DNA of 64,000 nucleotides, from the NCBI RefSeq assembly GCF_014279595.1, contig NZ_CP047943.1:1612001-1676000 (forward strand), written 5' to 3'. How positions within the stretch are numbered: position 1 is the first letter of the stretch; each line of letters begins with the position of its first letter. The position numbers and the translations under genes were made by a program. This DNA is from Synechococcus sp. RS9909 (GTDB lineage: Bacteria > Cyanobacteriota > Cyanobacteriia > PCC-6307 > Cyanobiaceae). Positions 1 through 64,000 of this stretch are shown in pieces. The notes under the pieces were generated by a model. The model had not been told where the DNA came from, did no database searches, and saw only the letters and a program-made list of their open reading frames with translations.

Positions 1-204
1 CGCCGTCAGGTCGCCGCTGGGGGAGAGAGCACGGGAGATCAACAACACGATGCCCGGCCGCAGCCGCTTGCCACCCGCACTGAAGAGATGTTCGGCCGCT
101 GCCTGCAGGATCGGATGACCGGCACCGATCAGGCTGCGCAGATCGCTCAGGAGCGCTTCGAGATCCTGCTCAACCGGCTGCAGCAACTCTGTAACGGTGC
201 TCAT
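1..204 (-). CDS. sds: Solanesyl/polyprenyl diphosphate synthase, N-terminal part only
   Basis: The first 68 residues of a trans-polyprenyl diphosphate synthase are visible, and the rest lies beyond the left edge. The start is ATG at 204. The stretch AAEHLFSAGGKRLRPGIVLL is the hallmark N-terminal region of this family, where GGKRLRP helps bind isopentenyl diphosphate. In cyanobacteria the enzyme makes the C45 side chain of plastoquinone. It follows murI on the same strand with a gap of about 55 bp, so co-transcription is likely. The family is clear; the exact chain length is inferred from cyanobacterial relatives. Confidence 0.85.
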   Translation of the reverse strand, partial: MSTVTELLQPVEQDLEALLSDLRSLIGAGHPILQAAAEHLFSAGGKRLRPGIVLLISRALSPSGDLTA

Positions 205-258
205 GACTCCCCTCGGCGCAGCGATCCTAGGGGCAGCGAGCCGATGAACGCTGAAGGC

Positions 259-1047
259 TCAGCGCAGCTCCACCAGCTCCACGAGCGGCCTCTCCCCCAG
301 CCAGGGAGTGGCCCGGCAGGCAAAGCCTTCGGGATCGGCGGTGACACACAGGCGGGTGGTCGCCAGGGAGAGGGGTTGGTCCGGTCGGCCCTCCCGGGGT
401 GTGCCGAGCAGGGCATCGAGCTGGCGCGCCACCCCTTCCGCTGGATCGATCAGCCGCACATCGGGCGGCAGCAGGCTCTGCAGCAGCGGTTGCAGCAAGG
501 GATAATGGGTGCAACCCAGGATCACCGATTGCACCGACGCCTCCAGCAGGGGCGTGAGATACAGCTGGGCGATCTGGCGCAGGGCCGGGCTGCTGAGATC
601 ACCGGCTTCGATCCGGGGCACGAACTCCGGGCAGGCCTGCTGCACCACCAGTGAACCGGGATGGAGCGCCTCGATGCTTTCCCGATAGGCACCGGAGGCC
701 ACCGTGGCCGGCGTGGCCAGCACCCCGACGCGGGACTCCCGCACCAGAGCCGCTGCTGCACCGATCAGGCCCACCACCGGCACCCCCGCCTGGCCCTCCG
801 CCACATCACGGGCGAGGGCATTGGTGGTGTTGCAGGCCATCACCACGGTGGACACCTGCTGGGATCGAAGCCAGGCCACCACCTCCGCGGCGATCGAGCG
901 GATCTCGGAGGGCGCGCGACTGCCGTAGGGCACCCGGGCGGTGTCGCCGAGATACACGCAGGGAACCGGTCCATGGCGATGCAACACGCTGCGGAGCACG
1001 GTGAGGCCACCGACGCCGCTGTCGAACAGTCCGAGACAAACGCTCAC
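259..1047 (-). CDS. murI: Glutamate racemase
   Basis: This is a 262-residue cytoplasmic enzyme converting L- to D-glutamate for peptidoglycan. The N-terminal FDSGVGGLTVL motif and the two catalytic cysteines (MACNTTNA near residue 72 and LGCTHYPLL near residue 178) are all present. It starts at GTG, and its GTGA overlaps the stop of the upstream amidase by 4 bp, which points to translational coupling. The full family length is present and nothing looks broken. Confidence 0.95.
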   Translation of the reverse strand: MSVCLGLFDSGVGGLTVLRSVLHRHGPVPCVYLGDTARVPYGSRAPSEIRSIAAEVVAWLRSQQVSTVVMACNTTNALARDVAEGQAGVPVVGLIGAAAALVRESRVGVLATPATVASGAYRESIEALHPGSLVVQQACPEFVPRIEAGDLSSPALRQIAQLYLTPLLEASVQSVILGCTHYPLLQPLLQSLLPPDVRLIDPAEGVARQLDALLGTPREGRPDQPLSLATTRLCVTADPEGFACRATPWLGERPLVELVELR

Positions 1048-2135
1048 CGCACCCCCTGGAGGTACTCGAGGATGCCGGCAGCGATGGCGAGCGCCAGGCG
1101 ACGGCGATGGCTCGCATTCGCCAGCCGGGGCGCATCGATCTCCCCGGTGACAAAACCGGTTTCCACCAGCACCGAAGGCATGGTGGTGCGGCGGATCACA
1201 AAGAAGCGACCGCGACGCACGCCGCGATCGGGACTGCCCGGCGAGACATTGAGCACCTGCTGCTGAATGCGCGAGGCCAGCCGAGCCGAGCGGGGGTCGG
1301 AGAAATAGAAGGTCTCGATCCCGTTCACCTCCGGGCGCGACATGCTGATCGCATTGGCGTGAATGCTCACGAAGGCGGTGGCACCGATGCGGTTGGCGAT
1401 CGCCACGCGGGGCGGCAGATCGACATCCACATCCGCCGTGCGCGTCATCGTGACCTGCACCCCCTTGGCCTCCAGCAGCTGGGCCACCTGCAGGGAAATA
1501 TCCAGCACCACGTCGGTCTCGCGCAGCCCGCCGATTCCCACCGCTCCGGGATCAGGACCGCCATGACCGGGATCGATCACGACCCGATACCGACCCCGCG
1601 GCACATCGGGCAGGCCGGAGGCATTGATCGGTGTGCGCGTAGGGGTGATGCGCACCCCCGGCGTCCAGCCCCCGGAGCGGGCGGTGAGGTCGCCCTCTCC
1701 GATCGCCCGCAGTCCTCGCGTGGGCAGATCGGAGAACACCAGTTTCCAGCGGTCGGCGGCCGTGCCCACCAGCTTGAGGCGACCGGGGTCGAGATCAACA
1801 CCGGGCTGGAACTCGAGCACCAGCCGGGTGGTGCCCGGGGTGGGCTTGCCGAGTCGCACCTCCCGCAAGGCCCCACTGCCGGCCAGACTGCGCGCCCGAC
1901 TGAGCTCGCCGGGAAAATCAATCCACACCCGCGGGCCCTGCCGGCGATCGCCGGCTTCAAAAAAAGCTTCCAGGCGGGCACCGGTGGCGGTGCGCAGCTC
2001 GAGAACACCCTCGCGATTGAACGACCAGGCGGCCAGGGCGCTGACCGCTCGCGCCGGCAGAGCCAACAGCAAAGCCGACAGCTGCACAAGCGCCAGGCTC
2101 GCCAGCGCCAGGGGACGGGGACGGACCGGGCGCAT
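1044..2135 (-). CDS. N-acetylmuramoyl-L-alanine amidase (AMIN + Amidase_3)
   Basis: This periplasmic cell-wall hydrolase cleaves the amide bond between MurNAc and L-alanine. ATG at 2135 is preferred because it lies just past the upstream gene's stop at 2140; an earlier in-frame ATG at 2168 would overlap that gene. A signal peptide or anchor (LALASLALVQLSALLLALPARA) comes first, then an AMIN domain at roughly residues 30-150, then the zinc amidase domain. Zinc and catalytic residues are visible in VIDPGHGGPDPGAVG, LRETDVVLDIS, SIHANAI and VLVETGF. It is part of a minus-strand run with murI. Confidence 0.9.
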   Translation of the reverse strand: MRPVRPRPLALASLALVQLSALLLALPARAVSALAAWSFNREGVLELRTATGARLEAFFEAGDRRQGPRVWIDFPGELSRARSLAGSGALREVRLGKPTPGTTRLVLEFQPGVDLDPGRLKLVGTAADRWKLVFSDLPTRGLRAIGEGDLTARSGGWTPGVRITPTRTPINASGLPDVPRGRYRVVIDPGHGGPDPGAVGIGGLRETDVVLDISLQVAQLLEAKGVQVTMTRTADVDVDLPPRVAIANRIGATAFVSIHANAISMSRPEVNGIETFYFSDPRSARLASRIQQQVLNVSPGSPDRGVRRGRFFVIRRTTMPSVLVETGFVTGEIDAPRLANASHRRRLALAIAAGILEYLQGVR

Positions 2136-2139
2136 GGGC

Positions 2140-2961
2140 TCAGAACAGCGCGGGCCGGCGATGTTCAAGGCTGGGCATCTGGCCGCGGATCCGCTTCAGG
2201 TGGTCGGGATCGATCGGGGCGATGGCAGCACCGGGCGCAACGCCGGCATCGGCGAGCACCGTGCCCCAGGGGTCGATCACCATGGCGTGACCATGGGTCT
2301 GACGCCGGCCGTAGTGGAGCCCCGTCTGAGCCGGTGCCAACACATAGGCCGTGTTCTCGATTGCCCGGGCCTGCAGCAGAACCTGCCAGTGATCCTTCCC
2401 GGTGAAGGCAGTGAAGGCGGCTGGGATCATCAACACCTCGGCTCCATCACCGACGAGATGGCGGTAGAGCTCAGGGAAGCGCAGGTCGTAGCAAATGGAC
2501 ACCCCCACCCGGCAGAGACCGGGGATGGTGACAACCGGTGGATGGTTGTGGCCCGGACTGAAGCTGGCGGATTCCCGGTAGGTACTGCCGTCCGGCAGAT
2601 CCACATCAAAGAGGTGAATCTTGTCGTAGCTCGCCAGCAGCTGGCCATCGCGGCCCACCAGCTGGGCCCGTTGATAGGTGTGCTGGCCGTCGCCGACCGG
2701 CACTGGAAAACCGCCGCCGAGGATGGCCAGCTGGTAGCGACAGGCCATGGTGACCAGGAAGCGCTCGCACTGCTCCGCGAGGGTGGGGGCCAGTTCGAGG
2801 CGGCGCGGATCGTCGCCCATGTAGGCGAAATTTTCGGGTAGGCCCACCAGCTCGGCACCGCGTCGGGCCGCCAGATCGATCTGTTCTTCCGCCGCCGCCA
2901 AGTTGGCCTCTGGATCAGAGCCGCTCGTGAGTTGCACAGCCGCCGCCAGGAAGTCGCTCAC
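2140..2961 (-). CDS. Carbon-nitrogen hydrolase, nitrilase superfamily (omega-amidase/Nit-like)
   Basis: This is a 273-residue hydrolase of C-N bonds. The full catalytic triad is visible: Glu in GLPENFAYMG, Lys in YDKIHLFDVDLPDG and Cys in SICYDLRFPELY. I chose GTG at 2961 (VSDFLAAAVQ) because the homologous fold begins there; an open extension to an ATG at 3009 adds 16 residues with no family resemblance. Nit-like members often hydrolyse deaminated glutathione or alpha-keto-amides, but the substrate cannot be read from the sequence. It sits between comB and the amidase on the same strand. Confidence 0.88.
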   Translation of the reverse strand: MSDFLAAAVQLTSGSDPEANLAAAEEQIDLAARRGAELVGLPENFAYMGDDPRRLELAPTLAEQCERFLVTMACRYQLAILGGGFPVPVGDGQHTYQRAQLVGRDGQLLASYDKIHLFDVDLPDGSTYRESASFSPGHNHPPVVTIPGLCRVGVSICYDLRFPELYRHLVGDGAEVLMIPAAFTAFTGKDHWQVLLQARAIENTAYVLAPAQTGLHYGRRQTHGHAMVIDPWGTVLADAGVAPGAAIAPIDPDHLKRIRGQMPSLEHRRPALF

Positions 2962-3012
2962 GGAAGGTCGAGAAAGGCCTGATCGTAAGGGGATCCCCCT
3001 GGGCGGCAAAAA

Positions 3013-3783
3013 TTAGTTGGTGAGCACCACCGCCCGGAGCACACCCGGCTCCACCTGGGTCGGCACCACACGCAGCTGATCCAGACCAGCGCAGCAGCGG
3101 AAATCGGCGTCGTGATCGCCGAGCCCGATCAGACGTTGACCATGGCTGGCGGTGCGCAGACAGGCTTCAGGGTCGGCCTGCCAGCGCTGCCAGAGCGCCA
3201 GAGCCGCCTCCAATTCATCGTTGGCGACCTGGGCTCCCTGGGCGATCAACAGCGCGGCGAGGGCGCCGGCGGCAAGGGAATCCTCCAGGGAATAGGCCCC
3301 CTCCCAGCCACTGCCCACGATCCACAGCTGCTCCAACGGCTCCTGCAACAACCGCTCCGCCACAGCCTGGCGATTGGGCAGGGCCGCGGTGAACACCCGT
3401 GACACATCGCGCACCCGCTGCAGCGAGCGGGTGCCGTTCGTGGTGCTCATGAACAAGCGTTTGCCCTGGACCAACTCCGGCACCACGGCCACCGGAGAGT
3501 TGCCCAGATCAAAGCCATCGAGCTTCTGGCCGCCCCGTTCGCCCACCAGCAGTCGGGATCCTTCCGGCCAGACCGCCGCCGCGGCCCGCAAGGCATCGAG
3601 ATCACTGAAGGTCTGCACCGCCTCCGCCCCGTTGTGGAGGGCCCAGGCGATCGTGGTGGTGGCCCGCAGCACATCGATCACGACCGCTGCATCAGGACAG
3701 CCTGCATCAGGACAGCCTGCATCAGGAGAAGCAGCCTCCGGCACGTCGTTGGCAACGTGGAAATAGGCAATCTGCAGGGCCAC
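3013..3783 (-). CDS. comB: 2-phosphosulfolactate phosphatase family protein (ComB)
   Basis: This 256-residue protein belongs to the ComB family, which in methanogens removes phosphate from 2-phosphosulfolactate during coenzyme M synthesis. Many cyanobacteria carry homologues of unproven role. Recognisable blocks are [36 protein letters not shown] and STTNGTRSL. An in-frame 15-bp tandem repeat near the N-terminus inserts DAGCP units before the first conserved strand. It is first in the minus-strand run that continues through the nitrilase, amidase and murI. Family assignment is firm; the physiological substrate is not. Confidence 0.85.
3689..3727 (-). repeat. 15-bp tandem repeat inside comB
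   Basis: GCATCAGGACAGCCT occurs twice back to back and is followed by a partial third copy. Each unit is 15 bp, so the frame is kept and the protein gains repeated DAGCP units in the loop before the first beta strand. Copy number may differ between strains. Confidence 0.9.
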
Positions 3784-3841
3784 GGCGATCCGGCGGGTGC
3801 GTCACAGTACCGGGATCGCCCGATCCGCCACCGTCTGCTCC

Positions 3842-5422
3842 ATGGCCCTGTTTCGCTCCGGACCGGCGACCCGCGACCTAAGAGGCTTCCTGCAGCTCCT
3901 GGAGGAGCGGGGCCAGTTGCGGCGGATCACCGCGGCGGTGGACCCCGATCTGGAGCTGGCTGCGATCGCCGATCGGGTGCTGGCTGCCGGTGGCCCGGCG
4001 CTGCTTTTTGAGAACGTGATCGGCTCCTCGATGCCCGTGGCCGTGAATCTGCTCGGCACCGTGGAGCGGGTGGTGTGGAGCATGGGGCTGGAGCGGGCTG
4101 AGCAGCTGGAGGATCTCGGCTCCCGCCTGGCCCTGCTCCAGCAGCCCAAACCTCCGAAAGGCCTGAAGGAGACCAAGGCCTTTGCCCGCGTGTTCTGGGA
4201 TCTGGTGAAGGCGGTGCCCGACCGCGACCTCACCCCCCCCTGCCGCCAGCGGGTGGTGATGGGCGATGCAGTCAATCTCGACGCCCTGCCGCTGATCCGC
4301 CCCTGGCCGGGGGATGCGGGCGGCGTGATCACCCTCGGCCTGGTGATCACGAAGGATCCGGAAACCGGTGTGCCGAATGTGGGGGTGTATCGCCTGCAGA
4401 AGCAATCGATCAACACGATGACCGTGCATTGGTTGAGCGTGCGCGGCGGCGCCCGCCACCTGCGCAAGGCGGCGGCTCTTGGCCAGAAGCTCGAGGTGGC
4501 TGTGGCAATCGGGGTGCACCCGCTGCTGGTGATGGCGGCCGCCACGCCGATTCCGGTGCAACTGAGCGAATGGTTGTTCGCCGGGCTGTACGCCGGTGAA
4601 GGGGTGCGGCTGGCCCCGTGCAAAACCCTCGATCTGAAGGTGCCGAGCCACAGCGAAATCGTGCTGGAGGGCACGATCACCCCTGGAGAAGTCAGCCCTG
4701 ACGGCCCCTTCGGTGATCACATGGGCTTTTACGGCGGCATCGAGGATTCGCCGCTGGTGCGCTTTCACTGCATCACGCAACGGCGCGACCCGATCCTGCT
4801 CACCACCTTCAGCGGCAGACCACCCAAGGAGGAGGCGATGCTGGCCATCGCCCTCAACCGCATCTACACGCCGATCCTGCGCCAGCAGATTCCGGAGATC
4901 AGAGATTTCTTCCTGCCGATGGAGGCCCTCAGCTACAAGCTGGCGGTGATCTCCATCGACAAGGCCTACCCGGGCCAGGCGAAACGCGCGGCGATGGCCT
5001 TCTGGAGCGCCCTGCCCCAGTTCACCTACACCAAATTCGTGGTGGTGGTGGATCAGCAGATCAATGTGCGCGATCCGCGCCAGGTGATCTGGGCGATCGC
5101 CGCCCAGGTGGATCCCCAGCGGGATCTGTTCGTGCTCGAGAACACCCCCTTCGACAGCCTCGATTTCGCCAGCGAACAGCTGGGCCTCGGGGGGCGGATG
5201 GCGATCGATGCCACCACCAAGATCGGCCCGGAGAAGAACCACGACTGGGGCGAACCGCTGAGCCGGCCGGTGGAGCTGGAACAGCGGGTGAGCGCCCGGA
5301 TGGAGGAACTCGGCCTGGCGGACATCGACAGCCATGACCCCGACCCGGCCCTGTTCGGCTACGTGCTCGACCGGTTTCTGCAGAACCGACCCATAGGATC
5401 GGCTCCATCTCAAGGGGGGTGA
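3842..5422 (+). CDS. UbiD family decarboxylase
   Basis: This is a 526-residue prenylated-FMN-dependent decarboxylase. In cyanobacteria the family is thought to remove the carboxyl group of a polyprenyl-4-hydroxybenzoate during plastoquinone synthesis. Conserved blocks include the region around NMTVHWLSVRGGARH-like residues (INTMTVHWL), EGTITPGEVSPDGPFGDHMG with its metal-binding context, and ITQRRDPILLTTF. ATG at 3842 (MALFRSGPATRDLRGF) fits the family N-terminus; an upstream ATG at 3797 adds 15 unconserved residues. It is followed 6 bp later by aroA, probably as an operon. Confidence 0.9.
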   Translation: MALFRSGPATRDLRGFLQLLEERGQLRRITAAVDPDLELAAIADRVLAAGGPALLFENVIGSSMPVAVNLLGTVERVVWSMGLERAEQLEDLGSRLALLQQPKPPKGLKETKAFARVFWDLVKAVPDRDLTPPCRQRVVMGDAVNLDALPLIRPWPGDAGGVITLGLVITKDPETGVPNVGVYRLQKQSINTMTVHWLSVRGGARHLRKAAALGQKLEVAVAIGVHPLLVMAAATPIPVQLSEWLFAGLYAGEGVRLAPCKTLDLKVPSHSEIVLEGTITPGEVSPDGPFGDHMGFYGGIEDSPLVRFHCITQRRDPILLTTFSGRPPKEEAMLAIALNRIYTPILRQQIPEIRDFFLPMEALSYKLAVISIDKAYPGQAKRAAMAFWSALPQFTYTKFVVVVDQQINVRDPRQVIWAIAAQVDPQRDLFVLENTPFDSLDFASEQLGLGGRMAIDATTKIGPEKNHDWGEPLSRPVELEQRVSARMEELGLADIDSHDPDPALFGYVLDRFLQNRPIGSAPSQGG

Positions 5423-5428
5423 CCCACC

Positions 5429-6748
5429 GTGTCCGGAACCACTGGCTCTCCCCGTGACCTGAAGGCGGGCGGACGACTGGGCGGACGGGTCCGGGTGCCG
5501 GGCGATAAATCGATTTCCCACCGGGCCCTGCTCTTCGGTGCGATCGCCGAAGGCACCACCACCATTGAAGGCTTGCTGCCGGCCGAGGATCCGATCAGCA
5601 CCGCCGCCTGCCTGCGGGCGATGGGGGCGGTGATCAGCCCGATCGAGGCCGGAGCGGTGATCGAAGTGCAGGGCGTGGGGCTTGATGGCCTGCAGGAACC
5701 ATCCGAAGTGCTCGACTGCGGCAATTCCGGCACCACCATGCGCTTGATGCTCGGTCTGCTGGCCGGTCGCGAGGGCAGGCACTTCGTGCTCAGTGGCGAT
5801 GCCTCCCTGCGCCGGCGACCGATGCAACGGGTCGGGCAGCCTCTGGCCCTGATGGGAGCGGAGGTGCGCGGACGCAACGGCGGCAACTTCGCCCCCCTCG
5901 CCGTGCAGGGCCAACCGCTCCATGGCGCCGTGGTGGGCACGCCGGTGGCCAGCGCCCAGGTGAAATCAGCGCTGCTGCTCGCTGCCCTCACCGCCAAAGG
6001 GCCGAGCACCGTGATCGAACCGGCCCATTCCCGTGACCACAGCGAACGGATGCTGCGCGCCTTCGGCGCTGATCTTGAGGTGGGTGGCGAGATGGGACGC
6101 CACATCACGGTGCGGCCTGGCGCCAACCTGCGCGGTCAGCACGTGGTGGTGCCTGGAGACATCAGCTCAGCGGCCTTCTGGCTGGTGGCCGGTGCTCTGG
6201 TGCCGGGCGCGGATCTCACGATCGAAAATGTGGGGCTCAATCCCACCCGCACCGGGGTGTTGGCGGTGCTGGAGCAGATGCAGGCGCGGATCGAGGTGTT
6301 GAACCGACGGGATGTGGCCGGCGAGCCCGTCGGCGACCTGCGCGTGCGTCAGGGGCCGCTCCAACCCTTCAACTTCGGCGAAGAGATCATGCCCCGACTG
6401 GTGGATGAGGTGCCGATCCTGGCCGTGGCGGCCTGCTTCTGCGATGGCGTCAGCCGCATCAGCGGCGCCTCCGAGCTGCGGGTGAAGGAAACCGACCGGC
6501 TGGCGGTGATGGCACGCCAACTCAAGGCGATGGGAGCCTCGATCGACGAACACGACGATGGCCTCACCATCCATGGCGGCCATCCTCTGCGCGGGGCCGC
6601 CCTCGACAGCGAAACCGACCATCGAGTGGCGATGAGCCTGGCGGTGGCGGCGATGCTGGCGGAGGGAGACTCCACGCTGGCCCGCAGCGAAGCCGCCGCC
6701 GTGAGCTATCCCGGTTTCTGGAGCGACTTTGAGCGACTGCGCTCCTGA
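5429..6748 (+). CDS. aroA: 3-phosphoshikimate 1-carboxyvinyltransferase (EPSP synthase)
   Basis: This is the sixth step of the shikimate pathway, transferring enolpyruvyl from PEP to shikimate-3-phosphate in the cytoplasm. It has 439 residues, the normal length. Signature motifs are [12 protein letters not shown] (substrate-binding Lys), [21 protein letters not shown] and [12 protein letters not shown]. It starts at GTG. The 3' end overlaps the next gene by 20 bp. Confidence 0.96.
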
Positions 6749-7697
6749 AGGGTCCGGCGCCGAACCCAGCGGCCATCCGCTCGGGTCGCTGACCCCCCTG
6801 AACACAGCGGACGGCAGCCTCAGCCTGCACAGCAGCCTTTTCCAGGAGGCCTTCCACAGTTCTGCCGGAGCGCTGGCGGAAGCCAGGGCAAAGTTCGCCC
6901 AGCCGGCTGAACTGCAGCGCTTCGGGCCCAAATCCACCCTGCGGGTGCTCGATGTGTGCGTGGGGCTCGGCTACAACAGCGCCGCCTTGATGACAGAGCT
7001 CAACCAGCCCAGGCTCGCCTGGTGGGGGCTGGAGCTGGATCGCCGCCCTCTGGAGCTGGCACTGGCGCAGCCATCCTTCCGCAGGCTCTGGCCCGAGCCG
7101 GTGCTGCGGCGACTTGAGGCGCTGCAGCACCAGGGCACCTGGCAGGACAGCGGCAGTGCGGGCACGCTCCTGTGGGGGGACGCGCGCCAGACCCTGACGC
7201 AGCTGCCGGCGCACAGTCGCTTCGACCTGATCCTCCACGATGCCTTCTCCCCCAGCCGCTGCCCCGAGCTCTGGAGCGAGGAGTTCCTCAGCGCTCTGGC
7301 GCAGCGCCTGGCCCCCGGCGGTCGCCTGCTCACCTACTCACGGGCAGCGGCGGTGCGAGCCAGCCTGCGCCGGGCCGGGCTGGCGTTGCGCTCACTGCTG
7401 CCGGCACCGGGCCAACGCCAGGAATGGAGCTCGGGGACGCTGGCCCAGCGACCGAACCCGGTGGACCCCCTACCGGAGCATGGGCCGGGCTGGCAACCGC
7501 TGAGCGCCATGGAGGAGGAGCACCTGCACACCCGCGCCGCCATCCCCTACCGGGATCCCCACCAACAGGACGCAGCCACGACGATCCGCCAACGTCGAGA
7601 CGAGGAACAGCAGCGCTGCGCCCTGGAGAGCACCAGCGCCTGGCAACGGCGCTGGATCGGCACCAGCATCGGCAAGAGCAGCGGACTCTCCCGGTAG
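6729..7697 (+). CDS. MnmC-like SAM-dependent methyltransferase (DUF752 type)
   Basis: This 322-residue protein resembles the methyltransferase half of the bifunctional tRNA-modifying enzyme MnmC; the FAD oxidase half is absent. A SAM-binding motif ([12 protein letters not shown]) lies at about residue 75, and [17 protein letters not shown] resembles the family's active-site motif. The first 20 bp overlap aroA. By homology it may methylate the wobble uridine of tRNA; that role is inference for stand-alone cyanobacterial proteins. Confidence 0.8.
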
Positions 7698-7722
7698 ATT
7701 CCGGCCGACTCGCCTGCCGCGC

Positions 7723-9081
7723 ATGCTCGCCGTTGCCGTTCTGGCCGCCGGAAAAGGCACCCGGATGAAAAGCGCCCTGCCCAAGGTGCTCCAGCCCCTG
7801 GCCGGCGCCACTCTGGTGGAGCGGGTGCTGGCCAGTGCCCGCCGCCTGCAGCCGGAGCGACGGCTGCTGATCGTGGGCCACCAGGCGGAGCGGGTGGAGC
7901 AACAACTGAGCCATGTGGAAGGGCTCGACTTCGTGCTGCAGCAGCCCCAGAACGGCACCGGCCACGCCGTGCAACAACTGCTGGAACCGCTCAGCGACTT
8001 CGACGGCGACCTGCTGGTGCTCAACGGCGATGTGCCCCTGCTGCGGCAGGACACCGTGGAACAGCTGGTGGCGACCCATCGCAGCAGTGGTGCCGATGTG
8101 ACCCTGCTCACGGCCCGGCTTGCCGACCCGACCGGCTATGGCCGGGTGTTCGCCGATGCCCAGGGCCAGGTGAGCGGCATCATCGAGCATCGCGACTGCA
8201 GCGAGGAGCAACGGCGCAACACGCTCACCAATGCGGGGATCTACTGCTTCAACTGGCGACAGCTGGCGCGGGTGTTGCCGCAACTCAGCACCGACAACGA
8301 CCAGGGAGAGCTCTACCTCACCGACACCGTGGCGATGCTCGAGAAGGCCATGCATGTGGAGGTGGCCGATCCCGCTGAGGTGAACGGCATCAACAACCGG
8401 CAACAGCTGGCCCAATGCGAAGGGCTGCTGCAGGAGCGCCTGCGGCAGCACTGGATGGCGGAAGGCGTCACCTTCATCGATCCCGCCAGCTGCACCCTGA
8501 GTGAGGAGTGCCACTTCGGCAGAGACGTGGTGATCGAACCGCAGACCCATCTGCGTGGACGCTGCCGGATCGGCGACAACTGTCGACTCGGACCGGGAAG
8601 TTTGCTGGAGGATGCGGTTTTGGGGTGCGATGTGACCGTGCTGCAGTCGGTGGTGCGCGGAGCCACCGCGGGCGATGGGGTGGCGATCGGCCCCTTCGCC
8701 CACCTCAGGCCGGCCGCGGAGATCGGCGATCAGTGCCGGATCGGCAACTTCGTGGAGGTGAAAAAGAGTGTGCTGGGCAGCGGCAGCAAGGTGAATCACC
8801 TCAGCTACATCGGCGATGCCGAACTGGGCCGGGATGTGAATGTGGGGGCAGGCACCATCACCGCCAATTACGACGGCGTCAACAAACACCGCACCGTGAT
8901 CGGCGATGGCAGCAAAACCGGCGCCAATTCCGTGATCGTGGCCCCGGTGACCATTGGCCAAGCGGTGACGATCGGGGCCGGCTCCACCATCACCAAAGAT
9001 GTGCCCGATGGCGCCCTGGCCCTGGGCCGCGCCAAACAACTGATCAAGGAACACTGGCAGGGCCCCAAGCCCGAAGCCTGA
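7723..9081 (+). CDS. glmU: Bifunctional UDP-N-acetylglucosamine pyrophosphorylase / glucosamine-1-phosphate acetyltransferase
   Basis: This cytoplasmic enzyme makes UDP-GlcNAc for peptidoglycan and LPS. It has 452 residues. The N-terminal uridyltransferase carries [15 protein letters not shown] and NGDVPLL. The C-terminal left-handed beta helix of hexapeptide repeats runs from about residue 255 and includes [21 protein letters not shown] and the acetyltransferase region [16 protein letters not shown]. Its TGA and the stop of the convergent murF gene touch with no spacing. Confidence 0.96.
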
Positions 9082-10464
9082 TCAGGCCAGGGCCCGGCCG
9101 AGCTCCGGCAGTAGGCGCTCCAGGGCCACACCGCGACTGGCTTTGAGCAGGAGCGTGTCACCCGACTGAAGCCAGGCCGCCAGAACCGGCACGGCCTGCT
9201 CGGGGGTGTCGACCCGCTGAAGACGGGGGAGGGGCGCAGCGGCCTCGGCCATGGCGTCGGCTTCCGCTCCCGCCATCACCAGCACCAGACCATCGAGCCC
9301 GCAGGCCACTGCCCGCTCCGCCACCTGCCGATGCAGCGCCACGCTCTGGTCACCCAGCTCAAGCATGGCGCCCAGCACCGCAAAGCGCCGCCCAGCCTGG
9401 TGCGCCAACAACTCCAGGGCGGCGAACACCGCCTCCGGTGAGGCGTTGTAGGTCTCATCGAGCACCTGGATGCCGGCCAGCTCGATGCGGCGATTGCGCC
9501 CGCCGGGAACGGCAACCTTCAGATCCTGAAGCTGCGCCAACGGCACGCCGAGCTCCTGCGCCACCGTGAGCGCCAGCAACAGATTGCGGGCGTTATGGCG
9601 CCCCTCCAGCGGCAGACGGATCGCGAGGCCCTCGAGCCGCAGCACCCCGGCGCAGACATCGACGACACCGAGGCGATCCACCGGCGCCTCGGGCCGCACC
9701 GACTCGAGAGCATCCCCCTCCAGCGCCACACGCCGCACCCGACCGGCCCAGCACTGCGCCAGGGCCGCCTCCAGCAGGGGATCACCGGCAGGAATCACCA
9801 CCAGGCCATCGGCCGCCAACGACGCGGTGATCTCACATTTGGCGGCAGCGATCGCTTCCCGACTGCCGAGACGACCGATATGAGCCGTGCCGATGTTGGT
9901 GATCACCGCGATCTGCGGTTCGGCGCATCGGGAAAGCCGGGCGATCTCACCGGGGCCGCGCATGCCCATCTCGATCACGGCAGCGCCATGCTCCGGGCCC
10001 ACACCGAGCACGGTGAGCGGCACGCCGACGTCGTTGTTGTTGTTGCCGCTGCTCGCCTGCACGACACCCAGGGGCGCCAAGGCGGCGCGGATCAGCTCCC
10101 GGGTGGTGGTTTTGCCTGCGGACCCTGTCACCGCCACCACCGGGCACGGGAGCTGGCGGCGATGGGCGCGGGCCAGCATCTGGTAAGCCTCCAGGGTGTC
10201 GTTGACGCGCCAATGGAGCAGCCCAGGCGGCACGGGGTCGCTCCAAGCGGTCGCCACCACGGCGGCCTGGGCCGGGCGAGCGGCGGCTTCTACCAGGAAG
10301 CGATGGCCATCAAAACGCTCGCCCACCAGGGGCACGAAAAAGGCGCCGGCCACGAGCTGGCGGCTGTCGGTGCAGACCGGGCCCAGGGGCTGATCCAGCA
10401 GGTCTGGATGCTGCAATCCCACCGGATCGCCCCAGATCTCGATCAGTTGCCTCAGTGTCAGCAC
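9082..10464 (-). CDS. murF: UDP-MurNAc-tripeptide--D-alanyl-D-alanine ligase
   Basis: This cytoplasmic ATP-dependent Mur ligase adds D-Ala-D-Ala to the muropeptide precursor. It has 460 residues in three domains. The ATP P-loop (VTGSAGKTTTRELI) is near residue 112, GNNNNDVGVPL follows, and the late motif LDETYNASPEAVFAAL is diagnostic. It is convergent with glmU and has the 10467-11177 gene immediately upstream on the same strand. Confidence 0.95.
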   Translation of the reverse strand: MLTLRQLIEIWGDPVGLQHPDLLDQPLGPVCTDSRQLVAGAFFVPLVGERFDGHRFLVEAAARPAQAAVVATAWSDPVPPGLLHWRVNDTLEAYQMLARAHRRQLPCPVVAVTGSAGKTTTRELIRAALAPLGVVQASSGNNNNDVGVPLTVLGVGPEHGAAVIEMGMRGPGEIARLSRCAEPQIAVITNIGTAHIGRLGSREAIAAAKCEITASLAADGLVVIPAGDPLLEAALAQCWAGRVRRVALEGDALESVRPEAPVDRLGVVDVCAGVLRLEGLAIRLPLEGRHNARNLLLALTVAQELGVPLAQLQDLKVAVPGGRNRRIELAGIQVLDETYNASPEAVFAALELLAHQAGRRFAVLGAMLELGDQSVALHRQVAERAVACGLDGLVLVMAGAEADAMAEAAAPLPRLQRVDTPEQAVPVLAAWLQSGDTLLLKASRGVALERLLPELGRALA

Positions 10465-10466
10465 GG

Positions 10467-11177
10467 TCAGCGGTTGTCGACGTTGAACAGGATCATGCCG
10501 TTGCCAACCCGGGCTGTCCTGGCCAGGAGGCGCTGATCAGACGATTCGATCGTGAGGGCGCTGAATCCCTCGGCCTCAAGCCGCTCCCACCAGCTCTCGG
10601 CCAGCGCCTGGCGACGGGCTTGGGGCCAAGCCAGCCAGTCGTCCGACACGAGCAGGCGCACGCTGTTGCGGTTCAGTTGGGGTTCGGCGGCAAGAATCAG
10701 CCCATCGGAATCGTCAGCGGCGAGGAACTGCAACAGAGGGTCGAGGCGCGGCAACGCAGCTTCCGGCTCAGGCGCTGGCTCCGGTGCTGGCTCAGGGGCT
10801 GGCTCCGTGGCCGGCTGGTCCGGCAGTAGCCGGGCCTCAGGCAGGGGCGTGGTGGTGAGCTGCTCCACCTGGGGAGATGGGGGTGGGGGTGGCTCGGGGT
10901 GCAGCCGCTGCCACTGCATCACTCCCGCAGCAAGCAGCAGGGCAGGCAGCACAAGCACCAGAGGCCAGAAGAGCGGCGCCAGATCCCGGGGCCAGAACCC
11001 CGGCGTGGAGAGATCACCCTCGCGGTTGCGACGCCACAGCTCCTGCAGACGCAGGCGCAGATCGGCAGCCACAGCGCGGAGATCCTGGGCTAACGACGAC
11101 CAGGGGTTGGCATAGGGAGCCGGAAGCGAACCGCTCTCCTGGACGCCTGGATCGGAACGATCGGATCGATCCGCCAT
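10467..11177 (-). CDS. Hypothetical single-pass membrane protein with Pro/Glu repeat linker
   Basis: I do not recognise a named family. The 236-residue protein has a cytoplasmic N-terminal segment of about 70 residues, one transmembrane helix (FWPLVLVLPALLLAAGVM, near residues 69-86), a low-complexity linker with tandem PAPE units (about 105-140), and a C-terminal alpha/beta-like domain ending in ARVGNGMILFNVDNR. Start spacing to murF is 2 bp, so they are probably co-transcribed. The topology suggests a periplasmic or lumenal C-terminal domain. Confidence 0.75.
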   Translation of the reverse strand: MADRSDRSDPGVQESGSLPAPYANPWSSLAQDLRAVAADLRLRLQELWRRNREGDLSTPGFWPRDLAPLFWPLVLVLPALLLAAGVMQWQRLHPEPPPPPSPQVEQLTTTPLPEARLLPDQPATEPAPEPAPEPAPEPEAALPRLDPLLQFLAADDSDGLILAAEPQLNRNSVRLLVSDDWLAWPQARRQALAESWWERLEAEGFSALTIESSDQRLLARTARVGNGMILFNVDNR

Positions 11178-11183
11178 TCAGGG

Positions 11184-12761
11184 TCAGGAGCGGGAGCGGC
11201 CGAGCAGGCGAGCCAGGGGATTGCGCCGTTGCACCGGAGCAGCCGCAGGGCCTGGCGCTGAAGGGGTGGGCTCGACAGCCACCTGATGCTCCTCCGCAGG
11301 CTGAAGTGCTGAGGGGTCCATCCGGCTGGGATCGGCGTCCTGGCCCTGGGAGAACCGTTCCACGGCCGCCGCATCCGGACTCGGCTCCTTGAGACCACAG
11401 ACATCGCGGTACATCTGGTCGTAGGCGAGGGCGGAGCGATCCCAGCTGTAGTCCTGCCCCATGCCGCGCAGCTGCAGCTCCCGCCAGCTCTCCTGATGGC
11501 GGTAGGCCTCCCAGGCCCGCACCAGGGCGGTGTAGAAATCGACCGGTTCGAAGCGATCGAAACAGAATCCCGTGCCGCTGTGGTGGGCGGGATCGTGGGG
11601 CGGCACCGTGTCGACCAGGCCACCCACCTTGCGCACCACCGGCACGCAGCCGTAGCGCATCGCCATCAGCTGACTGATTCCACAGGGCTCGAAGCGGCTC
11701 GGCATCAGGAAGGCGTCACTGCCGGCGTAGATCAACCGCGACAGGGCATCGTCGTAGGTGAGGAACACGGCGACCCGGCCGGGATGGCGCGAGGCCAGCT
11801 GCCAGAGCCCGGATTCCAGCCCCCGATCGCCGGTGCCGAGCACCACGATCTGGGTGTCGGTGTAAGCGAGCAGCCGGTCGGCCACCTGCAGCAGCAGATC
11901 CACGCCCTTCTGATCCACCAGCCGACTCACCATGCCGAGCAGGAAGGTGTCGGGATTGAGCGTCAGCCCCATCCGCTCCTGCAGCACCCGCTTGTTCTCG
12001 GCCCGACCGGAGAGGTCGTCGGCACTGAAGTTGGCCGGCAGGGTGCGGTCGGTGGCTGGATCCCAGGCCTCCAGATCGAGGCCATTGAGGATGCCGCGCA
12101 GCTTGCCCGAGATGTAATTGAGCAGGCCCTCCAGTTGTTCGCCATATTCGGCCGTGCGGATCTCACTGGCATAGGTAGGCGACACGGCGTTGACCCGATC
12201 GGCGTACAGCAGCGCCGCCGCCATCGTGTGATCTCCCTGCATGTACCAGGGGCACCAGGTCATCCGATCGAGCTTCCAGCGCCAGGGGCCCTGGTATTTG
12301 AGGTTGTGGATCGTGAAGACCGTGCTGATCTCAGGGTCTTGATGCATCCACACCGGAATCATGCCCGTATGCCAGTCATGGCAGTGCAGCACCTGGGGCT
12401 TCCACACATTCCAGGCGAACTCTGCCGCCGCGCTGGCGAAGAAGGTGAAGCGCCAGTCTTCGTCTTCACCGCCGTAGATCCGTTCCGGATCAAACACCGG
12501 ATGACCCACCAGATAGATGGTCATGCCGTTGCTGGGATGGCGTGTTTCGAACACGGCAAACTCGGTGCCCATGGTCTGGGCCCGCCAGATCGGCTCGTCG
12601 GGGATCTGCAGACGGCTCCAGAGCTTGCCGTAGCCCGGCATGATCAGGCGCACATCGTGGCCGAGCTTTGCCAGGGCCGGCGGCAGGGACCCCACCACAT
12701 CGCCCATGCCACCCACCTTGACCATCGGGGCGCACTCGGCAGCAGCGAACAGGATGCGCAT
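11184..12761 (-). CDS. glgA: Glycogen synthase (ADP-glucose starch synthase, GT5)
   Basis: This enzyme extends alpha-1,4-glucan from ADP-glucose in the cytoplasm. It has 525 residues. The N-terminal ADP-glucose-binding motif [13 protein letters not shown] is at residues 16-28, [11 protein letters not shown] lies near residue 145, and the C-terminal GT-B part has [20 protein letters not shown] low-complexity tail of roughly 60 residues, rich in Pro, Ala and Glu, follows the catalytic domains and is longer than in the minimal enzyme. It begins the minus-strand run toward murF. Confidence 0.95.
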
Positions 12762-12814
12762 GGACGGGGAGGCCCCAGGAAGGCGCCGCGACTTTAAGGG
12801 GAATCGGTGCCGGT

Positions 12815-13516
12815 TCAGGGAATCACCGTGACCGGGGTGCCCAGTCGCACCAGGTCGAACACCTCCTGCACGTTTTCCTCATAGAGACGCACGCAGCCAT
12901 GGGACACAGCCCGGCCGACGGTCCAGCGGTAGGGGGTGCCATGGAAACCGGCGACGGTGCAGCCATCGATATCGAGGTATTGCTCACCATCCCAGCCATT
13001 GCGGCCCTTGCAATCGCGATAGAAGCCGATCCAGCGGGATCCGAGGGGATTGCGCTCCCCCTGGCCGATCCGTTCACCGGTCACGGGGTGCACCCAGATC
13101 GGCTCAGACACCTTTTCGAGCACCCGATGGCGGCCGGCGGGCGTCTCCCAGCCCACCGTGCCCACCGCCGCAGGGAAGCGATGGGTCAGCTCGCCATCCT
13201 TCAGCACCATCAGCTGGCGATGGGTGCGGTCGAGCACCAGCTGCACACCCACCGTCTGAAACAGATCGGGAGGGATCCGCGCCAGCGACTCCTGCTCCGA
13301 GATCGGCTGGGCCAAAGGCGGAATCGGATCGGCGGCTCGATCTGCGGGCGGGGCTGAAGGCGACGATTCAGCACCGCCGATTTCGCCCTCCACCCTGGCC
13401 GGTTCGGGAACCATGGCCTGGCAGGGGGAGACCAGCAACAGGCCCAATGCCATGGCAAGCGACAGGAGACGTGCGCTGCGGAAACGCGACAGAGAAACAG
13501 CCAACAACACAGTCAA
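12815..13516 (-). CDS. L,D-transpeptidase (YkuD domain), exported
   Basis: This is a periplasmic peptidoglycan cross-linking or anchoring enzyme of 233 residues. A signal peptide is visible ([18 protein letters not shown]), then a low-complexity segment, then the YkuD domain from about residue 90. The catalytic signature is complete: [20 protein letters not shown], with the active Cys in SHGCVRL. ATG at 13516 is used; an internal ATG 21 codons later would also leave a usable signal peptide. Confidence 0.88.
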
Positions 13517-13545
13517 CAGCGATGGCGAGGCCGCACCTTCTTTAG

Positions 13546-14417
<872 letters not shown>

Positions 14418-14430
<13 letters not shown>

Positions 14431-16220
14431 CCCGTGGCGGAGTCATTGTGATCACCCGCGTGGTGATCACCCGCTTGAACAGCGCGGCGCAGGGCCAAGC
14501 GCAGGGCCGCATCGCGCCCGCGATCGGTGCGCACCCGCAGCAGGGCCGGACGGCCCTGGGCCCAGCCCCAGTCGAGGGCCTCAGCCAGATCCTCGAGGCA
14601 GGCCACCGCACGACCAGGCACCCCATGGGCTGCGGCCAGAGCGAGATGGTCGACGGCCTGGGGCATGGCGAAGAGCTGGTCGAACTGATCCGCTGAAGCC
14701 ACCGGCACCGGCAGTTGCGCAAAGATGCCACCGCCATCGTTATCAATCAGCAGCACCAGAAGAGGCGGACCCTGCGCCGAGGCGAGCAGCCAACCGTTGC
14801 TGTCGTGCAGCAGGGCGAGATCGCCCGTCAGCAGCAGGGTGCGTCCATGGGCGCGGGCAAGGCCGAGCGCCAACGACAAGGTGCCATCAATCCCGGAGGC
14901 CCCCCGGAAGCTGATGCAGCGATGCCGACCACGCTCCGCCAGGGCGAACGCCTGCCAATCCCGCACCGGACTGCTGGCCGCAAGCATCACGGCGCAGTCG
15001 GCGGGCAACAAGGTTGGCAAGGCGCACATCAGGGCCGGTTCGCTGAAGGCCCCGCGCGCAGGAAGCTGCGCTTCCAACCAGGTCCGCAGCGCCTGATCCT
15101 GCTGCTGCCAGAGCTGGCGCAGCGCCTGGGAGGGGCCCTCAGCCGCTGCAGCCTCAGGACACTCCAAGGCCAGGGCCTGCCACCACGAAGCCAGACCTCC
15201 AGACCACTGGCTGGCCAGCCGCAACGGATCGAGACCGCGCCGCTCCCCCTCGCTGATCACCACCTGGGGGCCAACCAGCGACTGCAGCCAGCGCTCCAGC
15301 CTGCGACTGGCCGGCATCGGGCCGAGCCGCAACACCTGCAGGTCCCGCGGCTCCAGCCCATCGAGCAGGGGCAGGGCATCGGGAAGCAAGAGATCCCAGG
15401 CGTGGATCTGTCCCGGCAGATCGGCAGGAATGGCGGCGAGGGGATCCACCAGCAGCGGCCAGCCGCTGCGCTGCTGCCAGGCGCCAAGGGCATGGCAATA
15501 GGCTCCATGCTGATGCGGCTGGCCCCGCCACGGTCCGGCGATCACCACACCGGGACGATCGGGATCGAGGCGGCACTGGGCGTCCAAGGCCGGTGCTGCG
15601 GACCGGCGCTCGGACGCCGCCACGGCAGAGGCATCCGCCCAGGCCCGCCAGACCTGGTCCTGCTCCTGCGCCGAGGGATGGAGCGGCTCCTCAAAGGGCA
15701 GGTTGAGGTGCACCGGGCCGGGCCAGCGATGGGCCTCCCCCCAGGCCTGAACCGCCAGCGCCTGCAGCGCCTTGGGCGCCATCCGATCGATCCCGGCGGG
15801 ATCGCCGTGGCCGATCCAGCGGCAGACGCTGCGCAGGAACGTCTCCTGATTCACCGTTTGATTGGCACCGCACTGCTTGAGCCGTTCGGGGCGATCGGCA
15901 CTGAGCAAGAGCAAGGGCAAACAGGACCGATCCGCCTCCACCGCCGCCGGCAGCAGATTGGCCACGGCCGTGCCGGAGGTGGTGATCACCGCCACGCCCC
16001 GACCGCTCCCAGCGGCGATGCCCAGGGCATGAAAGGCGGCGGAGCGCTCATCGATGGCGGTGATCAAGGTCAGGCGACCACGGCGGGCCAACCCACCGAC
16101 GGCATGGGCCAGCGGACCGCTGCGACTGCCGGGGCAGAGCACCAGATGGCGAAGGCCCTGGGCGCAGAATCCCTCCAGCAGGGTCAAGGCGGCCTGCAGA
16201 TTGGCGATCGATCGCGTCAA
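14418..16220 (-). CDS. menD: 2-succinyl-5-enolpyruvyl-6-hydroxy-3-cyclohexene-1-carboxylate synthase
   Basis: This thiamine-diphosphate enzyme acts two steps before MenB in phylloquinone synthesis. [32 protein letters not shown] (catalytic Glu) and [19 protein letters not shown] are clear at the N-terminus, and the ThDP motif region [14 protein letters not shown] is near the C-terminus. No in-frame ATG lies near the conserved start. I chose TTG at 16220 ([15 protein letters not shown]), giving about 600 residues; the frame stays open upstream to 16457 but there overlaps lepB with unconserved sequence. Confidence 0.92.
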
Positions 16221-16256
16221 GCGAGGATGGCAGTGCTGATGGGATCCTCGGTGAGC

Positions 16257-16871
16257 ATGACAACGGACCCCAGGCCTCAGACAAGCGGACCGGCCTGGCG
16301 GAACCTGCTGGTGTGGGTGCTGGTGGCGCTGCTGTTGCGCTGGTTGGTGCTCGAACCGCGCTGGATCCCCTCCGGCTCGATGCTGCCCACCCTGCAACTG
16401 CAGGACCGGATTCTGGTGGAGAAGCTGCGGCCAAGATGGGCGGAGCTGCGCCACCAACCCTTGCCCCTGGGCAGCGTGGTGGTGTTCGGGGCGCCGCCCC
16501 GGCTGGTGGAGGCGGGCTACGACCCGAACGCAGCCCTGATCAAACGGGTGGTGGGACGGCCCGGTGACACCCTGGAAGTGCGCGACGGGGTGTTATTCCG
16601 CAACGGACAGATGGTGAGCGAGCCCTGGCTGGACACACCGATCGACTATTCCCTGGCAGCGGTGACGGTGCCGGAGGATCAGCTCTGGGTGCTGGGAGAC
16701 AACCGCAACGCCAGCCTGGATTCCCATCTCTGGGGTTCGCTGCCGCAGGATCGGGTGATCGGCACCGCCGTATGGCGCTACTGGCCGCTGAATCGGTTCG
16801 GTCCGATTCGGTTCCCCCACCCGGATGCGGAGCTTGCGCATCAGACAGCTGCGGTAGGGTCAACGTCGTGA
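16257..16871 (+). CDS. lepB: Signal peptidase I
   Basis: This membrane serine protease removes signal peptides. From ATG at 16257 it has 204 residues: one N-terminal transmembrane helix (NLLVWVLVALLLRWLVL), the catalytic Ser in WIPSGSMLPTL, the general-base Lys in ALIKRVVGRPGDTLEV, and the C-terminal box VLGDNRNASLDSH. Other in-frame ATGs at 16227 and 16239 would add up to 10 residues. It diverges from menD with only about 36 bp between starts. Confidence 0.93.
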   Translation: MTTDPRPQTSGPAWRNLLVWVLVALLLRWLVLEPRWIPSGSMLPTLQLQDRILVEKLRPRWAELRHQPLPLGSVVVFGAPPRLVEAGYDPNAALIKRVVGRPGDTLEVRDGVLFRNGQMVSEPWLDTPIDYSLAAVTVPEDQLWVLGDNRNASLDSHLWGSLPQDRVIGTAVWRYWPLNRFGPIRFPHPDAELAHQTAAVGSTS

Positions 16872-16886
16872 CGGAGAGCACACGGG

Positions 16887-17240
16887 ATGTTCAACCCGGA
16901 GTTCCTGACCACCGATAGCCAGGACGGACAACCCGTCAACGGTCTGATTCAGTACCTGCAGGATCAGTCGCCCGATGTGCTGCAACGGGTTGCCAAATCG
17001 GCCAGCGGCGACATCCAGGACATCATTCGCCACAACGTGCAGGGGCTGCTGGGCATGCTCCCCGGCGAACATTTCGATGTGAAGGTGACGGCAAGCCGCG
17101 ACAATCTCGCCAATTTGCTGGCCTCAGCGATGATGACGGGGTATTTCCTGCGTCAGATGGAACAGCGCAAGGAGCTGGAGGAAGCTCTTTTTGGTGACGA
17201 TCAGATGGCGGTGAATCCCGACGACGATCTGCGTCTCTGA
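16887..17240 (+). CDS. DUF760 domain protein
   Basis: This is a 117-residue soluble protein of a family widespread in cyanobacteria and chloroplasts. The LIQYLQDQSPDVLQRVAKSAS and NVQGLLGMLPGEHFDVKV blocks are the family core, and the C-terminus is acidic. It lies 15 bp after lepB and may share its transcript. Its function is unknown. Confidence 0.85.
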   Translation: MFNPEFLTTDSQDGQPVNGLIQYLQDQSPDVLQRVAKSASGDIQDIIRHNVQGLLGMLPGEHFDVKVTASRDNLANLLASAMMTGYFLRQMEQRKELEEALFGDDQMAVNPDDDLRL

Positions 17241-18434
17241 TCACGTGGTTTCCGGATCCGAGGGCACCAGCTTGAGATCGAGCAGCCGTTGATCGAGCGC
17301 CCCAAGAAAACTCCAGTTGCCCTCACTCGGTGCCCAGGTGCGAGCGTTCAGTTCCGCCCGCAACTGCTGCACCCGCTCCGGCGTGAAGGGCAAGGGAGCG
17401 CTGTAGTGGGCGGGCACCAGCCAGCGCAGATCGGGCAGGGCTTCGAGTTGTTCCAGCCAGGCCAGCAGGGTGCGACGGGCGCGGGGGAGCACCAACCGCT
17501 CCAGCACCGGTGCCACCTGCAGTTTGGGGGTGGTCTCCCCCATCAAGCGTGCGGCATCGGCCTGCCAGCCGGGTTGCCAGGCAAAGGGATAGAGCCCGAA
17601 GTGGGCCCGGGCATTGCGCAGGCCGGGGCGGAAGGCACGGCGCATAAGCTCGGCCAGGCCCGGAATTTCCAGGGGCTGCGGGCGTAAATACGACGCGAAC
17701 AGCACCAAACGGGCCCAGCCACGGCGCCTGGCCTCCGGCGTATCGGTGAGGGGCGCATCGCCACGATCGCGGGCATGGAAGAGCAACGGGGTGGGATCGC
17801 GATCGAAGATCGCGGGCGGGGTGGCCGAAATCCCCACCAGAGCATCGGTGATCAACAGACTCCCCGAGGGACGATGCAGGCAACTGATCTCCTGAAACCG
17901 ACCCACACCGAGATCGAGGGGGCCCAGCGAGAACCAGTGGCAGACCTCAGGGTGAGGCACACCGTCTTCAAGTAGCAGGCGCCGACGGCTGCGGGGAATG
18001 CCTAGCCAGCTGAGCGGCAGCGGCAGGGGGAAACTCCACTGGCCGGGGCAGAGCCAGAGCTGGGCGTTGGGAAAAGCCCGAGCCAAGGGAGCGAGTGGCA
18101 GCTTGTGCTCCAGACCGGAGGCGGTGGGCAACACGATCGTGCACACGGGCCCATGCTCGACTTCCAGAGCCTGGAGGGCTGCACGCAATTCGGCCGTGGG
18201 GGGCAGCGGATTCACCAGCATCAAGCCGCCCGGCACCTTCACCACCGTGAGCCGAATCGGCACCGCCACGTAATACACGCCCTGGAGCTGCACGAAGCTC
18301 CACACCTGGCCGGGGATCAGCTCCTCCATGCAGGTGGCCCGGCGGCCATAGGGATACAGAGGCAGCAAGGGCCACCAAGGCCAGCGTTGATCGCGCCTCG
18401 ACAAATCGGCTCCAAAAACAACGTTGACGAGCAA
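17241..18434 (-). CDS. DUF4336 domain protein (metallo-beta-lactamase-like fold)
   Basis: This 397-residue protein is typical of cyanobacteria and plastids. The family pattern is seen in WSFVQLQGVYYVAVPIRLTV, GGLMLVNPLPPT, IVLPTASGLEHKLPLAPLAR and the late VPAHYSAPLPF. The start is uncertain; ATG at 18434 is used, although the conserved region begins about 12 residues later. The family is related to MBL hydrolases, but the usual HxHxDH cluster is not evident, so catalysis is doubtful. It is convergent with DUF760; the stops abut. Confidence 0.8.
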   Translation of the reverse strand: MLVNVVFGADLSRRDQRWPWWPLLPLYPYGRRATCMEELIPGQVWSFVQLQGVYYVAVPIRLTVVKVPGGLMLVNPLPPTAELRAALQALEVEHGPVCTIVLPTASGLEHKLPLAPLARAFPNAQLWLCPGQWSFPLPLPLSWLGIPRSRRRLLLEDGVPHPEVCHWFSLGPLDLGVGRFQEISCLHRPSGSLLITDALVGISATPPAIFDRDPTPLLFHARDRGDAPLTDTPEARRRGWARLVLFASYLRPQPLEIPGLAELMRRAFRPGLRNARAHFGLYPFAWQPGWQADAARLMGETTPKLQVAPVLERLVLPRARRTLLAWLEQLEALPDLRWLVPAHYSAPLPFTPERVQQLRAELNARTWAPSEGNWSFLGALDQRLLDLKLVPSDPETT

Positions 18435-18512
18435 TGTAAGTGCTCTGTCTGGCCACTCCTGGGAATTGATCAGGCGATGGTTGCCGCATCGAGGTCTGGG
18501 GCGTGACCTTGC

Positions 18513-18866
18513 TCAGATTGTGGGTTCCGCCCAAGCGGCAATCTGCCCCGTGAAGGCCTCCAGATGTCGCTCGGAGCCCTCGAGCAAATGGCTGTAGACC
18601 CGGCCCAGGGCCGAATCCTCCAGGCCGAGCATCGCCTCCTGCAAATCCGTGTTGGCATACTCGCCGCTGGGAAGCCCGGTGATCGCATCAACAGCCAGAT
18701 CGGAACGCTCAGCGACACGCAACAAGGCGTTGAAATGGCGATCTTCCGACTCGGCAATGCGTGAGAACACACTCAGGCCGGTCTGGGTCGCGAGCTGTTC
18801 ATACAAATCACCAGCCAGCTTCTCCTCTTCCAGCATGTAAAGCAGGTCCTCAGCCTGCTCAGCCAT
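18513..18866 (-). CDS. DUF2202 ferritin-like protein
   Basis: This is a 117-residue helical protein of the DUF2202 family, which adopts a ferritin-like bundle. The core motif is LLYMLEEEKLAGDLYEQLA, with possible metal ligands in the EEEK and ESEDRHFNALL segments. ATG at 18866 (MAEQAEDLLYM) is chosen because it starts right before the conserved helix; a 46-residue upstream extension is unconserved. It is divergent from feoA in an iron-handling neighbourhood, suggesting a role with iron or oxidative stress, which is inference. Confidence 0.8.
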   Translation of the reverse strand: MAEQAEDLLYMLEEEKLAGDLYEQLATQTGLSVFSRIAESEDRHFNALLRVAERSDLAVDAITGLPSGEYANTDLQEAMLGLEDSALGRVYSHLLEGSERHLEAFTGQIAAWAEPTI

Positions 18867-19004
18867 GAGGGAGCCCCCACGGGACGAGAATGGCCTGGGC
18901 ATGACACTGCTCCAAAAAACAACAGTTTCACGATAACGAGATATCAAAAAAGAGACGGGTCTTGACCGATCAAAATCTGACATCATGTTTCCGTTGTCAC
19001 GCAA

Positions 19005-19030
19005 GTGATTCGCAATAGCAGTAGAATCAC
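19005..19030 (+). promoter_or_regulatory. 7-12-7 inverted repeat at feoA start, overlapping a Fur-like box
   Basis: GTGATTC and GAATCAC form perfect 7-bp arms separated by 12 bp, ending 3 bp before the feoA ATG. The left half belongs to GCAAGTGATTCGCAA, which recurs almost exactly upstream of the Crp-like gene at 25286. It could be a Fur-type operator or a hairpin covering the ribosome site; no ordinary Shine-Dalgarno sequence is visible. Function is inferred. Confidence 0.45.
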
Positions 19031-19033
19031 GGC

Positions 19034-19288
19034 ATGACCAAGCCCACCACCCTCATCCCCCTCAGCCAGGCGCGCGCCGGCCAGCGGGTCCGCATTCACT
19101 CCCTGCCCCAGCACCCCGAGTGCCGCAGCCGCCTCGCCGCCATGGGAATCCAGATCAACTCCGAGCTGGAGGTGCTCAGACTTGGCGCCCCAGGGGGCCT
19201 TCTGCACCTCGCCAACGGCTTCCTCGAGTTCATGCTGCGCCGGGATATAGCCCATCACATGACCGTGGAGCTGGTGGCGAGCGCCTGA
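19034..19288 (+). CDS. feoA: FeoA family protein
   Basis: This is an 84-residue SH3-like protein. The family helps FeoB, the GTP-dependent ferrous iron channel of the inner membrane. Recognisable features are LSQARAGQRVRIHSLP, a CRSRLAAMGI segment and the beta-strand end HHMTVELV. It is separated by over 7 kb from feoB, which is unusual because the two are commonly adjacent. Confidence 0.85.
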   Translation: MTKPTTLIPLSQARAGQRVRIHSLPQHPECRSRLAAMGIQINSELEVLRLGAPGGLLHLANGFLEFMLRRDIAHHMTVELVASA

Positions 19289-19343
19289 GAGCAAAAGCCC
19301 AGGCTGGAATCTTGCTAGCCTGAGATAACGACACAATGATTCC

Positions 19344-20030
19344 ATGTGCCCATTGCAACTTGATGGCGCCAGCTCGGCTCCAACCTTGACGGCTCGAGAC
19401 TGGGATGCGCGCTATCGGCAGGGCACGGACCGCTGGGAGCTGGGCATGGCAGCGCCACCGCTGCAAGCCTTTCTCGAGCAGCACCCCCTGGCACCCAAGC
19501 CCACTGGGACGGTGCTGGTGCCCGGTTGCGGGCGCGGCCATGAAGCCGCCCTGTTGGCCCGCCTAGGCTTCGATGTGGTGGGGCTGGATTTCAGCGTTGA
19601 AGCAATCCGTGAAGCCCGGCGTCTGCAGGGTGAACACGAGAACTTGCGCTGGCTTCAGGCCGACCTGTTCAATGGCGCCGCCCTGGACAGAGCCGGTCTG
19701 GGGGCCCACAGCCTCAGCGGCGTGGTGGAGCACACCTGCTTCTGCGCCATCGATCCCAGCCAACGCGACCACTACCGCAGCACGGTCGATCGCCTGCTGG
19801 AGCCGGGGGGATGGTTGCTCGGGGTGTTTTTCTGCCATGACCGGCCCGGTGGCCCTCCCTACGGCAGCGATGCGGAGCAACTGGCGGCGAGCTGGTCGCA
19901 GATCGGCTTCACCGGCGTGATCTGGGAGCCGGCCCAGGGCTCGGTGGCGCAGCGCAGTGATGAATGGCTTGGGCTCTGGCGCAAACCGAGCCAGGCTGAC
20001 AACGAAGCCATCCCGGCAGGTTCGCGATGA
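19344..20030 (+). CDS. TPMT-family SAM-dependent methyltransferase
   Basis: This 228-residue soluble enzyme belongs to the thiopurine/thiol/halide methyltransferase family. The opening WDARYRQGTDRWELG, SAM motif VLVPGCGRGHEAALLARLGF and VVEHTCFCAIDP are diagnostic. Relatives methylate sulfide, thiols or halides. Its position near a sulfide:quinone oxidoreductase makes sulfur detoxification plausible, but the substrate is inference. Its stop overlaps the start of the next gene by 4 bp. Confidence 0.85.
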   Translation: MCPLQLDGASSAPTLTARDWDARYRQGTDRWELGMAAPPLQAFLEQHPLAPKPTGTVLVPGCGRGHEAALLARLGFDVVGLDFSVEAIREARRLQGEHENLRWLQADLFNGAALDRAGLGAHSLSGVVEHTCFCAIDPSQRDHYRSTVDRLLEPGGWLLGVFFCHDRPGGPPYGSDAEQLAASWSQIGFTGVIWEPAQGSVAQRSDEWLGLWRKPSQADNEAIPAGSR

Positions 20031-20572
20031 CCCACCCCAACTCTCTGCAGGAACGGCTCACGCGCTGGGGCTTCAGCTGGGCCGGCCTGCGCGATAACCG
20101 CCACGGTGAATGGTGGGTGCTCGCCCAGATGACCCTGATCGCAGCCCACGCACTGCCACCGGAACCATCGCTGCAGGCCCTGGGCTGGCACTGGCCTCTG
20201 GTCTGGCGCGGGGTCGGTGGCTTGGTGGTGCTGATCGGCGTGGCTGTGGGCGCCCAGGCGGTGTTCCACCTGGGCGATTCCCTCAGTCCGCTGCCGGAAC
20301 CGATGCCCGGTGCCGCCCTGGTGACCGAGGGGGCCTATGGCCGCTGCCGTCATCCGCTGTATCAATCGCTGTTGTTGTGTTCGCTGGGTGTGGTGCTGCT
20401 GTTGGGGAGTCTGCTGCACCTGGGCCTGCTGCTCGCCCTGGCCCTCGTGCTGGGCTGGAAGGCGCGGCGGGAAGAGGCTCGCCTCTGCGCTGAGCATCCG
20501 GATTACGCGACCTATCAGCAGACCACGGCTGCGATCGTGCCCTTTCTGCCCTGGCTGGATTGGCGCGGTTGA
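20027..20572 (+). CDS. Isoprenylcysteine carboxyl methyltransferase-like integral membrane methyltransferase
   Basis: This 181-residue protein has about four hydrophobic segments and the C-terminal signature of the ICMT/PEMT superfamily: VTEGAYGRCRHPLYQSLLL followed by ARREEARLCAEHPDYATYQQ. Such proteins methylate small or lipid substrates at the membrane. It is translationally coupled to the TPMT-like gene. The last 290 bp are overlapped on the opposite strand by the long reading frame of the sulfide:quinone reductase gene. Confidence 0.82.
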   Translation: MTHPNSLQERLTRWGFSWAGLRDNRHGEWWVLAQMTLIAAHALPPEPSLQALGWHWPLVWRGVGGLVVLIGVAVGAQAVFHLGDSLSPLPEPMPGAALVTEGAYGRCRHPLYQSLLLCSLGVVLLLGSLLHLGLLLALALVLGWKARREEARLCAEHPDYATYQQTTAAIVPFLPWLDWRG

Positions 20573-21869
20573 ACCGCCGCTGCCAACGCAGAACGCCGAA
20601 GGCCCGGGCCAGGGGAGTGAACGGGCGCAGGTAGCCCCCCTCGTGGGGCAGGCCTTTGAGCATGCGATTCCAGTAGATCCAGGGGAAGCCGAACCGCTCC
20701 AGCAGCCACTGGAACCATCTCTCCCGCAGGGGGTTGACCAGAAAGCTGCTCACCGGCTGGCGGCTGTAGTCGAATTCCATCAGCATCACCGTGTGATCCG
20801 TGGTGATCAACGGGCAAGCGGAATAGCCGTCGTACACGGCCGAGGCCTCTCGCCCCTTCAGTGCAGCGAGCACGTGGGCCGCCACCACCGGCGCCTGCTT
20901 GCGGATCGCCGCTGCCGTTTTGGCCGTGGGGAAATTACCCACATCACCGATGGCAAACACGTTGGCGAAGTGGCGATGTCGCCCACTGGCCGGATCCACA
21001 TCCATCCAGCCCCCCGGCTCCGCTGAGGCGAGGGGACTGGTCGCCACCACCGGCGGAGCCGTCATCGGCGGCACCACATGCAACAGGTCGTAGTGCAGCG
21101 TCTGCAACTGTTCGGATCCGTCAGGTTCCGTCACGGCGAACACCGCCTCGCGACTGCTGCCATGCACGGCCACGAGACGGTGGTTGAGATGAATCTCGGC
21201 GCCGTGCTCCCGTGCAATCCGCCCCATCTGCTCGGCATAGGCGGGCACGGGGAAGAGGTTGGGCTTGGCGCTGCAGAACAGGTAGCGGGTGCTGACGCCC
21301 ACCCCACTGCGTTGCGCGAAGCGATCGTGGGCGAGATGCAGAATCTTCTGGGGCGCGCCACCGCATTTGATCGGTGTTTCCGGTTCGGTGAAGATCGCCG
21401 TTCCGCCGGCGAAACGCTCCAGCATCCGGCGCGTGTCCTGGGCGAAACGACGGCTGTAGATGCTCACCACGCCCTCACGGCCCAGCGCCTGCACCAGACC
21501 CGGGATCGAGGTCCAGCCCAGCTCGAGACCGAGGGCCACGATCAGCACGTCGTAGTGGAGCCGTTCACCCGTGATCAGCTCCACCCGGTTGGCCGCAGGC
21601 TCAAAACGGGCAATGCGGCTGTGAATCCACTCCACATCGGGCGGAAGCACACTCTGCTCCGAACGGCTGGTCTGCTCTGGGGGGATGAAGCCACCAGCCA
21701 CCAACACCCAGCCCGACTGGTAGTGGTGTTGCGTGGATGGCTCCACCAGGGTGATCGGCACGTCGGGATCGAGGCGACGCAACCAGCTGGCCAGGGTGAC
21801 GCCGCCGGTGCCACCACCGGCGATCAACACCCGGCGACGCCTTGATGCTCCTTGAGGGATGAATGCCAT
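20283..21869 (-). CDS. sqr: Sulfide:quinone oxidoreductase, type II-like, with antisense C-terminal extension
   Basis: This membrane-associated FAD enzyme passes electrons from sulfide to quinone. ATG at 21869 (MAFIPQGASRRRRVLIAGGG) is preceded by GAGAGG and fits the FAD Rossmann start. A conserved Cys is in PIKCGGAPQKILHLAHD, and FAIGDVGNFPTAKTAAAI and ACPLITTDHTVMLMEFDY are family blocks. The recognisable protein ends near PHEGGYLRPFTPLARAFG. The frame then continues for about 96 Arg/Pro/Ala-rich residues entirely antisense to the preceding methyltransferase, suggesting loss of the original stop codon. Confidence 0.82.
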   Translation of the reverse strand: MAFIPQGASRRRRVLIAGGGTGGVTLASWLRRLDPDVPITLVEPSTQHHYQSGWVLVAGGFIPPEQTSRSEQSVLPPDVEWIHSRIARFEPAANRVELITGERLHYDVLIVALGLELGWTSIPGLVQALGREGVVSIYSRRFAQDTRRMLERFAGGTAIFTEPETPIKCGGAPQKILHLAHDRFAQRSGVGVSTRYLFCSAKPNLFPVPAYAEQMGRIAREHGAEIHLNHRLVAVHGSSREAVFAVTEPDGSEQLQTLHYDLLHVVPPMTAPPVVATSPLASAEPGGWMDVDPASGRHRHFANVFAIGDVGNFPTAKTAAAIRKQAPVVAAHVLAALKGREASAVYDGYSACPLITTDHTVMLMEFDYSRQPVSSFLVNPLRERWFQWLLERFGFPWIYWNRMLKGLPHEGGYLRPFTPLARAFGVLRWQRRFNRANPARAERARSQPWSADRSRNPDAQRRGEPLPAAPSSPARGPGRAAGPGAADSPTAAPHPANTTTAIDTADDGSGHRPPRSPGRHRASVPAAD

Positions 21870-21916
21870 GAAAGCAAGCCTCTCGACATATTCTTTAACC
21901 CCTTCATAGCGATACC

Positions 21917-21928
21917 GTGATATTTCAC
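21917..21928. promoter_or_regulatory. GTGA-N4-TCAC palindrome between sqr and prx
   Basis: GTGATATTTCAC lies in the divergent intergenic region, 48 bp upstream of the sqr ATG. It resembles half-sites bound by Crp/Fnr-type regulators, but the spacer is 4 bp instead of the usual 6. Two Crp/Fnr-type genes lie within 3.5 kb. Binding is inferred. Confidence 0.35.
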
Positions 21929-22028
21929 ACCAGAGTGTTTTCACCTGTTTTTCCGCCGCTTCACGGGCAAGGCCACACTAGGCGAAATAACTCATAGTCA
22001 TAACGAGTCCGCCTTAGTACGCTCAATG

Positions 22029-22054
22029 CATGCTCATCAACGCATACGAGCATG
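22029..22054 (+). promoter_or_regulatory. 7-12-7 inverted repeat spanning the peroxiredoxin start codon
   Basis: CATGCTC and GAGCATG are perfect arms 12 bp apart, and the right arm contains the first ATG of the peroxiredoxin gene. The same arm and spacer sizes occur at feoA, with different arm sequences. It might be an operator or a start-codon hairpin. Confidence 0.35.
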
Positions 22055-22726
22055 TCCAACTGCCATCCGACCATGGACTCCACCACCCAAGCCGCCACGC
22101 CGAGCCTGCCGCGCCTGAAGGAGCCGGCACCGGCCTTTGAAGCTCGCACCACCCACGGTCCGCGCAAACTCAGCGATTACAGCGGACGTTGGCTGGTGCT
22201 GTTCTCCCATCCGGCCGATTTCACTCCTGTGTGCACCACGGAATTCATCGGTTTCGCCCGTGCCTATTCCCAGTTTCAGGATCTGAACTGCGACCTGCTT
22301 GGCCTATCGATCGATAGCAATTACGCCCATCTCGCCTGGGTTCGCAACATCCGCGAGAAATTCGGCGTGGAGATCCCTTTCCCGATCATCGAGGACCTGT
22401 CGATGAAGGTGGCCCATGCTTACGGCATGATCCAACCGGGAGCCTCCGACACATCTGCGGTTCGCGCCACCTTCGTGATCGACGATCACGGGATTCTGCG
22501 CGCCATGGTGTATTACCCAATGACCAACGGCCGCTCGGTGGAGGAATTCCTGCGCCTGGTGAAAGCGCTCCAGACCTCCGACACCCATGGCGTTGCCACC
22601 CCGGAAAACTGGAAACCCGGGGAACAGGTGATCGTACCCCCACCGGCCGATGCGGCCGCCGCCGATCAACGCATGCACGAAGGCTACGACTACACCGATT
22701 GGTACTTCTGCAAGAAGTCGCTCTGA
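22052..22726 (+). CDS. Peroxiredoxin (AhpC/TSA family, Prx6-like)
   Basis: This 224-residue thiol peroxidase reduces hydrogen peroxide and organic peroxides. The peroxidatic Cys is in HPADFTPVCTTEF near residue 56, and another Cys lies five residues from the end (DWYFCKKSL), as in archaeal-type Prx6 proteins. ATG at 22052 is used; ATG at 22073 is also possible and would put the start outside the inverted repeat. It is divergent from sqr, so sulfide oxidation and peroxide defence may share control. Confidence 0.92.
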   Translation: MSNCHPTMDSTTQAATPSLPRLKEPAPAFEARTTHGPRKLSDYSGRWLVLFSHPADFTPVCTTEFIGFARAYSQFQDLNCDLLGLSIDSNYAHLAWVRNIREKFGVEIPFPIIEDLSMKVAHAYGMIQPGASDTSAVRATFVIDDHGILRAMVYYPMTNGRSVEEFLRLVKALQTSDTHGVATPENWKPGEQVIVPPPADAAAADQRMHEGYDYTDWYFCKKSL

Positions 22727-22733
22727 GCCAGCT

Positions 22734-22781
22734 GAAGCGATGACGAGATCAGCGACAGCCGTTGCGACTCGTCATCGCTTC
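22734..22781 (+). terminator. Strong hairpin after peroxiredoxin
   Basis: GAAGCGATGACGAG pairs perfectly with CTCGTCATCGCTTC, a 14-bp stem with a 20-nt loop, starting 7 bp after the peroxiredoxin stop. There is no long T run after it, so it may be a stabilising hairpin or an imperfect terminator. Confidence 0.6.
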
Positions 22782-22996
22782 TTCCCATTCGGCGAACACC
22801 GAGATAGCCAGCAATAAGGATCACCAAAAAAATCACAATCAGCCAAAGAGATCCAGGCAAAGCTCTCGAAGGCATCGAACAACAGCACCACAGTTGCTAT
22901 CATCTCGGCAGAGACTATACGACTCTGAAAATAAACAACAAAGCGAAGTATCATCAGTCACATCCCAACGCGGGTGGGCTTCTTCTGCTCGATCGT

Positions 22997-23545
22997 TTGC
23001 ATCAAATCGTTCTGCCACCGCCGACCCAAGACTCTGGCGGCCTTCTGCTTGTGACCCTGGAAACGGGTTTTGTTCGCATCCTGATGGAAAGCAAGAACGC
23101 AGACATCGAGACTTTGACCCTAGGATTCCTTTCGGCTGATCACTGTGGATTCCTGCGTCTTCCCACAGACATTCCAATCCGGCTCGAGGCCTTGACCAAG
23201 AGCACACTCAAGCTCAATCAGCCCCTGGAGCCAAATCCTGCCAACCCAACCGATGAGCTTCTCCTACCCTGGCTGATTGAGCTGCACCGCATCCGCCAGA
23301 TGCGCAATGCCAGTGATCGGCTGCTCAACCTGCTCCAGGTGTTAGTGGAACGGTTTGGACGACGCACCAGCGACGGCTTTGTGATGGCCTGGCCGTTATC
23401 TCATGAAAGATTAGGGGAAGTGATCAGTGCCAATCGATCCACCATCACCCGAATTCTCAATCGCTGGAGTGAACGGGGTCAGGTTGTGATCGATCCCACC
23501 AAGAAAACCCTGTGGATGACGCCCCAAACGATGGCCCAATCTTGA
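22997..23545 (+). CDS. Crp/Fnr-type transcriptional regulator
   Basis: This 182-residue protein has a reduced N-terminal sensory barrel and a C-terminal winged helix; GRRTSDGFVMAWPLSHERLG and EVISANRSTITRILNRWSER carry the HTH pattern of the family. No cysteine cluster for an iron-sulfur centre and no typical cAMP pocket are seen. TTG at 22997 is the first plausible start; the frame is open for about 40 more codons upstream without ATG or GTG. Lying between peroxiredoxin and ferritin, it may control iron or redox genes. Confidence 0.75.
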   Translation: MHQIVLPPPTQDSGGLLLVTLETGFVRILMESKNADIETLTLGFLSADHCGFLRLPTDIPIRLEALTKSTLKLNQPLEPNPANPTDELLLPWLIELHRIRQMRNASDRLLNLLQVLVERFGRRTSDGFVMAWPLSHERLGEVISANRSTITRILNRWSERGQVVIDPTKKTLWMTPQTMAQS

Positions 23546-23566
23546 CCAGCAGGCTGGAGACCGGGT

Positions 23567-23677
23567 TCAGTCTCTGCCGCAACGGCAGCTCGAGCCCTTC
23601 CACTTGGAGCATTTGGCCTTCTTGCAACCCTTTTTCTTCGTGGGTGACGGGATCAACACTCGGTTGTCAGGCGCCAT
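23567..23677 (-). CDS. Cys/Lys-rich 36-residue microprotein (putative)
   Basis: From ATG at 23677 the frame gives a 36-residue basic protein whose second half is KKKGCKKAKCSKWKGSSCRC, with cysteines spaced C-x4-C-x7-C-x-C. This composition is unlike random frames here and suggests metal or nucleic-acid binding. It is convergent with the Crp-type gene and divergent from ferritin, with an inverted repeat between. No Shine-Dalgarno sequence is obvious. I do not recognise a named family. Confidence 0.5.
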   Translation of the reverse strand: MAPDNRVLIPSPTKKKGCKKAKCSKWKGSSCRCGRD

Positions 23678-23730
23678 GGCGCTGGCTATTGCGAATGCGG
23701 ATCATCCTAAAGGGTTCCAATCGCACGTGA

Positions 23731-23761
23731 ACGAGGATTCAAAAGCCAGGCCAATCCTCGT
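23731..23761. promoter_or_regulatory. 9-bp inverted repeat between microprotein and ferritin
   Basis: ACGAGGATT and AATCCTCGT are perfect arms separated by 13 bp. They sit in the 134-bp region between two divergent starts (23677 minus, 23812 plus), a good place for a shared operator. No T run follows, which argues against a simple terminator. Confidence 0.4.
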
Positions 23762-23811
23762 AACATTCCTCACGTTGATGTGTGCTGATTCAAGCCAAGC
23801 TCCTAATCGCC

Positions 23812-24402
23812 ATGACCAGTGCAAATCTTGAAAGAACGAGCAGCCTTCAGGTTGGCCCCGCAGGGCGAGCCATGGCCGAAGCCATGGATCCAGCGATCCT
23901 GGATGCAATGCAGCAACACCTCAATATGGAGCGCAACGCACACGCTGCCTATTTCGCGGCGGCAATCTGGTTTGCAGAAAGAGAATACAGGGGCTTTGCC
24001 CGCTTGTTTCGTCAGGAATCGGCCGATGAACATCAACACGCCGCCAAGATCAGCGATTACCTGATCGCCCGCGGCCAAACGGTGCAACTCAACGCACTGG
24101 ACGCCCCCAATCAGGCCTGGGGGAGCCCCGAAGAAGCGATGGCCACAAGTTTTCTGATGGAATGCGACGTGACCACATCACTGCAACAACTGCACAGCAT
24201 GGCCGAACGGGTGGGAGACACCCGCACTACCGTGTTTCTGGAACCGATGGTAGATCAACAGATCCAGTCTGAACACACATTTGCCCACCTGCTTGGTCGA
24301 GTTCGCCTCGCCCGCGGCGAAGCCTCGGCGATGTTGATCATCGACAACGAGCTGGACCATGGGCATCACAATCCCGCCTCGCTTCAGGACGGTAACGACT
24401 GA
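23812..24402 (+). CDS. Ferritin (marine Synechococcus type)
   Basis: This 196-residue iron-storage protein forms a 24-mer cage and oxidises ferrous iron. Ferroxidase residues are visible in LNMERNAHAAYF, ESADEHQHAAKI, SFLMECDVTTSLQQLHSMA and DQQIQSEHTFAHLLGRVRLA. It closely follows the pattern of characterised marine Synechococcus ferritins. ATG at 23812 is chosen over 23782, which would add ten unlikely residues. It is the intact one of two ferritin genes here; the other is split by an IS. It converges with the next gene, overlapping 19 bp. Confidence 0.93.
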   Translation: MTSANLERTSSLQVGPAGRAMAEAMDPAILDAMQQHLNMERNAHAAYFAAAIWFAEREYRGFARLFRQESADEHQHAAKISDYLIARGQTVQLNALDAPNQAWGSPEEAMATSFLMECDVTTSLQQLHSMAERVGDTRTTVFLEPMVDQQIQSEHTFAHLLGRVRLARGEASAMLIIDNELDHGHHNPASLQDGND

Positions 24403-24671
24403 GAGCACTGCAAGCGATGAAGGTAGCGGCGCAGCCTCTCCCTCAGATACTCAAGACTCAGGCTGGCTGGCCAAGCAGTCTCGATCAACGCGGTGATCGC
24501 ATCGATGGCGCCCAACCGGTTGAGATGCGCAGTTTGTTCCTGAACCAGGCGGGAACGCAGGTGTTCATCCTGCACAGCGCCTAACTGCTGCTGCACAGTG
24601 CGAAGTCGTCGCTCCAGCCAGTCCAATTCACGCACAATATCGGCCACAAGAGCCGCAGACGTGAAAGCCAT
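24384..24671 (-). CDS. Small helical hypothetical protein
   Basis: This 95-residue, probably all-helical protein starts at ATG 24671. The heptad-like LVADIVRELDWLERRLRTVQ and LRSRLVQEQTAHLNRL suggest a coiled coil. It begins 10 bp after the Crp-like gene's stop, so the two probably form one transcript. I recognise no family; it could be a partner or effector of the regulator. Confidence 0.65.
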   Translation of the reverse strand: MAFTSAALVADIVRELDWLERRLRTVQQQLGAVQDEHLRSRLVQEQTAHLNRLGAIDAITALIETAWPASLSLEYLRERLRRYLHRLQCSQSLPS

Positions 24672-24680
24672 GGTGCCCAC

Positions 24681-25286
24681 TCAGAAACTGAGGGGTGATG
24701 TGGCGATCAGCTCAGGAGCGATGGCCATGACCATGTCACCCGGTGGCGTCGCCAGTTGGCTGGCCTGACGCCAACGCGACAGCAGCCGGGTGGTGGTGAC
24801 CCTTGTGGCGCCGATCAGCTCCCCGAAGCGTTCATGGGTGAGACGAAAGGGAAGCTGATAGGAGTCGCTGCAGCGCAGACCCAGCCGAGACACCAGCAGA
24901 ACCAGCAGTGCATGCAGGCGTTGCTCGGCCTGACCGAGATGGCGAATCCGAAGCAACTGGAGGGTCCACTCGTTCACTGAATCCATCCCAGAGGCGTCCT
25001 CAGCCAGTGACTCGCGTTGCATCTTCAGGGCGGTGAGAGCCTCAACACACACACCCTCCGCACAAAGGCGATCGATCCGCAGGCGATCACCCGACTGAAG
25101 GAAGGCCAGTGTGATTCCTTCGGTTTCCTCACAGGCGCAGTACACCCGACAGACGCCCTCCAAGACGGTGAGCATGGAGGCCTGGCCATGGGAAGCCGGA
25201 TCGAGAAGCACGGTCTGCTGCCGGGGCATGCTCATGACCGCCAGAGGCTCATCGGGCAGAAATCGGAATGACAGAGACGACACCAT
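24681..25286 (-). CDS. Crp/Fnr-type transcriptional regulator
   Basis: This 201-residue regulator has an N-terminal barrel region (MPRQQTVLLDPASHGQASML onward) and a C-terminal winged helix with LTHERFGELIGATRVTTTRL. ATG at 25286 (MVSSLSFRF) is preferred over an unconserved extension to 25358. Two Cys in VYCACEETEG do not match a known Fnr iron-sulfur pattern. It lies downstream of futA on the same strand, with a Fur-like box 58 bp before its start, consistent with iron-linked control (inferred). Confidence 0.8.
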   Translation of the reverse strand: MVSSLSFRFLPDEPLAVMSMPRQQTVLLDPASHGQASMLTVLEGVCRVYCACEETEGITLAFLQSGDRLRIDRLCAEGVCVEALTALKMQRESLAEDASGMDSVNEWTLQLLRIRHLGQAEQRLHALLVLLVSRLGLRCSDSYQLPFRLTHERFGELIGATRVTTTRLLSRWRQASQLATPPGDMVMAIAPELIATSPLSF

Positions 25287-25343
25287 GGGAACGGAGGTGC
25301 TATTGAGAATCGAACGCAACCCTAGGGGGTCGCCGCTGATTCT

Positions 25344-25359
25344 GCAAGTCATTCGCAAC
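25344..25359 (-). promoter_or_regulatory. Fur-like box upstream of Crp-type gene
   Basis: GCAAGTCATTCGCAAC matches GCAAGTGATTCGCAAT at feoA in 14 of 16 bases. In the gene's direction it reads TGCGAATGACTTGCA, a 7-1-7 near-palindrome like Fur sites. Two near-identical copies beside iron genes support a shared operator; the regulator's identity is inferred. Confidence 0.5.
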
Positions 25360-25379
25360 TACTGCCCTGGCTTCATCAA

Positions 25380-26453
25380 TCAGAAGGACCAGCCATTGGC
25401 GCGCATCAGGGCCAGCGCCTGGCTGTTCTTGGCACCGAGCTGGAATGCCGAGACGCCATCGGGTCGGAAGCTGCCGAAGCGCTTGAGGATCGGATTGTTG
25501 CCGAATCCCTTGAGCGGGTACTCGTCATTGGCGTTGGCGTAGCTGGATGCAGCCTTGGCGGAGGCGAGAAACTCAAGAAACCTGAGCGCTGCGGCCGGTT
25601 GGTCAGAAGCCTTGGTGACGCCACCACCACTGATGTTCACGTGGGTGGGAGTGGGAAAGACCACCCTCACCTTCTCAGCCAGCTTCTGATCGCTCTTTCC
25701 ATTCTTCCCTGCCAACATCCGGGCCACGTAATAGGTGTTCACGACCGCAGCGCCACATCGGCCTTGCGCAACGGCGCGAATCATCGGGGTGTCAGAAGAG
25801 AAGAAGGGCTCCTTCATGTTGGCCACCATCGCCTTGATCCAGGATTTCGTTGCCGTGTCACCCCGAAGAATCAACTGATCGGCAACCAAGGATTGGTTGT
25901 AGGGGCTTTTGGCGTTGCGCAAGCAGAGCTGATTTTTCAGCCCAGGTTTGGCCAGGTCGGCGTAGGTGCGGATCTGCGCCGGATTCACCTGCGAAGGGTT
26001 CACGACCACCACCCGCGCACGTCTGGTGAGGGCATACCAGCGCCCCTGAGGATCACGCAGATTGGCGGGAACTTCGCGGTTGAGAACGGCGGACGAAGTG
26101 GGGCGGAACAGCCCCATGGCCGCAGCGCGATCAAGCCGCGCGGCATCGACCAGAATCAACACATCAGCAGGACTTCGGGACCCTTCACTCTTAAGCCGCT
26201 CAATCAACGCGTCGTCTTTCGATTCCAGCAGCTTGACCTTGATCCCAGTCTGCTGGGTGAATTGCTTGTAGAGCTGCTTGTCAGTATTGTAATGGCGGCC
26301 GGAGTACACGCCGATTTCCTGGGCGAGCGAAGGAGAGGCGAGCACTGCGGCGAGGGCAGCCGTCAGTGGAAAACGGTACAAGGTTGAGATAATCAACAAC
26401 CCTCCAATCCTGACCAACGAGGCCAATGATCTAGGGAACGAAGGGAACAGCAA
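25380..26453 (-). CDS. futA: Iron(III) ABC transporter substrate-binding protein
   Basis: This periplasmic FutA/IdiA-like protein of up to 357 residues captures ferric iron. A signal peptide precedes the mature start at about residue 45 (AQEIGVYSGRHYNTDKQLY, with the His-Tyr iron ligands). The double Tyr ligand is in VNTYYVARMLAG. The true start may be internal, because the first 20 or so residues look unlike a signal peptide. The permease and ATPase genes are not in this window. It precedes a Crp-type gene on the same strand. Confidence 0.9.
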   Translation of the reverse strand: MLFPSFPRSLASLVRIGGLLIISTLYRFPLTAALAAVLASPSLAQEIGVYSGRHYNTDKQLYKQFTQQTGIKVKLLESKDDALIERLKSEGSRSPADVLILVDAARLDRAAAMGLFRPTSSAVLNREVPANLRDPQGRWYALTRRARVVVVNPSQVNPAQIRTYADLAKPGLKNQLCLRNAKSPYNQSLVADQLILRGDTATKSWIKAMVANMKEPFFSSDTPMIRAVAQGRCGAAVVNTYYVARMLAGKNGKSDQKLAEKVRVVFPTPTHVNISGGGVTKASDQPAAALRFLEFLASAKAASSYANANDEYPLKGFGNNPILKRFGSFRPDGVSAFQLGAKNSQALALMRANGWSF

Positions 26454-26504
26454 AGAGTATCAAAAGGCACAGATCGCAGCGACAGATCACACCGACGGGA
26501 CGTC

Positions 26505-28475
26505 TCAACTCCCCATGGCCAGGATCAACAGCCCTCCCTGATACACGATCAGCGCCAGAATCCAGGCCAGACCAAGTGACCAGGCGAGCGACGTGATTGC
26601 AAAACTGCGGCTCTTTGATTCCTTCAGCTGAGCCGCAATGGTGCCGAGACAGGGGGTGTAGAGCAACACAAAGGTCATGAAGCTGAGCGATTGCAACGGC
26701 GTGATCACGTTCTGAATCGCACCGCCAAGATTGGATTCGGTGGTCTTGTAGATCACGGCCATCGCCCCCAAAAGAATCTCCTTGGCAATGAAACCGAAGA
26801 ACAGCGACACCGTGAGCTCCGGATTCATGCCGATCGGCCCCAAGATGGGCTGAAAGAACTGACCGATTGCAGCGGCGTAGGTGCCGCCGGATCCCTCCCG
26901 CGCACCCGGCGGCAAGTTGGTGAGCAGCCAGATCGCCGCTGCACCACCGATGATGAAAATGCGCGTGGTGAAGAGAAAGTTAAGCATCGATGACCATCCC
27001 CGCCGCAGGATCGTGATCAGGCTCGGCGCCCGATAGGGAGGCAGCTCCAGCACAAACGCCTCCTTGCTGGGGTAAGCGCGTTTGAAGATCAGACCGGTGA
27101 TGATCGCCGCCAGAAAACTCATCAAATAGAAACTGAACAGCACCAGCCCCGGCGCCCACCAGGGTTTCGGGAAAAACACACCGGCAAGGAACACGAACAC
27201 GGTGAGCCGGGCCTGGCAGAGGGCAAAAGGAATGCAGAGCATCGCCAGCAGGCGCATGCCCCGATCGCGGATCACGCGGGTTCCCATGATCGAGGGCACA
27301 TTGCAGCCGAAGCCCATCACCTGCAGCACAAAGCTGCGGCCATCCAGCCCCAGCCAACGCATGAAGCCATCCATCAGGAAGGCGGCGCGCGGCAGATAGC
27401 CCGAGTCTTCGATGATGCCGATCAACACATAAAACAGAAAGATCAACGGCAGGAAGGTGGCCACCGTGCTCACCCCCAGCCAGATGCCATCGATCAGGAA
27501 GCGCTTCAACCAATCAGGCGAACCGAGCCACTCCAGCCCCGGCTCCAGCCAGCTGCCCTGGATCCAGTCGAGGCCGAAACCGAGCCAGTCCTGCAGTGGC
27601 GTGGCGACCGCAAACAGCAGCTGGAACACCGCCAGCACAATCGCCAGAAACAGCAGCACCCCCACCAGGGGATGCAGCAGGATGCGATCCACTGCCCTGG
27701 TGCGGCGATTCAGCAACCGCTCCGGCAAGGTCACGAAGCGGGCGATCAGCTGCTCCTGCTCCTCATCGGAGACGTCCGGCTCCAGGTTGAGAGGCTGCTG
27801 AGCCCGGCCCAATCGGCAGTCCAAACGTTCGCCCAGCTGGTGGACGCGATCAATCAGAGCGTGAATGCCCTGGTTGCGCTTGGCACTCACCGGCAACAGC
27901 GGCAAACCCAACGCCTGGGACAGGCCTTCATGGTTGATCTCAATCCCGAAGCGCTGCGCTTCATCGCTCATGTTGAGCGCCGCCACCACCGGCAGCCCCA
28001 GGGCCTGGATCTGCATCAACAAGCGCAGCTGACTGGTGATCTGGCTGGCATTGAGCACCACCAACACCAGGTCGGGCGGCGTGTTGCGCATGAAGCGCTG
28101 CACCACGGCCTCGTCTTCACTGCTACCGCTGAAATCGTGGATGCCGGGGAGATCCACCAGTTCATAGGCGCGCCCTCGGCGATCCGCCGGCATCGCGCCG
28201 CGCAGCAGCTCCACAGTGAGCCCGGGCCAGTTGGCGATCTGGGCATTGCCGCCGGTGAGGCGGTTGTAGAGAGTGGACTTTCCCGTGTTGGGCATGCCGA
28301 TGAGGGCCACGTTGAGCGCGTCCTTCCCAACGACACGCTGGTGTGACCCGTTGTCATGACAGGAACCCGTGCCGCCAAAGCGCCAACCGCGGCGGCGGCG
28401 ACGTCCCGGCTCTCGCGGGGCTGATTCGTCGCACTGGGGACAGGCGCCTGGATCGCCTGAATCAAACGCAGTCAT
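26505..28475 (-). CDS. feoB: Ferrous iron transport protein B with N-terminal Cys-containing extension
   Basis: This 656-residue inner-membrane Fe(II) transporter has a G domain (ALIGMPNTGKSTLYN, NWPGLTVELL, DLPGIHDFSG, ALNMSDE), a GDI-like helical region, and a polytopic core with the conserved GFGCNVPSIMGTRVI and FALCQARLTVFVFLAGV gates. The first 55 residues before the G domain are unusual and contain CPQC and a later SCHD. The gene lies about 40 bp after the original stop of the ferritin gene broken by the IS, so they once formed an operon. Confidence 0.95.
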   Translation of the reverse strand: MTAFDSGDPGACPQCDESAPREPGRRRRRGWRFGGTGSCHDNGSHQRVVGKDALNVALIGMPNTGKSTLYNRLTGGNAQIANWPGLTVELLRGAMPADRRGRAYELVDLPGIHDFSGSSEDEAVVQRFMRNTPPDLVLVVLNASQITSQLRLLMQIQALGLPVVAALNMSDEAQRFGIEINHEGLSQALGLPLLPVSAKRNQGIHALIDRVHQLGERLDCRLGRAQQPLNLEPDVSDEEQEQLIARFVTLPERLLNRRTRAVDRILLHPLVGVLLFLAIVLAVFQLLFAVATPLQDWLGFGLDWIQGSWLEPGLEWLGSPDWLKRFLIDGIWLGVSTVATFLPLIFLFYVLIGIIEDSGYLPRAAFLMDGFMRWLGLDGRSFVLQVMGFGCNVPSIMGTRVIRDRGMRLLAMLCIPFALCQARLTVFVFLAGVFFPKPWWAPGLVLFSFYLMSFLAAIITGLIFKRAYPSKEAFVLELPPYRAPSLITILRRGWSSMLNFLFTTRIFIIGGAAAIWLLTNLPPGAREGSGGTYAAAIGQFFQPILGPIGMNPELTVSLFFGFIAKEILLGAMAVIYKTTESNLGGAIQNVITPLQSLSFMTFVLLYTPCLGTIAAQLKESKSRSFAITSLAWSLGLAWILALIVYQGGLLILAMGS

Positions 28476-28515
28476 TCACGGCCTCCATTGCATCACAGTA
28501 GCGTTGTGCATTCAT

Positions 28516-28609
28516 TCAAGCCCCGCCACCGCCGCCCGCACCAACGCCGTTGCCTTTCACGTAGCTCAGGGCCGTTCCCTCCAGGAATTGCTGATCGAGG
28601 AGCCCCCGG
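28516..28609 (-). pseudogene. 3' remnant of ferritin gene cut off by the IS
   Basis: Read on the minus strand just outside the IS, this fragment encodes a ferritin C-terminus beginning LLDQQFLEGTALSYVKGN and ending at a TGA. Its frame matches the truncated gene at 30293-30751 once the IS and one CCGG copy are removed, giving a reconstructed protein of about 181 residues. Confidence 0.85.
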
Positions 28610-28632
28610 TTTCAGGAAAGTTGTCACCCCTG
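28610..28632 (+). repeat. Left terminal inverted repeat of IS
   Basis: This 23-bp repeat starts TTTCAGGAAAG and pairs with 30269-30291 with two mismatches. Confidence 0.85.
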
Positions 28633-28667
28633 TGATCAGTACACCCGGGGGCTTGAGGACATGACCA

Positions 28668-29174
28668 ATGCGTCGTTACAGCGAGGCTGTAAAGGCTGAC
28701 GTGAGGAGGCGAATGAGCCCACCGCAGCGGCAAAGCGTGGCCCAGATCTCCGAGGAGCTGGGCATTCACGTGGTGACCCTTTACAACTGGAGGAAGGCAT
28801 GGCGGTTGCAGGGAGAGGTGGTGCCGGCATCCGAGAAGGAACCAGAGGGCTGGAGCGCTGCCGATAAGTTCACGGTGGTGATGGAGACGGCTGGCTTGAA
28901 CGCCACCGAACTCAGTGCCTACTGCCGAGAGCGAGGCCTGTTTCCTGAGCAGGTGGAGCGTTGGCGGCAGGCGGCCCAGGATGCCAATGAAAAGCCAGTG
29001 CTGACCTTGAAAGAGCAGAAGGAGCTGGAAAAGCTCCGCGCCCAGGACCAACGGGAGATCAAAGCCCTCAAGAAGGAGCTGCAGCGCAAAGAGAAGGCCA
29101 TGGCGGAGATGGCGGCCCTGCTGGTGCTGCGAAAAAAGTGGGAAGCCTTCTGTTCGGAGGACGCGGAAGGCTGA
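28668..29174 (+). CDS. IS3-family transposase OrfA
   Basis: This 168-residue DNA-binding protein has an N-terminal helix-turn-helix (RQSVAQISEELGIHVVTLYN) followed by a leucine-zipper-like coiled coil (KEQKELEKLRAQDQREIKAL). Its end overlaps orfB in the -1 frame across A AAA AAG, so a fused OrfAB transposase is expected. It is longer than many OrfA proteins. Confidence 0.9.
   Translation: MRRYSEAVKADVRRRMSPPQRQSVAQISEELGIHVVTLYNWRKAWRLQGEVVPASEKEPEGWSAADKFTVVMETAGLNATELSAYCRERGLFPEQVERWRQAAQDANEKPVLTLKEQKELEKLRAQDQREIKALKKELQRKEKAMAEMAALLVLRKKWEAFCSEDAEG
29132..29138 (+). promoter_or_regulatory. Programmed -1 frameshift heptamer
   Basis: A AAA AAG lies in orfA phase exactly where orfB opens in the -1 frame, the classic IS3 slippery site. 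It would produce the OrfAB fusion. Confidence 0.8.
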
Positions 29175-30259
29175 CCAGCGCCGCTCACAGGAAGAAGGCC
29201 ATCGAGCTGATCAGCGAGGCACATGCCGCTGGCGCGGGTTTGGTGCGTGCCTGCAGCGAGATCGGGATCTCTCTGCGCACCCTCAAGCGTTGGCGCAAGG
29301 CCTTGACGGGTGATGACGGTGGTCACGATCGTCGTAAAGGCAGCCCACGCCTGGTCTCCCACAGACTGAGTGAAGAGGAGCGCCAGCGCATCCTGCTCAC
29401 CTGCAACCAGCCCCAGTACGCCGCATTGCCACCAGGTCAGATCGTGCCAGCACTGGCAGATCAGGGGCTGTACATCGGCTCGGAGAGCAGCTTTTACCGG
29501 GTGCTCCACGCCCACGGACAGGTGCACAGGCGCGGTCGTGCACGGCCACCACAGGAACCGCGCCCCATTCCACGGCTCAGGGCCTCAGGCGCAAACCAGG
29601 TGTGGAGTTGGGACATCACCTACCTGCCCACCACCGTGCGCGGGATCTGGCTTTACCTCTACCTGGTAATCGACGTCTGGAGCCGCAAGGTTGTGGCCTG
29701 GGATGTCGCCGAACGGGAAGATCCAGCGATTGCAGCGGATCTGGTGAGTAGGGCTTGCCTGAGAGAACGGATCAGCAAAGGCAGGAAACAACCTCTGGTT
29801 CTCCATGCCGACAACGGCAACGCCATGCGTGCAGCCACGCTGGAAAGCCGGTTGGAGGAACTGGGCGTACTCAGGTCGTTCTCACGGCCACGGGTGTCCA
29901 ACGACAACCCGTACTCAGAATCCCTGTTCAGGACAGTGAAGTACCGGCCTGATTACCCCCGCAAGCCATTTGCCTCCAAAGAGCAGGCTTGTCAGTGGGT
30001 GGCCGCGTTCGTCGATTGGTACAACCACCAACACCGCCACAGCGGGATCAAATTCGTGACGCCCCAGCAACGTCACAATGGCCGGGCTGTGGAGATCAGC
30101 CGCCATCGCGCTGTCGTCTACGAGCGAGCCCGACAGCTCAATCCAAGGCGTTGGTCACGATCAACCAGGTGTTGGCGTCAACCGGAGGTGGTCTGGATCA
30201 ATCAGCCGCCAGATGAACTCAATGAACCAGGGCAGCTACCGTTGATGCAGGCGGCCTGA
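29138..30259 (+). CDS. IS3-family transposase OrfB (DDE integrase core)
   Basis: This 373-residue catalytic part opens at GTG 29138 and is likely expressed as a fusion with OrfA. The DDE triad is visible: Asp in VWSWDITYLP, Asp in LHADNGNAM and Glu in DNPYSESLFRTVKY. An N-terminal HTH-like segment (CSEIGISLRTLKRWRKALTG) precedes it. The C-terminus ends 36 bp before the right IS end. Confidence 0.93.
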   Translation: MGSLLFGGRGRLTSAAHRKKAIELISEAHAAGAGLVRACSEIGISLRTLKRWRKALTGDDGGHDRRKGSPRLVSHRLSEEERQRILLTCNQPQYAALPPGQIVPALADQGLYIGSESSFYRVLHAHGQVHRRGRARPPQEPRPIPRLRASGANQVWSWDITYLPTTVRGIWLYLYLVIDVWSRKVVAWDVAEREDPAIAADLVSRACLRERISKGRKQPLVLHADNGNAMRAATLESRLEELGVLRSFSRPRVSNDNPYSESLFRTVKYRPDYPRKPFASKEQACQWVAAFVDWYNHQHRHSGIKFVTPQQRHNGRAVEISRHRAVVYERARQLNPRRWSRSTRCWRQPEVVWINQPPDELNEPGQLPLMQAA

Positions 30260-30292
30260 AAGGCAGCCCAGGAGTGACACCTTTCCTGAAAG

Positions 30293-30751
30293 TCACCGGA
30301 GCAGCAGGGCGGCGGAGTTGTCGCCGGCCAGGCGCAGCCGCTTGCGCACAAAGCGGGCTTCCGCCTCTTCCTGAAGCTGCTCGGCGACGAACCAATCCAA
30401 CATGGCGGTGGCGCTGCGCTCACCCACCTGTTCGGCGAGGCTGTACAGGCGATTGATCGAGGCGGTGACCCCCTTCTCGAGGTCATAGACCACATCGAAG
30501 AGGGTATTGACCGAGGGCCAGCCTCGCTCCGGCGCCTGCACCGTGGGCAGCTCCACTTCTTCATCGCTGTCCACCAGGTAGGCGATCATGCGCGAGGCAT
30601 GGCCCCGCTCCTCGGTGCTCTTGTTGAGCATGTAGGTGGAGAAGCCGGCCAGATCCTTCTCACGCAGCCAGATCGACATGGCGAGGTAGGTGTGGCTCGC
30701 CTGAAACTCCGAAGCGAGGTGGTCATTGATGGCGCGCGTGAGCTCCTTCAT
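30293..30751 (-). pseudogene. Ferritin gene truncated at its 3' end by IS
   Basis: The first 152 residues of a bacterial ferritin remain: NDHLASEFQASHTYLAMSIW, EERGHASRMIAYL, DLEKGVTASINRLYSLAEQ and WFVAEQLQEEAEARF hold the ferroxidase residues. The reading frame now stops at TGA supplied by the IS end, losing about 29 residues that include helix E, which lines the fourfold channel. The four-helix ferroxidase bundle survives, so some activity without proper cage assembly is conceivable. The lost tail is at 28516-28609. Confidence 0.88.
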
Positions 30752-30940
30752 TGGTACGGATCTGAATCACTCCACACCGTGATAGCGGCACCGATTGCAA
30801 ACCACTGCCGCAAATCAGGCCAGTCATGGCATCAATTGCTACAGCAACACGCTGTCGTGACATCCATCACCCTGCGACGTGATGGCTGAACGAGCCTTCC
30901 CGGCGAGAGCCAGGAGCATGGCCAGCGACGAACAAGGCCG

Positions 30941-31165
30941 ATGAGTCACGAGTCACTGAACAGCCAGCCCATCCCCAACGGCTGCCGACGCCAGGCACGA
31001 CAGATGGAAGCAAGCGAATGGCGCGATTGGTGCATGGAGCGACTCTCCAAGCTCAGCCTGGACCATCGACACAACGACGCCCGCGCCCTGACAGCAGAAC
31101 ACCTCGAACTGCTCGAACAGGTGGATGCCTGCTCGATCCTCTGGATGCGCATCGAGCCGGTTTAG
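30941..31165 (+). CDS. Small hypothetical protein
   Basis: This 74-residue protein starts at ATG 30941 and is rich in charged residues with a helical pattern (RQMEASEWRDWCMERLSKLS and HLELLEQVD). An AAGG stretch lies 8 bp upstream as a possible ribosome site. No family is recognised. It is convergent with the DUF1643 gene, overlapping by 4 bp. Confidence 0.55.
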   Translation: MSHESLNSQPIPNGCRRQARQMEASEWRDWCMERLSKLSLDHRHNDARALTAEHLELLEQVDACSILWMRIEPV

Positions 31166-31629
31166 CTGATCCACGGCATCGGACGTGCCAATCCTGGCTG
31201 ATACAAAGGGTGCGCCGGCTCACCGGATTGATTGATTTTCAGGCACATCAAATCCGGAATCATCGCCCGGACTTCCTGGGAGCGCCCCAAATAGGAGCCA
31301 TGATTCCCCCATGCCGCGACCACAAGCCCAGCCTGCTTGACCAGTCTGATGATCCAATCATCATTGCCTGAACCAATGGGTTGACCAGCTGCCTTCAGAT
31401 CACCTGGGGACGTTGCTCGAAAGGCAAAGAGGTTGGCCATGCATAACCCTCCATATCCCCAGTCGTGAGAAAAAGCGATGCATCGACGGATCGTTGGATC
31501 ATTGACGGCTTCATCGGCACTGGATGGATTCAGTCCGATAAACATTGTGCAGGGCCTAGAGTCATCCCAGAGGCGCCACAACGCATACCGATACGTCCTG
31601 CAGTCTGACAAAATGGCATCGGATTTCAC
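31162..31629 (-). CDS. DUF1643 domain protein
   Basis: This is a 155-residue soluble protein. The family pattern is clear: TYRYALWRLWDD, FIGLNPSSADEAVNDPTIRR, GYGGLCMANLFAFRATSP and VVAAWGNHG. The function of DUF1643 is unknown; it is often carried on mobile or accessory DNA. No partner is evident. Confidence 0.88.
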   Translation of the reverse strand: MKSDAILSDCRTYRYALWRLWDDSRPCTMFIGLNPSSADEAVNDPTIRRCIAFSHDWGYGGLCMANLFAFRATSPGDLKAAGQPIGSGNDDWIIRLVKQAGLVVAAWGNHGSYLGRSQEVRAMIPDLMCLKINQSGEPAHPLYQPGLARPMPWIS

Positions 31630-31754
31630 GGCTGCTCCTTTGAAACTTTTGCCCCATCACCTTCGTTCGAACTAGCACGACACAGCCACGGGCGCCCCAG
31701 GGGTCAGCAGCCGGCGTGGTGGCAGCAGGGGTCGACAATGGTCCTTGACAACGT

Positions 31755-31765
31755 AGAATGATTCT
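31755..31765. promoter_or_regulatory. AGAATGATTCT palindrome upstream of znuC
   Basis: A perfect 11-bp palindrome resembling the core of Fur/Zur sites lies 74 bp before the znuC ATG. With the palindromes at 33348 and 53833 it supports zinc-linked control by a Fur-family protein (inferred). Confidence 0.5.
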
Positions 31766-31838
31766 CGTTTGAGCACTGATTGCGCTTCGCCTCCCTGCTT
31801 GCGTTGATCGTCGATCCAACAATGCCTGATTCGGTGTG

Positions 31839-32546
31839 ATGAAGCGTTCGACCCTTGTGGCCGATGGTGTGGTGGTTCGCCATGGATCCCATACCGTCTT
31901 GGCGAACATTTCTCTCAGGCTTGAACCCGGGACCCTCACCGCGCTGGTTGGCCCCAATGGGGCTGGCAAATCGACCCTGATGCAGGTGCTTCAGGGGCAA
32001 CGACAGCCGACGTCGGGATGGGTGACGCTTTCCGGTGCACCGATCAGTCGCTGCCGTGACCAGGTGGCGCTGATGCCCCAGCGGGGCCGAATTGCTTGGT
32101 CATTCCCGATCACCGTGCGAGACCTTGTCGGCCTGGCCTCAAGCCACAGGACAGCGCGCAGGCACGGCTGTTGTGAGGTGGAGGCAGCACTGCAACGTGT
32201 GGGCATGGCGGCACTGGCATCGCGTCGCCTGGACTCACTCTCCGGTGGTCAGCAACAACGCGCTCTGCTGGCAAGAGCGCTGGCGCAGTCCACCGGGGTG
32301 CTCCTGCTCGATGAGCCCTGTGCTGCCATTGATCCACCATCACGCGAGCAGCTGCTGCTTTTGATGCAACAACTGGCTGGCTCAGGCCAGACCTTGTTGG
32401 TGAGTGGTCACGACTGGGGCTCAGCGCTCCATCACTACGACCGAGTGATTGTGCTTGACGGTCGGATCGTCGCCGATGGTCCACCGACTGTGATCCAGCA
32501 AAACCTCGGTGATCGCTTGGCTGGAGGATGGGAGTGCCGTGGATGA
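31839..32546 (+). CDS. znuC: Zinc/manganese ABC transporter ATP-binding protein
   Basis: This is a 235-residue cytoplasmic ATPase. Walker A is ALVGPNGAGKSTLMQVL, the signature is DSLSGGQQQRALLARAL, Walker B is GVLLLDEPCAAID, and the switch His is in VSGHDWG. It pairs with the permease and binding protein that follow. ATG at 31839 is used, one codon after a GTG. The metal is judged zinc from the Zur-like boxes and the His-rich downstream protein; manganese cannot be excluded. Confidence 0.9.
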   Translation: MKRSTLVADGVVVRHGSHTVLANISLRLEPGTLTALVGPNGAGKSTLMQVLQGQRQPTSGWVTLSGAPISRCRDQVALMPQRGRIAWSFPITVRDLVGLASSHRTARRHGCCEVEAALQRVGMAALASRRLDSLSGGQQQRALLARALAQSTGVLLLDEPCAAIDPPSREQLLLLMQQLAGSGQTLLVSGHDWGSALHHYDRVIVLDGRIVADGPPTVIQQNLGDRLAGGWECRG

Positions 32547-33330
32547 GATCAGCCTCTGGATCCTGCCGTTGCTGATGGCAGCGCTGGTGGGACTTCTCTG
32601 CCCAGTCACTGGCACATTGCTGGTGACACAGCGAAGGGTCTTGCAGGCCAATCTGATCTCCCACGCGGTGTTGCCAGGCCTGGTGGTGGCCGTGGCCTGC
32701 GGGGTCGATCCCGCCATTGGAGGCGTGATCAGCGGCCTCCTGGGTGCCTGGCTGGCAGAGCGCCTGCAGTTACAAGAGGGCGCCAGTCAGGATGCTGTGA
32801 TCAACACGGTGCTGGCAGGTTTTCTTGGGCTTGGTGTTCTGCTGGTCCCCTTATTACAGCTGCGACTTGATCTAGAGGCGCTGCTTTTCGGTGACCTGTT
32901 GATTGTGACCGGATCAGATGTCGTGCGCGTCGCTCTCGCCGGCCTTGCCTTGATGACTCTGCTGCTCTCGCGTTACTCACAGCTTGTCTATCTCGGCGTC
33001 GATGCCGATGGAGCTGCAGCGGCGGGTCTACCCGTGCGCGGTCTGCGTCTGTCTCTGGCTCTGGTCACAGCCATGGTGATCGTGAGCGCGATGGCGGCCG
33101 TTGGCGTGATTCTGGTGATCGGCCTGCTCTGCGCCCCGGTGTTGCCTGGGTTGAACACGGCGTTGAGTCTTCGTGTGGCAATGGCACGTGCCGCTGGAGT
33201 GGGGCTGGGAATGAGCGGCGGCGGCTTTCTGCTGGCCCTGCCATTGAATCTGCCACCAGGCCCCCTGATCGGGGTGCTCTGCCTCTTGATGCTGCTGCTG
33301 CCTGGGGGGCGTGGCGCCAAAAAGCGCTGA
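32539..33330 (+). CDS. znuB: Zinc/manganese ABC transporter permease
   Basis: This is a 263-residue polytopic permease of the ABC-3 family with about eight hydrophobic segments. RRVLQANLISHAVLPGLVVA and the LLFGDLLIVTGSDV loop are typical. The start is GTG at 32539, within an 8-bp overlap of the znuC stop. The C-terminal hydrophobic part ends in LPGGRGAKKR. Confidence 0.9.
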   Translation: MDEISLWILPLLMAALVGLLCPVTGTLLVTQRRVLQANLISHAVLPGLVVAVACGVDPAIGGVISGLLGAWLAERLQLQEGASQDAVINTVLAGFLGLGVLLVPLLQLRLDLEALLFGDLLIVTGSDVVRVALAGLALMTLLLSRYSQLVYLGVDADGAAAAGLPVRGLRLSLALVTAMVIVSAMAAVGVILVIGLLCAPVLPGLNTALSLRVAMARAAGVGLGMSGGGFLLALPLNLPPGPLIGVLCLLMLLLPGGRGAKKR

Positions 33331-33347
33331 GCCATGCAAGCTGGTTC

Positions 33348-33360
33348 GATAATCGTTATC
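33348..33360 (+). promoter_or_regulatory. Zur/Fur-like box upstream of znuA
   Basis: GATAATCGTTATC is a GATAA-N3-TTATC palindrome 25 bp before the znuA ATG, very close to known Zur boxes. It implies znuA has its own zinc-repressed promoter even though it is last in the transporter run. Confidence 0.65.
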
Positions 33361-33385
33361 ATTTCGTGCAGTTGGTCATCTTGGA

Positions 33386-34279
33386 ATGCCGCTGCCAATG
33401 TCGCTGTCTCTGGCAGCTCTGTTGCTGGCTTCGTCTCCTGCCAAACCAGCCATCGTTGCTGCCGATGGCGTGCTGTGTGATCTCACCCGAACCCTGGTTC
33501 GCGATCAGGCGAGCGTGTTGTGCCTGATCCCCGCAGGCGCTGATCCCCACACGCTGTCCTTGCGTCCTGCCGATCGCAGGAATCTCAACAAGGCCCGATT
33601 GATCCTGATCAACGGTTACAACCTCACACCCGCTCTCAACAACGCTTCCGGTGGCGGACCTGTTGTGCGTGTTGCTGAAAAGGCCGTCCCCAACAGTGCC
33701 AACAACGATCCACATGTCTGGCATGACCCGGCGAACACAACCGCGATGGTGAGCATGGTCGCCTCCCAGTTAGAGCCATTGATGCCTGCTGGGGGCGGTC
33801 GGCGCATTCAGCAGCGACGAGCGGCGATGACGTCCGTACTGCAAGCCCTGGGCACCTGGACAACACAACAGATTCAGACAGTACCTAATCAACAACGGGT
33901 TCTGGTGACAGGTCACCGCGCCTTCTCCGCCTTTGCCAAGCGCTATGGCATTCGCGAGCTTCCCGTGATTGATGATTTCACGACAGGCGGTCGTTTGCGT
34001 CCAGCCAGTCTCTCCGCGATCAGCAAAGCGATCCAATCCTCTGGAACGCGAGCCATCTTCCCTGAATCGCTGCCAGCATCGAAAACGATGCGACGCATCA
34101 GCCGGGCCAGTGGAATCCCCATCGCCAAACAAGCACTCGTGGCTGATGGTTTGGCACCAGGGAAAAGCCTGATTCAGACCGCCACCGCAAATGTGTGCAC
34201 ATTTGTCGATGCGCAGGGAGGCCGCTGCGACACCAAGGCAGCGTCGCAGCTTCAGCAACGTTGGGCTGCCATTTTCTGA
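33386..34279 (+). CDS. znuA: Zinc-binding periplasmic protein, short form without His-rich loop
   Basis: This 297-residue metal-binding lipocalin-unrelated SBP (ZnuA/TroA cluster) has a short signal peptide (SLAALLLASSPAKPAIVA). Likely ligands are His in GADPHTLSLRPAD, NDPHVWHDP and VTGHRAFSAF, plus an acidic residue near IFPESLPAS. The flexible His-rich loop usual in ZnuA is missing, unlike the second copy at 52855. The very His-rich protein encoded next may take over metal capture (inferred). Confidence 0.87.
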   Translation: MPLPMSLSLAALLLASSPAKPAIVAADGVLCDLTRTLVRDQASVLCLIPAGADPHTLSLRPADRRNLNKARLILINGYNLTPALNNASGGGPVVRVAEKAVPNSANNDPHVWHDPANTTAMVSMVASQLEPLMPAGGGRRIQQRRAAMTSVLQALGTWTTQQIQTVPNQQRVLVTGHRAFSAFAKRYGIRELPVIDDFTTGGRLRPASLSAISKAIQSSGTRAIFPESLPASKTMRRISRASGIPIAKQALVADGLAPGKSLIQTATANVCTFVDAQGGRCDTKAASQLQQRWAAIF

Positions 34280-34325
34280 GTGGTGTCGGCCAGTATTTTT
34301 TTCTGCTCTTTTGTAATCTTTTGCG

Positions 34326-35456
34326 ATGAAATTCGTGTTTTCGCCAAAACGAAATCTGCTCGTCGCTCTCTTGCCCCTCAGCCTATGCCTGGGTGCCGAC
34401 TTGTTCAGCCGTGCTGCCAGGGCCCATGGTGCTGGCGGTGGTGAGGCTCCATTGCCCGCGGGACAATTCCGTGCCTTGCCCGTCATCACCATTGAGGGCC
34501 ATGGCGGTTTTGAAAACAATTTGGAGGGGCGCCCGCAGCACTATGCGATTGATGGCATGTTCGGTGTTGTTTTGGAGTGGGGACTACCTAACAACGGAAG
34601 CTTTACCCTTGAAGCGCAACTCGGACCTGCGTTGGTATGGGGTGAAGCTGAACATTTTTACGGACGAGTGCATGTCGAACCCGATGATCATGATCACGAT
34701 GAGCATGCGTCAGAGCATGAGGATGAACATGAGGACGAACATGAGGATAAGCATGACGACCATGCGTCAGAGCATGAGGATGAACATGAGGATGAGCATG
34801 ACGACCATGGAGACCATGCGTCAGAACATGGGGGAGAACATGAGGACGACCACGACGACCACGACGACCATACCGAACATGCTCATGCGCATGGATCAGG
34901 CGCACCATTCCGACGCACAGACATCAAGGGATTTCTGCAAGCGCGTTATCAACCCAATGATCGACTGGCGTTGTCGGTGGCCTGGGAGCCTTATTACGTC
35001 ACAGGTGATGAAGGAGAGGATTTTGGCATTGGCCTGAAGAATGAACTTGGCGCTGAAGTGGTCTATGCCTTCGGCGATGGTGATGTGAATTTCGCTCTAG
35101 GCGATGGCCTCGAGTCTGTCATTGACGGTGTGTTTGTTTCAGTCGAGAATAGAAGCGGCTGGGAATCCGATGGCACCTTTATTGGCAATTACACCGATCC
35201 ATGGCTTGGCTTCGGGTTTAATGTTGATCTCCTCAATGTCACTCTCTCTGGTGGACCGCGCTTTTACACGCCGGGGAGTTATTCCGGCTTGCCACAGCGT
35301 ACCGACTGGGGTGGAGAGATCGAACTGGAATATCCCATTGCAGAGAATGTCGTGCTCTTTGCCCACTGGGAACCCATTTACAGTACGGAAGGCGGCCCGG
35401 GCTGGGGCGTTGGCTGGCAGCACCATGTTGGAACAGGGCTCAGCTTGTTGTTCTAA
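34326..35456 (+). CDS. Outer-membrane beta-barrel-like protein with His/Asp/Glu-rich domain
   Basis: This 376-residue exported protein follows znuA by 46 bp. A signal peptide is followed by a domain with alternating strands, then about 75 residues (roughly 118-195) composed of tandem units of HASEHEDEHEDEHDD type, then strands ending in an aromatic C-terminus (GTGLSLLF), as in outer-membrane barrels. The acidic-His stretch suits zinc binding at the cell surface. I know no characterised homologue; zinc uptake across the outer membrane is inferred from context. Confidence 0.8.
   Translation: MKFVFSPKRNLLVALLPLSLCLGADLFSRAARAHGAGGGEAPLPAGQFRALPVITIEGHGGFENNLEGRPQHYAIDGMFGVVLEWGLPNNGSFTLEAQLGPALVWGEAEHFYGRVHVEPDDHDHDEHASEHEDEHEDEHEDKHDDHASEHEDEHEDEHDDHGDHASEHGGEHEDDHDDHDDHTEHAHAHGSGAPFRRTDIKGFLQARYQPNDRLALSVAWEPYYVTGDEGEDFGIGLKNELGAEVVYAFGDGDVNFALGDGLESVIDGVFVSVENRSGWESDGTFIGNYTDPWLGFGFNVDLLNVTLSGGPRFYTPGSYSGLPQRTDWGGEIELEYPIAENVVLFAHWEPIYSTEGGPGWGVGWQHHVGTGLSLLF
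34675..34890 (+). repeat. Tandem His/Asp/Glu codon repeats
   Basis: Degenerate in-frame repeats built on GAACATGAGGA and CATGACGACCATG encode three successive HASEH-started blocks. The stretch is low-complexity and likely variable in length between strains. Confidence 0.8.
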
Positions 35457-35871
35457 GGACAGCCTGATTCATGTCGCTGTGCCATTGGTTGCCCGGCCCT
35501 GTCACTTTCTGGCTGGGCCAAGCCGAATGATCACGCCAGGGTGGTGCAAGACATGCCATCCCGCTCCATGCTCCGCCTCCACGGGACCCGCGACAGCCTG
35601 CTGGCTGCACTGACAGCCCACTGGGCCGATCAGCAGCTGCAGCTGCCGTCAGGCATCAACCCCACTGCCGCGCGATCAACTGCTTCTTGCTACGGGCCTC
35701 GGGATTCACCGGCGGCATCCCCGCAAACTTCGGCGGGATCTCGATCATCGCCTTGTTGATCAGTAGCTGATTCAGTCGGCGGAGTAAGGACTGGCCAAGG
35801 GATGCGGTGGCTGTGCGCCGGCCCTGGTGGCGAAGCCCTCCCTTCCCTGCCTGCCTGGTTGCTGGCTGCAT
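35457..35871. other. Gene-poor boundary segment with possible gene remnants
   Basis: No complete gene can be supported in these 415 bp. A minus-strand frame (35656-35871) ends in INKAMIEIPPKFAGMPPV and has protein-like composition but no recognisable start or family; it may be a C-terminal relic. The segment marks the change from the zinc locus to the accessory island. Confidence 0.4.
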
Positions 35872-36120
35872 TTGAGCAGAAGCCCCAGACTGGAAGGACT
35901 CCGCTCAACGCCGATGAGCACTGAAGAGCCTGGGATTTGAGGAAGTGCGCCAGAAAGGCAGCCACCTGGTGCTCCGCCGAACCAGCAGCAACGCCGATGG
36001 CACGCCTGCGTCGGTGATCTGTGTGGTTCCCCTGCATCGCCGGGATCTGGCCGTCGGCACCCTGGCCAGCGTGCTGCGTCAAGCCGGCGTCGATAGCGAC
36101 ACCTTCATCGAGGCCCTTTG
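35872..36120 (+). pseudogene. HicA-like toxin gene with frameshift
   Basis: A possible TTG start at 35872 opens SPRLEGLRSTPM, then a frame change near 35914-35920 is needed to reach ALKSLGFEEVRQKGSHLVLR and VPLHRRDLAVGTLASVLRQA, the HicA/YcfA double-stranded-RNA-binding-like fold with its catalytic His (GSHLVL). In the second frame a TGA sits just before ALKSL. The 3' end overlaps the convergent ArdC gene. No HicB antitoxin is seen next to it. Confidence 0.65.
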
Positions 36121-37272
36121 AACTCCGCGCGCCATGACGAGGCCTGCGCGGCAGCCATCCCCAGTGCCAGGCGCTTCAGGTGCCTCCGGGCAAATCAGAT
36201 CGGCAGCTTTGCGGGCATTACTGAGGACCTGCAGCAGCACTCGAGGCGACTCCTTGAGCAGCTCCACCCAGTGGCTCAGATAGGCGGCGTGATTTGCCAT
36301 GGCACTGCCGATCTCCAGACGATCCCCGAGGAGCACCGCCCCGAGCTCGGCCACCAGCTCCTCGCGGGCATAGGCCCTGCCGCCATCGCCGCCCTCACCC
36401 ATGCCGCCGGAGAGATCACGGGCCAGCCGGGAGCTGTGGCCCGTGGAATGAATCACCTCATGGGCCCAGGTGGCATAGAGGGCGCCAGCCGAGTGAAAGG
36501 CGCTGCGATCAGGGAGCTGGATGCGATCGGGAACCGGCAGGTAGCAGGCCCGATCCCCCGCGAAGCTCACGGGCACCGGCCAACTGCTGAGCACCGCATC
36601 GGCTCCAAGCAGCCGCTCCGGCTCGGGCCGCAGCACGGCCCCTTCTGCCTGGCGGCGCTTCTGAATCAGCCCCTCCAGGGCCTCGCCCTCCAGATCGGCA
36701 GCATTGAACAATGCCACCGGCCGGTAGCTGACCCAGCTGCGGCCAGGCTGAGCCGACGGCTGGCCATCGGCGTCAGGCGATCCGTGGCTACCTTCACCTG
36801 CTGAGACCGACGCCGCAAGCTGGCCTTCGCCCAGCTGATGCACCTGGGGCCGCAGCACATGCACCGCTTTGCTGCCCTTACGGGGAAAGATCCCCAGGGC
36901 CTTGGCCTCCGAGAAGCCACACCAGTAAGGCAGGGCTGATCCCCGCAGGTGCAGGCCCAGAGTGAGCAGTGCCGGATTGGCGCCGCGGTAGCGGCGGCCG
37001 GAGAGCAGATTCACATGGTGGCCCCCCGAGGCGGCATCCCACTCCCGCCGCCAGGGGGTGGTGCCGGCCTCCAGCAGGGCGACCAGGGAGGCCACCAGCT
37101 TCTCCTCAGGGGAGACCTTGGCAGCAGCAGCTCTCCTGGCTGACCGAGAGGAACGGGATGGTGAAGCAACAGCCACGGATGAACAAGCGCAGGACCGCAA
37201 GCGCCAGCGCGGCCAGCGGCAAGGGGCCGGCCACAGCGCTCCGTCAACCCAGTGCCACCGGCGTCTCATCAC
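36079..37272 (-). CDS. ArdC-like antirestriction / zincin metallopeptidase-like protein
   Basis: This protein of up to 397 residues has an N-terminal ssDNA-binding-like region (LEAGTTPWRREWD, NLLSGRRYRGANPALL, PYWCGFSEAKALG) and a C-terminal zincin domain with ATWAHEVIHSTGHSSRLAR (HExxH) and AREELVAELGAVLLGD. Relatives on conjugative plasmids protect entering DNA from restriction. The true start is probably about 40-50 residues in; the first residues are Arg/Trp-rich and unconserved. It lies beside a degraded type I restriction operon. Confidence 0.82.
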   Translation of the reverse strand: MMRRRWHWVDGALWPAPCRWPRWRLRSCACSSVAVASPSRSSRSARRAAAAKVSPEEKLVASLVALLEAGTTPWRREWDAASGGHHVNLLSGRRYRGANPALLTLGLHLRGSALPYWCGFSEAKALGIFPRKGSKAVHVLRPQVHQLGEGQLAASVSAGEGSHGSPDADGQPSAQPGRSWVSYRPVALFNAADLEGEALEGLIQKRRQAEGAVLRPEPERLLGADAVLSSWPVPVSFAGDRACYLPVPDRIQLPDRSAFHSAGALYATWAHEVIHSTGHSSRLARDLSGGMGEGGDGGRAYAREELVAELGAVLLGDRLEIGSAMANHAAYLSHWVELLKESPRVLLQVLSNARKAADLICPEAPEAPGTGDGCRAGLVMARGVQRASMKVSLSTPA

Positions 37273-37474
37273 CAGTGGTGGGCCGGCTTGCGCGGCCGCG
37301 CACGCTGAGGATTCCTGCGCGTTACCCCTCAGACCAGATCGAACTCAGGGGGATAGCTCAGCGACTGGCTCTGTTTTTCCGAAACGGACTTTCAGCTGAT
37401 CAGGGCCTGGACGTTGTCCTGGATGTGCTGCTCTGGGCGCGCTGGGTTCCAGCTTCCGATGGGGTTCTGATCGG

Positions 37475-37609
37475 TTACTTCGATGCCATGCGCAGCCTGG
37501 CCAGCTTGCGGTCGTAGTTGTCGGCCGTCTTGTCTTCGTAGAGCCAGCCGTGGCTTGCGAGGACCTCGCAGACCTCTGTTTCAAAGGCGGATTCGAGATG
37601 AACGCTCAT
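37475..37609 (-). pseudogene. hsdR: 5' remnant of type I restriction hsdR
   Basis: ATG at 37609 overlaps the vapC stop and encodes HLESAFETEVCEVLASHGWL and DNYDRKLA, the conserved opening of HsdR, but stops after 44 residues. A following frame reads IEVTDQNPIGSWNP and also stops, so over 900 residues of the endonuclease are missing. It is evidence of a lost restriction function. Confidence 0.7.
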
Positions 37610-37989
37610 GGGGTCAGCACCTCCACGGGGCAGCGCAGGCCGGGGGCCCGGGCTGCGCGGGCGTCAGCGGTGAGCAGGGTGGTGCCCAGCTGTTCGGCCA
37701 GGGCCACGTAGATCGCGTCGTAGGCGCTGAGGTTGGTGCGCAGTTCCCAGGCCCGCGGCCAGAGATGGCGACTGGTGTGGCGACGCAGACCCAACCGCTG
37801 GCTGGTGGCCAGGGCTTGAAGGGCGTGTTGCTCGCCCAGGCGCTCGGCAAGCACCAGGCGGCGCAACACCGAGAGGAGTTCGGCATCAATCAGTTCTGGT
37901 GCCTGGAGGTTGGCCTCCGCCAGCCGCGCGCGTGCGGCGCCATCGAGCAACAGCGCATCCACCAGCACCGAGGCATCCACCACCACCAT
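37606..37989 (-). CDS. PIN-domain toxin (VapC family)
   Basis: This is a 127-residue ribonuclease toxin. Acidic residues of the PIN active site appear in VVDASVLVDALL, LIDAELLSVLRR, LSAYDAIYVALAE and LLTADARAA. Its start shares a base with the antitoxin's stop (TGATG), a standard toxin-antitoxin coupling. It sits inside a former type I restriction operon between the GIY-YIG gene and the hsdR remnant. Confidence 0.9.
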   Translation of the reverse strand: MVVVDASVLVDALLLDGAARARLAEANLQAPELIDAELLSVLRRLVLAERLGEQHALQALATSQRLGLRRHTSRHLWPRAWELRTNLSAYDAIYVALAEQLGTTLLTADARAARAPGLRCPVEVLTP

Positions 37990-38213
37990 CAGTGTTCAGC
38001 TCGGCTCTGGCGCAGGGCCTCGAGGATCTCGCCGGACTCGAGCTGCGCTGAGGGCAGCGCCTGAAGCAGCTCGGCATTGTCGGCACGGCGGGCTGTTTCG
38101 CTGAGCTCCTGCAAGGCGAAAGTGCTCAATGGCAGCCCAGCGCGACTGGCCAAGCGTTCCAGCCGTTCGGCCACGTCATCGGGCACGTGGCGGATGTAAA
38201 GCGTGCGGGTCAT
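37989..38213 (-). CDS. FitA-like ribbon-helix-helix antitoxin
   Basis: From ATG at 38213 (MTRTLYIRHVPDDVAERLER) this 74-residue protein has an N-terminal RHH DNA-binding fold and a C-terminal toxin-binding tail. It is coupled to the PIN toxin. An upstream ATG at 38261 adds 16 residues and overlaps the neighbouring gene, so it is less likely. Confidence 0.88.
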   Translation of the reverse strand: MTRTLYIRHVPDDVAERLERLASRAGLPLSTFALQELSETARRADNAELLQALPSAQLESGEILEALRQSRAEH

Positions 38214-38244
38214 CGCTGTCTTCTGCTTGCTCGTTGCTAGCAGC

Positions 38245-39129
38245 TTAGGGGTGTTGGTCATCGGTGCAGCCCTCCCGGATCAGTTGATGCAGGGTTGGCC
38301 CTTGGGGGCTCTTCCATTCCCTCCAGCCGTTGGCGGTGCGACCAAGCAAGGCAATGGCAGCTCCGCTTGGGGACTTAAACAAGTGGTCTTTCGGGAACAC
38401 AAGACGGCCACGGTCATCAGGTTGCATGACTCCGCCGTCTAGCAATCGTTGTCTCCATCGTTCATTCGTCTCCCCGAGGGACGGGGCTGTGTCACCACGG
38501 CCGACGGAACCGGCCAATACGACGAAGCCTTCGGCTGTGTAGAGCCCCTTAGCCTCAACTCCGTTGGACGGGCTTCTCAAGCTGAGGACCTCCGCTGGCT
38601 CTTCGCTCTGCTTCGGCTTGGCGACAGGGTCAAACAGGGGGAATCCAAGGCTTGAGACAAGGACGCTGCCCGTCTCAAACACTTCAAAGCACTCCGCTTC
38701 CAGCGGAGCTGGGGTGTGCGGCCTTGAGCCGCTGTTGCCGTTTTCATCGGCAAAACGACCGGCACCCCGAATCTGCTGGAGGGCATGCCACTCCAGGAAC
38801 AGCGCGTGGGTCTGCGTGAGGCTGTTGGTCTTGGAGATGAGGACTAAAGCCCGCTCCCAGCAGTCCTTCTTCTGGTTGTGGGCTGTCAGTCGAGAACGAA
38901 GGTCGCCGGTTTGTCCGACGTACACCAAGCGGTCTCCGTCCTCTGTGTCTTCCCCAATCAGAAAGTAGACGCCCACCTGGGAGCTCTGTTCCATGGATAA
39001 GAAGCTGCCAAGAAGGCTCCGGGGGACTTCGATGACCTGAACAATCCGGGTGGTTATCTCCGCGATGCGAATGCCGTGAGGCTCGCCGCTGGGGAGAAAG
39101 ATTTGGATTGTCTTGGGGGTTGCAGTCAC
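38245..39129 (-). CDS. GIY-YIG nuclease-like protein with C-terminal DUF4357
   Basis: This 294-residue protein has a GIY-YIG-type fold around VGVYFLIGEDTEDGDRLVYV and VGQTGDLRSRLTAHN near residues 52-85, and ends with the DUF4357 pattern KSPSGAAIALLGRTANGWREW. Such proteins commonly accompany type I restriction loci and may be accessory nucleases. Its start overlaps the hsdS pseudogene stop by 4 bp, placing it in the same operon. It appears intact. Confidence 0.85.
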   Translation of the reverse strand: MTATPKTIQIFLPSGEPHGIRIAEITTRIVQVIEVPRSLLGSFLSMEQSSQVGVYFLIGEDTEDGDRLVYVGQTGDLRSRLTAHNQKKDCWERALVLISKTNSLTQTHALFLEWHALQQIRGAGRFADENGNSGSRPHTPAPLEAECFEVFETGSVLVSSLGFPLFDPVAKPKQSEEPAEVLSLRSPSNGVEAKGLYTAEGFVVLAGSVGRGDTAPSLGETNERWRQRLLDGGVMQPDDRGRLVFPKDHLFKSPSGAAIALLGRTANGWREWKSPQGPTLHQLIREGCTDDQHP

Positions 39130-39833
39130 TGCTCAACTGCCTCGGCTTCTGCCAGCCCTCGGACGTCTATCTGGCCGGTTACTACGGCGGAGATGAGGGC
39201 TGAGCGGCGTTCCTGAAGTAGCTCTATCAGGCGTTGCTGCTCGGCGATCAGGGCGTCAATCTTGCCGGTTTCGCGGTCGAGGAATCTGGTTACCTGGCTT
39301 TGTTCCTCAATTGAAGGAAGTGCGGAGGTGAAGTCTCTAACGAAAGAATCAGGGACACGCTTTTGCCCACCTGCACCATACATCTCTGACTCGCCAAGTC
39401 GGCGAAAAGTCTGTGATCTAAAAAGGTAGTCAAGGAACTCACTCGTGATTTTCTCCTTGACAGGCCTGGTGACAATCAGCTCCGTCGTACCGAAGCCAAT
39501 GCCACCTTTCAAATCGCGAAGAATTGCACCTTTCACGTTTTCAAATCAAGGAGTGATCTTTGCGACGCAAACGTCCCCGTCTCGAAAATATGTATATCCA
39601 GAAAGGCATTCCCCGACTTCCTTCTCCTGCTCCAGCCTTATGCTCCCATGTTCGCCAATCGCTTCCATCGGCAGGAAGCTCACCATTTTCTGATCGCCCA
39701 GTTCTTTGGCTTCTTGCTTGGAAGGGTTGAGTTGGGTTGCAAATCTGAGGCGTAACGCCTCCCAATGCTCCGGCACCTCCCCCAGCCACTCCACACCGCT
39801 GGGCTAGTAGGCCGGGTAACGGGGAAAGCTCAT
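39126..39833 (-). pseudogene. hsdS: Type I restriction specificity subunit hsdS with two nonsense codons
   Basis: One frame from ATG 39833 reads SFPRYPAY, TAG, SGVEWLGEVPEHWEALRL, then VAKITP, TGA (39546-39548), VKGAILRDLKGGIGFGTTEL and the HsdS repeat region IDALIAEQQRLIELLQERRS. A second target-recognition half is missing, so it is a single-TRD or shortened form. The stops at about 39807 and 39546 in an otherwise intact frame mark recent decay, unless they are sequencing errors. Confidence 0.8.
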
Positions 39834-40126
39834 GCTCGTTCACTCCAATAGCCTGGCTGCCGATGCAGGTGCATGACGGCCAAAATCAGAATCGTTGATT
39901 GGGTATCGTCAAATGAGTAGATCACCCCATAGGGGAACCTGTGAATCAAGCAGCGGCGCACCCCCTGATTCAGCAGGGGCCATAGGAGCGGATTTGCTTT
40001 AATCCGTTCAACTGCGTAGAAAACCTCAATCGCAAATTGATGGCCAAGGCTTGACTCGTTATCTTCATAGTAGTTGATAGAAAAATTCAGCTCTTCCTGA
40101 GCATCAGGGTGGAAGACAATCTGCAT
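39830..40126 (-). CDS. RelE/ParE-type toxin
   Basis: This 98-residue toxin follows the family pattern FHPDAQEELNFSINYYEDNE, GHQFAIEVFYAVERIKANPL and RRCLIHRFPYGVIYSFDD, with a terminal HRQPGYW. It starts at 40126, sharing a base with the antitoxin's stop, and ends 4 bp into the hsdS pseudogene's start. It probably inhibits translation or gyrase. It is complete. Confidence 0.92.
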   Translation of the reverse strand: MQIVFHPDAQEELNFSINYYEDNESSLGHQFAIEVFYAVERIKANPLLWPLLNQGVRRCLIHRFPYGVIYSFDDTQSTILILAVMHLHRQPGYWSERA

Positions 40127-40347
40127 CAGCTCAATCGTCGCCAGATCCCATCAAAAACATCATCGCTTGTCACGGGCTTGACACGGCCTGCCTCAATGTC
40201 ATCCAGTCTTTTGGTGGCCAGATCTGCCCACTTCAGATCAATTTCAGACACAGTTGAATTGAGGGAGCGCAGGATGCAATCGGCAACACGCGCACGCTCC
40301 TCTACGGGTAACGATTGAATCTCAAGGATCAGGTCGTCAGTCTTCAT
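40126..40347 (-). CDS. Addiction-module antitoxin component
   Basis: This 73-residue acidic protein of the short antitoxin family carries LILEIQSLPVEERARVADCI and the C-terminal toxin-binding stretch RVKPVTSDDVFDGIWRRL. It is coupled to the RelE/ParE toxin. Confidence 0.9.
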   Translation of the reverse strand: MKTDDLILEIQSLPVEERARVADCILRSLNSTVSEIDLKWADLATKRLDDIEAGRVKPVTSDDVFDGIWRRLS

Positions 40348-40466
40348 AATGGTTGGCTAGCCCAGAAACCACCTTAGCTCGTGTTCCCGTGGATACTTGG
40401 ATGCATTGTTGACTAAACTGTCCGATTCCAACAGCGGGAAAAGCGAGTACCTCGCTGGCTGCGCAC

Positions 40467-40772
40467 TCAAAACCCGACGGACAGGATCGAAGGCGAGCTG
40501 GAGTGAGGGTGTTGGCGCCTGACCTGCCGTTCATCTTCGGATCGAACTTGTAAGAACTGCTTACAAGTTCGATCTTCCGCCAGCTCCCCTTCCTTGTAGA
40601 GCGCCTTGATGTGCTGGGTCATATTCTGCGGCGTAGCCTGGAACAGCTCCGCCGTCTGTGCCTGCGTGAGCCAAAGGCTCTCATCCTCAAAACGGAACTG
40701 AATGCGTGTTTTGCCGTCCTCCGTCTGATCAAGGATCCGCTCAGAAGGTGTGGCATCGACGGGACTGCTCAA
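40467..40772 (-). pseudogene. RhuM-family fragment
   Basis: The N-terminal region of a RhuM virulence-family protein is clear (GKTRIQFRFEDESLWLTQAQ, TAELFQATPQNMTQHIKALY), but after EDERQVRR the sequence turns to unrelated residues and stops at 101 of the usual 300 or more. Full-length relatives often sit inside type I restriction operons. It is truncated by a rearrangement near 40540. Confidence 0.75.
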
Positions 40773-40793
40773 GGTTGTTTCAGCACGTCTGGA

Positions 40794-40886
40794 TCAGCGA
40801 GGGCAGCATCCAATGAAAGCCCAGATCTCCGCCAGATCACCGTTGGCATAGGGCGTGAGAACGATTGCCCGTGCCGCAGTTGGCAT
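40794..40886 (-). pseudogene. 5' fragment of a RelE-type toxin gene
   Basis: ATG at 40886 gives MPTAARAIVLTPYANGDLAE followed by IWAF and a stop at 30 residues. This is the typical RelE/ParE opening, cut short. It lies just after the small gene at 40907, which may be its antitoxin. Confidence 0.5.
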
Positions 40887-40906
40887 CGGCGTCGATGGCC
40901 ACCCTT

Positions 40907-41104
40907 TCAGCCCTCATCCTTTGTCTCCATAGCACTCTCGAGCTCTGCACCCTGAAGGATTCTCAGCTCGCCGTCGATGCGCACGGCAATACCTGTATCG
41001 GTCTGCCGCGCCAGCTGACGGGCCCGCTGGCCGGCACGAAGCAGCGCAGCGGAGACGCGATCAAGATCTGGATCGTTGAGGTGGCTGGTAAAACCCGGGC
41101 TCAT
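40907..41104 (-). CDS. Small antitoxin-like protein
   Basis: This is a 65-residue protein with RVSAALLRAGQRARQLARQT followed by GIAVRIDGELRILQG. Similar small proteins occur upstream of RelE-type toxins. Here the candidate toxin downstream is truncated, so it may be an orphan. The family is tentatively assigned. Confidence 0.6.
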   Translation of the reverse strand: MSPGFTSHLNDPDLDRVSAALLRAGQRARQLARQTDTGIAVRIDGELRILQGAELESAMETKDEG

Positions 41105-41199
41105 TGGTTTCTGCCTTCTGCCAGCAGGACAGGCATGTCACCTCCATTATTGATCAACTGCCAGCTATCGACGGCGGTATCGGCTGGAACCAGTCGCCC

Positions 41200-41826
41200 T
41201 CAGTGCCTGATGTCGGTGGCCTCGAGCCGCTCCAGCAGCACCTCGAGTGTGCGGGTCTGACGCTCCAGCTGCAGCAGGAAGCCCCCACTGATCAGCGCCA
41301 GGATCACCAGCCAGACCGCTGAGGTGAGCGCCACCCACTGCAAGATCGGTTGCTGGGGCAGGCCAGCCGGAAGCGGACTGCGGGAGGAGGATGAATGGTC
41401 GTTGCTGAGCACCAGCTCCAGCACCCGCTCTGCGCTCACTGGCACCAGGGCCGAGCAGGCCTCGGCGTCATTGATCTGCTCCGCCAATAACTCCCGGCAA
41501 CGCTGCAGGCCGCCACCAGCCCAGAACAGACCCCAGGCGCGCTTGTCTTGCTGCAACGCCACCCAGCGGTGCGGCCGGGCGTCGTTGCGGATCAGCTGGG
41601 CTGCTTTGGCCAGGCTCCAGCTCCTGCCTTCTGCGACGGAGGGTGCGGAATGGAGCAGCAGGCGCCCATGGGGATCACGGCTGTAGCCGGTGGCGACTTC
41701 CAGGGAGAACACATCGACAATCTGCACCCGGCCATGCAGACGTGGGTGGGCTGGCTGCGGTGACCAGAACACCAGGGCATCCCGGATCCGGTGGATGCAG
41801 TCCTCGGTCTGGTGGTTGGTGGGCAT
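41200..41826 (-). CDS. Hypothetical protein with C-terminal membrane anchor
   Basis: From ATG at 41826 (MPTNHQTEDCIHRIRDALVF) this 208-residue protein has a soluble domain, a Ser-rich linker (SNDHSSSSRSP), a single transmembrane helix (WVALTSAVWLVILALISGGF) and a short coiled-coil tail. The frame is open to 41949 but the extra residues look unconserved. No family is recognised. It is divergent from the Cys-repeat secreted protein. Confidence 0.6.
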   Translation of the reverse strand: MPTNHQTEDCIHRIRDALVFWSPQPAHPRLHGRVQIVDVFSLEVATGYSRDPHGRLLLHSAPSVAEGRSWSLAKAAQLIRNDARPHRWVALQQDKRAWGLFWAGGGLQRCRELLAEQINDAEACSALVPVSAERVLELVLSNDHSSSSRSPLPAGLPQQPILQWVALTSAVWLVILALISGGFLLQLERQTRTLEVLLERLEATDIRH

Positions 41827-42005
41827 AACCAGAAGGAAAGCAGCACTGTTCGCTGCTGCTGGAGATGACCACAAGTCTCGCTGCGACCTGGGCAGGTCTT
41901 TCCCGTTATCAGCAATCGATGCAGCTTTTGCATGAATCCCCGCTGTCATGCCGATCTCAACCCAAGTGCCTCAGGGTGGGGTGGGATTGATGTGGTGCGC
42001 CTCCT

Positions 42006-42344
42006 ATGGCCATGCAGCTGGTTCTCGTCCTCGGTGCGCTTGCAGTGCTGCCTGTTGTCAGTGCCTCCAACGCCCTGGCCCAGCAACCGGTGCGCCCCCT
42101 CCCCAGGGTGGGTGGCTGTCCGATGGGGTACTACGCCTCCGGCAGTTACTGCGTGCCAAGCAAGAGCGGCAACACGCGCGGTGCGATTGAGAAGGTGGGC
42201 AACGGCTGTCCAATCGGCTTCTATGCCTCTGGGAACTACTGCCTGAGCAGCCCGAGCAACACACGCCAGGCGATCGAGAAGACCGGCAATTCTTGCCCAA
42301 TGGGCTGGTTCAGCTCCGGGCGCTATTGCGTCAAGAACCGCTGA
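42006..42344 (+). CDS. Secreted protein with three Cys-Gly-Tyr repeats
   Basis: This is a 112-residue protein with a signal peptide (LVLVLGALAVLPVVSASNALA). The mature part has three repeats of C-P-x-G-[YFW]-[YF]-x-S-G-x-Y-C, each followed by a linker of SGNTRGAIEKVGNG type. Each repeat's two Cys could form a disulfide. The repeats resemble a short motif family seen in exported cyanobacterial proteins; no function is known. It probably forms a unit with the next gene. Confidence 0.75.
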   Translation: MAMQLVLVLGALAVLPVVSASNALAQQPVRPLPRVGGCPMGYYASGSYCVPSKSGNTRGAIEKVGNGCPIGFYASGNYCLSSPSNTRQAIEKTGNSCPMGWFSSGRYCVKNR

Positions 42345-42359
42345 ACCGTTGCTGACGCC

Positions 42360-42911
42360 ATGGCCTTTCGCTTCCGCCGCTCCGCCCGCTTGGGTCCCCT
42401 GCGCTTTCACTTCTCGAAGAACGGACTGAGCTCGATCTCCGTGGGCAGTCGGGGTGCCTCGTTCAACATCCCGGTGAATCGCCGGGGCGGCAACCGCAGC
42501 ACGGTGGGGCTGCCGGGCACGGGCCTGAGCTGGAGCGTCGAGCATGAGGCCGATGCTGCTCGGGGCCTGCCCAACAGCCGCCGGCTCAAGCCAGGCCAGT
42601 TGCAACTGCTCAAACAGGAGTGCCTGCAGATCCTGCACCAGGAGTTGTTTGCGCCAGACAACGACGCCCACCGGCTCTGGAGCGAGGGCATGGTGAGCAG
42701 GCTGCTGCTGGATCCACGCGTCAAGGGAAGCCAGGCAGGACTCTTGGCGCTGATCGAAACCCCAGAAGCGATGCAGGCCTACATCGAGCGTGGGAGGAGC
42801 CAGGACGACGTCAAACGGCGGGCACAGCGCTGCCTCCAGGCGGCGGAGCTGGCCGGTCGGTTGCTCAATCCCGGTGGCACTCGCCACCTGAATGAGACAA
42901 CCGAGAAATGA
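42360..42911 (+). CDS. DUF4236 domain protein
   Basis: This 183-residue protein starts with the DUF4236 pattern (GPLRFHFSKNGLSSISVGSR followed by GTGLSWSV), a small beta domain of unknown function common in phage and accessory regions. A helical C-terminal half follows. The gene is 15 bp after the Cys-repeat gene and precedes a good terminator. Confidence 0.85.
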   Translation: MAFRFRRSARLGPLRFHFSKNGLSSISVGSRGASFNIPVNRRGGNRSTVGLPGTGLSWSVEHEADAARGLPNSRRLKPGQLQLLKQECLQILHQELFAPDNDAHRLWSEGMVSRLLLDPRVKGSQAGLLALIETPEAMQAYIERGRSQDDVKRRAQRCLQAAELAGRLLNPGGTRHLNETTEK

Positions 42912-42997
42912 GTGGTTGTACGGATCGCAGCACCCCGACAGCTGCGGGACGCTCGGGACAGCGGGCTGGGAAGCCTGCATCGGCCGTTGTCATGCCA

Positions 42998-43024
42998 GGC
43001 GGGATTGAGACCCCCGCCTTTTTT
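42998..43024 (+). terminator. Rho-independent terminator after DUF4236 gene
   Basis: GGCGGG pairs with CCCGCC across a 9-nt loop and is followed by six Ts. It ends the 42006-42911 transcript. The 188-bp gap 42912-43098 otherwise shows no gene. Confidence 0.85.
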
Positions 43025-43098
43025 GTTGGTCAAAGCGTTCTCAGCACACAGCAGGACACCGTTACTGGCTCTAGAACCATTTGAGATGCCTGAGAATC

Positions 43099-43299
43099 AT
43101 GTCTGCCTTTGCTGTTGCCTCCACGCCCCGCGGTTCTTCGATCGAAAGGCTCGACTCCGGTCGCTACCGGGTGTGTGACGTCGATCATCACTGCCGTGAG
43201 GTTGAGGACGTCTGGACCGCCTTTGAGCTGGTGCATGGTCAGGAGCTGGAACTGGAAGGCGCACCGCTCTCTGACACCAATCTCGCCCAGTGCAGCTGA
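43099..43299 (+). CDS. Small hypothetical protein
   Basis: This 66-residue protein has a beta-rich look (IERLDSGRYRVCDVDHHCRE) and begins at ATG 43099. No family is recognised. It is followed 30 bp later by another small gene on the same strand. Confidence 0.5.
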   Translation: MSAFAVASTPRGSSIERLDSGRYRVCDVDHHCREVEDVWTAFELVHGQELELEGAPLSDTNLAQCS

Positions 43300-43329
43300 T
43301 CAGCTCTGCCCTTACCTCTGCCAACGCTC

Positions 43330-43569
43330 ATGTCAGCTGCGCGCCGTTACCGCCTCACCGATGCTGCGATGCAGCCCCATCCGTATCTGGACGTTGATTA
43401 CCCGTCTTTGCAGGAGGCCCTGGATGCAGCACGCCACTGGAGCCGCAACCGGGCCCTGGATTCCTATCAGGCCTGTATCGGCGTGGAGGTGAGCACCGAA
43501 CGGGGCGACTGGCGCACCCTGACGCTGCCGACCGAGATCCAGCAACTGGAGCTGATCAGCAAGGGGTGA
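43330..43569 (+). CDS. Small hypothetical protein, source of a duplicated 3' end
   Basis: This is a 79-residue protein with HPYLDVDYPSLQEALDAARH and a C-terminal block IGVEVSTERGDWRTLTLPTE. Its last 105 bp recur at 49083-49187 with 97 of 105 bases identical, beyond the surface-protein gene. Function unknown; the conserved block suggests it is a genuine gene. Confidence 0.65.
   Translation: MSAARRYRLTDAAMQPHPYLDVDYPSLQEALDAARHWSRNRALDSYQACIGVEVSTERGDWRTLTLPTEIQQLELISKG
43465..43569 (+). repeat. 105-bp direct repeat, left copy
   Basis: It matches 49083-49187 at 97 of 105 positions in the same orientation. The two copies bracket the LytTR/histidine kinase/surface-protein block. Confidence 0.9.
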
Positions 43570-43577
43570 GCGGATGA

Positions 43578-44300
43578 TCACTCCTTCGCCAGCAGCTCCT
43601 TGAGGCGCCGGGCTGCAGTGGGCCCGATCGCCAGTGGCTGCTCAAAGCCATGAAACAAGAGCAGCGTGAGCGAACGGGACACGCGCTTCACGGTGCGCAG
43701 CGCCGCCAGGCTGATGATCGTGGAACGATCGAGACGGGGAAACTGGTCCTCCGGCAACACGCCATCCCACTCGCCAAGCAGGCGGTTCAACACCAACGGA
43801 TCACGATCCACCAGCTGGAGATGTGAGCTTTTGCCCATGGCTACCACCCACAGCACCGCATCCAAGCGGATCTGATCGCGCCAGCCTGAGCGATCAAGCC
43901 AGAAGCCTTCGGTGTCACTGAAGCCGGGATCGTTAGCATCGGCGTCTGGTCTCGCTGTAAGCAATCGCTCCAAGCAGAGGGCCAGCCGCTCTGGACGAAT
44001 CGGCTTGAGCAGGTAATCGCGCACACCGGCATCAAAGGCCTGGATGGCGAAATCGCGGTAGGCCGTGGTGATCACCACCTGGCAGGTTTCGGGAAGCATG
44101 GATAGAAGCGCTGATCCGTGGAGCCTTCCGAGGCGAAGATCCAGAAACACAAGATCTGGTGGCGCCGCCTGCACCGCAGCAATAGCCTGCTCCAGGCAAT
44201 GTGCCTGGGCCTGCACTCTCACCTGGGGATGCTGCTGCAATAAGGCCATGAGATGCCTCATGGCAGCGGGCTCATCCTCCACCAACAAGGCCTCAAGCAT
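43578..44300 (-). CDS. LytTR-family response regulator
   Basis: This 240-residue regulator has a receiver domain (ALLVEDEPAAMRHL; phospho-Asp in DLVFLDLRLG; Lys in DYLLKPIRPER) and a C-terminal LytTR DNA-binding domain from about residue 135 (HLQLVDRDPLVLNRLLGEWD, FPRLDRSTIISLAAL). It overlaps its kinase gene by 8 bp. It may control the adjacent surface protein, an inference from position. Confidence 0.92.
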   Translation of the reverse strand: MLEALLVEDEPAAMRHLMALLQQHPQVRVQAQAHCLEQAIAAVQAAPPDLVFLDLRLGRLHGSALLSMLPETCQVVITTAYRDFAIQAFDAGVRDYLLKPIRPERLALCLERLLTARPDADANDPGFSDTEGFWLDRSGWRDQIRLDAVLWVVAMGKSSHLQLVDRDPLVLNRLLGEWDGVLPEDQFPRLDRSTIISLAALRTVKRVSRSLTLLLFHGFEQPLAIGPTAARRLKELLAKE

Positions 44301-45390
44301 GGCTGAGCTGTCCCTGCCTGACGGGTAACTCCACCGTCACATAGGTGAGATCATCGTTGTTGCTGACGCGCAATGTGGCAGCCGACCCATAGAACAAATC
44401 CAGTTGCTGTCGGATCGCCTCCAAGCCGTAACCACCCCCATGGGATCCCTGCCAGCAACCTGTATTTGCCACAGACAAGATCAGGCGCTGGCCCTCACAG
44501 CGACAGCGCACCTGAATCCGTAGCAAGCCATCGAAACCAGGCGAGCCATGCTTGAACGCATTTTCCACCAGGGGTTGCAGCAGAAATCGAGGCACCTGGA
44601 GCTGCAACACGTCTTTATCAACCATGAATTCTGAGCGAAACCGTTCAGCAAAGCGAAGCTCCTGAACACCGATGTAGCCCTCAAGAGCATCCAGTTGCAA
44701 CTGCAAAGGCTCCAGTAACTCAGGCTTTGCGATCGTGTAGCGAAGATAATCTGCCAGGGCGTTTGACCCTTCCTGCACCGCATCGGGATCGTGGCGACAC
44801 GAGGCGATGGCGGTGAGACCATTCAACAAAAAATGGGGCTGAAACGCTGAGGTGAGAAAGCGCAACTGGGCTGAAACCAAAGCTTTTTCCTGCTGGCCTC
44901 GCCTGACTTCGCTGTGCTGCAGGTCACGTGCATTCAGAAACAGAAGGAAAAATCCAGCCCAAATGAGAAGGCGCAGAATCATTCCGCCGTACACAATCCA
45001 GGTTTTCGCGGCGAATTGCAAATCCGTAGAGGCATATTGATCAGCGCTGATCGGCAGCAGACGCATCAAGCCATGCGCAACGCCAATCAGGAGGCTGACG
45101 AACAGAACCATGCTGACGAGCAAGATCACGGTTCGTCGCCTGCTCCGCAGGACGCTCCAGCCTGGATTGCACAGGAACCGTCGTTGCATCCAAGCGCAGA
45201 ACAGGAACCCAGGAATCGCCCAAAACAACATCAATACAACGCCGGATTCGGGCTGGATCGTCAGCTGAGCCCAACCCCAGGTGGTGGCAAAGGCATCAAG
45301 ACCGATGACGAGCCAGAAGAGGGCGTTGAATAACAACAGACGATGGGTTCGAATCCAGCCGTTCCATTGGCGCCACCTCATCGTCAACAT
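44293..45390 (-). CDS. LytS/YpdA-type sensor histidine kinase
   Basis: This is a 365-residue membrane kinase. About four transmembrane helices occupy the first 170 residues (LLLFNALFWLVIGLDAF, TVILLVSMVLFVSLLIGVAH, GMILRLLIWAGFFLLFL). The His_kinase motif is FLTSAFQPHFLLNGLTAIAS and the ATP-binding region includes LLQPLVENAFKHG and NTGCWQGSHGGGYGLEAIR. It is the partner of the LytTR regulator. No periplasmic sensor domain is evident. Confidence 0.92.
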   Translation of the reverse strand: MLTMRWRQWNGWIRTHRLLLFNALFWLVIGLDAFATTWGWAQLTIQPESGVVLMLFWAIPGFLFCAWMQRRFLCNPGWSVLRSRRRTVILLVSMVLFVSLLIGVAHGLMRLLPISADQYASTDLQFAAKTWIVYGGMILRLLIWAGFFLLFLNARDLQHSEVRRGQQEKALVSAQLRFLTSAFQPHFLLNGLTAIASCRHDPDAVQEGSNALADYLRYTIAKPELLEPLQLQLDALEGYIGVQELRFAERFRSEFMVDKDVLQLQVPRFLLQPLVENAFKHGSPGFDGLLRIQVRCRCEGQRLILSVANTGCWQGSHGGGYGLEAIRQQLDLFYGSAATLRVSNNDDLTYVTVELPVRQGQLSHA

Positions 45391-45581
45391 GATTCAGCGT
45401 GCAACAACGTGAGCATGCCATGGATCCAGGTGCCATGGCGCCAGCAGTCGTCGCCCTCGCCCCATGCTGATGACACGTTCATTCCCTGAAACGACCGATT
45501 CATTCCAGGTAAGCCCATCAGTGCTTGCCGGTGCGGGCATGCATTCACTAGGAAATGTGCGTTTATTGCTTACCGACATCG

Positions 45582-48500
45582 ATGACCAACACAGCAGCCC
45601 TGTCAACGTTGTGCGTCGCCCAGAAGGCTGGAACGCCAACTGGTGTGCTGCTGGTGGCCGATGGCAGCTGCGCCAAGATCCGCGAGCTCCTGGCGGAAGC
45701 GCTGGTGCCTGTGCTCTGGCTGGACGGCACTCAGGATCCGCTGCAGATCGTGACCGCCGCGTTGGCGGAACGGCGGCGGCAGGGCCAGCCGGTGCAGACG
45801 CTGCACTGGGTAAGCCACGGCAGTCCAGGCGTGCTGCAGGTGGGCGCAACGTGCGTTGATCGAAATGCCCTGCTGGTGGCAAGCAAGCAACTGATCGAAT
45901 GGCAGGTGGATCAACTTGCGTTCTGGGCTTGCGATTACGGAGCCGACAAGTCTGTCGTGGGCCTTTGGGAGGAAGTTGTAGGTGCGTCTGTTTACTCATC
46001 AGGGAGCACTTTGGGCCTCGACACTGACGGCCAAAAACACTGGACTCTCGATTCGAAATGGACCAACAAGACAATCAATTGGCCACGGCATTTCGGCGAC
46101 ACGAACAGATGGAAGTACCAACTAGGGATTGTGTCTTACGCGACATTTGAAGAAGGACCTTCTGAAGACAGTGAGCCATTAACAAACAGTGAACCTATCA
46201 AAGGTGTTGGCTATGAAAATCCAACGTATGGGACCGCCCGTGCCTTTTTTGGCGAAATTGAGAACCTAGACAATAATGGATATATCGACTATTCCTTCTT
46301 AGATGAAAATCTGCAAGTTGATTTTGCTTTTATCTCACTCCCAAAGACACTGCCTACTGAAGCGCAACTTGATAACCTAAAGACATTCGTTGAGTCTGGC
46401 GGGACACTATTGATTAACGGGGAACAGCATTCAGGACCTTTGAGTATTAATGCCAACGAGAACGCTAATAAGATTCTTAAAAGCCTAGGGACTTCCATTT
46501 CGATACTGACAAATCCAAGCTCTGTTAAAGATGACGACTTTAATGCAACGAAAAGCACAGATGAATCACTGATTGAAATTGGCAACTACGAAATCACTTC
46601 CGGAATAGCCAGTGTGAAATCAAGTATCTTCGGCGTTCTTGAAATCAATGATCAATCGGCTGAAGCTATTCTTGTTACCAGCAATTCAGAAGCCAATATT
46701 GTGATGGCTCGAGAGCCAATTGGTAGCGGCAATGTGATCGCATTTGCTGATACTGGTCTTTACGACAGGTTTAAAGGTGATAATATTGCACTTTTCACGA
46801 ATATCATCGTACAGTCTAAACAGAATAAGGATTCTTTAAATGTAGCACCAGTAAATACTGTTCCCGGGGATCAGAGCTTCACAGAAGACACACGTATTAA
46901 TCGATTCGGTATCATTACTGTCAGCGATGACGATGGGAATCTATCCACGGTCCAGATCAGCGTCAAAAACGGTATTATTGGAATTGGTGTTACTGCTGGT
47001 GCCGAGATCATCAACGGCAGTAACAATTCCGCTAATCTTACCCTCAGCGGCTCGCAAGAGCAGATCAATACTGCCCTGAAGACACTCTTCTACACACCAT
47101 CAGCTGATTATTTCGGTAGCGATACCCTCACCGTTGTCAGCACCGATTCTGGTGACGCGCCGCTGAGCGACACCGATACGGTCTCCATCACGGTGAATCC
47201 AGTGGATGATGCCGCTGTCGTCTCTGAAGGCACCACCGGTTCTGGCGATGAGGATGCTGAGGCCATCACAGGCACACTCAAGGCCACGGATGTCGACGGA
47301 CTCACCGATGGCACTGTTTTCTCCATTGCCGATGGCAACAGCCCGGCCAATGGCACCGCAACGATTGATGAGGCCTCCGGTGCCTGGTCGTATGTGCCGA
47401 ATGCCAATTTCAACGGCACCGATCAATTCACCGTCACCATCACCGACGATCTGGATGGCACCACAGCGCAAACGGTCACGATCACGGTGAATCCAGTGGA
47501 TGATGCCGCTGTCGTCTCTGAAGGCACCTCAGACTCCGATGATTCTACCGCCGTTACTGGCGAATCCTCAGTCTCCGGATCCGCCCCCAGTACAGAAGCC
47601 GACGACTCCACTCAAGTCTCTGTCGCATCAAACGGCGACACTCAAACTCCAGCTGCTCAAATTGTAACTACATCAGAAGTTGCCAATGACAGTAGTTTGA
47701 GCAACTTGCGTGACCTTGAAATCGCCCTCAGCAATAAAGCTATCGACTTCGAGGTTGAGCTTGATGATGACACTTCAACCGCAACCGCCAATATCCCTCT
47801 CGCTGTCCTTGAGGATGACCTCACACTCACATCAGACGATGGAGAGCGTGATTCCTCCATCGCACCGATTTACTACGCCATTAATGACCAGGGTGCTCTC
47901 ACACCGCTTTCCTACGACCCCCTCGTCAATGCCGGTGCGCGCTTCTACGACACCGATGGTGATGGCATCGCTGATTTCCTCTCACTGACTCTGGTTGATG
48001 GCGGATTCGGCGACAAGGATGGTGTCAAAAATGGAGTGATCGATGATCCCTCTGCACTGGGCACCGTCAGCCTCGATCCCGTGCTCACCGCGCTCGACAA
48101 CGGCTTTCTTCAGGTGGCTGATGCCACCAATGCTGCGCCCGCTGCCCTCGCCCTGCAGGCGTCCCTCACCAGTCGCGCCAACGCCGTGACGGAAATCGGT
48201 TACGTCATCCTCAACGCGGGCGAGGAGGCCTCCACCGTCAGCGACATCAGCGCCTTCCAGGAGCGCGCTCACCTCCTGTTCTCCGCCCTGGAAAACAACG
48301 ACGTCACCCTCGCCGAGGCAATGACGTTCAACAGCGAGTTCCTGCTGCGCAACGGGCAGAGCATCCGCTTTTTCGCGGTGACCAACGGCACTCTCGCGGA
48401 TCTCACCAGCCTCGATGATTCACGCTTCTCCTTCCTTGATGGCAGCGTCGATGCCACCACTGGTGCGGCGTCCTTCTCCAGCGCCAGTGGCATTGGCTTT

Positions 48501-49049
48501 GATCTGACCCTGCTCAATAGCGATCAGAACCTCGGCGCTCTGATCGCCCAGGAGCAACACGCGGCACCCCTGCTCGATTTCACCGCCTTCACCAACGACG
48601 AAACCATCACCGGCACGATTGTTCAGGCCCGAGAAGCCGAATACGACGCCGTCACCGGCTTCTATCGCGTGCTCGACACCAGCGGCAGTGTGCGTGCCGC
48701 CGATGGCTCCCTGCTCACGCCCGGTGATGCCGGCTATGCCGCCGCCGCTCTGCTGGAGGCCAATCGCATCAGCGCTCTTGGCGATCTCTCCATCGCTGAT
48801 GGTGAATCCTCGTCCACCGAGTTCAGCCTTCAGGACGCCTCCTACATCGCACCGTTTGCCCAGGTGGAAGGCAACACCTTCTTTGCCTTCGCGGATGCCA
48901 ACACCGATGGCCTCTCCCACTTCCGCTCCCTCGGCAGCAACCTCTTTGGCCTGGAAGACCAGCTCGGTGGCGGTGATCTTGATTACGACGATCACGTCTT
49001 TGGCTTCAACATCGCTGGCCTCACCCCGGCAACTCCCGACGTGGCCTGA
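45582..49049 (+). CDS. Large surface/adhesin-like protein: DUF4347, cadherin-like repeats, DUF4114
   Basis: From ATG at 45582 (MTNTAALSTL) the protein has 1155 residues. An N-terminal DUF4347 domain (LHWVSHGSPGVLQV, QLAFWACDYGADKSVVGLWE) leads, then a roughly 230-residue domain around ESGGTLLINGEQHSGPLSI, then cadherin/VCBS-like repeats (VSDDDGNL, FNGTDQFTVTITDDLDG), an acidic linker, and a C-terminal DUF4114-like domain (GGGDLDYDDHVFGFNIAGL). No classical signal peptide is seen; type I secretion is plausible. The part from about 46130 to 47060 is distinctly AT-richer than its flanks. Confidence 0.85.
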   Translation: MTNTAALSTLCVAQKAGTPTGVLLVADGSCAKIRELLAEALVPVLWLDGTQDPLQIVTAALAERRRQGQPVQTLHWVSHGSPGVLQVGATCVDRNALLVASKQLIEWQVDQLAFWACDYGADKSVVGLWEEVVGASVYSSGSTLGLDTDGQKHWTLDSKWTNKTINWPRHFGDTNRWKYQLGIVSYATFEEGPSEDSEPLTNSEPIKGVGYENPTYGTARAFFGEIENLDNNGYIDYSFLDENLQVDFAFISLPKTLPTEAQLDNLKTFVESGGTLLINGEQHSGPLSINANENANKILKSLGTSISILTNPSSVKDDDFNATKSTDESLIEIGNYEITSGIASVKSSIFGVLEINDQSAEAILVTSNSEANIVMAREPIGSGNVIAFADTGLYDRFKGDNIALFTNIIVQSKQNKDSLNVAPVNTVPGDQSFTEDTRINRFGIITVSDDDGNLSTVQISVKNGIIGIGVTAGAEIINGSNNSANLTLSGSQEQINTALKTLFYTPSADYFGSDTLTVVSTDSGDAPLSDTDTVSITVNPVDDAAVVSEGTTGSGDEDAEAITGTLKATDVDGLTDGTVFSIADGNSPANGTATIDEASGAWSYVPNANFNGTDQFTVTITDDLDGTTAQTVTITVNPVDDAAVVSEGTSDSDDSTAVTGESSVSGSAPSTEADDSTQVSVASNGDTQTPAAQIVTTSEVANDSSLSNLRDLEIALSNKAIDFEVELDDDTSTATANIPLAVLEDDLTLTSDDGERDSSIAPIYYAINDQGALTPLSYDPLVNAGARFYDTDGDGIADFLSLTLVDGGFGDKDGVKNGVIDDPSALGTVSLDPVLTALDNGFLQVADATNAAPAALALQASLTSRANAVTEIGYVILNAGEEASTVSDISAFQERAHLLFSALENNDVTLAEAMTFNSEFLLRNGQSIRFFAVTNGTLADLTSLDDSRFSFLDGSVDATTGAASFSSASGIGFDLTLLNSDQNLGALIAQEQHAAPLLDFTAFTNDETITGTIVQAREAEYDAVTGFYRVLDTSGSVRAADGSLLTPGDAGYAAAALLEANRISALGDLSIADGESSSTEFSLQDASYIAPFAQVEGNTFFAFADANTDGLSHFRSLGSNLFGLEDQLGGGDLDYDDHVFGFNIAGLTPATPDVA
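47187..47234 (+). repeat. 48-bp exact direct repeat, first copy
   Basis: It is identical to 47481-47528 and encodes ITVNPVDDAAVVSEGT at the join between cadherin-like repeats. It indicates recent duplication or gene conversion of a repeat module. Confidence 0.9.
47481..47528 (+). repeat. 48-bp exact direct repeat, second copy
   Basis: It is identical to 47187-47234. Spacing is 294 bp, 98 codons, matching one repeat module. Confidence 0.9.
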
Positions 49050-49067
49050 GTTACCAAGCAGTCGCAC

Positions 49068-49187
49068 TTGGAGCCCTATCGCTACCAGGCCTCGATCGGC
49101 GTGGAGGTGAGCACCGAGCGGGGGGATTGGCGCACCCTGATGCTGCCCACCGAGATCCAGCAACTGGAGCTGATCAGCAAGGGGTGA
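49068..49187 (+). pseudogene. Partial copy of the 43330-43569 small gene
   Basis: Only the last 39 codons are present (YRYQASIGVEVSTERGDWRT onward), beginning 18 bp after the surface-protein stop. The first half of the gene and its start are missing; a TTG at 49068 is in frame but unlikely to be real. Confidence 0.7.
49083..49187 (+). repeat. 105-bp direct repeat, right copy
   Basis: It is the match to 43465-43569 with eight mismatches, same orientation, about 5.6 kb apart. Confidence 0.9.
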
Positions 49188-49206
49188 GGCTTCTGAAACA
49201 GCAGGA

Positions 49207-49380
49207 TCAGGCCTCCAGCAACAACCCCCGTAACCACTGCCAGTCACTGCCTTGGAGTTCCAATCTGCTGGTCAGCTCTGCCACCAGCCGTTGATAGTGG
49301 CGTTCTGATGGGGAGTTGCACTCCACCCTTTCAGCGATCTGCGTCAGGAGCACCGGATCGCGCTGCTCGCGCCTTGTCAA
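49207..49380 (-). CDS. Possible small protein
   Basis: A 57-residue frame from TTG at 49380 reads REQRDPVLLTQIAERVECNS and ends LQGSDWQWLRGLLLEA. Its amphipathic character looks protein-like, but there is no ATG or GTG and no recognised family. It may be a remnant. Confidence 0.3.
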   Translation of the reverse strand: MTRREQRDPVLLTQIAERVECNSPSERHYQRLVAELTSRLELQGSDWQWLRGLLLEA

Positions 49381-49504
49381 GGGCGCTCGGGGCCTCAGCC
49401 GATGTGCTGTTTTGAACCCTCAGATGTGGCGATCCGCATGCCCGCGGCAGGTCAGTGCCGGATGAATTCGATCAGGCTGATGGCCATGCGGAGCGATGCT
49501 GCCA

Positions 49505-49723
49505 ATGCGTGAGATCACCTTTGATGTGGAACAGGCCAGGCCCCGGAAGTTGACCGGGCGCTCCAGCAACCCACAGCTGCGGATCGATGCCAGCAGCCTG
49601 GAGGAGCTGCAGCATGAGGCCCGCGATGCCTTGATCCAGCACTACGGGCCTGCCCACGTGGGCTACCGGGTCCGTTTGCGCCGCCGCGTCAAGCTCATGC
49701 CGAGTGCCGGGGAGCATCGCTGA
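49505..49723 (+). CDS. Small HicB-like hypothetical protein
   Basis: This is a 72-residue protein from ATG 49505. EITFDVEQARPRKLTGRSSN and LRIDASSLEELQHEARDALI resemble the small HicB/DUF1902 fold of antitoxins (a beta hairpin then a helix). No toxin gene is adjacent on the same strand. Family assignment is tentative. Confidence 0.5.
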   Translation: MREITFDVEQARPRKLTGRSSNPQLRIDASSLEELQHEARDALIQHYGPAHVGYRVRLRRRVKLMPSAGEHR

Positions 49724-49811
49724 GCAAATCGCCCTCAGCAAAGGTCTTGATCACCGCCAGGTGCTCCAGGCGGGTTTCATACTTGGCTGCCTCGATCAGA
49801 GTGAGGTCCAT
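49695..49811 (-). pseudogene. Possible phage major capsid protein fragment
   Basis: ATG at 49811 gives MDLTLIEAAKYETRLEHLAV followed by IKTFAEGDLLS, then a stop after 38 residues. The opening resembles the N-terminus of some phage major capsid proteins. It overlaps the 3' end of the convergent small gene by 29 bp. It is a weak trace of prophage decay. Confidence 0.35.
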
Positions 49812-49890
49812 CGGTGCTGCACTCCCGGGGTCCGGCCCCAGTTCTCTTCACCAGCCATTGCCATGCTGGTGAAGAATCAGTCCCATGAGC

Positions 49891-50295
49891 TCAGGGCTGC
49901 TCCGGCTCCAGTCGCAGCACCTCCATCGGTGTCTGGATGAACTGAAAGGCGCGGTCGTTGGTCAGCAGCGCATCACAGCCCCAGTGCACCGCGGCGGCCA
50001 GATGGATGGCATCGGCTGTCTGCAGGCGGGTGGAGGCCCGCAGCTCCGCCGCCCGCTCCATCACCTCTGGATGCAGGGGCACCACGGTGCAATCGGAGAA
50101 GAAGCTGCGAAAGGCCAGCAGGCGGATCTGATCTGCCGAGCGCAATGGACCCACAAGGCATTCCATGCGCACCAGATCACTGATCACCCAGTCGGCATCG
50201 CCGTAGCGCTCCAGCTGCTGCAGGGCGTGACGGCGCAGGTGCTCAGCACCATCAAGGGCATAGATCAGCACGCATGAATCGAGGTAGAGCTGCAT
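49891..50295 (-). CDS. PIN-domain toxin (VapC family)
   Basis: This 134-residue RNase toxin has PIN residues in LYLDSCVLIYALDG, ISDLVRMECLVGPLR, LQTADAIHLAAAVHWG and LLTNDRAFQF. It is separated by 3 bp from its antitoxin. It is complete. Confidence 0.92.
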   Translation of the reverse strand: MQLYLDSCVLIYALDGAEHLRRHALQQLERYGDADWVISDLVRMECLVGPLRSADQIRLLAFRSFFSDCTVVPLHPEVMERAAELRASTRLQTADAIHLAAAVHWGCDALLTNDRAFQFIQTPMEVLRLEPEQP

Positions 50296-50298
50296 GCC

Positions 50299-50541
50299 TC
50301 AACGCCAGCCGGCCCGCTCCTGCTCCAGTGCGGTATCGATCTGCTCCTGGCTGAAGCCCTGAGCTGCGGGGATGACTGCCTGTAGGTCCAGCAGCTTGGC
50401 CAGTAGACGACGACCTGTCGGTGCGACCTCCTCAGCAGGTGTGATCGCCACGGTCACACGGCCGGTGGGGGAACCAGCAGGAAGCTGCAAGGTCCGATCC
50501 TCCTTGATCTCTGCTGTGAAGGAAAAGCTGCCCATCGCCAA
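50299..50541 (-). CDS. VapB-like antitoxin
   Basis: This 80-residue protein has an N-terminal AbrB-like beta region (FTAEIKEDRTLQLPAGSPTG) and a C-terminal helix (FSQEQIDTALEQERAGW) that likely wraps the toxin. It directly precedes the PIN toxin. The 181 bp between its start and the znuB stop hold no gene I can support. Confidence 0.82.
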   Translation of the reverse strand: MAMGSFSFTAEIKEDRTLQLPAGSPTGRVTVAITPAEEVAPTGRRLLAKLLDLQAVIPAAQGFSQEQIDTALEQERAGWR

Positions 50542-50722
50542 CGCATGGATGCATCCACGTTAGGAACGGAAGCTGCAGATGACCGGTCAGCTGGGCGCAG
50601 CGGGCCTGTGCATGACGTCAGTGGCCATCGCAGTCGGCGAGGGATGGAAGCCCTCACCGCAGTGGCGGATCGGGTCAGTGTGGTTCCGGGTCGGCTGGGC
50701 CTCCACCACGAATATGGCGCCC

Positions 50723-51568
50723 TCATGGCCCGGCAACTGCTGGAGACCGACGCGTCGTTTGACTGATCGTCAATGCCACCACAAAGCCCAGGAACTGCAC
50801 CATCACGACTGAAGGGCCAGAGGGAAGGTTAGTGAGGCCAGAGGTCAGCAACCCCACCAGGGCACAACCACCTCCCAGCAAGGCCGAACTGACCACATAG
50901 ACAGGAAAACGACGGCTGAGCAGGCGGCCTGCGCACGCAGGAATCACCACAAAGGCACTGATCAGCAAGACACCCACCGCTTTGATCGAGACCGCCACCA
51001 CCACCGCTAACAGCACGATGAAAGCCAGGCGGTGCCTGCCGCTGCGCACGCCCATTGCCCCAGCCAGATCTTCGTTGAGCGTGAGCAACACCTGAGCGCG
51101 AAGGCTCAGGGTGAGATACAGCAAAGCAACCAGAAGCAATCCAGCAATCACGCCGAGATCCAGCCAGCTGATGCCCAGAATGTCGCCGAAGAGCAACTGC
51201 TGGATCCCACCGCGATAGGTCTCCACCAGGCTCAGCGCGAGCACCGCCGCCGCCAGGGAGCTGGAATAGACGATGTTGAGCAGCGCATCGGTGGGTAGAG
51301 CACTGCGTTGCACCAGTTGATGCACCAGCAAAGCGAAGACCACGGCAAACGGAATCAACACCAAGGTGGGATTGATCCCCAGCAAGATGCCCACGGTGAT
51401 CCCCAGCAAGGCCGAATGGCCAAGCGCATCGCTGAAGAACGACAGCTGGCGCAAGACCGCAAAACTGCCCAACACACCTCCGAGGCTGCCCGTGAGCAGC
51501 CCCCCCATCAGGGCCCGTTGCATGAAGGGTTCGGCCAGGATGGAGGTAAGGGCGACAGCGTCAGCCAT
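50723..51568 (-). CDS. znuB: Zinc ABC transporter permease (second locus)
   Basis: This 281-residue ABC-3 permease has about eight helices; RQLSFFSDALGHSALLGITV and the QLLFGDILGISWLDLGVIAG loop are typical, and the C-terminus VVMVQFLGFVVALTIS is intact. It starts at ATG 51568. In the ancestral operon this start overlapped the znuC stop, but about 470 bp carrying a toxin-antitoxin segment now separates them. Expression may depend on a new promoter. Confidence 0.93.
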   Translation of the reverse strand: MADAVALTSILAEPFMQRALMGGLLTGSLGGVLGSFAVLRQLSFFSDALGHSALLGITVGILLGINPTLVLIPFAVVFALLVHQLVQRSALPTDALLNIVYSSSLAAAVLALSLVETYRGGIQQLLFGDILGISWLDLGVIAGLLLVALLYLTLSLRAQVLLTLNEDLAGAMGVRSGRHRLAFIVLLAVVVAVSIKAVGVLLISAFVVIPACAGRLLSRRFPVYVVSSALLGGGCALVGLLTSGLTNLPSGPSVVMVQFLGFVVALTISQTTRRSPAVAGP

Positions 51569-51576
51569 GGTGCTGA
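51533..51576. repeat. 44-bp direct repeat at znuB start (left copy)
   Basis: It matches 52050-52093 with three mismatches and covers the first dozen znuB codons plus 8 bp upstream. The pair flanks the inserted vapB-'vapC segment. Confidence 0.92.
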
Positions 51577-51700
51577 ATCAATCACATTGCGCTGCATCCC
51601 CACAAAATAGTTCCAAGGCGCACGGCTGATCCGAGTAGCCCCTGGCGACAGGCTCGATTCGACGAGATAGACTCTGTGTATATCCCTTCAAGGGTGAGCC

Positions 51701-51937
51701 GTGACCAGTGTCACCAAGTTGTTCCTGAGCAACCGCAGCCAGGCGGTGCGCATCCCCGCTCACCTGCGCCTGCCGGACTCCGTCAAAGCCGTCGAGGTGC
51801 GTGCCTGCGGCCTGGAGCGAATCATCTCGCCCGTTGGCCAGCGCTGGGACAGCTTTTTCCATCACACCCCGGTGCCACCGGAAGACTTCATGGCCGAACG
51901 CTCAAGCCAGGAGCAGGCCGAGCGCGAAGCGTTCTAA
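51701..51937 (+). CDS. VapB/VagC-type antitoxin
   Basis: This 78-residue antitoxin starts at GTG 51701. The AbrB/SpoVT DNA-binding fold is seen in TKLFLSNRSQAVRIPAHLRL, and VGQRWDSFFHHTPVPPEDFM is the toxin-binding tail. Its toxin gene is truncated, so it is probably an orphan. It lies inside the second znu operon on the opposite strand. Confidence 0.88.
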   Translation: MTSVTKLFLSNRSQAVRIPAHLRLPDSVKAVEVRACGLERIISPVGQRWDSFFHHTPVPPEDFMAERSSQEQAEREAF

Positions 51938-51945
51938 AGGCAGTC

Positions 51946-52032
51946 ATGTTGCGTTATCTGCTGGATACCAATATCTGTATCTACGTGATCAAGCGCAGGC
52001 CTGAATCACTCTTGGATCAAAACTGGGTCTGA
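51946..52032 (+). pseudogene. 5' fragment of vapC toxin gene
   Basis: ATG at 51946 begins LRYLLDTNICIYVIKRRPES, the typical VapC PIN opening with its first catalytic Asp, but it stops after 28 residues, just before the right direct repeat. About 100 residues are missing. Confidence 0.85.
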
Positions 52033-52040
52033 ACGACCGA

Positions 52041-52085
52041 TCAGGATGAGGCCAGGATGGAAGCCAGGGCGACAGCGTCAGCCAT
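52041..52085 (-). pseudogene. Duplicated 5' stub of znuB
   Basis: ATG at 52085 overlaps the znuC stop and reads MADAVALASILASS then TGA. Intact znuB begins MADAVALTSILAEP. The stub preserves the original znuC-znuB junction and shows that the insertion duplicated the beginning of znuB. Confidence 0.88.
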
Positions 52086-52093
52086 GGTGCTGA
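52050..52093. repeat. 44-bp direct repeat at znuC/znuB junction (right copy)
   Basis: It is the match to 51533-51576, 41 of 44 bases identical, next to the end of znuC. Confidence 0.92.
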
Positions 52094-52848
52094 TGCCGGT
52101 AGGTGATCATGTTGGGGCCGTAGAGCTCATTAAGCCGCTCCGGGCTGAGGGCATGATCGGGGCTGCCACTGCAGCGCAACCGCCGATTCAGGCAGAGCAC
52201 CTGATCGCAGCTGCGACGCACCATGTCGAGATCGTGGGAGACCTGCAGCACCGTCCAGCCCTCCTGACGGCGCAGGTCAAACAGCAGTTGTTGGAACTGC
52301 TCATTGGAGGGCGCATCCAGGCCCGCCTGAGCCTCATCCAACACCAACAACTGGCGGGGGCGCACCACACAGAACGCCAGCAACACCCGCTTGAGTTGAC
52401 CGCCTGAGAGCTCACTCAACAAGCGCTGGCCCAGACCCTCGCAACCGGTGCGCTGCAGGGCCTGCTGCACCGCCACATGGCGGTTGCGATGATCCTTCCA
52501 AGGAAGGCCCAGCCCTGGGGGGTCGAAGCCGAAGCCGACGAACTCCGCCACGGTGAGCGGGAAACGCCCTTGCAGAGCCAGAGTCTGGGGCACATAAGCG
52601 ATCTGGGCGCGGACGGCTCGAGGCAGCTGCCCATCGATGCCCAGCGGTTGCCCAAGGATCTCCACCACGCCGGATCGCCGCGGCAGCAGTCCCAATAAGG
52701 CGGCCACGAGGGTGCTTTTACCGGCACCATTGGGCCCCACCAGGGCGGTATCGCTTTCCGGGGCAAGAGCGAAGGTCACGCCCTCCACCGCCAAACGCCC
52801 ACTGCGCTCGACGCTGAGATCGTGCACCTGCAGGACCGGTTGGGTCAT
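52078..52848 (-). CDS. znuC: Zinc ABC transporter ATP-binding protein (second locus)
   Basis: This 256-residue ATPase has Walker A ALVGPNGAGKSTLVAALLG, signature LLSELSGGQLKRVLLAF, Walker B QLLVLDEAQAGLD and switch His in VSHDLDMVRR. It starts 6 bp after znuA's stop. Its own stop still overlaps the znuB stub, as in an uninterrupted operon. Confidence 0.94.
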   Translation of the reverse strand: MTQPVLQVHDLSVERSGRLAVEGVTFALAPESDTALVGPNGAGKSTLVAALLGLLPRRSGVVEILGQPLGIDGQLPRAVRAQIAYVPQTLALQGRFPLTVAEFVGFGFDPPGLGLPWKDHRNRHVAVQQALQRTGCEGLGQRLLSELSGGQLKRVLLAFCVVRPRQLLVLDEAQAGLDAPSNEQFQQLLFDLRRQEGWTVLQVSHDLDMVRRSCDQVLCLNRRLRCSGSPDHALSPERLNELYGPNMITYRHQHHG

Positions 52849-52854
52849 CGGGCC

Positions 52855-53826
52855 TTAACCACCGAACGCCTTGATCAGATCGGCCACGTTGCGCCGCATC
52901 ACCACAAAATAGGTGTCCGGCTCACGGGCGGACACCTCGGAACCGGTGCCCAGGGGATCAAACACACTGATGGCAACACCCAGATCGTTCGCCAGGGCTC
53001 GATAGGAGGGCTGGTGCTCCTGGGGCTCGGAGAGCAACACCCTGATCTGCTGACGCTGCACGACCGCTGACAGCCGCTGCAGATCAGCGGGGCTCGGGTT
53101 CAGCTCCGGCACATCCACCAGGAAATCGGCCTTGAGCTTGTAGCGCTGGGCGAAGTAGGGGGCGAAATCGTGGAACGTAATGAAAGTCTTGCCTTGGTAA
53201 GGCTTCAGTTGGGTGGCGAATGCGTCGTTCAGCGCCCGCAGCTCTGCGGTGTAGGCCGCTGCATTGCGCCGGTAGCCCTCAGCGCAGCTCGGGTCGGCCT
53301 TGATCAGGCCATCTCGGATCGTTTCTACCTGCTCCACAGCCCGCAGCGGATCGAGCCAGATGTGGGGATTCACCTCCCCATGGCTATGGCCGTGGTCGTG
53401 GCCGTGCTCCTTGTCGTGGTCGTGCTCTTCAGGGGAGTCGATGGTGGCAATGCCGCGGCTGGAATCAATCACCACCAGCTCGCTGTTGCCAGCCGAGGCC
53501 ACCAGCTTGTCGAGAAAGGCTTCCATCCCCAGCCCGTTTTTGACGAGCACCCGGGCCTGGCGCAGCGCCGCCAGATCTCCTGGCTTGGCCTGGAAGTCGT
53601 GGGGGCCCGTGGTGGGGGGGATCAAGGACTTGACCGTGGCGCAATCGCCGGCGACAGCGCGGGTGAACAGGGTGATCGGCAGGAAGGTGGTGACCACCGG
53701 GAGCTTCGAGGGGGTTCCGGCCGATGGCTCCGAGCGAGGGGTGACGCCGCAGGCCGTCATCACACCGGCGAGGAGCACTGCAGCAGAGCAGCGCCAGACA
53801 CGGGGGATCAGCGACACAGCAGCCAT
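52855..53826 (-). CDS. znuA: Zinc-binding lipoprotein with His-rich loop (second locus)
   Basis: This 323-residue periplasmic zinc capture protein starts at ATG 53826. A lipoprotein signal is likely (AAVLLAGVMTACGV). Ligand regions are TGPHDFQAKPGDL, NPHIWLDP and ITFHDFAPYFAQRY, with the mobile loop EEHDHDKEHGHDHGHSHGEV between. This classic form contrasts with the loop-less ZnuA at 33386. It leads the operon and carries a Zur-like box right at its start. Confidence 0.94.
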   Translation of the reverse strand: MAAVSLIPRVWRCSAAVLLAGVMTACGVTPRSEPSAGTPSKLPVVTTFLPITLFTRAVAGDCATVKSLIPPTTGPHDFQAKPGDLAALRQARVLVKNGLGMEAFLDKLVASAGNSELVVIDSSRGIATIDSPEEHDHDKEHGHDHGHSHGEVNPHIWLDPLRAVEQVETIRDGLIKADPSCAEGYRRNAAAYTAELRALNDAFATQLKPYQGKTFITFHDFAPYFAQRYKLKADFLVDVPELNPSPADLQRLSAVVQRQQIRVLLSEPQEHQPSYRALANDLGVAISVFDPLGTGSEVSAREPDTYFVVMRRNVADLIKAFGG

Positions 53827-53832
53827 GGCAGC

Positions 53833-53845
53833 GATAATCGTTCTC
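53833..53845 (-). promoter_or_regulatory. Zur-like box between znuA and porin
   Basis: GATAATCGTTCTC (in the znuA direction GAGAACGATTATC) is a near-palindrome matching the box at 33348 in 12 of 13 bases, placed 7 bp before the znuA ATG and 44 bp before the divergent porin. It may control both. Confidence 0.65.
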
Positions 53846-53888
53846 AGCCTAATCTCCTGTCGAGCGATTTCTGTGTGAGGGCCTCTGA

Positions 53889-55547
53889 ATGAACATCTTC
53901 CAGCACCTGCTGGTGGCGCCTGCAGCCCTGGGCCTGCTGGCTCCACTGGCTGTTGACGCCAGCAAACCCGCGAGCGCCGCTGAGCTGAACGCTAGACCGC
54001 TAAACATCCGTGGCGTTTCCGACTACGCCAGCAGCTCGTCACCCAACAGCCGGTCATCCAACAGCCTCGAGCAGGTCACCAGCATCACCCAGTTTTCTGA
54101 CGTTTATCCGACCGACTGGGCCTACCAGGCTCTGAGCAACCTGATCGAGCGCTATGGCTGCGTTGCCGGATATCCCAACGGCACCTACCGCGGTCAGCGC
54201 GCCATGACCCGCTTTGAAGCGGCCGCCCTGCTGAACGCCTGTCTCGATCGCGTCACCGAAGTGACCGATGAGCTCAAGCGCCTGATCAAGGAATTCGAGA
54301 AGGAACTCGCCATCCTCAAGGGCCGCGTCGATGGCCTCGAAGCCAACGTGGGCGAACTGGAAGCAACCCAGTTCTCCACCACCACCAAGCTGTCAGGGCA
54401 GACCACCTTTGTGGTGGGTGCCAACAGCTTTGGGGGGAATGCCAAGGGAATCCTGGATGAAGCCAATGCCACCCGAGCGAACAAGGACTACGGAGCCACC
54501 AGCTTCAACTACGACCAACAGCTGGTCTTCAACACCAGCTTCACCGGCAAAGACAACCTGATCGCCGTGCTGCGCGCCGGCAACTTCGATGGTGGCACCA
54601 ATGCCTTCGGCGGCGGTGGTCCGAGCCCACTCTCCCAGCTCGAAGTCGCCTTCCAGGAGGGAGACACGCCGAATTTTGTCGTGATCGACAAGCTCTTTTA
54701 CACCTTCCCTCTCGGTGACACCATCGTGCTGACGGCTGGCGGCAGCGTTGGCCAGGAAGACATGCTTGGCATCTGGCCCAGCGTGTATCCCAGCAGCACC
54801 GTGCTCGATGTGCTCACCCTCAACGGGGCGCCAGCGGCCTACAACAAAAACCTGGGAGCAGGCGCCGGCATCACCTGGACCACCAACGGCTTCAGCGTCA
54901 CCGCCAACTATGTGGCCGCCAATGGCAACAGCAGCAACCCCAACGAAGGCGGCATCGCCACCAACGGATCGGGCGGAACCGGCACCGTGCAGATCGGCTA
55001 CCAGAGCGACACCTGGGGACTGGCCGCTCTCTATTCGTCGATCCAGAACGGGAACGACATCATTGTGTACGGCACCACCTTTGCTCTGGAGAGCTTCACC
55101 AACAAAGGCACCACCTCAGCCTTTGCCCTCAGCGGCTACTGGCAACCGGAAGAGAGCGGCTGGGTGCCCTCCATCAGCGCCGGCTGGGGCATCAACTCCA
55201 CCTCCTACAACGGCAGCGTTTACAACGATCCGAGTGTGGATGCCAGCCGCTTGGTCACCACCAGCCAATCCTGGAGTGTGGGGCTCAACTGGACCGACGT
55301 GTTCATCCGAGGCAACAACGCCGGCATGGCTGTCGGCCAACCGGTGTTCGCAACTGCCCTGGAATCCGGGGACACACCACGCGACGGCAATTATGTGTGG
55401 GAGTGGTGGTATCAGTTCCAGGTGACGGACAACATCAGCATCACCCCCGCACTCTTCTATCTGTCTCGTCCTTACGGCCAGGACACACCCACTGGCGACA
55501 CGTTCAACCAGTTCGGTGGCTTGGTGAAAACCCAGTTCCTGTTCTGA
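53889..55547 (+). CDS. SLH-domain outer-membrane porin (Som/OprB type)
   Basis: This 552-residue cyanobacterial porin has a signal peptide to about residue 36, an SLH domain (TSITQFSDVYPTDWAYQALS, ERYGCVAGYPNGTYRGQRAM), a coiled coil (KRLIKEFEKELAILKGRVDG) and a C-terminal barrel ending in VKTQFLF. Such porins pass ions and small solutes and tie the outer membrane to peptidoglycan. Sharing a Zur-like box with znuA suggests this copy could be zinc-responsive (inferred). Confidence 0.92.
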   Translation: MNIFQHLLVAPAALGLLAPLAVDASKPASAAELNARPLNIRGVSDYASSSSPNSRSSNSLEQVTSITQFSDVYPTDWAYQALSNLIERYGCVAGYPNGTYRGQRAMTRFEAAALLNACLDRVTEVTDELKRLIKEFEKELAILKGRVDGLEANVGELEATQFSTTTKLSGQTTFVVGANSFGGNAKGILDEANATRANKDYGATSFNYDQQLVFNTSFTGKDNLIAVLRAGNFDGGTNAFGGGGPSPLSQLEVAFQEGDTPNFVVIDKLFYTFPLGDTIVLTAGGSVGQEDMLGIWPSVYPSSTVLDVLTLNGAPAAYNKNLGAGAGITWTTNGFSVTANYVAANGNSSNPNEGGIATNGSGGTGTVQIGYQSDTWGLAALYSSIQNGNDIIVYGTTFALESFTNKGTTSAFALSGYWQPEESGWVPSISAGWGINSTSYNGSVYNDPSVDASRLVTTSQSWSVGLNWTDVFIRGNNAGMAVGQPVFATALESGDTPRDGNYVWEWWYQFQVTDNISITPALFYLSRPYGQDTPTGDTFNQFGGLVKTQFLF

Positions 55548-55553
55548 GCAGGC

Positions 55554-55895
55554 TCAGGTCCAGCCGTTGCCTGCCTGCTGCTCCACATAGGCCGCCACAT
55601 CGGCAATGTCGGTGTCGCTCAGCTTGCCGAGGAAGGAGGGCATGGCGTTTTTGCCTTTGGTCACCTGGGCGGCAATCGCTGCTTCGTGACCTTCGCCATA
55701 GCCGCTGAGGTAGGCATCCAGATCGGCCTGCTTCAGGGTGCGCTCCGCATTCACCACGTTGCCGCCACCGATATGGCAGGCCGCACAGTTGGCGGAGAAG
55801 ATCTGGGCACCATGGGCGGCATCGGCCGCGAACGCAGCCACGGGTGAAAGGAGACCGATCAGAAGGGCCAGGGCGGCACCGAGCAGAACACGCAT
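55554..55895 (-). CDS. petJ: Cytochrome c6
   Basis: This 113-residue lumenal electron carrier moves electrons from cytochrome b6f to photosystem I or oxidase. A signal peptide ([20 protein letters not shown]) precedes the heme site [10 protein letters not shown]; the axial Met is in [15 protein letters not shown] at 55895 is used; ATG at 55919 is also possible. A small CTGAGC/GCTCAG hairpin spans its 3' end and that of the porin. It is one of two petJ genes here. Confidence 0.93.
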
Positions 55896-56070
55896 GGGTG
55901 AAATGAAAACCGGGTTCATTGTCACGCCCGCACGGCGCGGAAGCAGCTGCGCAAGCCGATGCCGTGATGAAGTGTCACCACGGGCAGCCCGGGACCCCAG
56001 CTCGGGGCATCCGCTGCGTTGCCGCATCTAACGTCATGCAGCACAAGGGTTCCCGCAGGGCTGAACGTTG

Positions 56071-56427
56071 ATGGCTGCGATCCGGCTCCTGGAACTGTTG
56101 ATCTTGCTCACGGCCCTGATCGGCTTCTGCGGGCTGCTGCTGCGCAAAAACCTGATCCAGAAAGTGCTGGCGATGGATGTGCTCGGCAGCGCCGTGGTCG
56201 CCCTTTTTGTGCTGCTGGCTGCCCGCACCGGACTGCGCAGTCCGATCCTCCCCACGGCCGACCAACCCCTCACCCAGGCCCTGCTGCAGAACGCCGACCC
56301 GATTCCCCAGGCGGTGATCCTCACGGCCATCGTGATCGGCCTTTCGATTCAGGCCCTGCTGCTGGTGGTGATCAGCCGCCTGTCGGCTGTGGATCCCTGC
56401 CTGGAACCGGAGAGCTTTGAAGAATGA
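56071..56427 (+). CDS. mrpC: Mrp cation/proton antiporter subunit C
   Basis: This 118-residue NuoK-like membrane subunit has three helices (LLILLTALIGFCGLLLRKNL, VLAMDVLGSAVVALFVLLAA, AVILTAIVIGLSIQALLLVV). It is first in a tightly overlapping Mrp operon that exports Na+ (or other cations) in exchange for protons. The cyanobacterial version is implicated in salt and pH tolerance in other species. ATG at 56071 is used. Confidence 0.88.
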   Translation: MAAIRLLELLILLTALIGFCGLLLRKNLIQKVLAMDVLGSAVVALFVLLAARTGLRSPILPTADQPLTQALLQNADPIPQAVILTAIVIGLSIQALLLVVISRLSAVDPCLEPESFEE

Positions 56428-57926
56428 GCCCACTTGCTCTCCCCATCACCGCCCTGCTGGGCCCCTACCTGGCCGCCTTTCTCAATGCCCTGCTGCCCTT
56501 CCTGGGGCGGCCCTTGTTGCTCGCCTGCAGCCTCAGCAGTGCCGGGCTTGGCCTGAAGGCGATCCTCAGCAGCAGCCCGCAGCTGCTGGCCTGGCTCGGC
56601 CCCCTCGGCGTGAAGCTGTCCATCGACCCTCTGGCGGGTTGGTTTCTGCTTCTCGATGGCCTGGTGTTTTGCGCCGTGTTGCTCGATGGCTGGAGCCGAC
56701 CGCAACGGGCCAGCCAACTCACCCTGATGCTCGTGCTGCTGGGTGGCCTTGGCGGTGCCGCGGTGGTGACCGACCTGATCAGCCTTTACGTGACCCTGGA
56801 GGTGATCAGCATCGCCGCCTTTCTGCTCATCCTCTCCGAAACCGACACCAACCTCTGGATCGGCCTGCGCTATCTGCTGTTCGGCAACACTGCCATGACC
56901 CTCTACCTGGTGGGTGCAGCCTTGCTCTATGCCCAGACGGAAAGCTTCGGCCTCAGCGAGGCCGCCTCGCTGCCCCTCTGTGCCGGGCACGTGTTCCTGC
57001 TGATCGGCCTTTTCACCAAGGGAGGCCTGTTCCTGAACGGGTTCTGGCTGCCTGCCACCCATGCGGCAGCCGCAGCACCGATCTCAGCCCTGCTTTCAGG
57101 CTCGGTCGTGACCGCCGGGGTGATCCCCCTGGTGCGCTTCAGCCTCCTGAATGAGCCGCTGGCCCTGCGCATCGGCACGGTGGGATTGGCCAGTGCTCTG
57201 CTCGGTGTGATCGCCGGTCTGATCTGCACCGATGTGAAGCGGTTACTGGCCTGGAGCACCCTGTCGCAGATGGGATTGCTGGTGTTGATGCCCGCCAGCG
57301 CCGGCCTCTTCGGCCTGGCCCATGGGCTGGCCAAGGCCGCGCTCTTTCTCAGTTGCCGCCAGCTGCCCACCCGGGCGCTGGCCCACTGGAACCTCGGGAA
57401 CTGCCGCCCGGATCAGCGTCTCGCCTTCTGGCTTGCCCCCCTCTCCCTCGCCGGTCTGCCGCCCCTGATCGGCGCCCTGGCCAAAACCGGCACTCCCTCC
57501 CTCGCCGGCCCCTGGCTCGCGCCCCTGCTCAGCCTGATCGCGATCCTGGCGATCGCGGCGTATGCCCGTCTCTGGAGCCGGGGCGGCGCAGCCGACGCGC
57601 CGGGGGAGCTGGCCCTAGTGACCGCCGCAGGCGACCGGGGCTGGTCGGCGGGAGTGGTGCTGCTGCTGGCGCTGTTGTGGCTGCCCCTGCTCCGGCCCAC
57701 CTCCCTCACCCCCCTGCTGTTGCCCACCAAGTGGCTCTGGCTCGGCGCGAACCTGGCAGCAGGCCTGCTGCTCCATCAGCTGCTGCAGCACCAACGCCAG
57801 GCTCCAACCGGCACTCCCAGCACCGCCCCTCCTTTTGTGCTCGAACGCCTGGAACACCTGATCGGAGGGCTGGGCTTGATGGGCAGCGGCCTGCTCCTGA
57901 GCCTGCCGGGAGGGTGGCCGCGATGA
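56424..57926 (+). CDS. mrpD: Mrp antiporter subunit D (NuoM/N-like)
   Basis: This 500-residue proton-channel subunit has about 14 helices. The conserved Glu and Lys of complex I antiporter-like subunits are suggested by TLEVISIAAFLLILSE, IGLFTKGGLFLNGFWLP, DVKRLLAWSTLSQMG and LFGLAHGLAKAALFLSC. It overlaps mrpC by 4 bp. With no full MrpA in this cluster it is the only large antiporter-like subunit here. Confidence 0.92.
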   Translation: MSPLALPITALLGPYLAAFLNALLPFLGRPLLLACSLSSAGLGLKAILSSSPQLLAWLGPLGVKLSIDPLAGWFLLLDGLVFCAVLLDGWSRPQRASQLTLMLVLLGGLGGAAVVTDLISLYVTLEVISIAAFLLILSETDTNLWIGLRYLLFGNTAMTLYLVGAALLYAQTESFGLSEAASLPLCAGHVFLLIGLFTKGGLFLNGFWLPATHAAAAAPISALLSGSVVTAGVIPLVRFSLLNEPLALRIGTVGLASALLGVIAGLICTDVKRLLAWSTLSQMGLLVLMPASAGLFGLAHGLAKAALFLSCRQLPTRALAHWNLGNCRPDQRLAFWLAPLSLAGLPPLIGALAKTGTPSLAGPWLAPLLSLIAILAIAAYARLWSRGGAADAPGELALVTAAGDRGWSAGVVLLLALLWLPLLRPTSLTPLLLPTKWLWLGANLAAGLLLHQLLQHQRQAPTGTPSTAPPFVLERLEHLIGGLGLMGSGLLLSLPGGWPR

Positions 57927-58333
57927 CCTGGTTGCTCAGCTGCCTCTTCCGCCTGCTGCTCTGGTTTCTGCTCACCGGCGATCGCTCCGGCCTGAACCTG
58001 CTCATCGGCGCGATCGTGACCGTGTTGTTGCCCCAACGGCGCGGACGCAGCGATCTGCTGTCCTTGCTGCGGGCGCTGGTTCAGGCGGTCGCCGCCATCC
58101 CCCATGCCTATGCCGAAGCCTTTCGGCTGATGCTGGCGCCGGCGGAAACGGAACAGTGGCTGGAGCGGCCCTCAAGCGGCACCCGCACCGCGGCAGCGAT
58201 CTTCCTTGAGGTGTTTGCGATCACGCTCACGCCCTTCACCCTGGTGCTCGGGGTCAGCGCCGGGCCCGATGGCCCCACCTACCGCATCCATCAGCTGCAG
58301 CCGAGCAGCGGCCTCGAGGAGCAGGAACCATGA
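57923..58333 (+). CDS. mrpE: Mrp antiporter subunit E
   Basis: This 136-residue membrane subunit opens WLLSCLFRLLLWFLLTGD and has the family's second half around SGTRTAAAIFLEVFAITLTP with a late LVLGVSAGPDGPTYRIH. Overlaps of 4 bp on both sides show a compact operon. Confidence 0.85.
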   Translation: MTWLLSCLFRLLLWFLLTGDRSGLNLLIGAIVTVLLPQRRGRSDLLSLLRALVQAVAAIPHAYAEAFRLMLAPAETEQWLERPSSGTRTAAAIFLEVFAITLTPFTLVLGVSAGPDGPTYRIHQLQPSSGLEEQEP

Positions 58334-58578
58334 CGCTGCTGCTCTGGGGCATGGTGCTGGCCCTGCTGGTGCCGATCACGGTGATGGTGCGACCGATTCC
58401 CGCCTGGGATCGATTAGCGGCCTTCGCCAGCGTGTCAACCAAGGTGGCGATGATCATCCTGGTGGTGGCGGTGATCCGGGACGAGCGGATGCTCGCCCTG
58501 GTGGGTGCGATCGCCCTCAGCGCCGGCAACGCCGGCATGATGCTGCTCGCCCATCTGCTGCGGGAGGTGGAAACCTGA
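58330..58578 (+). CDS. mrpF: Mrp antiporter subunit F
   Basis: This 82-residue subunit has three helices; VMVRPIPAWDRLAAFASVST carries the conserved Pro and Asp of the family. The stop TGATG overlaps the next start. Confidence 0.87.
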   Translation: MTLLLWGMVLALLVPITVMVRPIPAWDRLAAFASVSTKVAMIILVVAVIRDERMLALVGAIALSAGNAGMMLLAHLLREVET

Positions 58579-58862
58579 TGCACGCCTGGCTCCATCCCCT
58601 CAGCCTGTTCCTGCTCAGCCTCGGCCTGCTGATGTGGTTCTGGGGCACCTGGCCCCTGCTGCAGCAGCGCAGCCTGCTGGTGAAGCTGCATCGCCTCTCG
58701 GTGGCCGACACACTTGGCTCGGCCCTGATGCTCGCAGGCCTCTGGCTGCGCCGCGCTGATCTCTGGCCCCTGCTGCTGCTGGCGCTGATCGGCCTGATGC
58801 TCTGGAACACGATCTTCGGCTACGTGCTCGCCAGCTCCTCCCAGACCCCCCGAAGCCGATGA
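58578..58862 (+). CDS. mrpG: Mrp antiporter subunit G
   Basis: This 94-residue subunit has three helices and the conserved LLVKLHRLSVADTLGSALML. ATG at 58578 overlaps the mrpF stop by one base. Confidence 0.87.
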   Translation: MHAWLHPLSLFLLSLGLLMWFWGTWPLLQQRSLLVKLHRLSVADTLGSALMLAGLWLRRADLWPLLLLALIGLMLWNTIFGYVLASSSQTPRSR

Positions 58863-59383
58863 CGACCTCGCTCAGCCTGCAGGGACAGCTGGATGTGCTG
58901 CTGCCGATCACGGCCCTGCTTCCCCTCTGTGCCCTGCTGTTGGTGAGTCAGTCGAGCCCGTGGCAGAGCCTGATGCTGCGCGGCATTCTCGGCTCCCTCT
59001 CCACCATGCTCTACGCCCTGCTCGGCGCCGTGGATGTAGCCCTCACCGAAGCCCTGGTGGGCACCTTGCTCTCCACCACCCTCTACGCGGTGGCGATGCG
59101 CTCCTCGATGACCCTGCGCCTCGATGACCGGCGCCAGCAAGCCGGCAGCGAAGACGAGGAGTTGCTGCAGTGGATCAGCCCCCTGCATCTCCGGCTCCGG
59201 CTGATGACCAGCGCCGACAACATCAGCGGCCAGACCAGGGTGCGTCATGGCTGGCTCGAGGAGGGCCGCACCCTGGTGCTCACCCGGGCCGCCCTGGCAC
59301 GACGCCTGCGGAACTCACCGGGATTCGAACGCTGGCAGGCCCTTGGCGGCAGCCTCCGCCTCCAGGAGGACGCAACAGCATGA
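58859..59383 (+). CDS. MrpA C-terminal-like / DUF4040 (MbhD) subunit
   Basis: This is a 174-residue protein. Its first 85 residues match the MbhD/DUF4040 region that in MrpA lies at the C-terminus (LSTMLYALLGAVDVALTEAL). The second half is soluble (WISPLHLRLRLMTSADNISG onward) and unfamiliar, perhaps a regulatory tail. It is a split MrpA-like piece; the NuoL-like part is absent from the operon. Confidence 0.75.
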   Translation: MTTSLSLQGQLDVLLPITALLPLCALLLVSQSSPWQSLMLRGILGSLSTMLYALLGAVDVALTEALVGTLLSTTLYAVAMRSSMTLRLDDRRQQAGSEDEELLQWISPLHLRLRLMTSADNISGQTRVRHGWLEEGRTLVLTRAALARRLRNSPGFERWQALGGSLRLQEDATA

Positions 59384-60045
59384 ACTGGATCTGGATCTAT
59401 CTGCTGGCTGCGATCGCCCTGTTCGCGGCCCCCCTGCAGAGCGCACTGCCTTCGGTGGATGGCATCACCACCACGATCGAAACGATCCGGCAACAGACCG
59501 GGGTGCCCAATCTCGTGTCGGGGGTGATCCTGCAGACCCGCCTGTTCGACACGGTGGCGGAAGTGGTGGTGTTCACCCTGGCCGCCAGCGGCGTGCGCCA
59601 GGTGCTGAGCGGCGAACCCCAGCGCCTGAGGGTGCGTGGCATGGTGGATGCGCCATCGCGGGTGCTCTGCGAGGTGGGATCCACCGTGGCCGCCCTGATC
59701 GCCGTGGAACTGGCCCTGCGTGGTCACCTCAGCCCCGGCGGCGGCTTCGCGGCAGGCGTGGCGGGCGGCACCGCGATCGGCCTGCTGTTGATCAGCGGCG
59801 GCGCCGAACGCTACGAAGAGATCTATCTGCGCTGGCGGGCCGATTGGCTCGAAAAAGTTGCCGTGGTGGTGTTCATCCTGATCGCCGCGGCCTCCCTGGC
59901 CGGGCTCGACCTGCCCCAGGGGCGTTTCGGTGCCCTGTTCAGCGGCGGCTGGATCCCGCTGCTCAACGCCCTGGTGGCCATCAAGGTGACCCTCGGCTCC
60001 TGGGCGATGATTCAGCGACTGGTGCGGCACCGCGGCTTGCTTTAA
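59380..60045 (+). CDS. mrpB: Mrp antiporter subunit B-like (with MbhE/MnhB domains)
   Basis: This is a 221-residue subunit. The first helices and SALPSVDGITTTIETIRQQT precede the MnhB domain with ALRGHLSPGGGFAAGVAGGT, whose Pro-Gly-Gly-Gly-Phe is diagnostic. The end HRGLL meets the convergent gene at 60042 with a 4-bp overlap. It is the last gene of the operon. Confidence 0.87.
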   Translation: MNWIWIYLLAAIALFAAPLQSALPSVDGITTTIETIRQQTGVPNLVSGVILQTRLFDTVAEVVVFTLAASGVRQVLSGEPQRLRVRGMVDAPSRVLCEVGSTVAALIAVELALRGHLSPGGGFAAGVAGGTAIGLLLISGGAERYEEIYLRWRADWLEKVAVVVFILIAAASLAGLDLPQGRFGALFSGGWIPLLNALVAIKVTLGSWAMIQRLVRHRGLL

Positions 60046-61370
60046 GGCAGCCAGCGGGCCAACGCCACCGGGGAATCGAGCACGTTGAGCTGGAGCCCCG
60101 CCAGCTTCACCAAGGCCGGTTGGGCCGCTCCCTGTGGGCCCTTGCGCAGGGTGAGCAACAGCTGTTGCCCCACCGGATCGAAGCCAAGGGATGCACCGCT
60201 CTCCAGCGACCATGGCGCCAGAGAACGCCGAGCCTGCACCGTTCCCTGCGCATCCAGCTGCAGCAGGGTATCCGTGCCCTGCCCGCCCCCCTCGCGCAGC
60301 ACCACCCAGATGCGGGTGCCCATCGCATCACAGCTGGCCGCCATCACCGCCTGCTCCCCCAACCAGAGCTGCCGGGGAGCCTGCGACGGAATCACCAGCT
60401 CCAGGGAGCGCCGGTAGTCGGGCCAGTGACGCACCAACACGGCCCGTCCGGCACCACTGCAGAAGGCGCGCAGATCCCGGCTGCCAGGCAGGAGCTGCCG
60501 CCGCTCCGTGCCACCTTCCGCCGACTGCAGCGCCTCCAGCGAAGCCAGGGCCAGACCGTTATCGGTCGGCAGCACCACGGCGCCACCGCTCGGCAGCAGC
60601 TGCATCGTGCCGGAGGGTTGCACAGCGAGATCCACACGACGCCCAGTGCGCTCGCGCAGAGTCACCTGATCACTGTCTGGCTCCTGACCACCGGTCTGGA
60701 TCAGCAGATCCCCCTGGCGGTCGGCGCTCAGGTGCACAAACATCTGGGCAGGGGCTGTGAGCGGGACCGTCTGCCCCCGCACCGGAAACGCGGGACGCTC
60801 CGGGGCCGGCACCAGCGACCGGGGTTGCAACCGTTGCAGCCAACCCTGTTGATAGCCCTGGGCATCGGCGCTGACGTAGGCCACGCCAGCCCCCTGACCG
60901 AGAGGCTCCACCTGCAGGATGCGCGGATGCATGCCGCTGAGGGGCATCCAGGTGCCGTCATGGCGACGCAGCCGCAGTTGTTCCCCCTGGCGCGTGCGGG
61001 CCACCGCCAGCAGATGGGGGCGTGGATCCCACCACCAGGCCGTTGTGGGCAGAGCGAGGCCGCGGTTGTCGTCTCCGCCCAACTGAAGCCGCAAGGGCTG
61101 ACGCAGCGGCTGCTCCAGATCAAGCAGCAAACGCAGCAGCCGTTGCTCCCCCTGAAAGCGATGGGGACGGTCGGGCTGCAGCCGACTGTCCTGCAGCACG
61201 GACGCGAAGCGCATCGGTCGGCTGAAGCGCAGATCCAACGCTGCAGCAGCGGAATGCACCGGCGCCGGCGCGATGCTTTCCAGATGGGGCGGCTGGCGCA
61301 GCAGGAACTGCTGCTGGACGGTCGCCAGCCCGGCCGCACCGATCAGCAGAAGCCACAGCGTTCGTGTCAT
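60042..61370 (-). CDS. Exported conserved hypothetical with Ig-like N-terminus
   Basis: This 442-residue protein has a signal peptide or anchor (LWLLLIGAAGLATVQQQ) and a large beta-rich part, probably an SbsA/Ig-like domain near ALDLRFSRPMRFASV followed by propeller-like repeats. I do not recognise the family. It overlaps the TIGR03943 gene by 4 bp at its start, so it likely shares its transcript and envelope location. Confidence 0.75.
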   Translation of the reverse strand: MTRTLWLLLIGAAGLATVQQQFLLRQPPHLESIAPAPVHSAAAALDLRFSRPMRFASVLQDSRLQPDRPHRFQGEQRLLRLLLDLEQPLRQPLRLQLGGDDNRGLALPTTAWWWDPRPHLLAVARTRQGEQLRLRRHDGTWMPLSGMHPRILQVEPLGQGAGVAYVSADAQGYQQGWLQRLQPRSLVPAPERPAFPVRGQTVPLTAPAQMFVHLSADRQGDLLIQTGGQEPDSDQVTLRERTGRRVDLAVQPSGTMQLLPSGGAVVLPTDNGLALASLEALQSAEGGTERRQLLPGSRDLRAFCSGAGRAVLVRHWPDYRRSLELVIPSQAPRQLWLGEQAVMAASCDAMGTRIWVVLREGGGQGTDTLLQLDAQGTVQARRSLAPWSLESGASLGFDPVGQQLLLTLRKGPQGAAQPALVKLAGLQLNVLDSPVALARWLP

Positions 61371-62065
61371 GGCTCCAGGGGCCGCTCCGGTCGCGGAATC
61401 GGCGTGATCCGCTCCGGCACCACCACCGGTCGCTGTCGACCCGCCACGCTCTTCACGGTCATGGTGCCATCAATCTCCAGCCATTGATTCACCGCTGGCG
61501 CCACCCCACCGGGCCAGGCCACATCCAGCCCGGCCGGCGTCGCATCAGCCAGACAACAGCGCACCAGCAAACGCGCCAGCTGGGGCGGCTCACCGGCACG
61601 CTCCAGCACGAATCCACTGATGCGCACTGGCGCCCCGTCATGCAGGGCGGGGTCGGGCTGACTACGCAACAGACGCACCCATTCGGTGAGGCTGCGCTGC
61701 TCCGGGGGCAGATGAAAGATCAAAACCGGTCCGTCGGGCAGGGCCGTGGGCCGGGTGGCCGCCAGGTCGCTGAAGGAGGGGGCCGGTGGAAACGCCAGCA
61801 CGGCAGCTGCCGCACCAGCGCTCAACACCCAGTGCCAGGGCACCGCTCCACCGGCGCGCAGGCGCAGAGCCGGCGGGCGACGCCACCCCAGAGGCAGCCA
61901 CCAGAGCACAGCGAGGAGAAGCAGCAGGGCACCGGCCAGGCTCACCAGGGGATGGAAGGCTTCGCGCAGAAGCAACGACAAACGGCCGGACCAACCACTC
62001 CAGAACAACAACCAGCCCCAGAGCGCCAGCAGCAGGGAGGGAAGCATCGCCGCCAGCACCCTCAC
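61367..62065 (-). CDS. TIGR03943 family membrane-anchored protein (YcgQ-like)
   Basis: This is a 232-residue protein from GTG 62065, overlapping the permease stop. Two to three N-terminal helices (LLLALWGWLLFWSGW, LVSLAGALLLLLAVLWWLPL) are followed by a periplasmic OB-like domain (VRISGFVLERAG, LLVRCCLADATPAGLDV). The family is always paired with a YraQ/YcgR-type permease, as here. In some bacteria such pairs are under zinc-related control; the function is not settled. Confidence 0.82.
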   Translation of the reverse strand: MRVLAAMLPSLLLALWGWLLFWSGWSGRLSLLLREAFHPLVSLAGALLLLLAVLWWLPLGWRRPPALRLRAGGAVPWHWVLSAGAAAAVLAFPPAPSFSDLAATRPTALPDGPVLIFHLPPEQRSLTEWVRLLRSQPDPALHDGAPVRISGFVLERAGEPPQLARLLVRCCLADATPAGLDVAWPGGVAPAVNQWLEIDGTMTVKSVAGRQRPVVVPERITPIPRPERPLEP

Positions 62066-63033
62066 AGCAGCAGCCCATTGACCCATTGCCCCATCAGCAG
62101 CACCACCATCGCCGCCGCCACCGCCGTGATCGCAATCGCCCGGGGCTTGAGCACCACCGTGAACAAGCCAGCGAGCTTGAGATCCACCACCGGCCCCAGG
62201 AGCAGAAAGGCGAGCAGGGCCCCGGGCGTGACCTGGGCCGCGAAGCCCAGGGCCAGGAAGGCATCCACACTGGAGCACACCGAAATCACCACCGCCATCA
62301 GCATCAGGGCGAGGATCGAGAGCGTTGGCGCCTCCCCCACGGCCAGAAGCCAGCTGCGGGGCAGAAAGGTCTGCACGCTGGCAGCGATTGCGCAACCCAC
62401 AACCAACAGGCTGAGAAGATCGAGGAACTCACGGCTGCTGTGGGCGAGCAGATCCGCAGGCGCCAGCCGGGCCTGTGCCGGTGCCGGCAGAGGCGCCTGT
62501 GCCTCGATGGCAGAAGCGCCGAGCATGCCGCTGCGGCGCTCCAACAGGCCCACCTGGGCGAGAGGCTGGCTCAGACGCCGCTCCTCCAGGAGAGCATCGG
62601 TGAGCAGGGCGTGTTCGGGAACAGGCCGCAACACGAACGTGAGCACCATGGCGATCAGAAAGGCACCGCAAGGCCGGGCGATCAGTAGCCAGGGTTGATC
62701 GGGAAACGCCGCCCAGGTGCTGGCGATCACGATCGGGTTGAGCACCGGCGCGGCGAACAGAAAGCCGAAGCCGGTGCCGAGGGGCGCACCACTGGCAATC
62801 AGACGCCGGGCGATCGGCACGTTGCCGCACTCACAGGCTGGCAGGGCAAACCCCATCAGGGCGCCCACCACGGGGGCCAGCAAGGGCTGGCGCGGCAGCC
62901 GACGGATCCAACCGGTCTGGGGCAGCAGCCAACGCGCCAGGGCGGAGATGGCCACACCGAGCAACAGAAAGGGCAGGGCCTCCAGCAACAGGCCCTGAAA
63001 GATTGCCCAGGCTGTGGAGAGGGGAACCATCAA
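62062..63033 (-). CDS. YraQ/DUF318-type permease (PF03773)
   Basis: This 323-residue polytopic protein has eight or so helices, the conserved FALPACECGNVPIARRLIAS, and FLLLGPVVDLKLAGLFTVVL. The family includes ArsP-like organoarsenical exporters and zinc- or iron-linked permeases, so the substrate is open. Its stop overlaps the TIGR03943 start, indicating a functional pair. Confidence 0.87.
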   Translation of the reverse strand: MMVPLSTAWAIFQGLLLEALPFLLLGVAISALARWLLPQTGWIRRLPRQPLLAPVVGALMGFALPACECGNVPIARRLIASGAPLGTGFGFLFAAPVLNPIVIASTWAAFPDQPWLLIARPCGAFLIAMVLTFVLRPVPEHALLTDALLEERRLSQPLAQVGLLERRSGMLGASAIEAQAPLPAPAQARLAPADLLAHSSREFLDLLSLLVVGCAIAASVQTFLPRSWLLAVGEAPTLSILALMLMAVVISVCSSVDAFLALGFAAQVTPGALLAFLLLGPVVDLKLAGLFTVVLKPRAIAITAVAAAMVVLLMGQWVNGLLL

Positions 63034-63048
63034 GGCTCCGCCGCAGCC

Positions 63049-63390
63049 TCAGCTCCAGCCCTTGCTGGCCTGCTCTTCCACATAGGCCGCCACATCAGAA
63101 ATCTGAGTTTCGGTGAGCGTATCGATGAATGCGGGCATGGCGTTGCGGCCGTAGGTCACCTGGGCGACGATCGCGCTCTCATGACCATTGGAATACTGGG
63201 CCAGATAGTCCTGCAGATCAGCCTGCCTGAGGGTGCGCTCGCCGTTAACGATGTTGCCCCCACCGGCATGGCAGGCGGCACAGTTAGAGGAAAACACCTT
63301 CGCTCCCAGGGCGGCATCCGCAGCGGAGGCGCTCAGTGGCGCCCACAGAGCACAGAGCAGAGCAAGGGCAAAGGAGAGAAGCAGGCGCAT
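63049..63390 (-). CDS. petJ: Cytochrome c6 (second copy)
   Basis: This is a 113-residue lumenal c-type cytochrome with signal peptide LLLSFALALLCALWAPLSAS, heme motif NCAACHAGGG and axial Met in GRNAMPAFIDTL. It is similar in length and layout to the copy at 55554 but clearly diverged. ATG at 63390 is used. It lies 16 bp before the permease start on the same strand. Confidence 0.93.
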   Translation of the reverse strand: MRLLLSFALALLCALWAPLSASAADAALGAKVFSSNCAACHAGGGNIVNGERTLRQADLQDYLAQYSNGHESAIVAQVTYGRNAMPAFIDTLTETQISDVAAYVEEQASKGWS

Positions 63391-63560
63391 GACCGACAGC
63401 GCAGTGTTGGTCACATTGTTGGCAGGAATCTTCAGCGGGGTTGATCGCAACCAGCAGTTGTCATCGATTTGTCACCGAAGGCCCATCGATCCGCCATCAA
63501 CAACCGATCGGAGACAGATCCCCTGGCCATCCGTATCGTCCAGACAATGGCGTCAGCACC

Positions 63561-64000
63561 TTGATCCCTCCCCTCCCCCGGCACTGTCTCGCCGTCGTGC
63601 TCGGTCTGCTCTGCTGGCTGCAGACCCTGACGCTGCCGACCGCGGCGTTGGCCTGTGTGCCAGGCCTGGATTGGGGCATGCAGCGCTCCCATCTGGAAAA
63701 CCGCCTCGGGGTGTCGCTCATCGAGGCGGGCGATCGCACCCTTGAGGCCCATGGCTTGACGATCGGTGAGCTGCCCGTGACGCGCCTGCGGCTTCAGCTC
63801 AACGATGGGGGGCTCCAACAGCTCGCCTATGAGCTGGAGCCGGATGCGATGACGGAGGTGCTGGCTGGCCTGCGCTCGCGCTATGGCGCCCCGGTGAGCA
63901 CCACGGTGGAAACGGAAGGCCACCCCATGCAGCAGGTGTGGGTCTGGAACACCGGCACTGATTGCATCACGGCGGTGCGAGCAGGAGACGAAGCGTTCCT
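63561..64000 (+). CDS. Exported hypothetical protein, cut by window end
   Basis: The frame opens near TTG 63561 (LIPPLPRHCLAVVLGLLCWL), a good signal peptide ending TAALACVPGL, then runs beyond the edge. The mature part (DWGMQRSHLENRLGVSLIEA onward) has an alpha/beta look with no recognised family. A different upstream start is possible because no ATG is in frame before it. Confidence 0.6.
   Translation, partial: MIPPLPRHCLAVVLGLLCWLQTLTLPTAALACVPGLDWGMQRSHLENRLGVSLIEAGDRTLEAHGLTIGELPVTRLRLQLNDGGLQQLAYELEPDAMTEVLAGLRSRYGAPVSTTVETEGHPMQQVWVWNTGTDCITAVRAGDEAF

Follow-up and report, generated by a model that had tools for sequence, protein, structure and literature searches.

The znuA-znuC-znuB operon of the picocyanobacterium Synechococcus sp. 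RS9909 is interrupted by a 517-bp segment that separates znuC from znuB and carries the remains of a VapBC toxin-antitoxin (TA) system; the working copy of znuB is thereby displaced about half a kilobase downstream. The reading we favor, at a probability of roughly 0.72, is that a vapBC module joined into znuB, that the start of znuB was rebuilt, that the toxin is dead and that transcription reads through into znuB. The insert is an ordinary, if well-preserved, trace of gene mobility in which the toxin gene is already broken. All positions are those of the window, i.e. the whole 64-kb stretch of DNA that was analysed.

The interrupted operon and its empty counterparts

The first gene of the operon, znuA (52855-53826, minus strand), encodes a metal ABC transporter substrate-binding protein of 323 residues (Pfam ZnuA, E 7.4e-73). 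Its top NCBIfam model is the zinc-binding protein AztC, with a score below the AztC cut-off, and none of the metal-specific NCBIfam models reaches its cut-off for this protein. On the same strand follow znuC (52078-52848), an ABC transporter ATPase of 256 residues with 93% identity to its counterpart in the relative G018, and, beyond the insert, the intact znuB (50723-51568), an ABC-3 permease of 281 residues. With the Pfam ZnuA, ABC_tran and ABC-3 models found together, each above its cut-off, the ZnuABC-type metal importer set is complete.

Reading of the sequence and comparison of the repeats also identified a stub of znuB (52041-52085, minus strand) comprising 14 codons including the ATG, plus a stop, with the ATG sitting within the 3' end of znuC. 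The overlap of the complete znuB with znuC is clearly lost. The initial annotation had described 44-bp direct repeats with three mismatches between znuC and znuB, the right one holding a 14-residue znuB stub that overlaps the znuC stop and the left one starting the intact gene, and our comparison agrees with it on both points: the left copy (51533-51576, minus strand) is the start of the intact znuB, and the right copy (52050-52093, minus strand) is the original znuC/znuB overlap. A longer ungapped register extends over 51 nt at 88% identity with a spacing of 517, and no further match to the stub copy was found at up to 10 mismatches on both strands of the whole window. The two copies differ from each other at 3 of 44 positions, as against 4-9 differences from G018 and from the named loci L084 and L085; being closer to each other than to these relatives, they support a duplication of the znuB start within the lineage of RS9909 itself.

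Among relatives the site is empty. The znuC and znuB genes are adjacent in each of the 16 genus relatives that have a close znuB and in 69 of the 72 named loci where znuC was found, and vapB was detected neither in those 16 genomes nor in the 80 named loci searched, in keeping with the original proposal that a TA module had been inserted into the operon.

The vapB gene and the vapC remnant

The antitoxin gene vapB (51701-51937, plus strand) is open over 78 codons, and its product matches NCBIfam NF040493 with 98.3 bits (cut-off 60), while the more general Pfam MazE_antitoxin model scores 16.5 bits, under its cut-off of 24.7. Upstream of it lies a palindromic operator/promoter block (51665-51685, plus strand) with one mismatch to the pattern of vapB relatives, a pattern that was built from those same relatives and recurs within two mismatches in 19 of 29 of them. 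A full-length vapC follows vapB in 24 of the 29 vapB loci read, and in the relative G175 its product passes NCBIfam NF010285, the tRNA(fMet)-specific endonuclease VapC (168.4 bits versus 143). In RS9909, by contrast, the complete PIN-domain toxin is absent beside vapB: the vapC remnant (51946-52032, plus strand) has 28 codons, corresponding to about the first 24 and the last 4 of the 132-residue VapC, and the PIN match covers only residues 4-21 at 14 bits (cut-off 23.6). Alignment to G175 showed that 312 bp were lost in frame with both ends of a tRNA(fMet)-type VapC retained, the homology resuming at the 3' end of vapC and extending 23 nt beyond the stop, which rules out that vapC was cut by the boundary of the insertion. 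Hence, of the earlier description of a plus-strand vapB with a 28-residue vapC, the two reading frames stand, but the toxin gene is internally deleted and not truncated. Since this loss removed most of the PIN domain, we infer that the toxin is dead.

What survives, vapB with its operator, is thus like VapBC in that the antitoxin exceeds the family cut-off and the gene order and operator are as in relatives, but differs from the complete system in that no intact pair is left; it is an orphan antitoxin, probably in decay. Branch rates for vapB were obtained by hand three-point arithmetic on pairwise distances, with G359 and G377 as outgroups, and gave a dN of ~0.05 and a dS of ~0.05 for the branch of the window and a dN of ~0.04 and a dS of ~0.43 for that of G175. 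These values hint at relaxed selection on the orphan gene, with only 78 codons to draw on, outgroup dS values of 0.7-1.3 and a ninefold gap in branch dS that is unexplained. It is very unlikely that the orphan VapB has been co-opted, together with an operator situated ~100 bp upstream of the intact znuB, as a local control of that gene; were it true, VapB at its operator could block transcription through the insert and add a stress input to zinc uptake.

As to its source, the gene is patchily distributed, occurring in 50 of 399 genomes of the order, with RS9909 the sole member of its genus among the 50. The genome of RS9909 gave one match each for vapB and for the insert as DNA (40 of 44 candidates scored in the latter search), so a further vapBC within it was rejected as the origin. 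A phage origin was likewise dismissed, with no match to vapB at E 1e-5 among 50,697 phage records. Among 72,556 plasmid records, 1383 have relatives of VapB, almost always at less than 60% identity, and because only one exceeds 60% no plasmid donor emerged.

Junctions and routes of entry

The two ends of the module are joined to the operon in different ways. At the end bearing the stub, the hexamer GGCCAG (52050-52055) is found both behind the intact vapC of G175 and, on the other strand, as codons 11-12 of znuB, making it a probable 6-bp microhomology at the stub/vapC join, with G175 being a relative of the donor and not the donor itself. At the opposite end, between vapB and the intact znuB and adjoining the left repeat, lies a 43-nt copy of the 3' end of znuA (51583-51625, minus strand; a copy of 52885-52927 with 79% ungapped identity). 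Its local score is 45, and none of 1000 shuffles scored above 32. The exact junction of this fragment with znuB is blurred by its divergence, and a further 23-nt stretch (51626-51648) that separates it from the homology upstream of vapB falls outside both alignments.

The initial annotation took the repeats to reveal how the module arrived: they do not do so on their own, the left copy being adjoined by a piece of znuA. Simple insertion in the manner of a transposon, duplicating a 44-bp target site, would account for a module flanked by direct repeats, but 44 bp is long for such a duplication, and the insert is not bounded directly by a duplicated target, the znuA fragment and 23 nt standing before the left repeat. 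With that fragment in place we rejected a simple duplication of the target site; its position points instead to template switching or to a partial operon duplication followed by deletion. Moreover, the repeats listed include no inverted repeat pairing both ends of the insert, no ORF in it is long enough for a transposase, and the upstream flanks of vapBC relatives differ from one another, all of which renders transposition improbable. Alternatively, the znuA-like piece could be left over from a foreign operon in which znuA stood beside znuB, the latter having arrived with the module, and in three named loci (L100, L125 and L157) 6-41 nt separate the end of the znuA match from znuB. However, the piece fits the znuA genes of RS9909 and G018 best (45, against at most 32 elsewhere among 96 loci compared), by which we rejected a foreign junction, and the intact znuB shares 90% identity with that of G018 over 829 nt, making such an origin exceedingly improbable.

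A more serious contender is that znuA'-znuC-znuB', as a circle or a tandem duplicate joined to vapBC, was integrated by homologous recombination and that the second znuC was deleted later. The order znuA-znuC-znuB'-module-'znuA-znuB is just the remnant expected of integration followed by deletion, but two or more events are required, and no intermediate was seen in the 16 genus relatives, nor any vapB in the 80 named loci; we regard this route as possible and hold it only tentatively. The likeliest route would be a single event of replication-type template switching. In the favored reading a horizontally acquired vapBC of the tRNA(fMet)-endonuclease type would have been joined inversely to the start of znuB, with roughly 12 of its codons left before the join and GGCCAG as the probable microhomology, and its other end would have been joined via the short znuA 3' copy to a second copy of the znuC end and znuB start, owing to which znuB stayed complete. 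The 312-bp loss from vapC would have left vapB as an orphan antitoxin.

The ccd system is itself among the decaying chromosomal TA systems of E. coli. More generally, chromosomal TA modules of E. coli lie between conserved genes and some decay by deletion or nonsense mutation (PMC7167474). The locus of RS9909 resembles these in its position and its decay, but here the module sits in an overlapping gene pair, the start of the downstream gene is duplicated and the join is marked by a znuA fragment. It preserves both junctions of one insertion, a probable 6-bp microhomology as against a copy of a nearby gene with a rebuilt gene start, and has the toxin gene broken while the antitoxin gene is still open. 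This suggests that ordinary, transposase-free errors of replication or repair are enough for a module to enter, and that it can enter even an overlapping gene pair if the start of the struck gene is rebuilt.

Expression of znuB across the insert

Just upstream of znuA is a Zur-like box (53832-53846, minus strand) with one mismatch to a Zur consensus. The same box is present in G018 and L084, and in 6 of the 17 relatives read at the start of znuA none was found within two mismatches. Zur control of the znu operon is predicted from this site. In Synechococcus WH8102 the genes for an ABC zinc importer likewise have a Zur-like box upstream of znuA, but there znuA and znuBC diverge around one box, whereas RS9909 has znuA, znuC and znuB all in the same orientation, with the insert dividing them; one of the two predicted ZnuABC systems of WH8102 is without a Zur box (PMC9337993).

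It is conceivable, as the initial annotation suggested, that the insertion uncoupled znuB from the Zur-controlled promoter, which might leave it to be expressed separately, e.g. from a promoter in the insert: znuB now lies 517 bp farther from its promoter, no longer overlaps znuC and has vapB pointing towards it. Yet no terminator-like, promoter-like or Zur-like site was predicted in the insert, a search of the genome for the Rho RNA-binding domain gave no match, and znuB and znuC are equally constrained relative to G018 (omega 0.13 each). The silence of the promoter scan is weak evidence, since the same scan finds no promoter for vapB either. Nor does the lack of a predicted terminator prove read-through, because in Synechococcus elongatus most transcription units are not ended by known pathways (PMC13289151), and an end of that kind could escape a search for canonical terminators. 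Taken together, uncoupling is without sequence support and appears unlikely. Read-through with loss of the znuC-znuB overlap is the likelier state: transcription starting at the promoter that bears the Zur-like box would most likely cross the 517-bp insert into znuB, which would have to initiate translation on its own and would probably meet opposing transcription from vapB. RNA folding is stronger than in shuffled sequences at the znuB start of G018 (z -3.2) but not at the new start (z -0.8) or the stub (z -0.1) of RS9909; this modelled difference may ease initiation at the new start and proves nothing.

A minus-strand ORF of 95 codons (51578-51865) ends with its stop 9 nt before the znuB ATG; it overlaps vapB on the opposite strand, and we do not accept it as a gene. 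The physiological weight of the insertion is probably small, because the window holds a second cassette resembling a metal ABC importer, with a Zur-like box of its own.

Anatomy of the split operon and its intact counterparts

Pfam matches and ORF reading place znuA (52855-53826), znuC (52078-52848) and the intact znuB (50723-51568) on the minus strand, with 517 bp of extra DNA separating znuC from znuB. The initial annotation had described a plus-strand vapB and a 28-residue vapC in this interval, enclosed by 44-bp direct repeats with three mismatches, the right one holding a 14-residue znuB stub that overlaps the end of znuC and the left one starting the intact znuB. This description was borne out throughout: vapB is open at 51701-51937, the 28-codon vapC ORF lies at 51946-52032, the repeat copies at 52050-52093 (right) and 51533-51576 (left), and the 14-codon stub at 52041-52085 on the minus strand. 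The right copy retains the end of znuC as it originally stood, together with part of the stub; no third copy was found in the window at up to 10 mismatches. Read along the minus strand, the order is znuA, znuC, znuB stub, remnant vapC, vapB, 23 nt, a znuA fragment, the last bases of znuC and the whole of znuB.

An uninterrupted operon, which the initial annotation had proposed to seek in related genomes, is indeed the prevailing state. Of 31 genomes of the genus, including that of RS9909, 17 (RS9909 among them) have a close ZnuB copy, the remaining 14, some incomplete, having only distant ABC-3 proteins (at most 31% identity). In the regions fetched from the 16 relatives with a close znuB, znuC and znuB overlap or adjoin in every case, and vapB was not found at E 1e-3. 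A scan of named genomes, from which the best 80 of 190 loci were kept and which shares some organisms with these relatives, gave Vulcanococcus sp. Clear-D1 (L084, 95%) and the MAG K_DeepCast_35m_m2_155 (L085, 93%) as the nearest loci. Counting znuC as found at above 45% identity on the same strand, it was present in 72 of these best 80 loci, ending within 100 nt of znuB in 69 of the 72; gaps of 181, 489 and 1120 nt occur in distant cyanobacteria (L131, L138 and L155) with about 60% ZnuB identity. It was not found in eight loci, two near a contig end (L124, L135) and six with room upstream, and vapB was found in none of the best 80 at E 1e-5. The junction between znuA fragment and znuB, with up to two mismatches allowed, occurs in RS9909 only among the 31 genus genomes. 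Since relatives have adjacent znuC and znuB without vapB, and the junction is confined to this genome, the insert is private to the RS9909 lineage within the collections searched. In three of the named loci (L100, L125, L157) only 6-41 nt separate the end of the znuA match from znuB and znuC was not found upstream, implying a different gene order in some Cyanobium-like genomes.

The locus is a real scar of the insertion of a broken vapBC into a zinc operon, and a well-resolved one. Its kind is ordinary, but it is useful as a worked case of toxin-antitoxin module entry; no description of it appeared among the titles and abstract openings surveyed. Nine marine Synechococcus strains, among them the estuarine CB0101, are reported to carry toxin-antitoxin pairs (PMC5498466). 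For E. coli and Salmonella, degenerating chromosomal systems and apparently non-random insertion sites have been described, and a passage of the same source calls the integration mechanism of such systems unelucidated (PMC7167474).

Junctions and route of entry

The nearest vapB locus among the matches listed is that of genome G175 (L055; 86% VapB identity). Homology to it extends beyond the vapC stop by 23 nt, reaching 52055. The last six of these bases, GGCCAG, read in the opposite direction as znuB codons 11-12, so that 6 bp are shared at the junction, probably as microhomology. Upstream of vapB, homology to G175 stops near window position 51649 and homology to other relatives at 51666 or later; 23 unassigned nt follow, and then a 43-nt fragment of the znuA 3' end (51583-51625), which copies 52885-52927 in the same direction with 79% ungapped identity. 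With a local score of 45 the fragment outranks every one of 1000 dinucleotide shuffles, which reach 32 at most. Compared across 96 loci, it fits znuA of the near relative G018 best, equally with our genome's own (45), and the rest score at most 32, led by L085 and L084; hence the fragment is most likely a copy of the lineage's own znuA.

The initial annotation took the repeats to show how the module entered. The start of znuB is duplicated as claimed, but the repeat does not look like a simple target-site duplication, since the znuA fragment, probably copied from the lineage's own znuA, stands beside the left repeat. Two routes would each yield the observed order: one template switch in several steps, or duplication of part of the operon, vapBC included, and subsequent deletion of the second znuC. 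The stub differs from relatives slightly less than does the intact start (6 versus 9 differences for G018, 4 versus 5 for L084, 5 versus 6 for L085); because of this and because it adjoins znuC, we take the stub to mark the original position.

State of the vapBC module

With 98.3 bits against a cut-off of 60, VapB is recognised by the NCBIfam VapB model; it falls below the cut-off of Pfam MazE_antitoxin. In its own genome vapB has one match. Relatives turn up in 50 of the 399 genomes sampled from the order, this count including RS9909, the sole member of its genus among the 50. Among the matches listed, a full-length open vapC follows on the same strand 10-17 nt past vapB in 24 of 29 other loci; by the same test none was found behind vapB in four (L077, L079, L080, L082), and L081 has only a distant one. 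In G175 the toxin is 132 residues long and scores 168.4 with the tRNA(fMet)-endonuclease VapC model, above the cut-off of 143.

The vapC ORF, a 28-residue 'vapC in the initial annotation, was not cut by the insertion boundary. The window aligns with G175 in two pieces, 51649-52018 (85%) and 52016-52055 (90%), and because the second begins in G175 310 nt past the end of the first, the gene has lost 312 bp (104 codons) internally and in frame, so that roughly 24 codons remain from its start and 4 from its end. Microhomology beyond about 2 nt is not evident at the deletion ends. Since only the first of the acidic PIN-domain residues remains in the 28-residue product, the toxin should be inactive.

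The antitoxin gene remains open and its operator survives. Upstream of vapB, relatives carry a palindromic block, GGATAGACT-N4-GTATATCC, exact in 15 of the 29 loci among the matches listed, with up to two mismatches in 19 and up to four in 26, the pattern having been derived from these same loci; the window has it at 51665-51685 with one mismatch, against none expected in 64 kb by shuffling. Hand arithmetic on pairwise distances, over few sites, puts both dN and dS of vapB at about 0.05 on the window branch, against a dN of 0.04 and a dS of 0.43 for G175, which hints at relaxed selection.

Three further VapC-like stretches in the genome are 33-37% like the G175 toxin. Directly behind znuB lies a second toxin-antitoxin-like pair (49891-50541), a PIN-domain gene (49891-50295) adjoining a small gene without a convincing family (50299-50541); neither turned up in the regions retrieved from the 16 genus relatives. 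A 127-aa ORF at 37606-37989 (minus strand), within the 19.1 kb of extra DNA described below, looks PIN-like by eye and gave no NCBIfam match.

Expression of znuB and the neighbouring DNA

One loss is certain: znuC no longer overlaps a complete znuB, and ribosomes that finish znuC run into the 14-codon stub instead. An omega of 0.13 against G018, the same as for znuC, points to purifying selection, so that znuB should work. A Zur-like box before znuA (53832-53846), overlapping a promoter-like site, is the same in G018 and L084 and recurs near znuA with up to two mismatches in 11 of the 17 relatives in which the beginning of znuA was inspected (the contig of L085 begins inside znuA). It was not found at that threshold in the other six (L033, L038, L044, L045, L046, L047), and Zur control of the operon is therefore only a prediction. 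On the minus strand of the insert no such box was found at up to three mismatches. Neither promoter-like nor terminator-like sites were found in the insert, by a scan that also misses any vapB promoter and hence is not sensitive; the region's three terminator-like sites lie in znuB and znuC, with 2.5 expected by chance. As the Rho RNA-binding domain has no match in this genome (9 of 14 control genomes match), Rho-type polarity from the untranslated stretch should not be expected. Read-through of transcription across the insert into znuB is the better guess, against which stands an abstract on Synechococcus elongatus, where known pathways fail to account for the ends of most transcription units (PMC13289151). 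The suggestion of the initial annotation that znuB lost its link to the Zur-controlled promoter finds no support in the sequence.

About 19.1 kb (31642-50747) ending directly behind znuB is matched by only some 0.1 kb at the corresponding site of G018, and is probably an island, or was lost in G018. By eye, 50545-50766 (plus strand) resembles the remnant of the end of a putatively hydrolase-like gene, apparently cut by this DNA; the gene is complete in L084 (5803-6702), where it is convergent to znuB. At 31836-34279 an ATPase, an ABC-3-like permease and a ZnuA-like protein are encoded together as a second cassette resembling a metal ABC importer, for which the nearest NCBIfam models, AztA/AztB/AztC, all score below cut-off; a Zur-like box (33347-33361) precedes its ZnuA-like gene and a His-rich protein gene (34326-35456) follows the cassette. 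This cassette may buffer any defect of the split operon. The znuA of G018 matches in two pieces, with 7 nt versus 6 expected at a G run (L032, 8806-8814), which would be either a frameshift or a site of sequencing error or phase variation.
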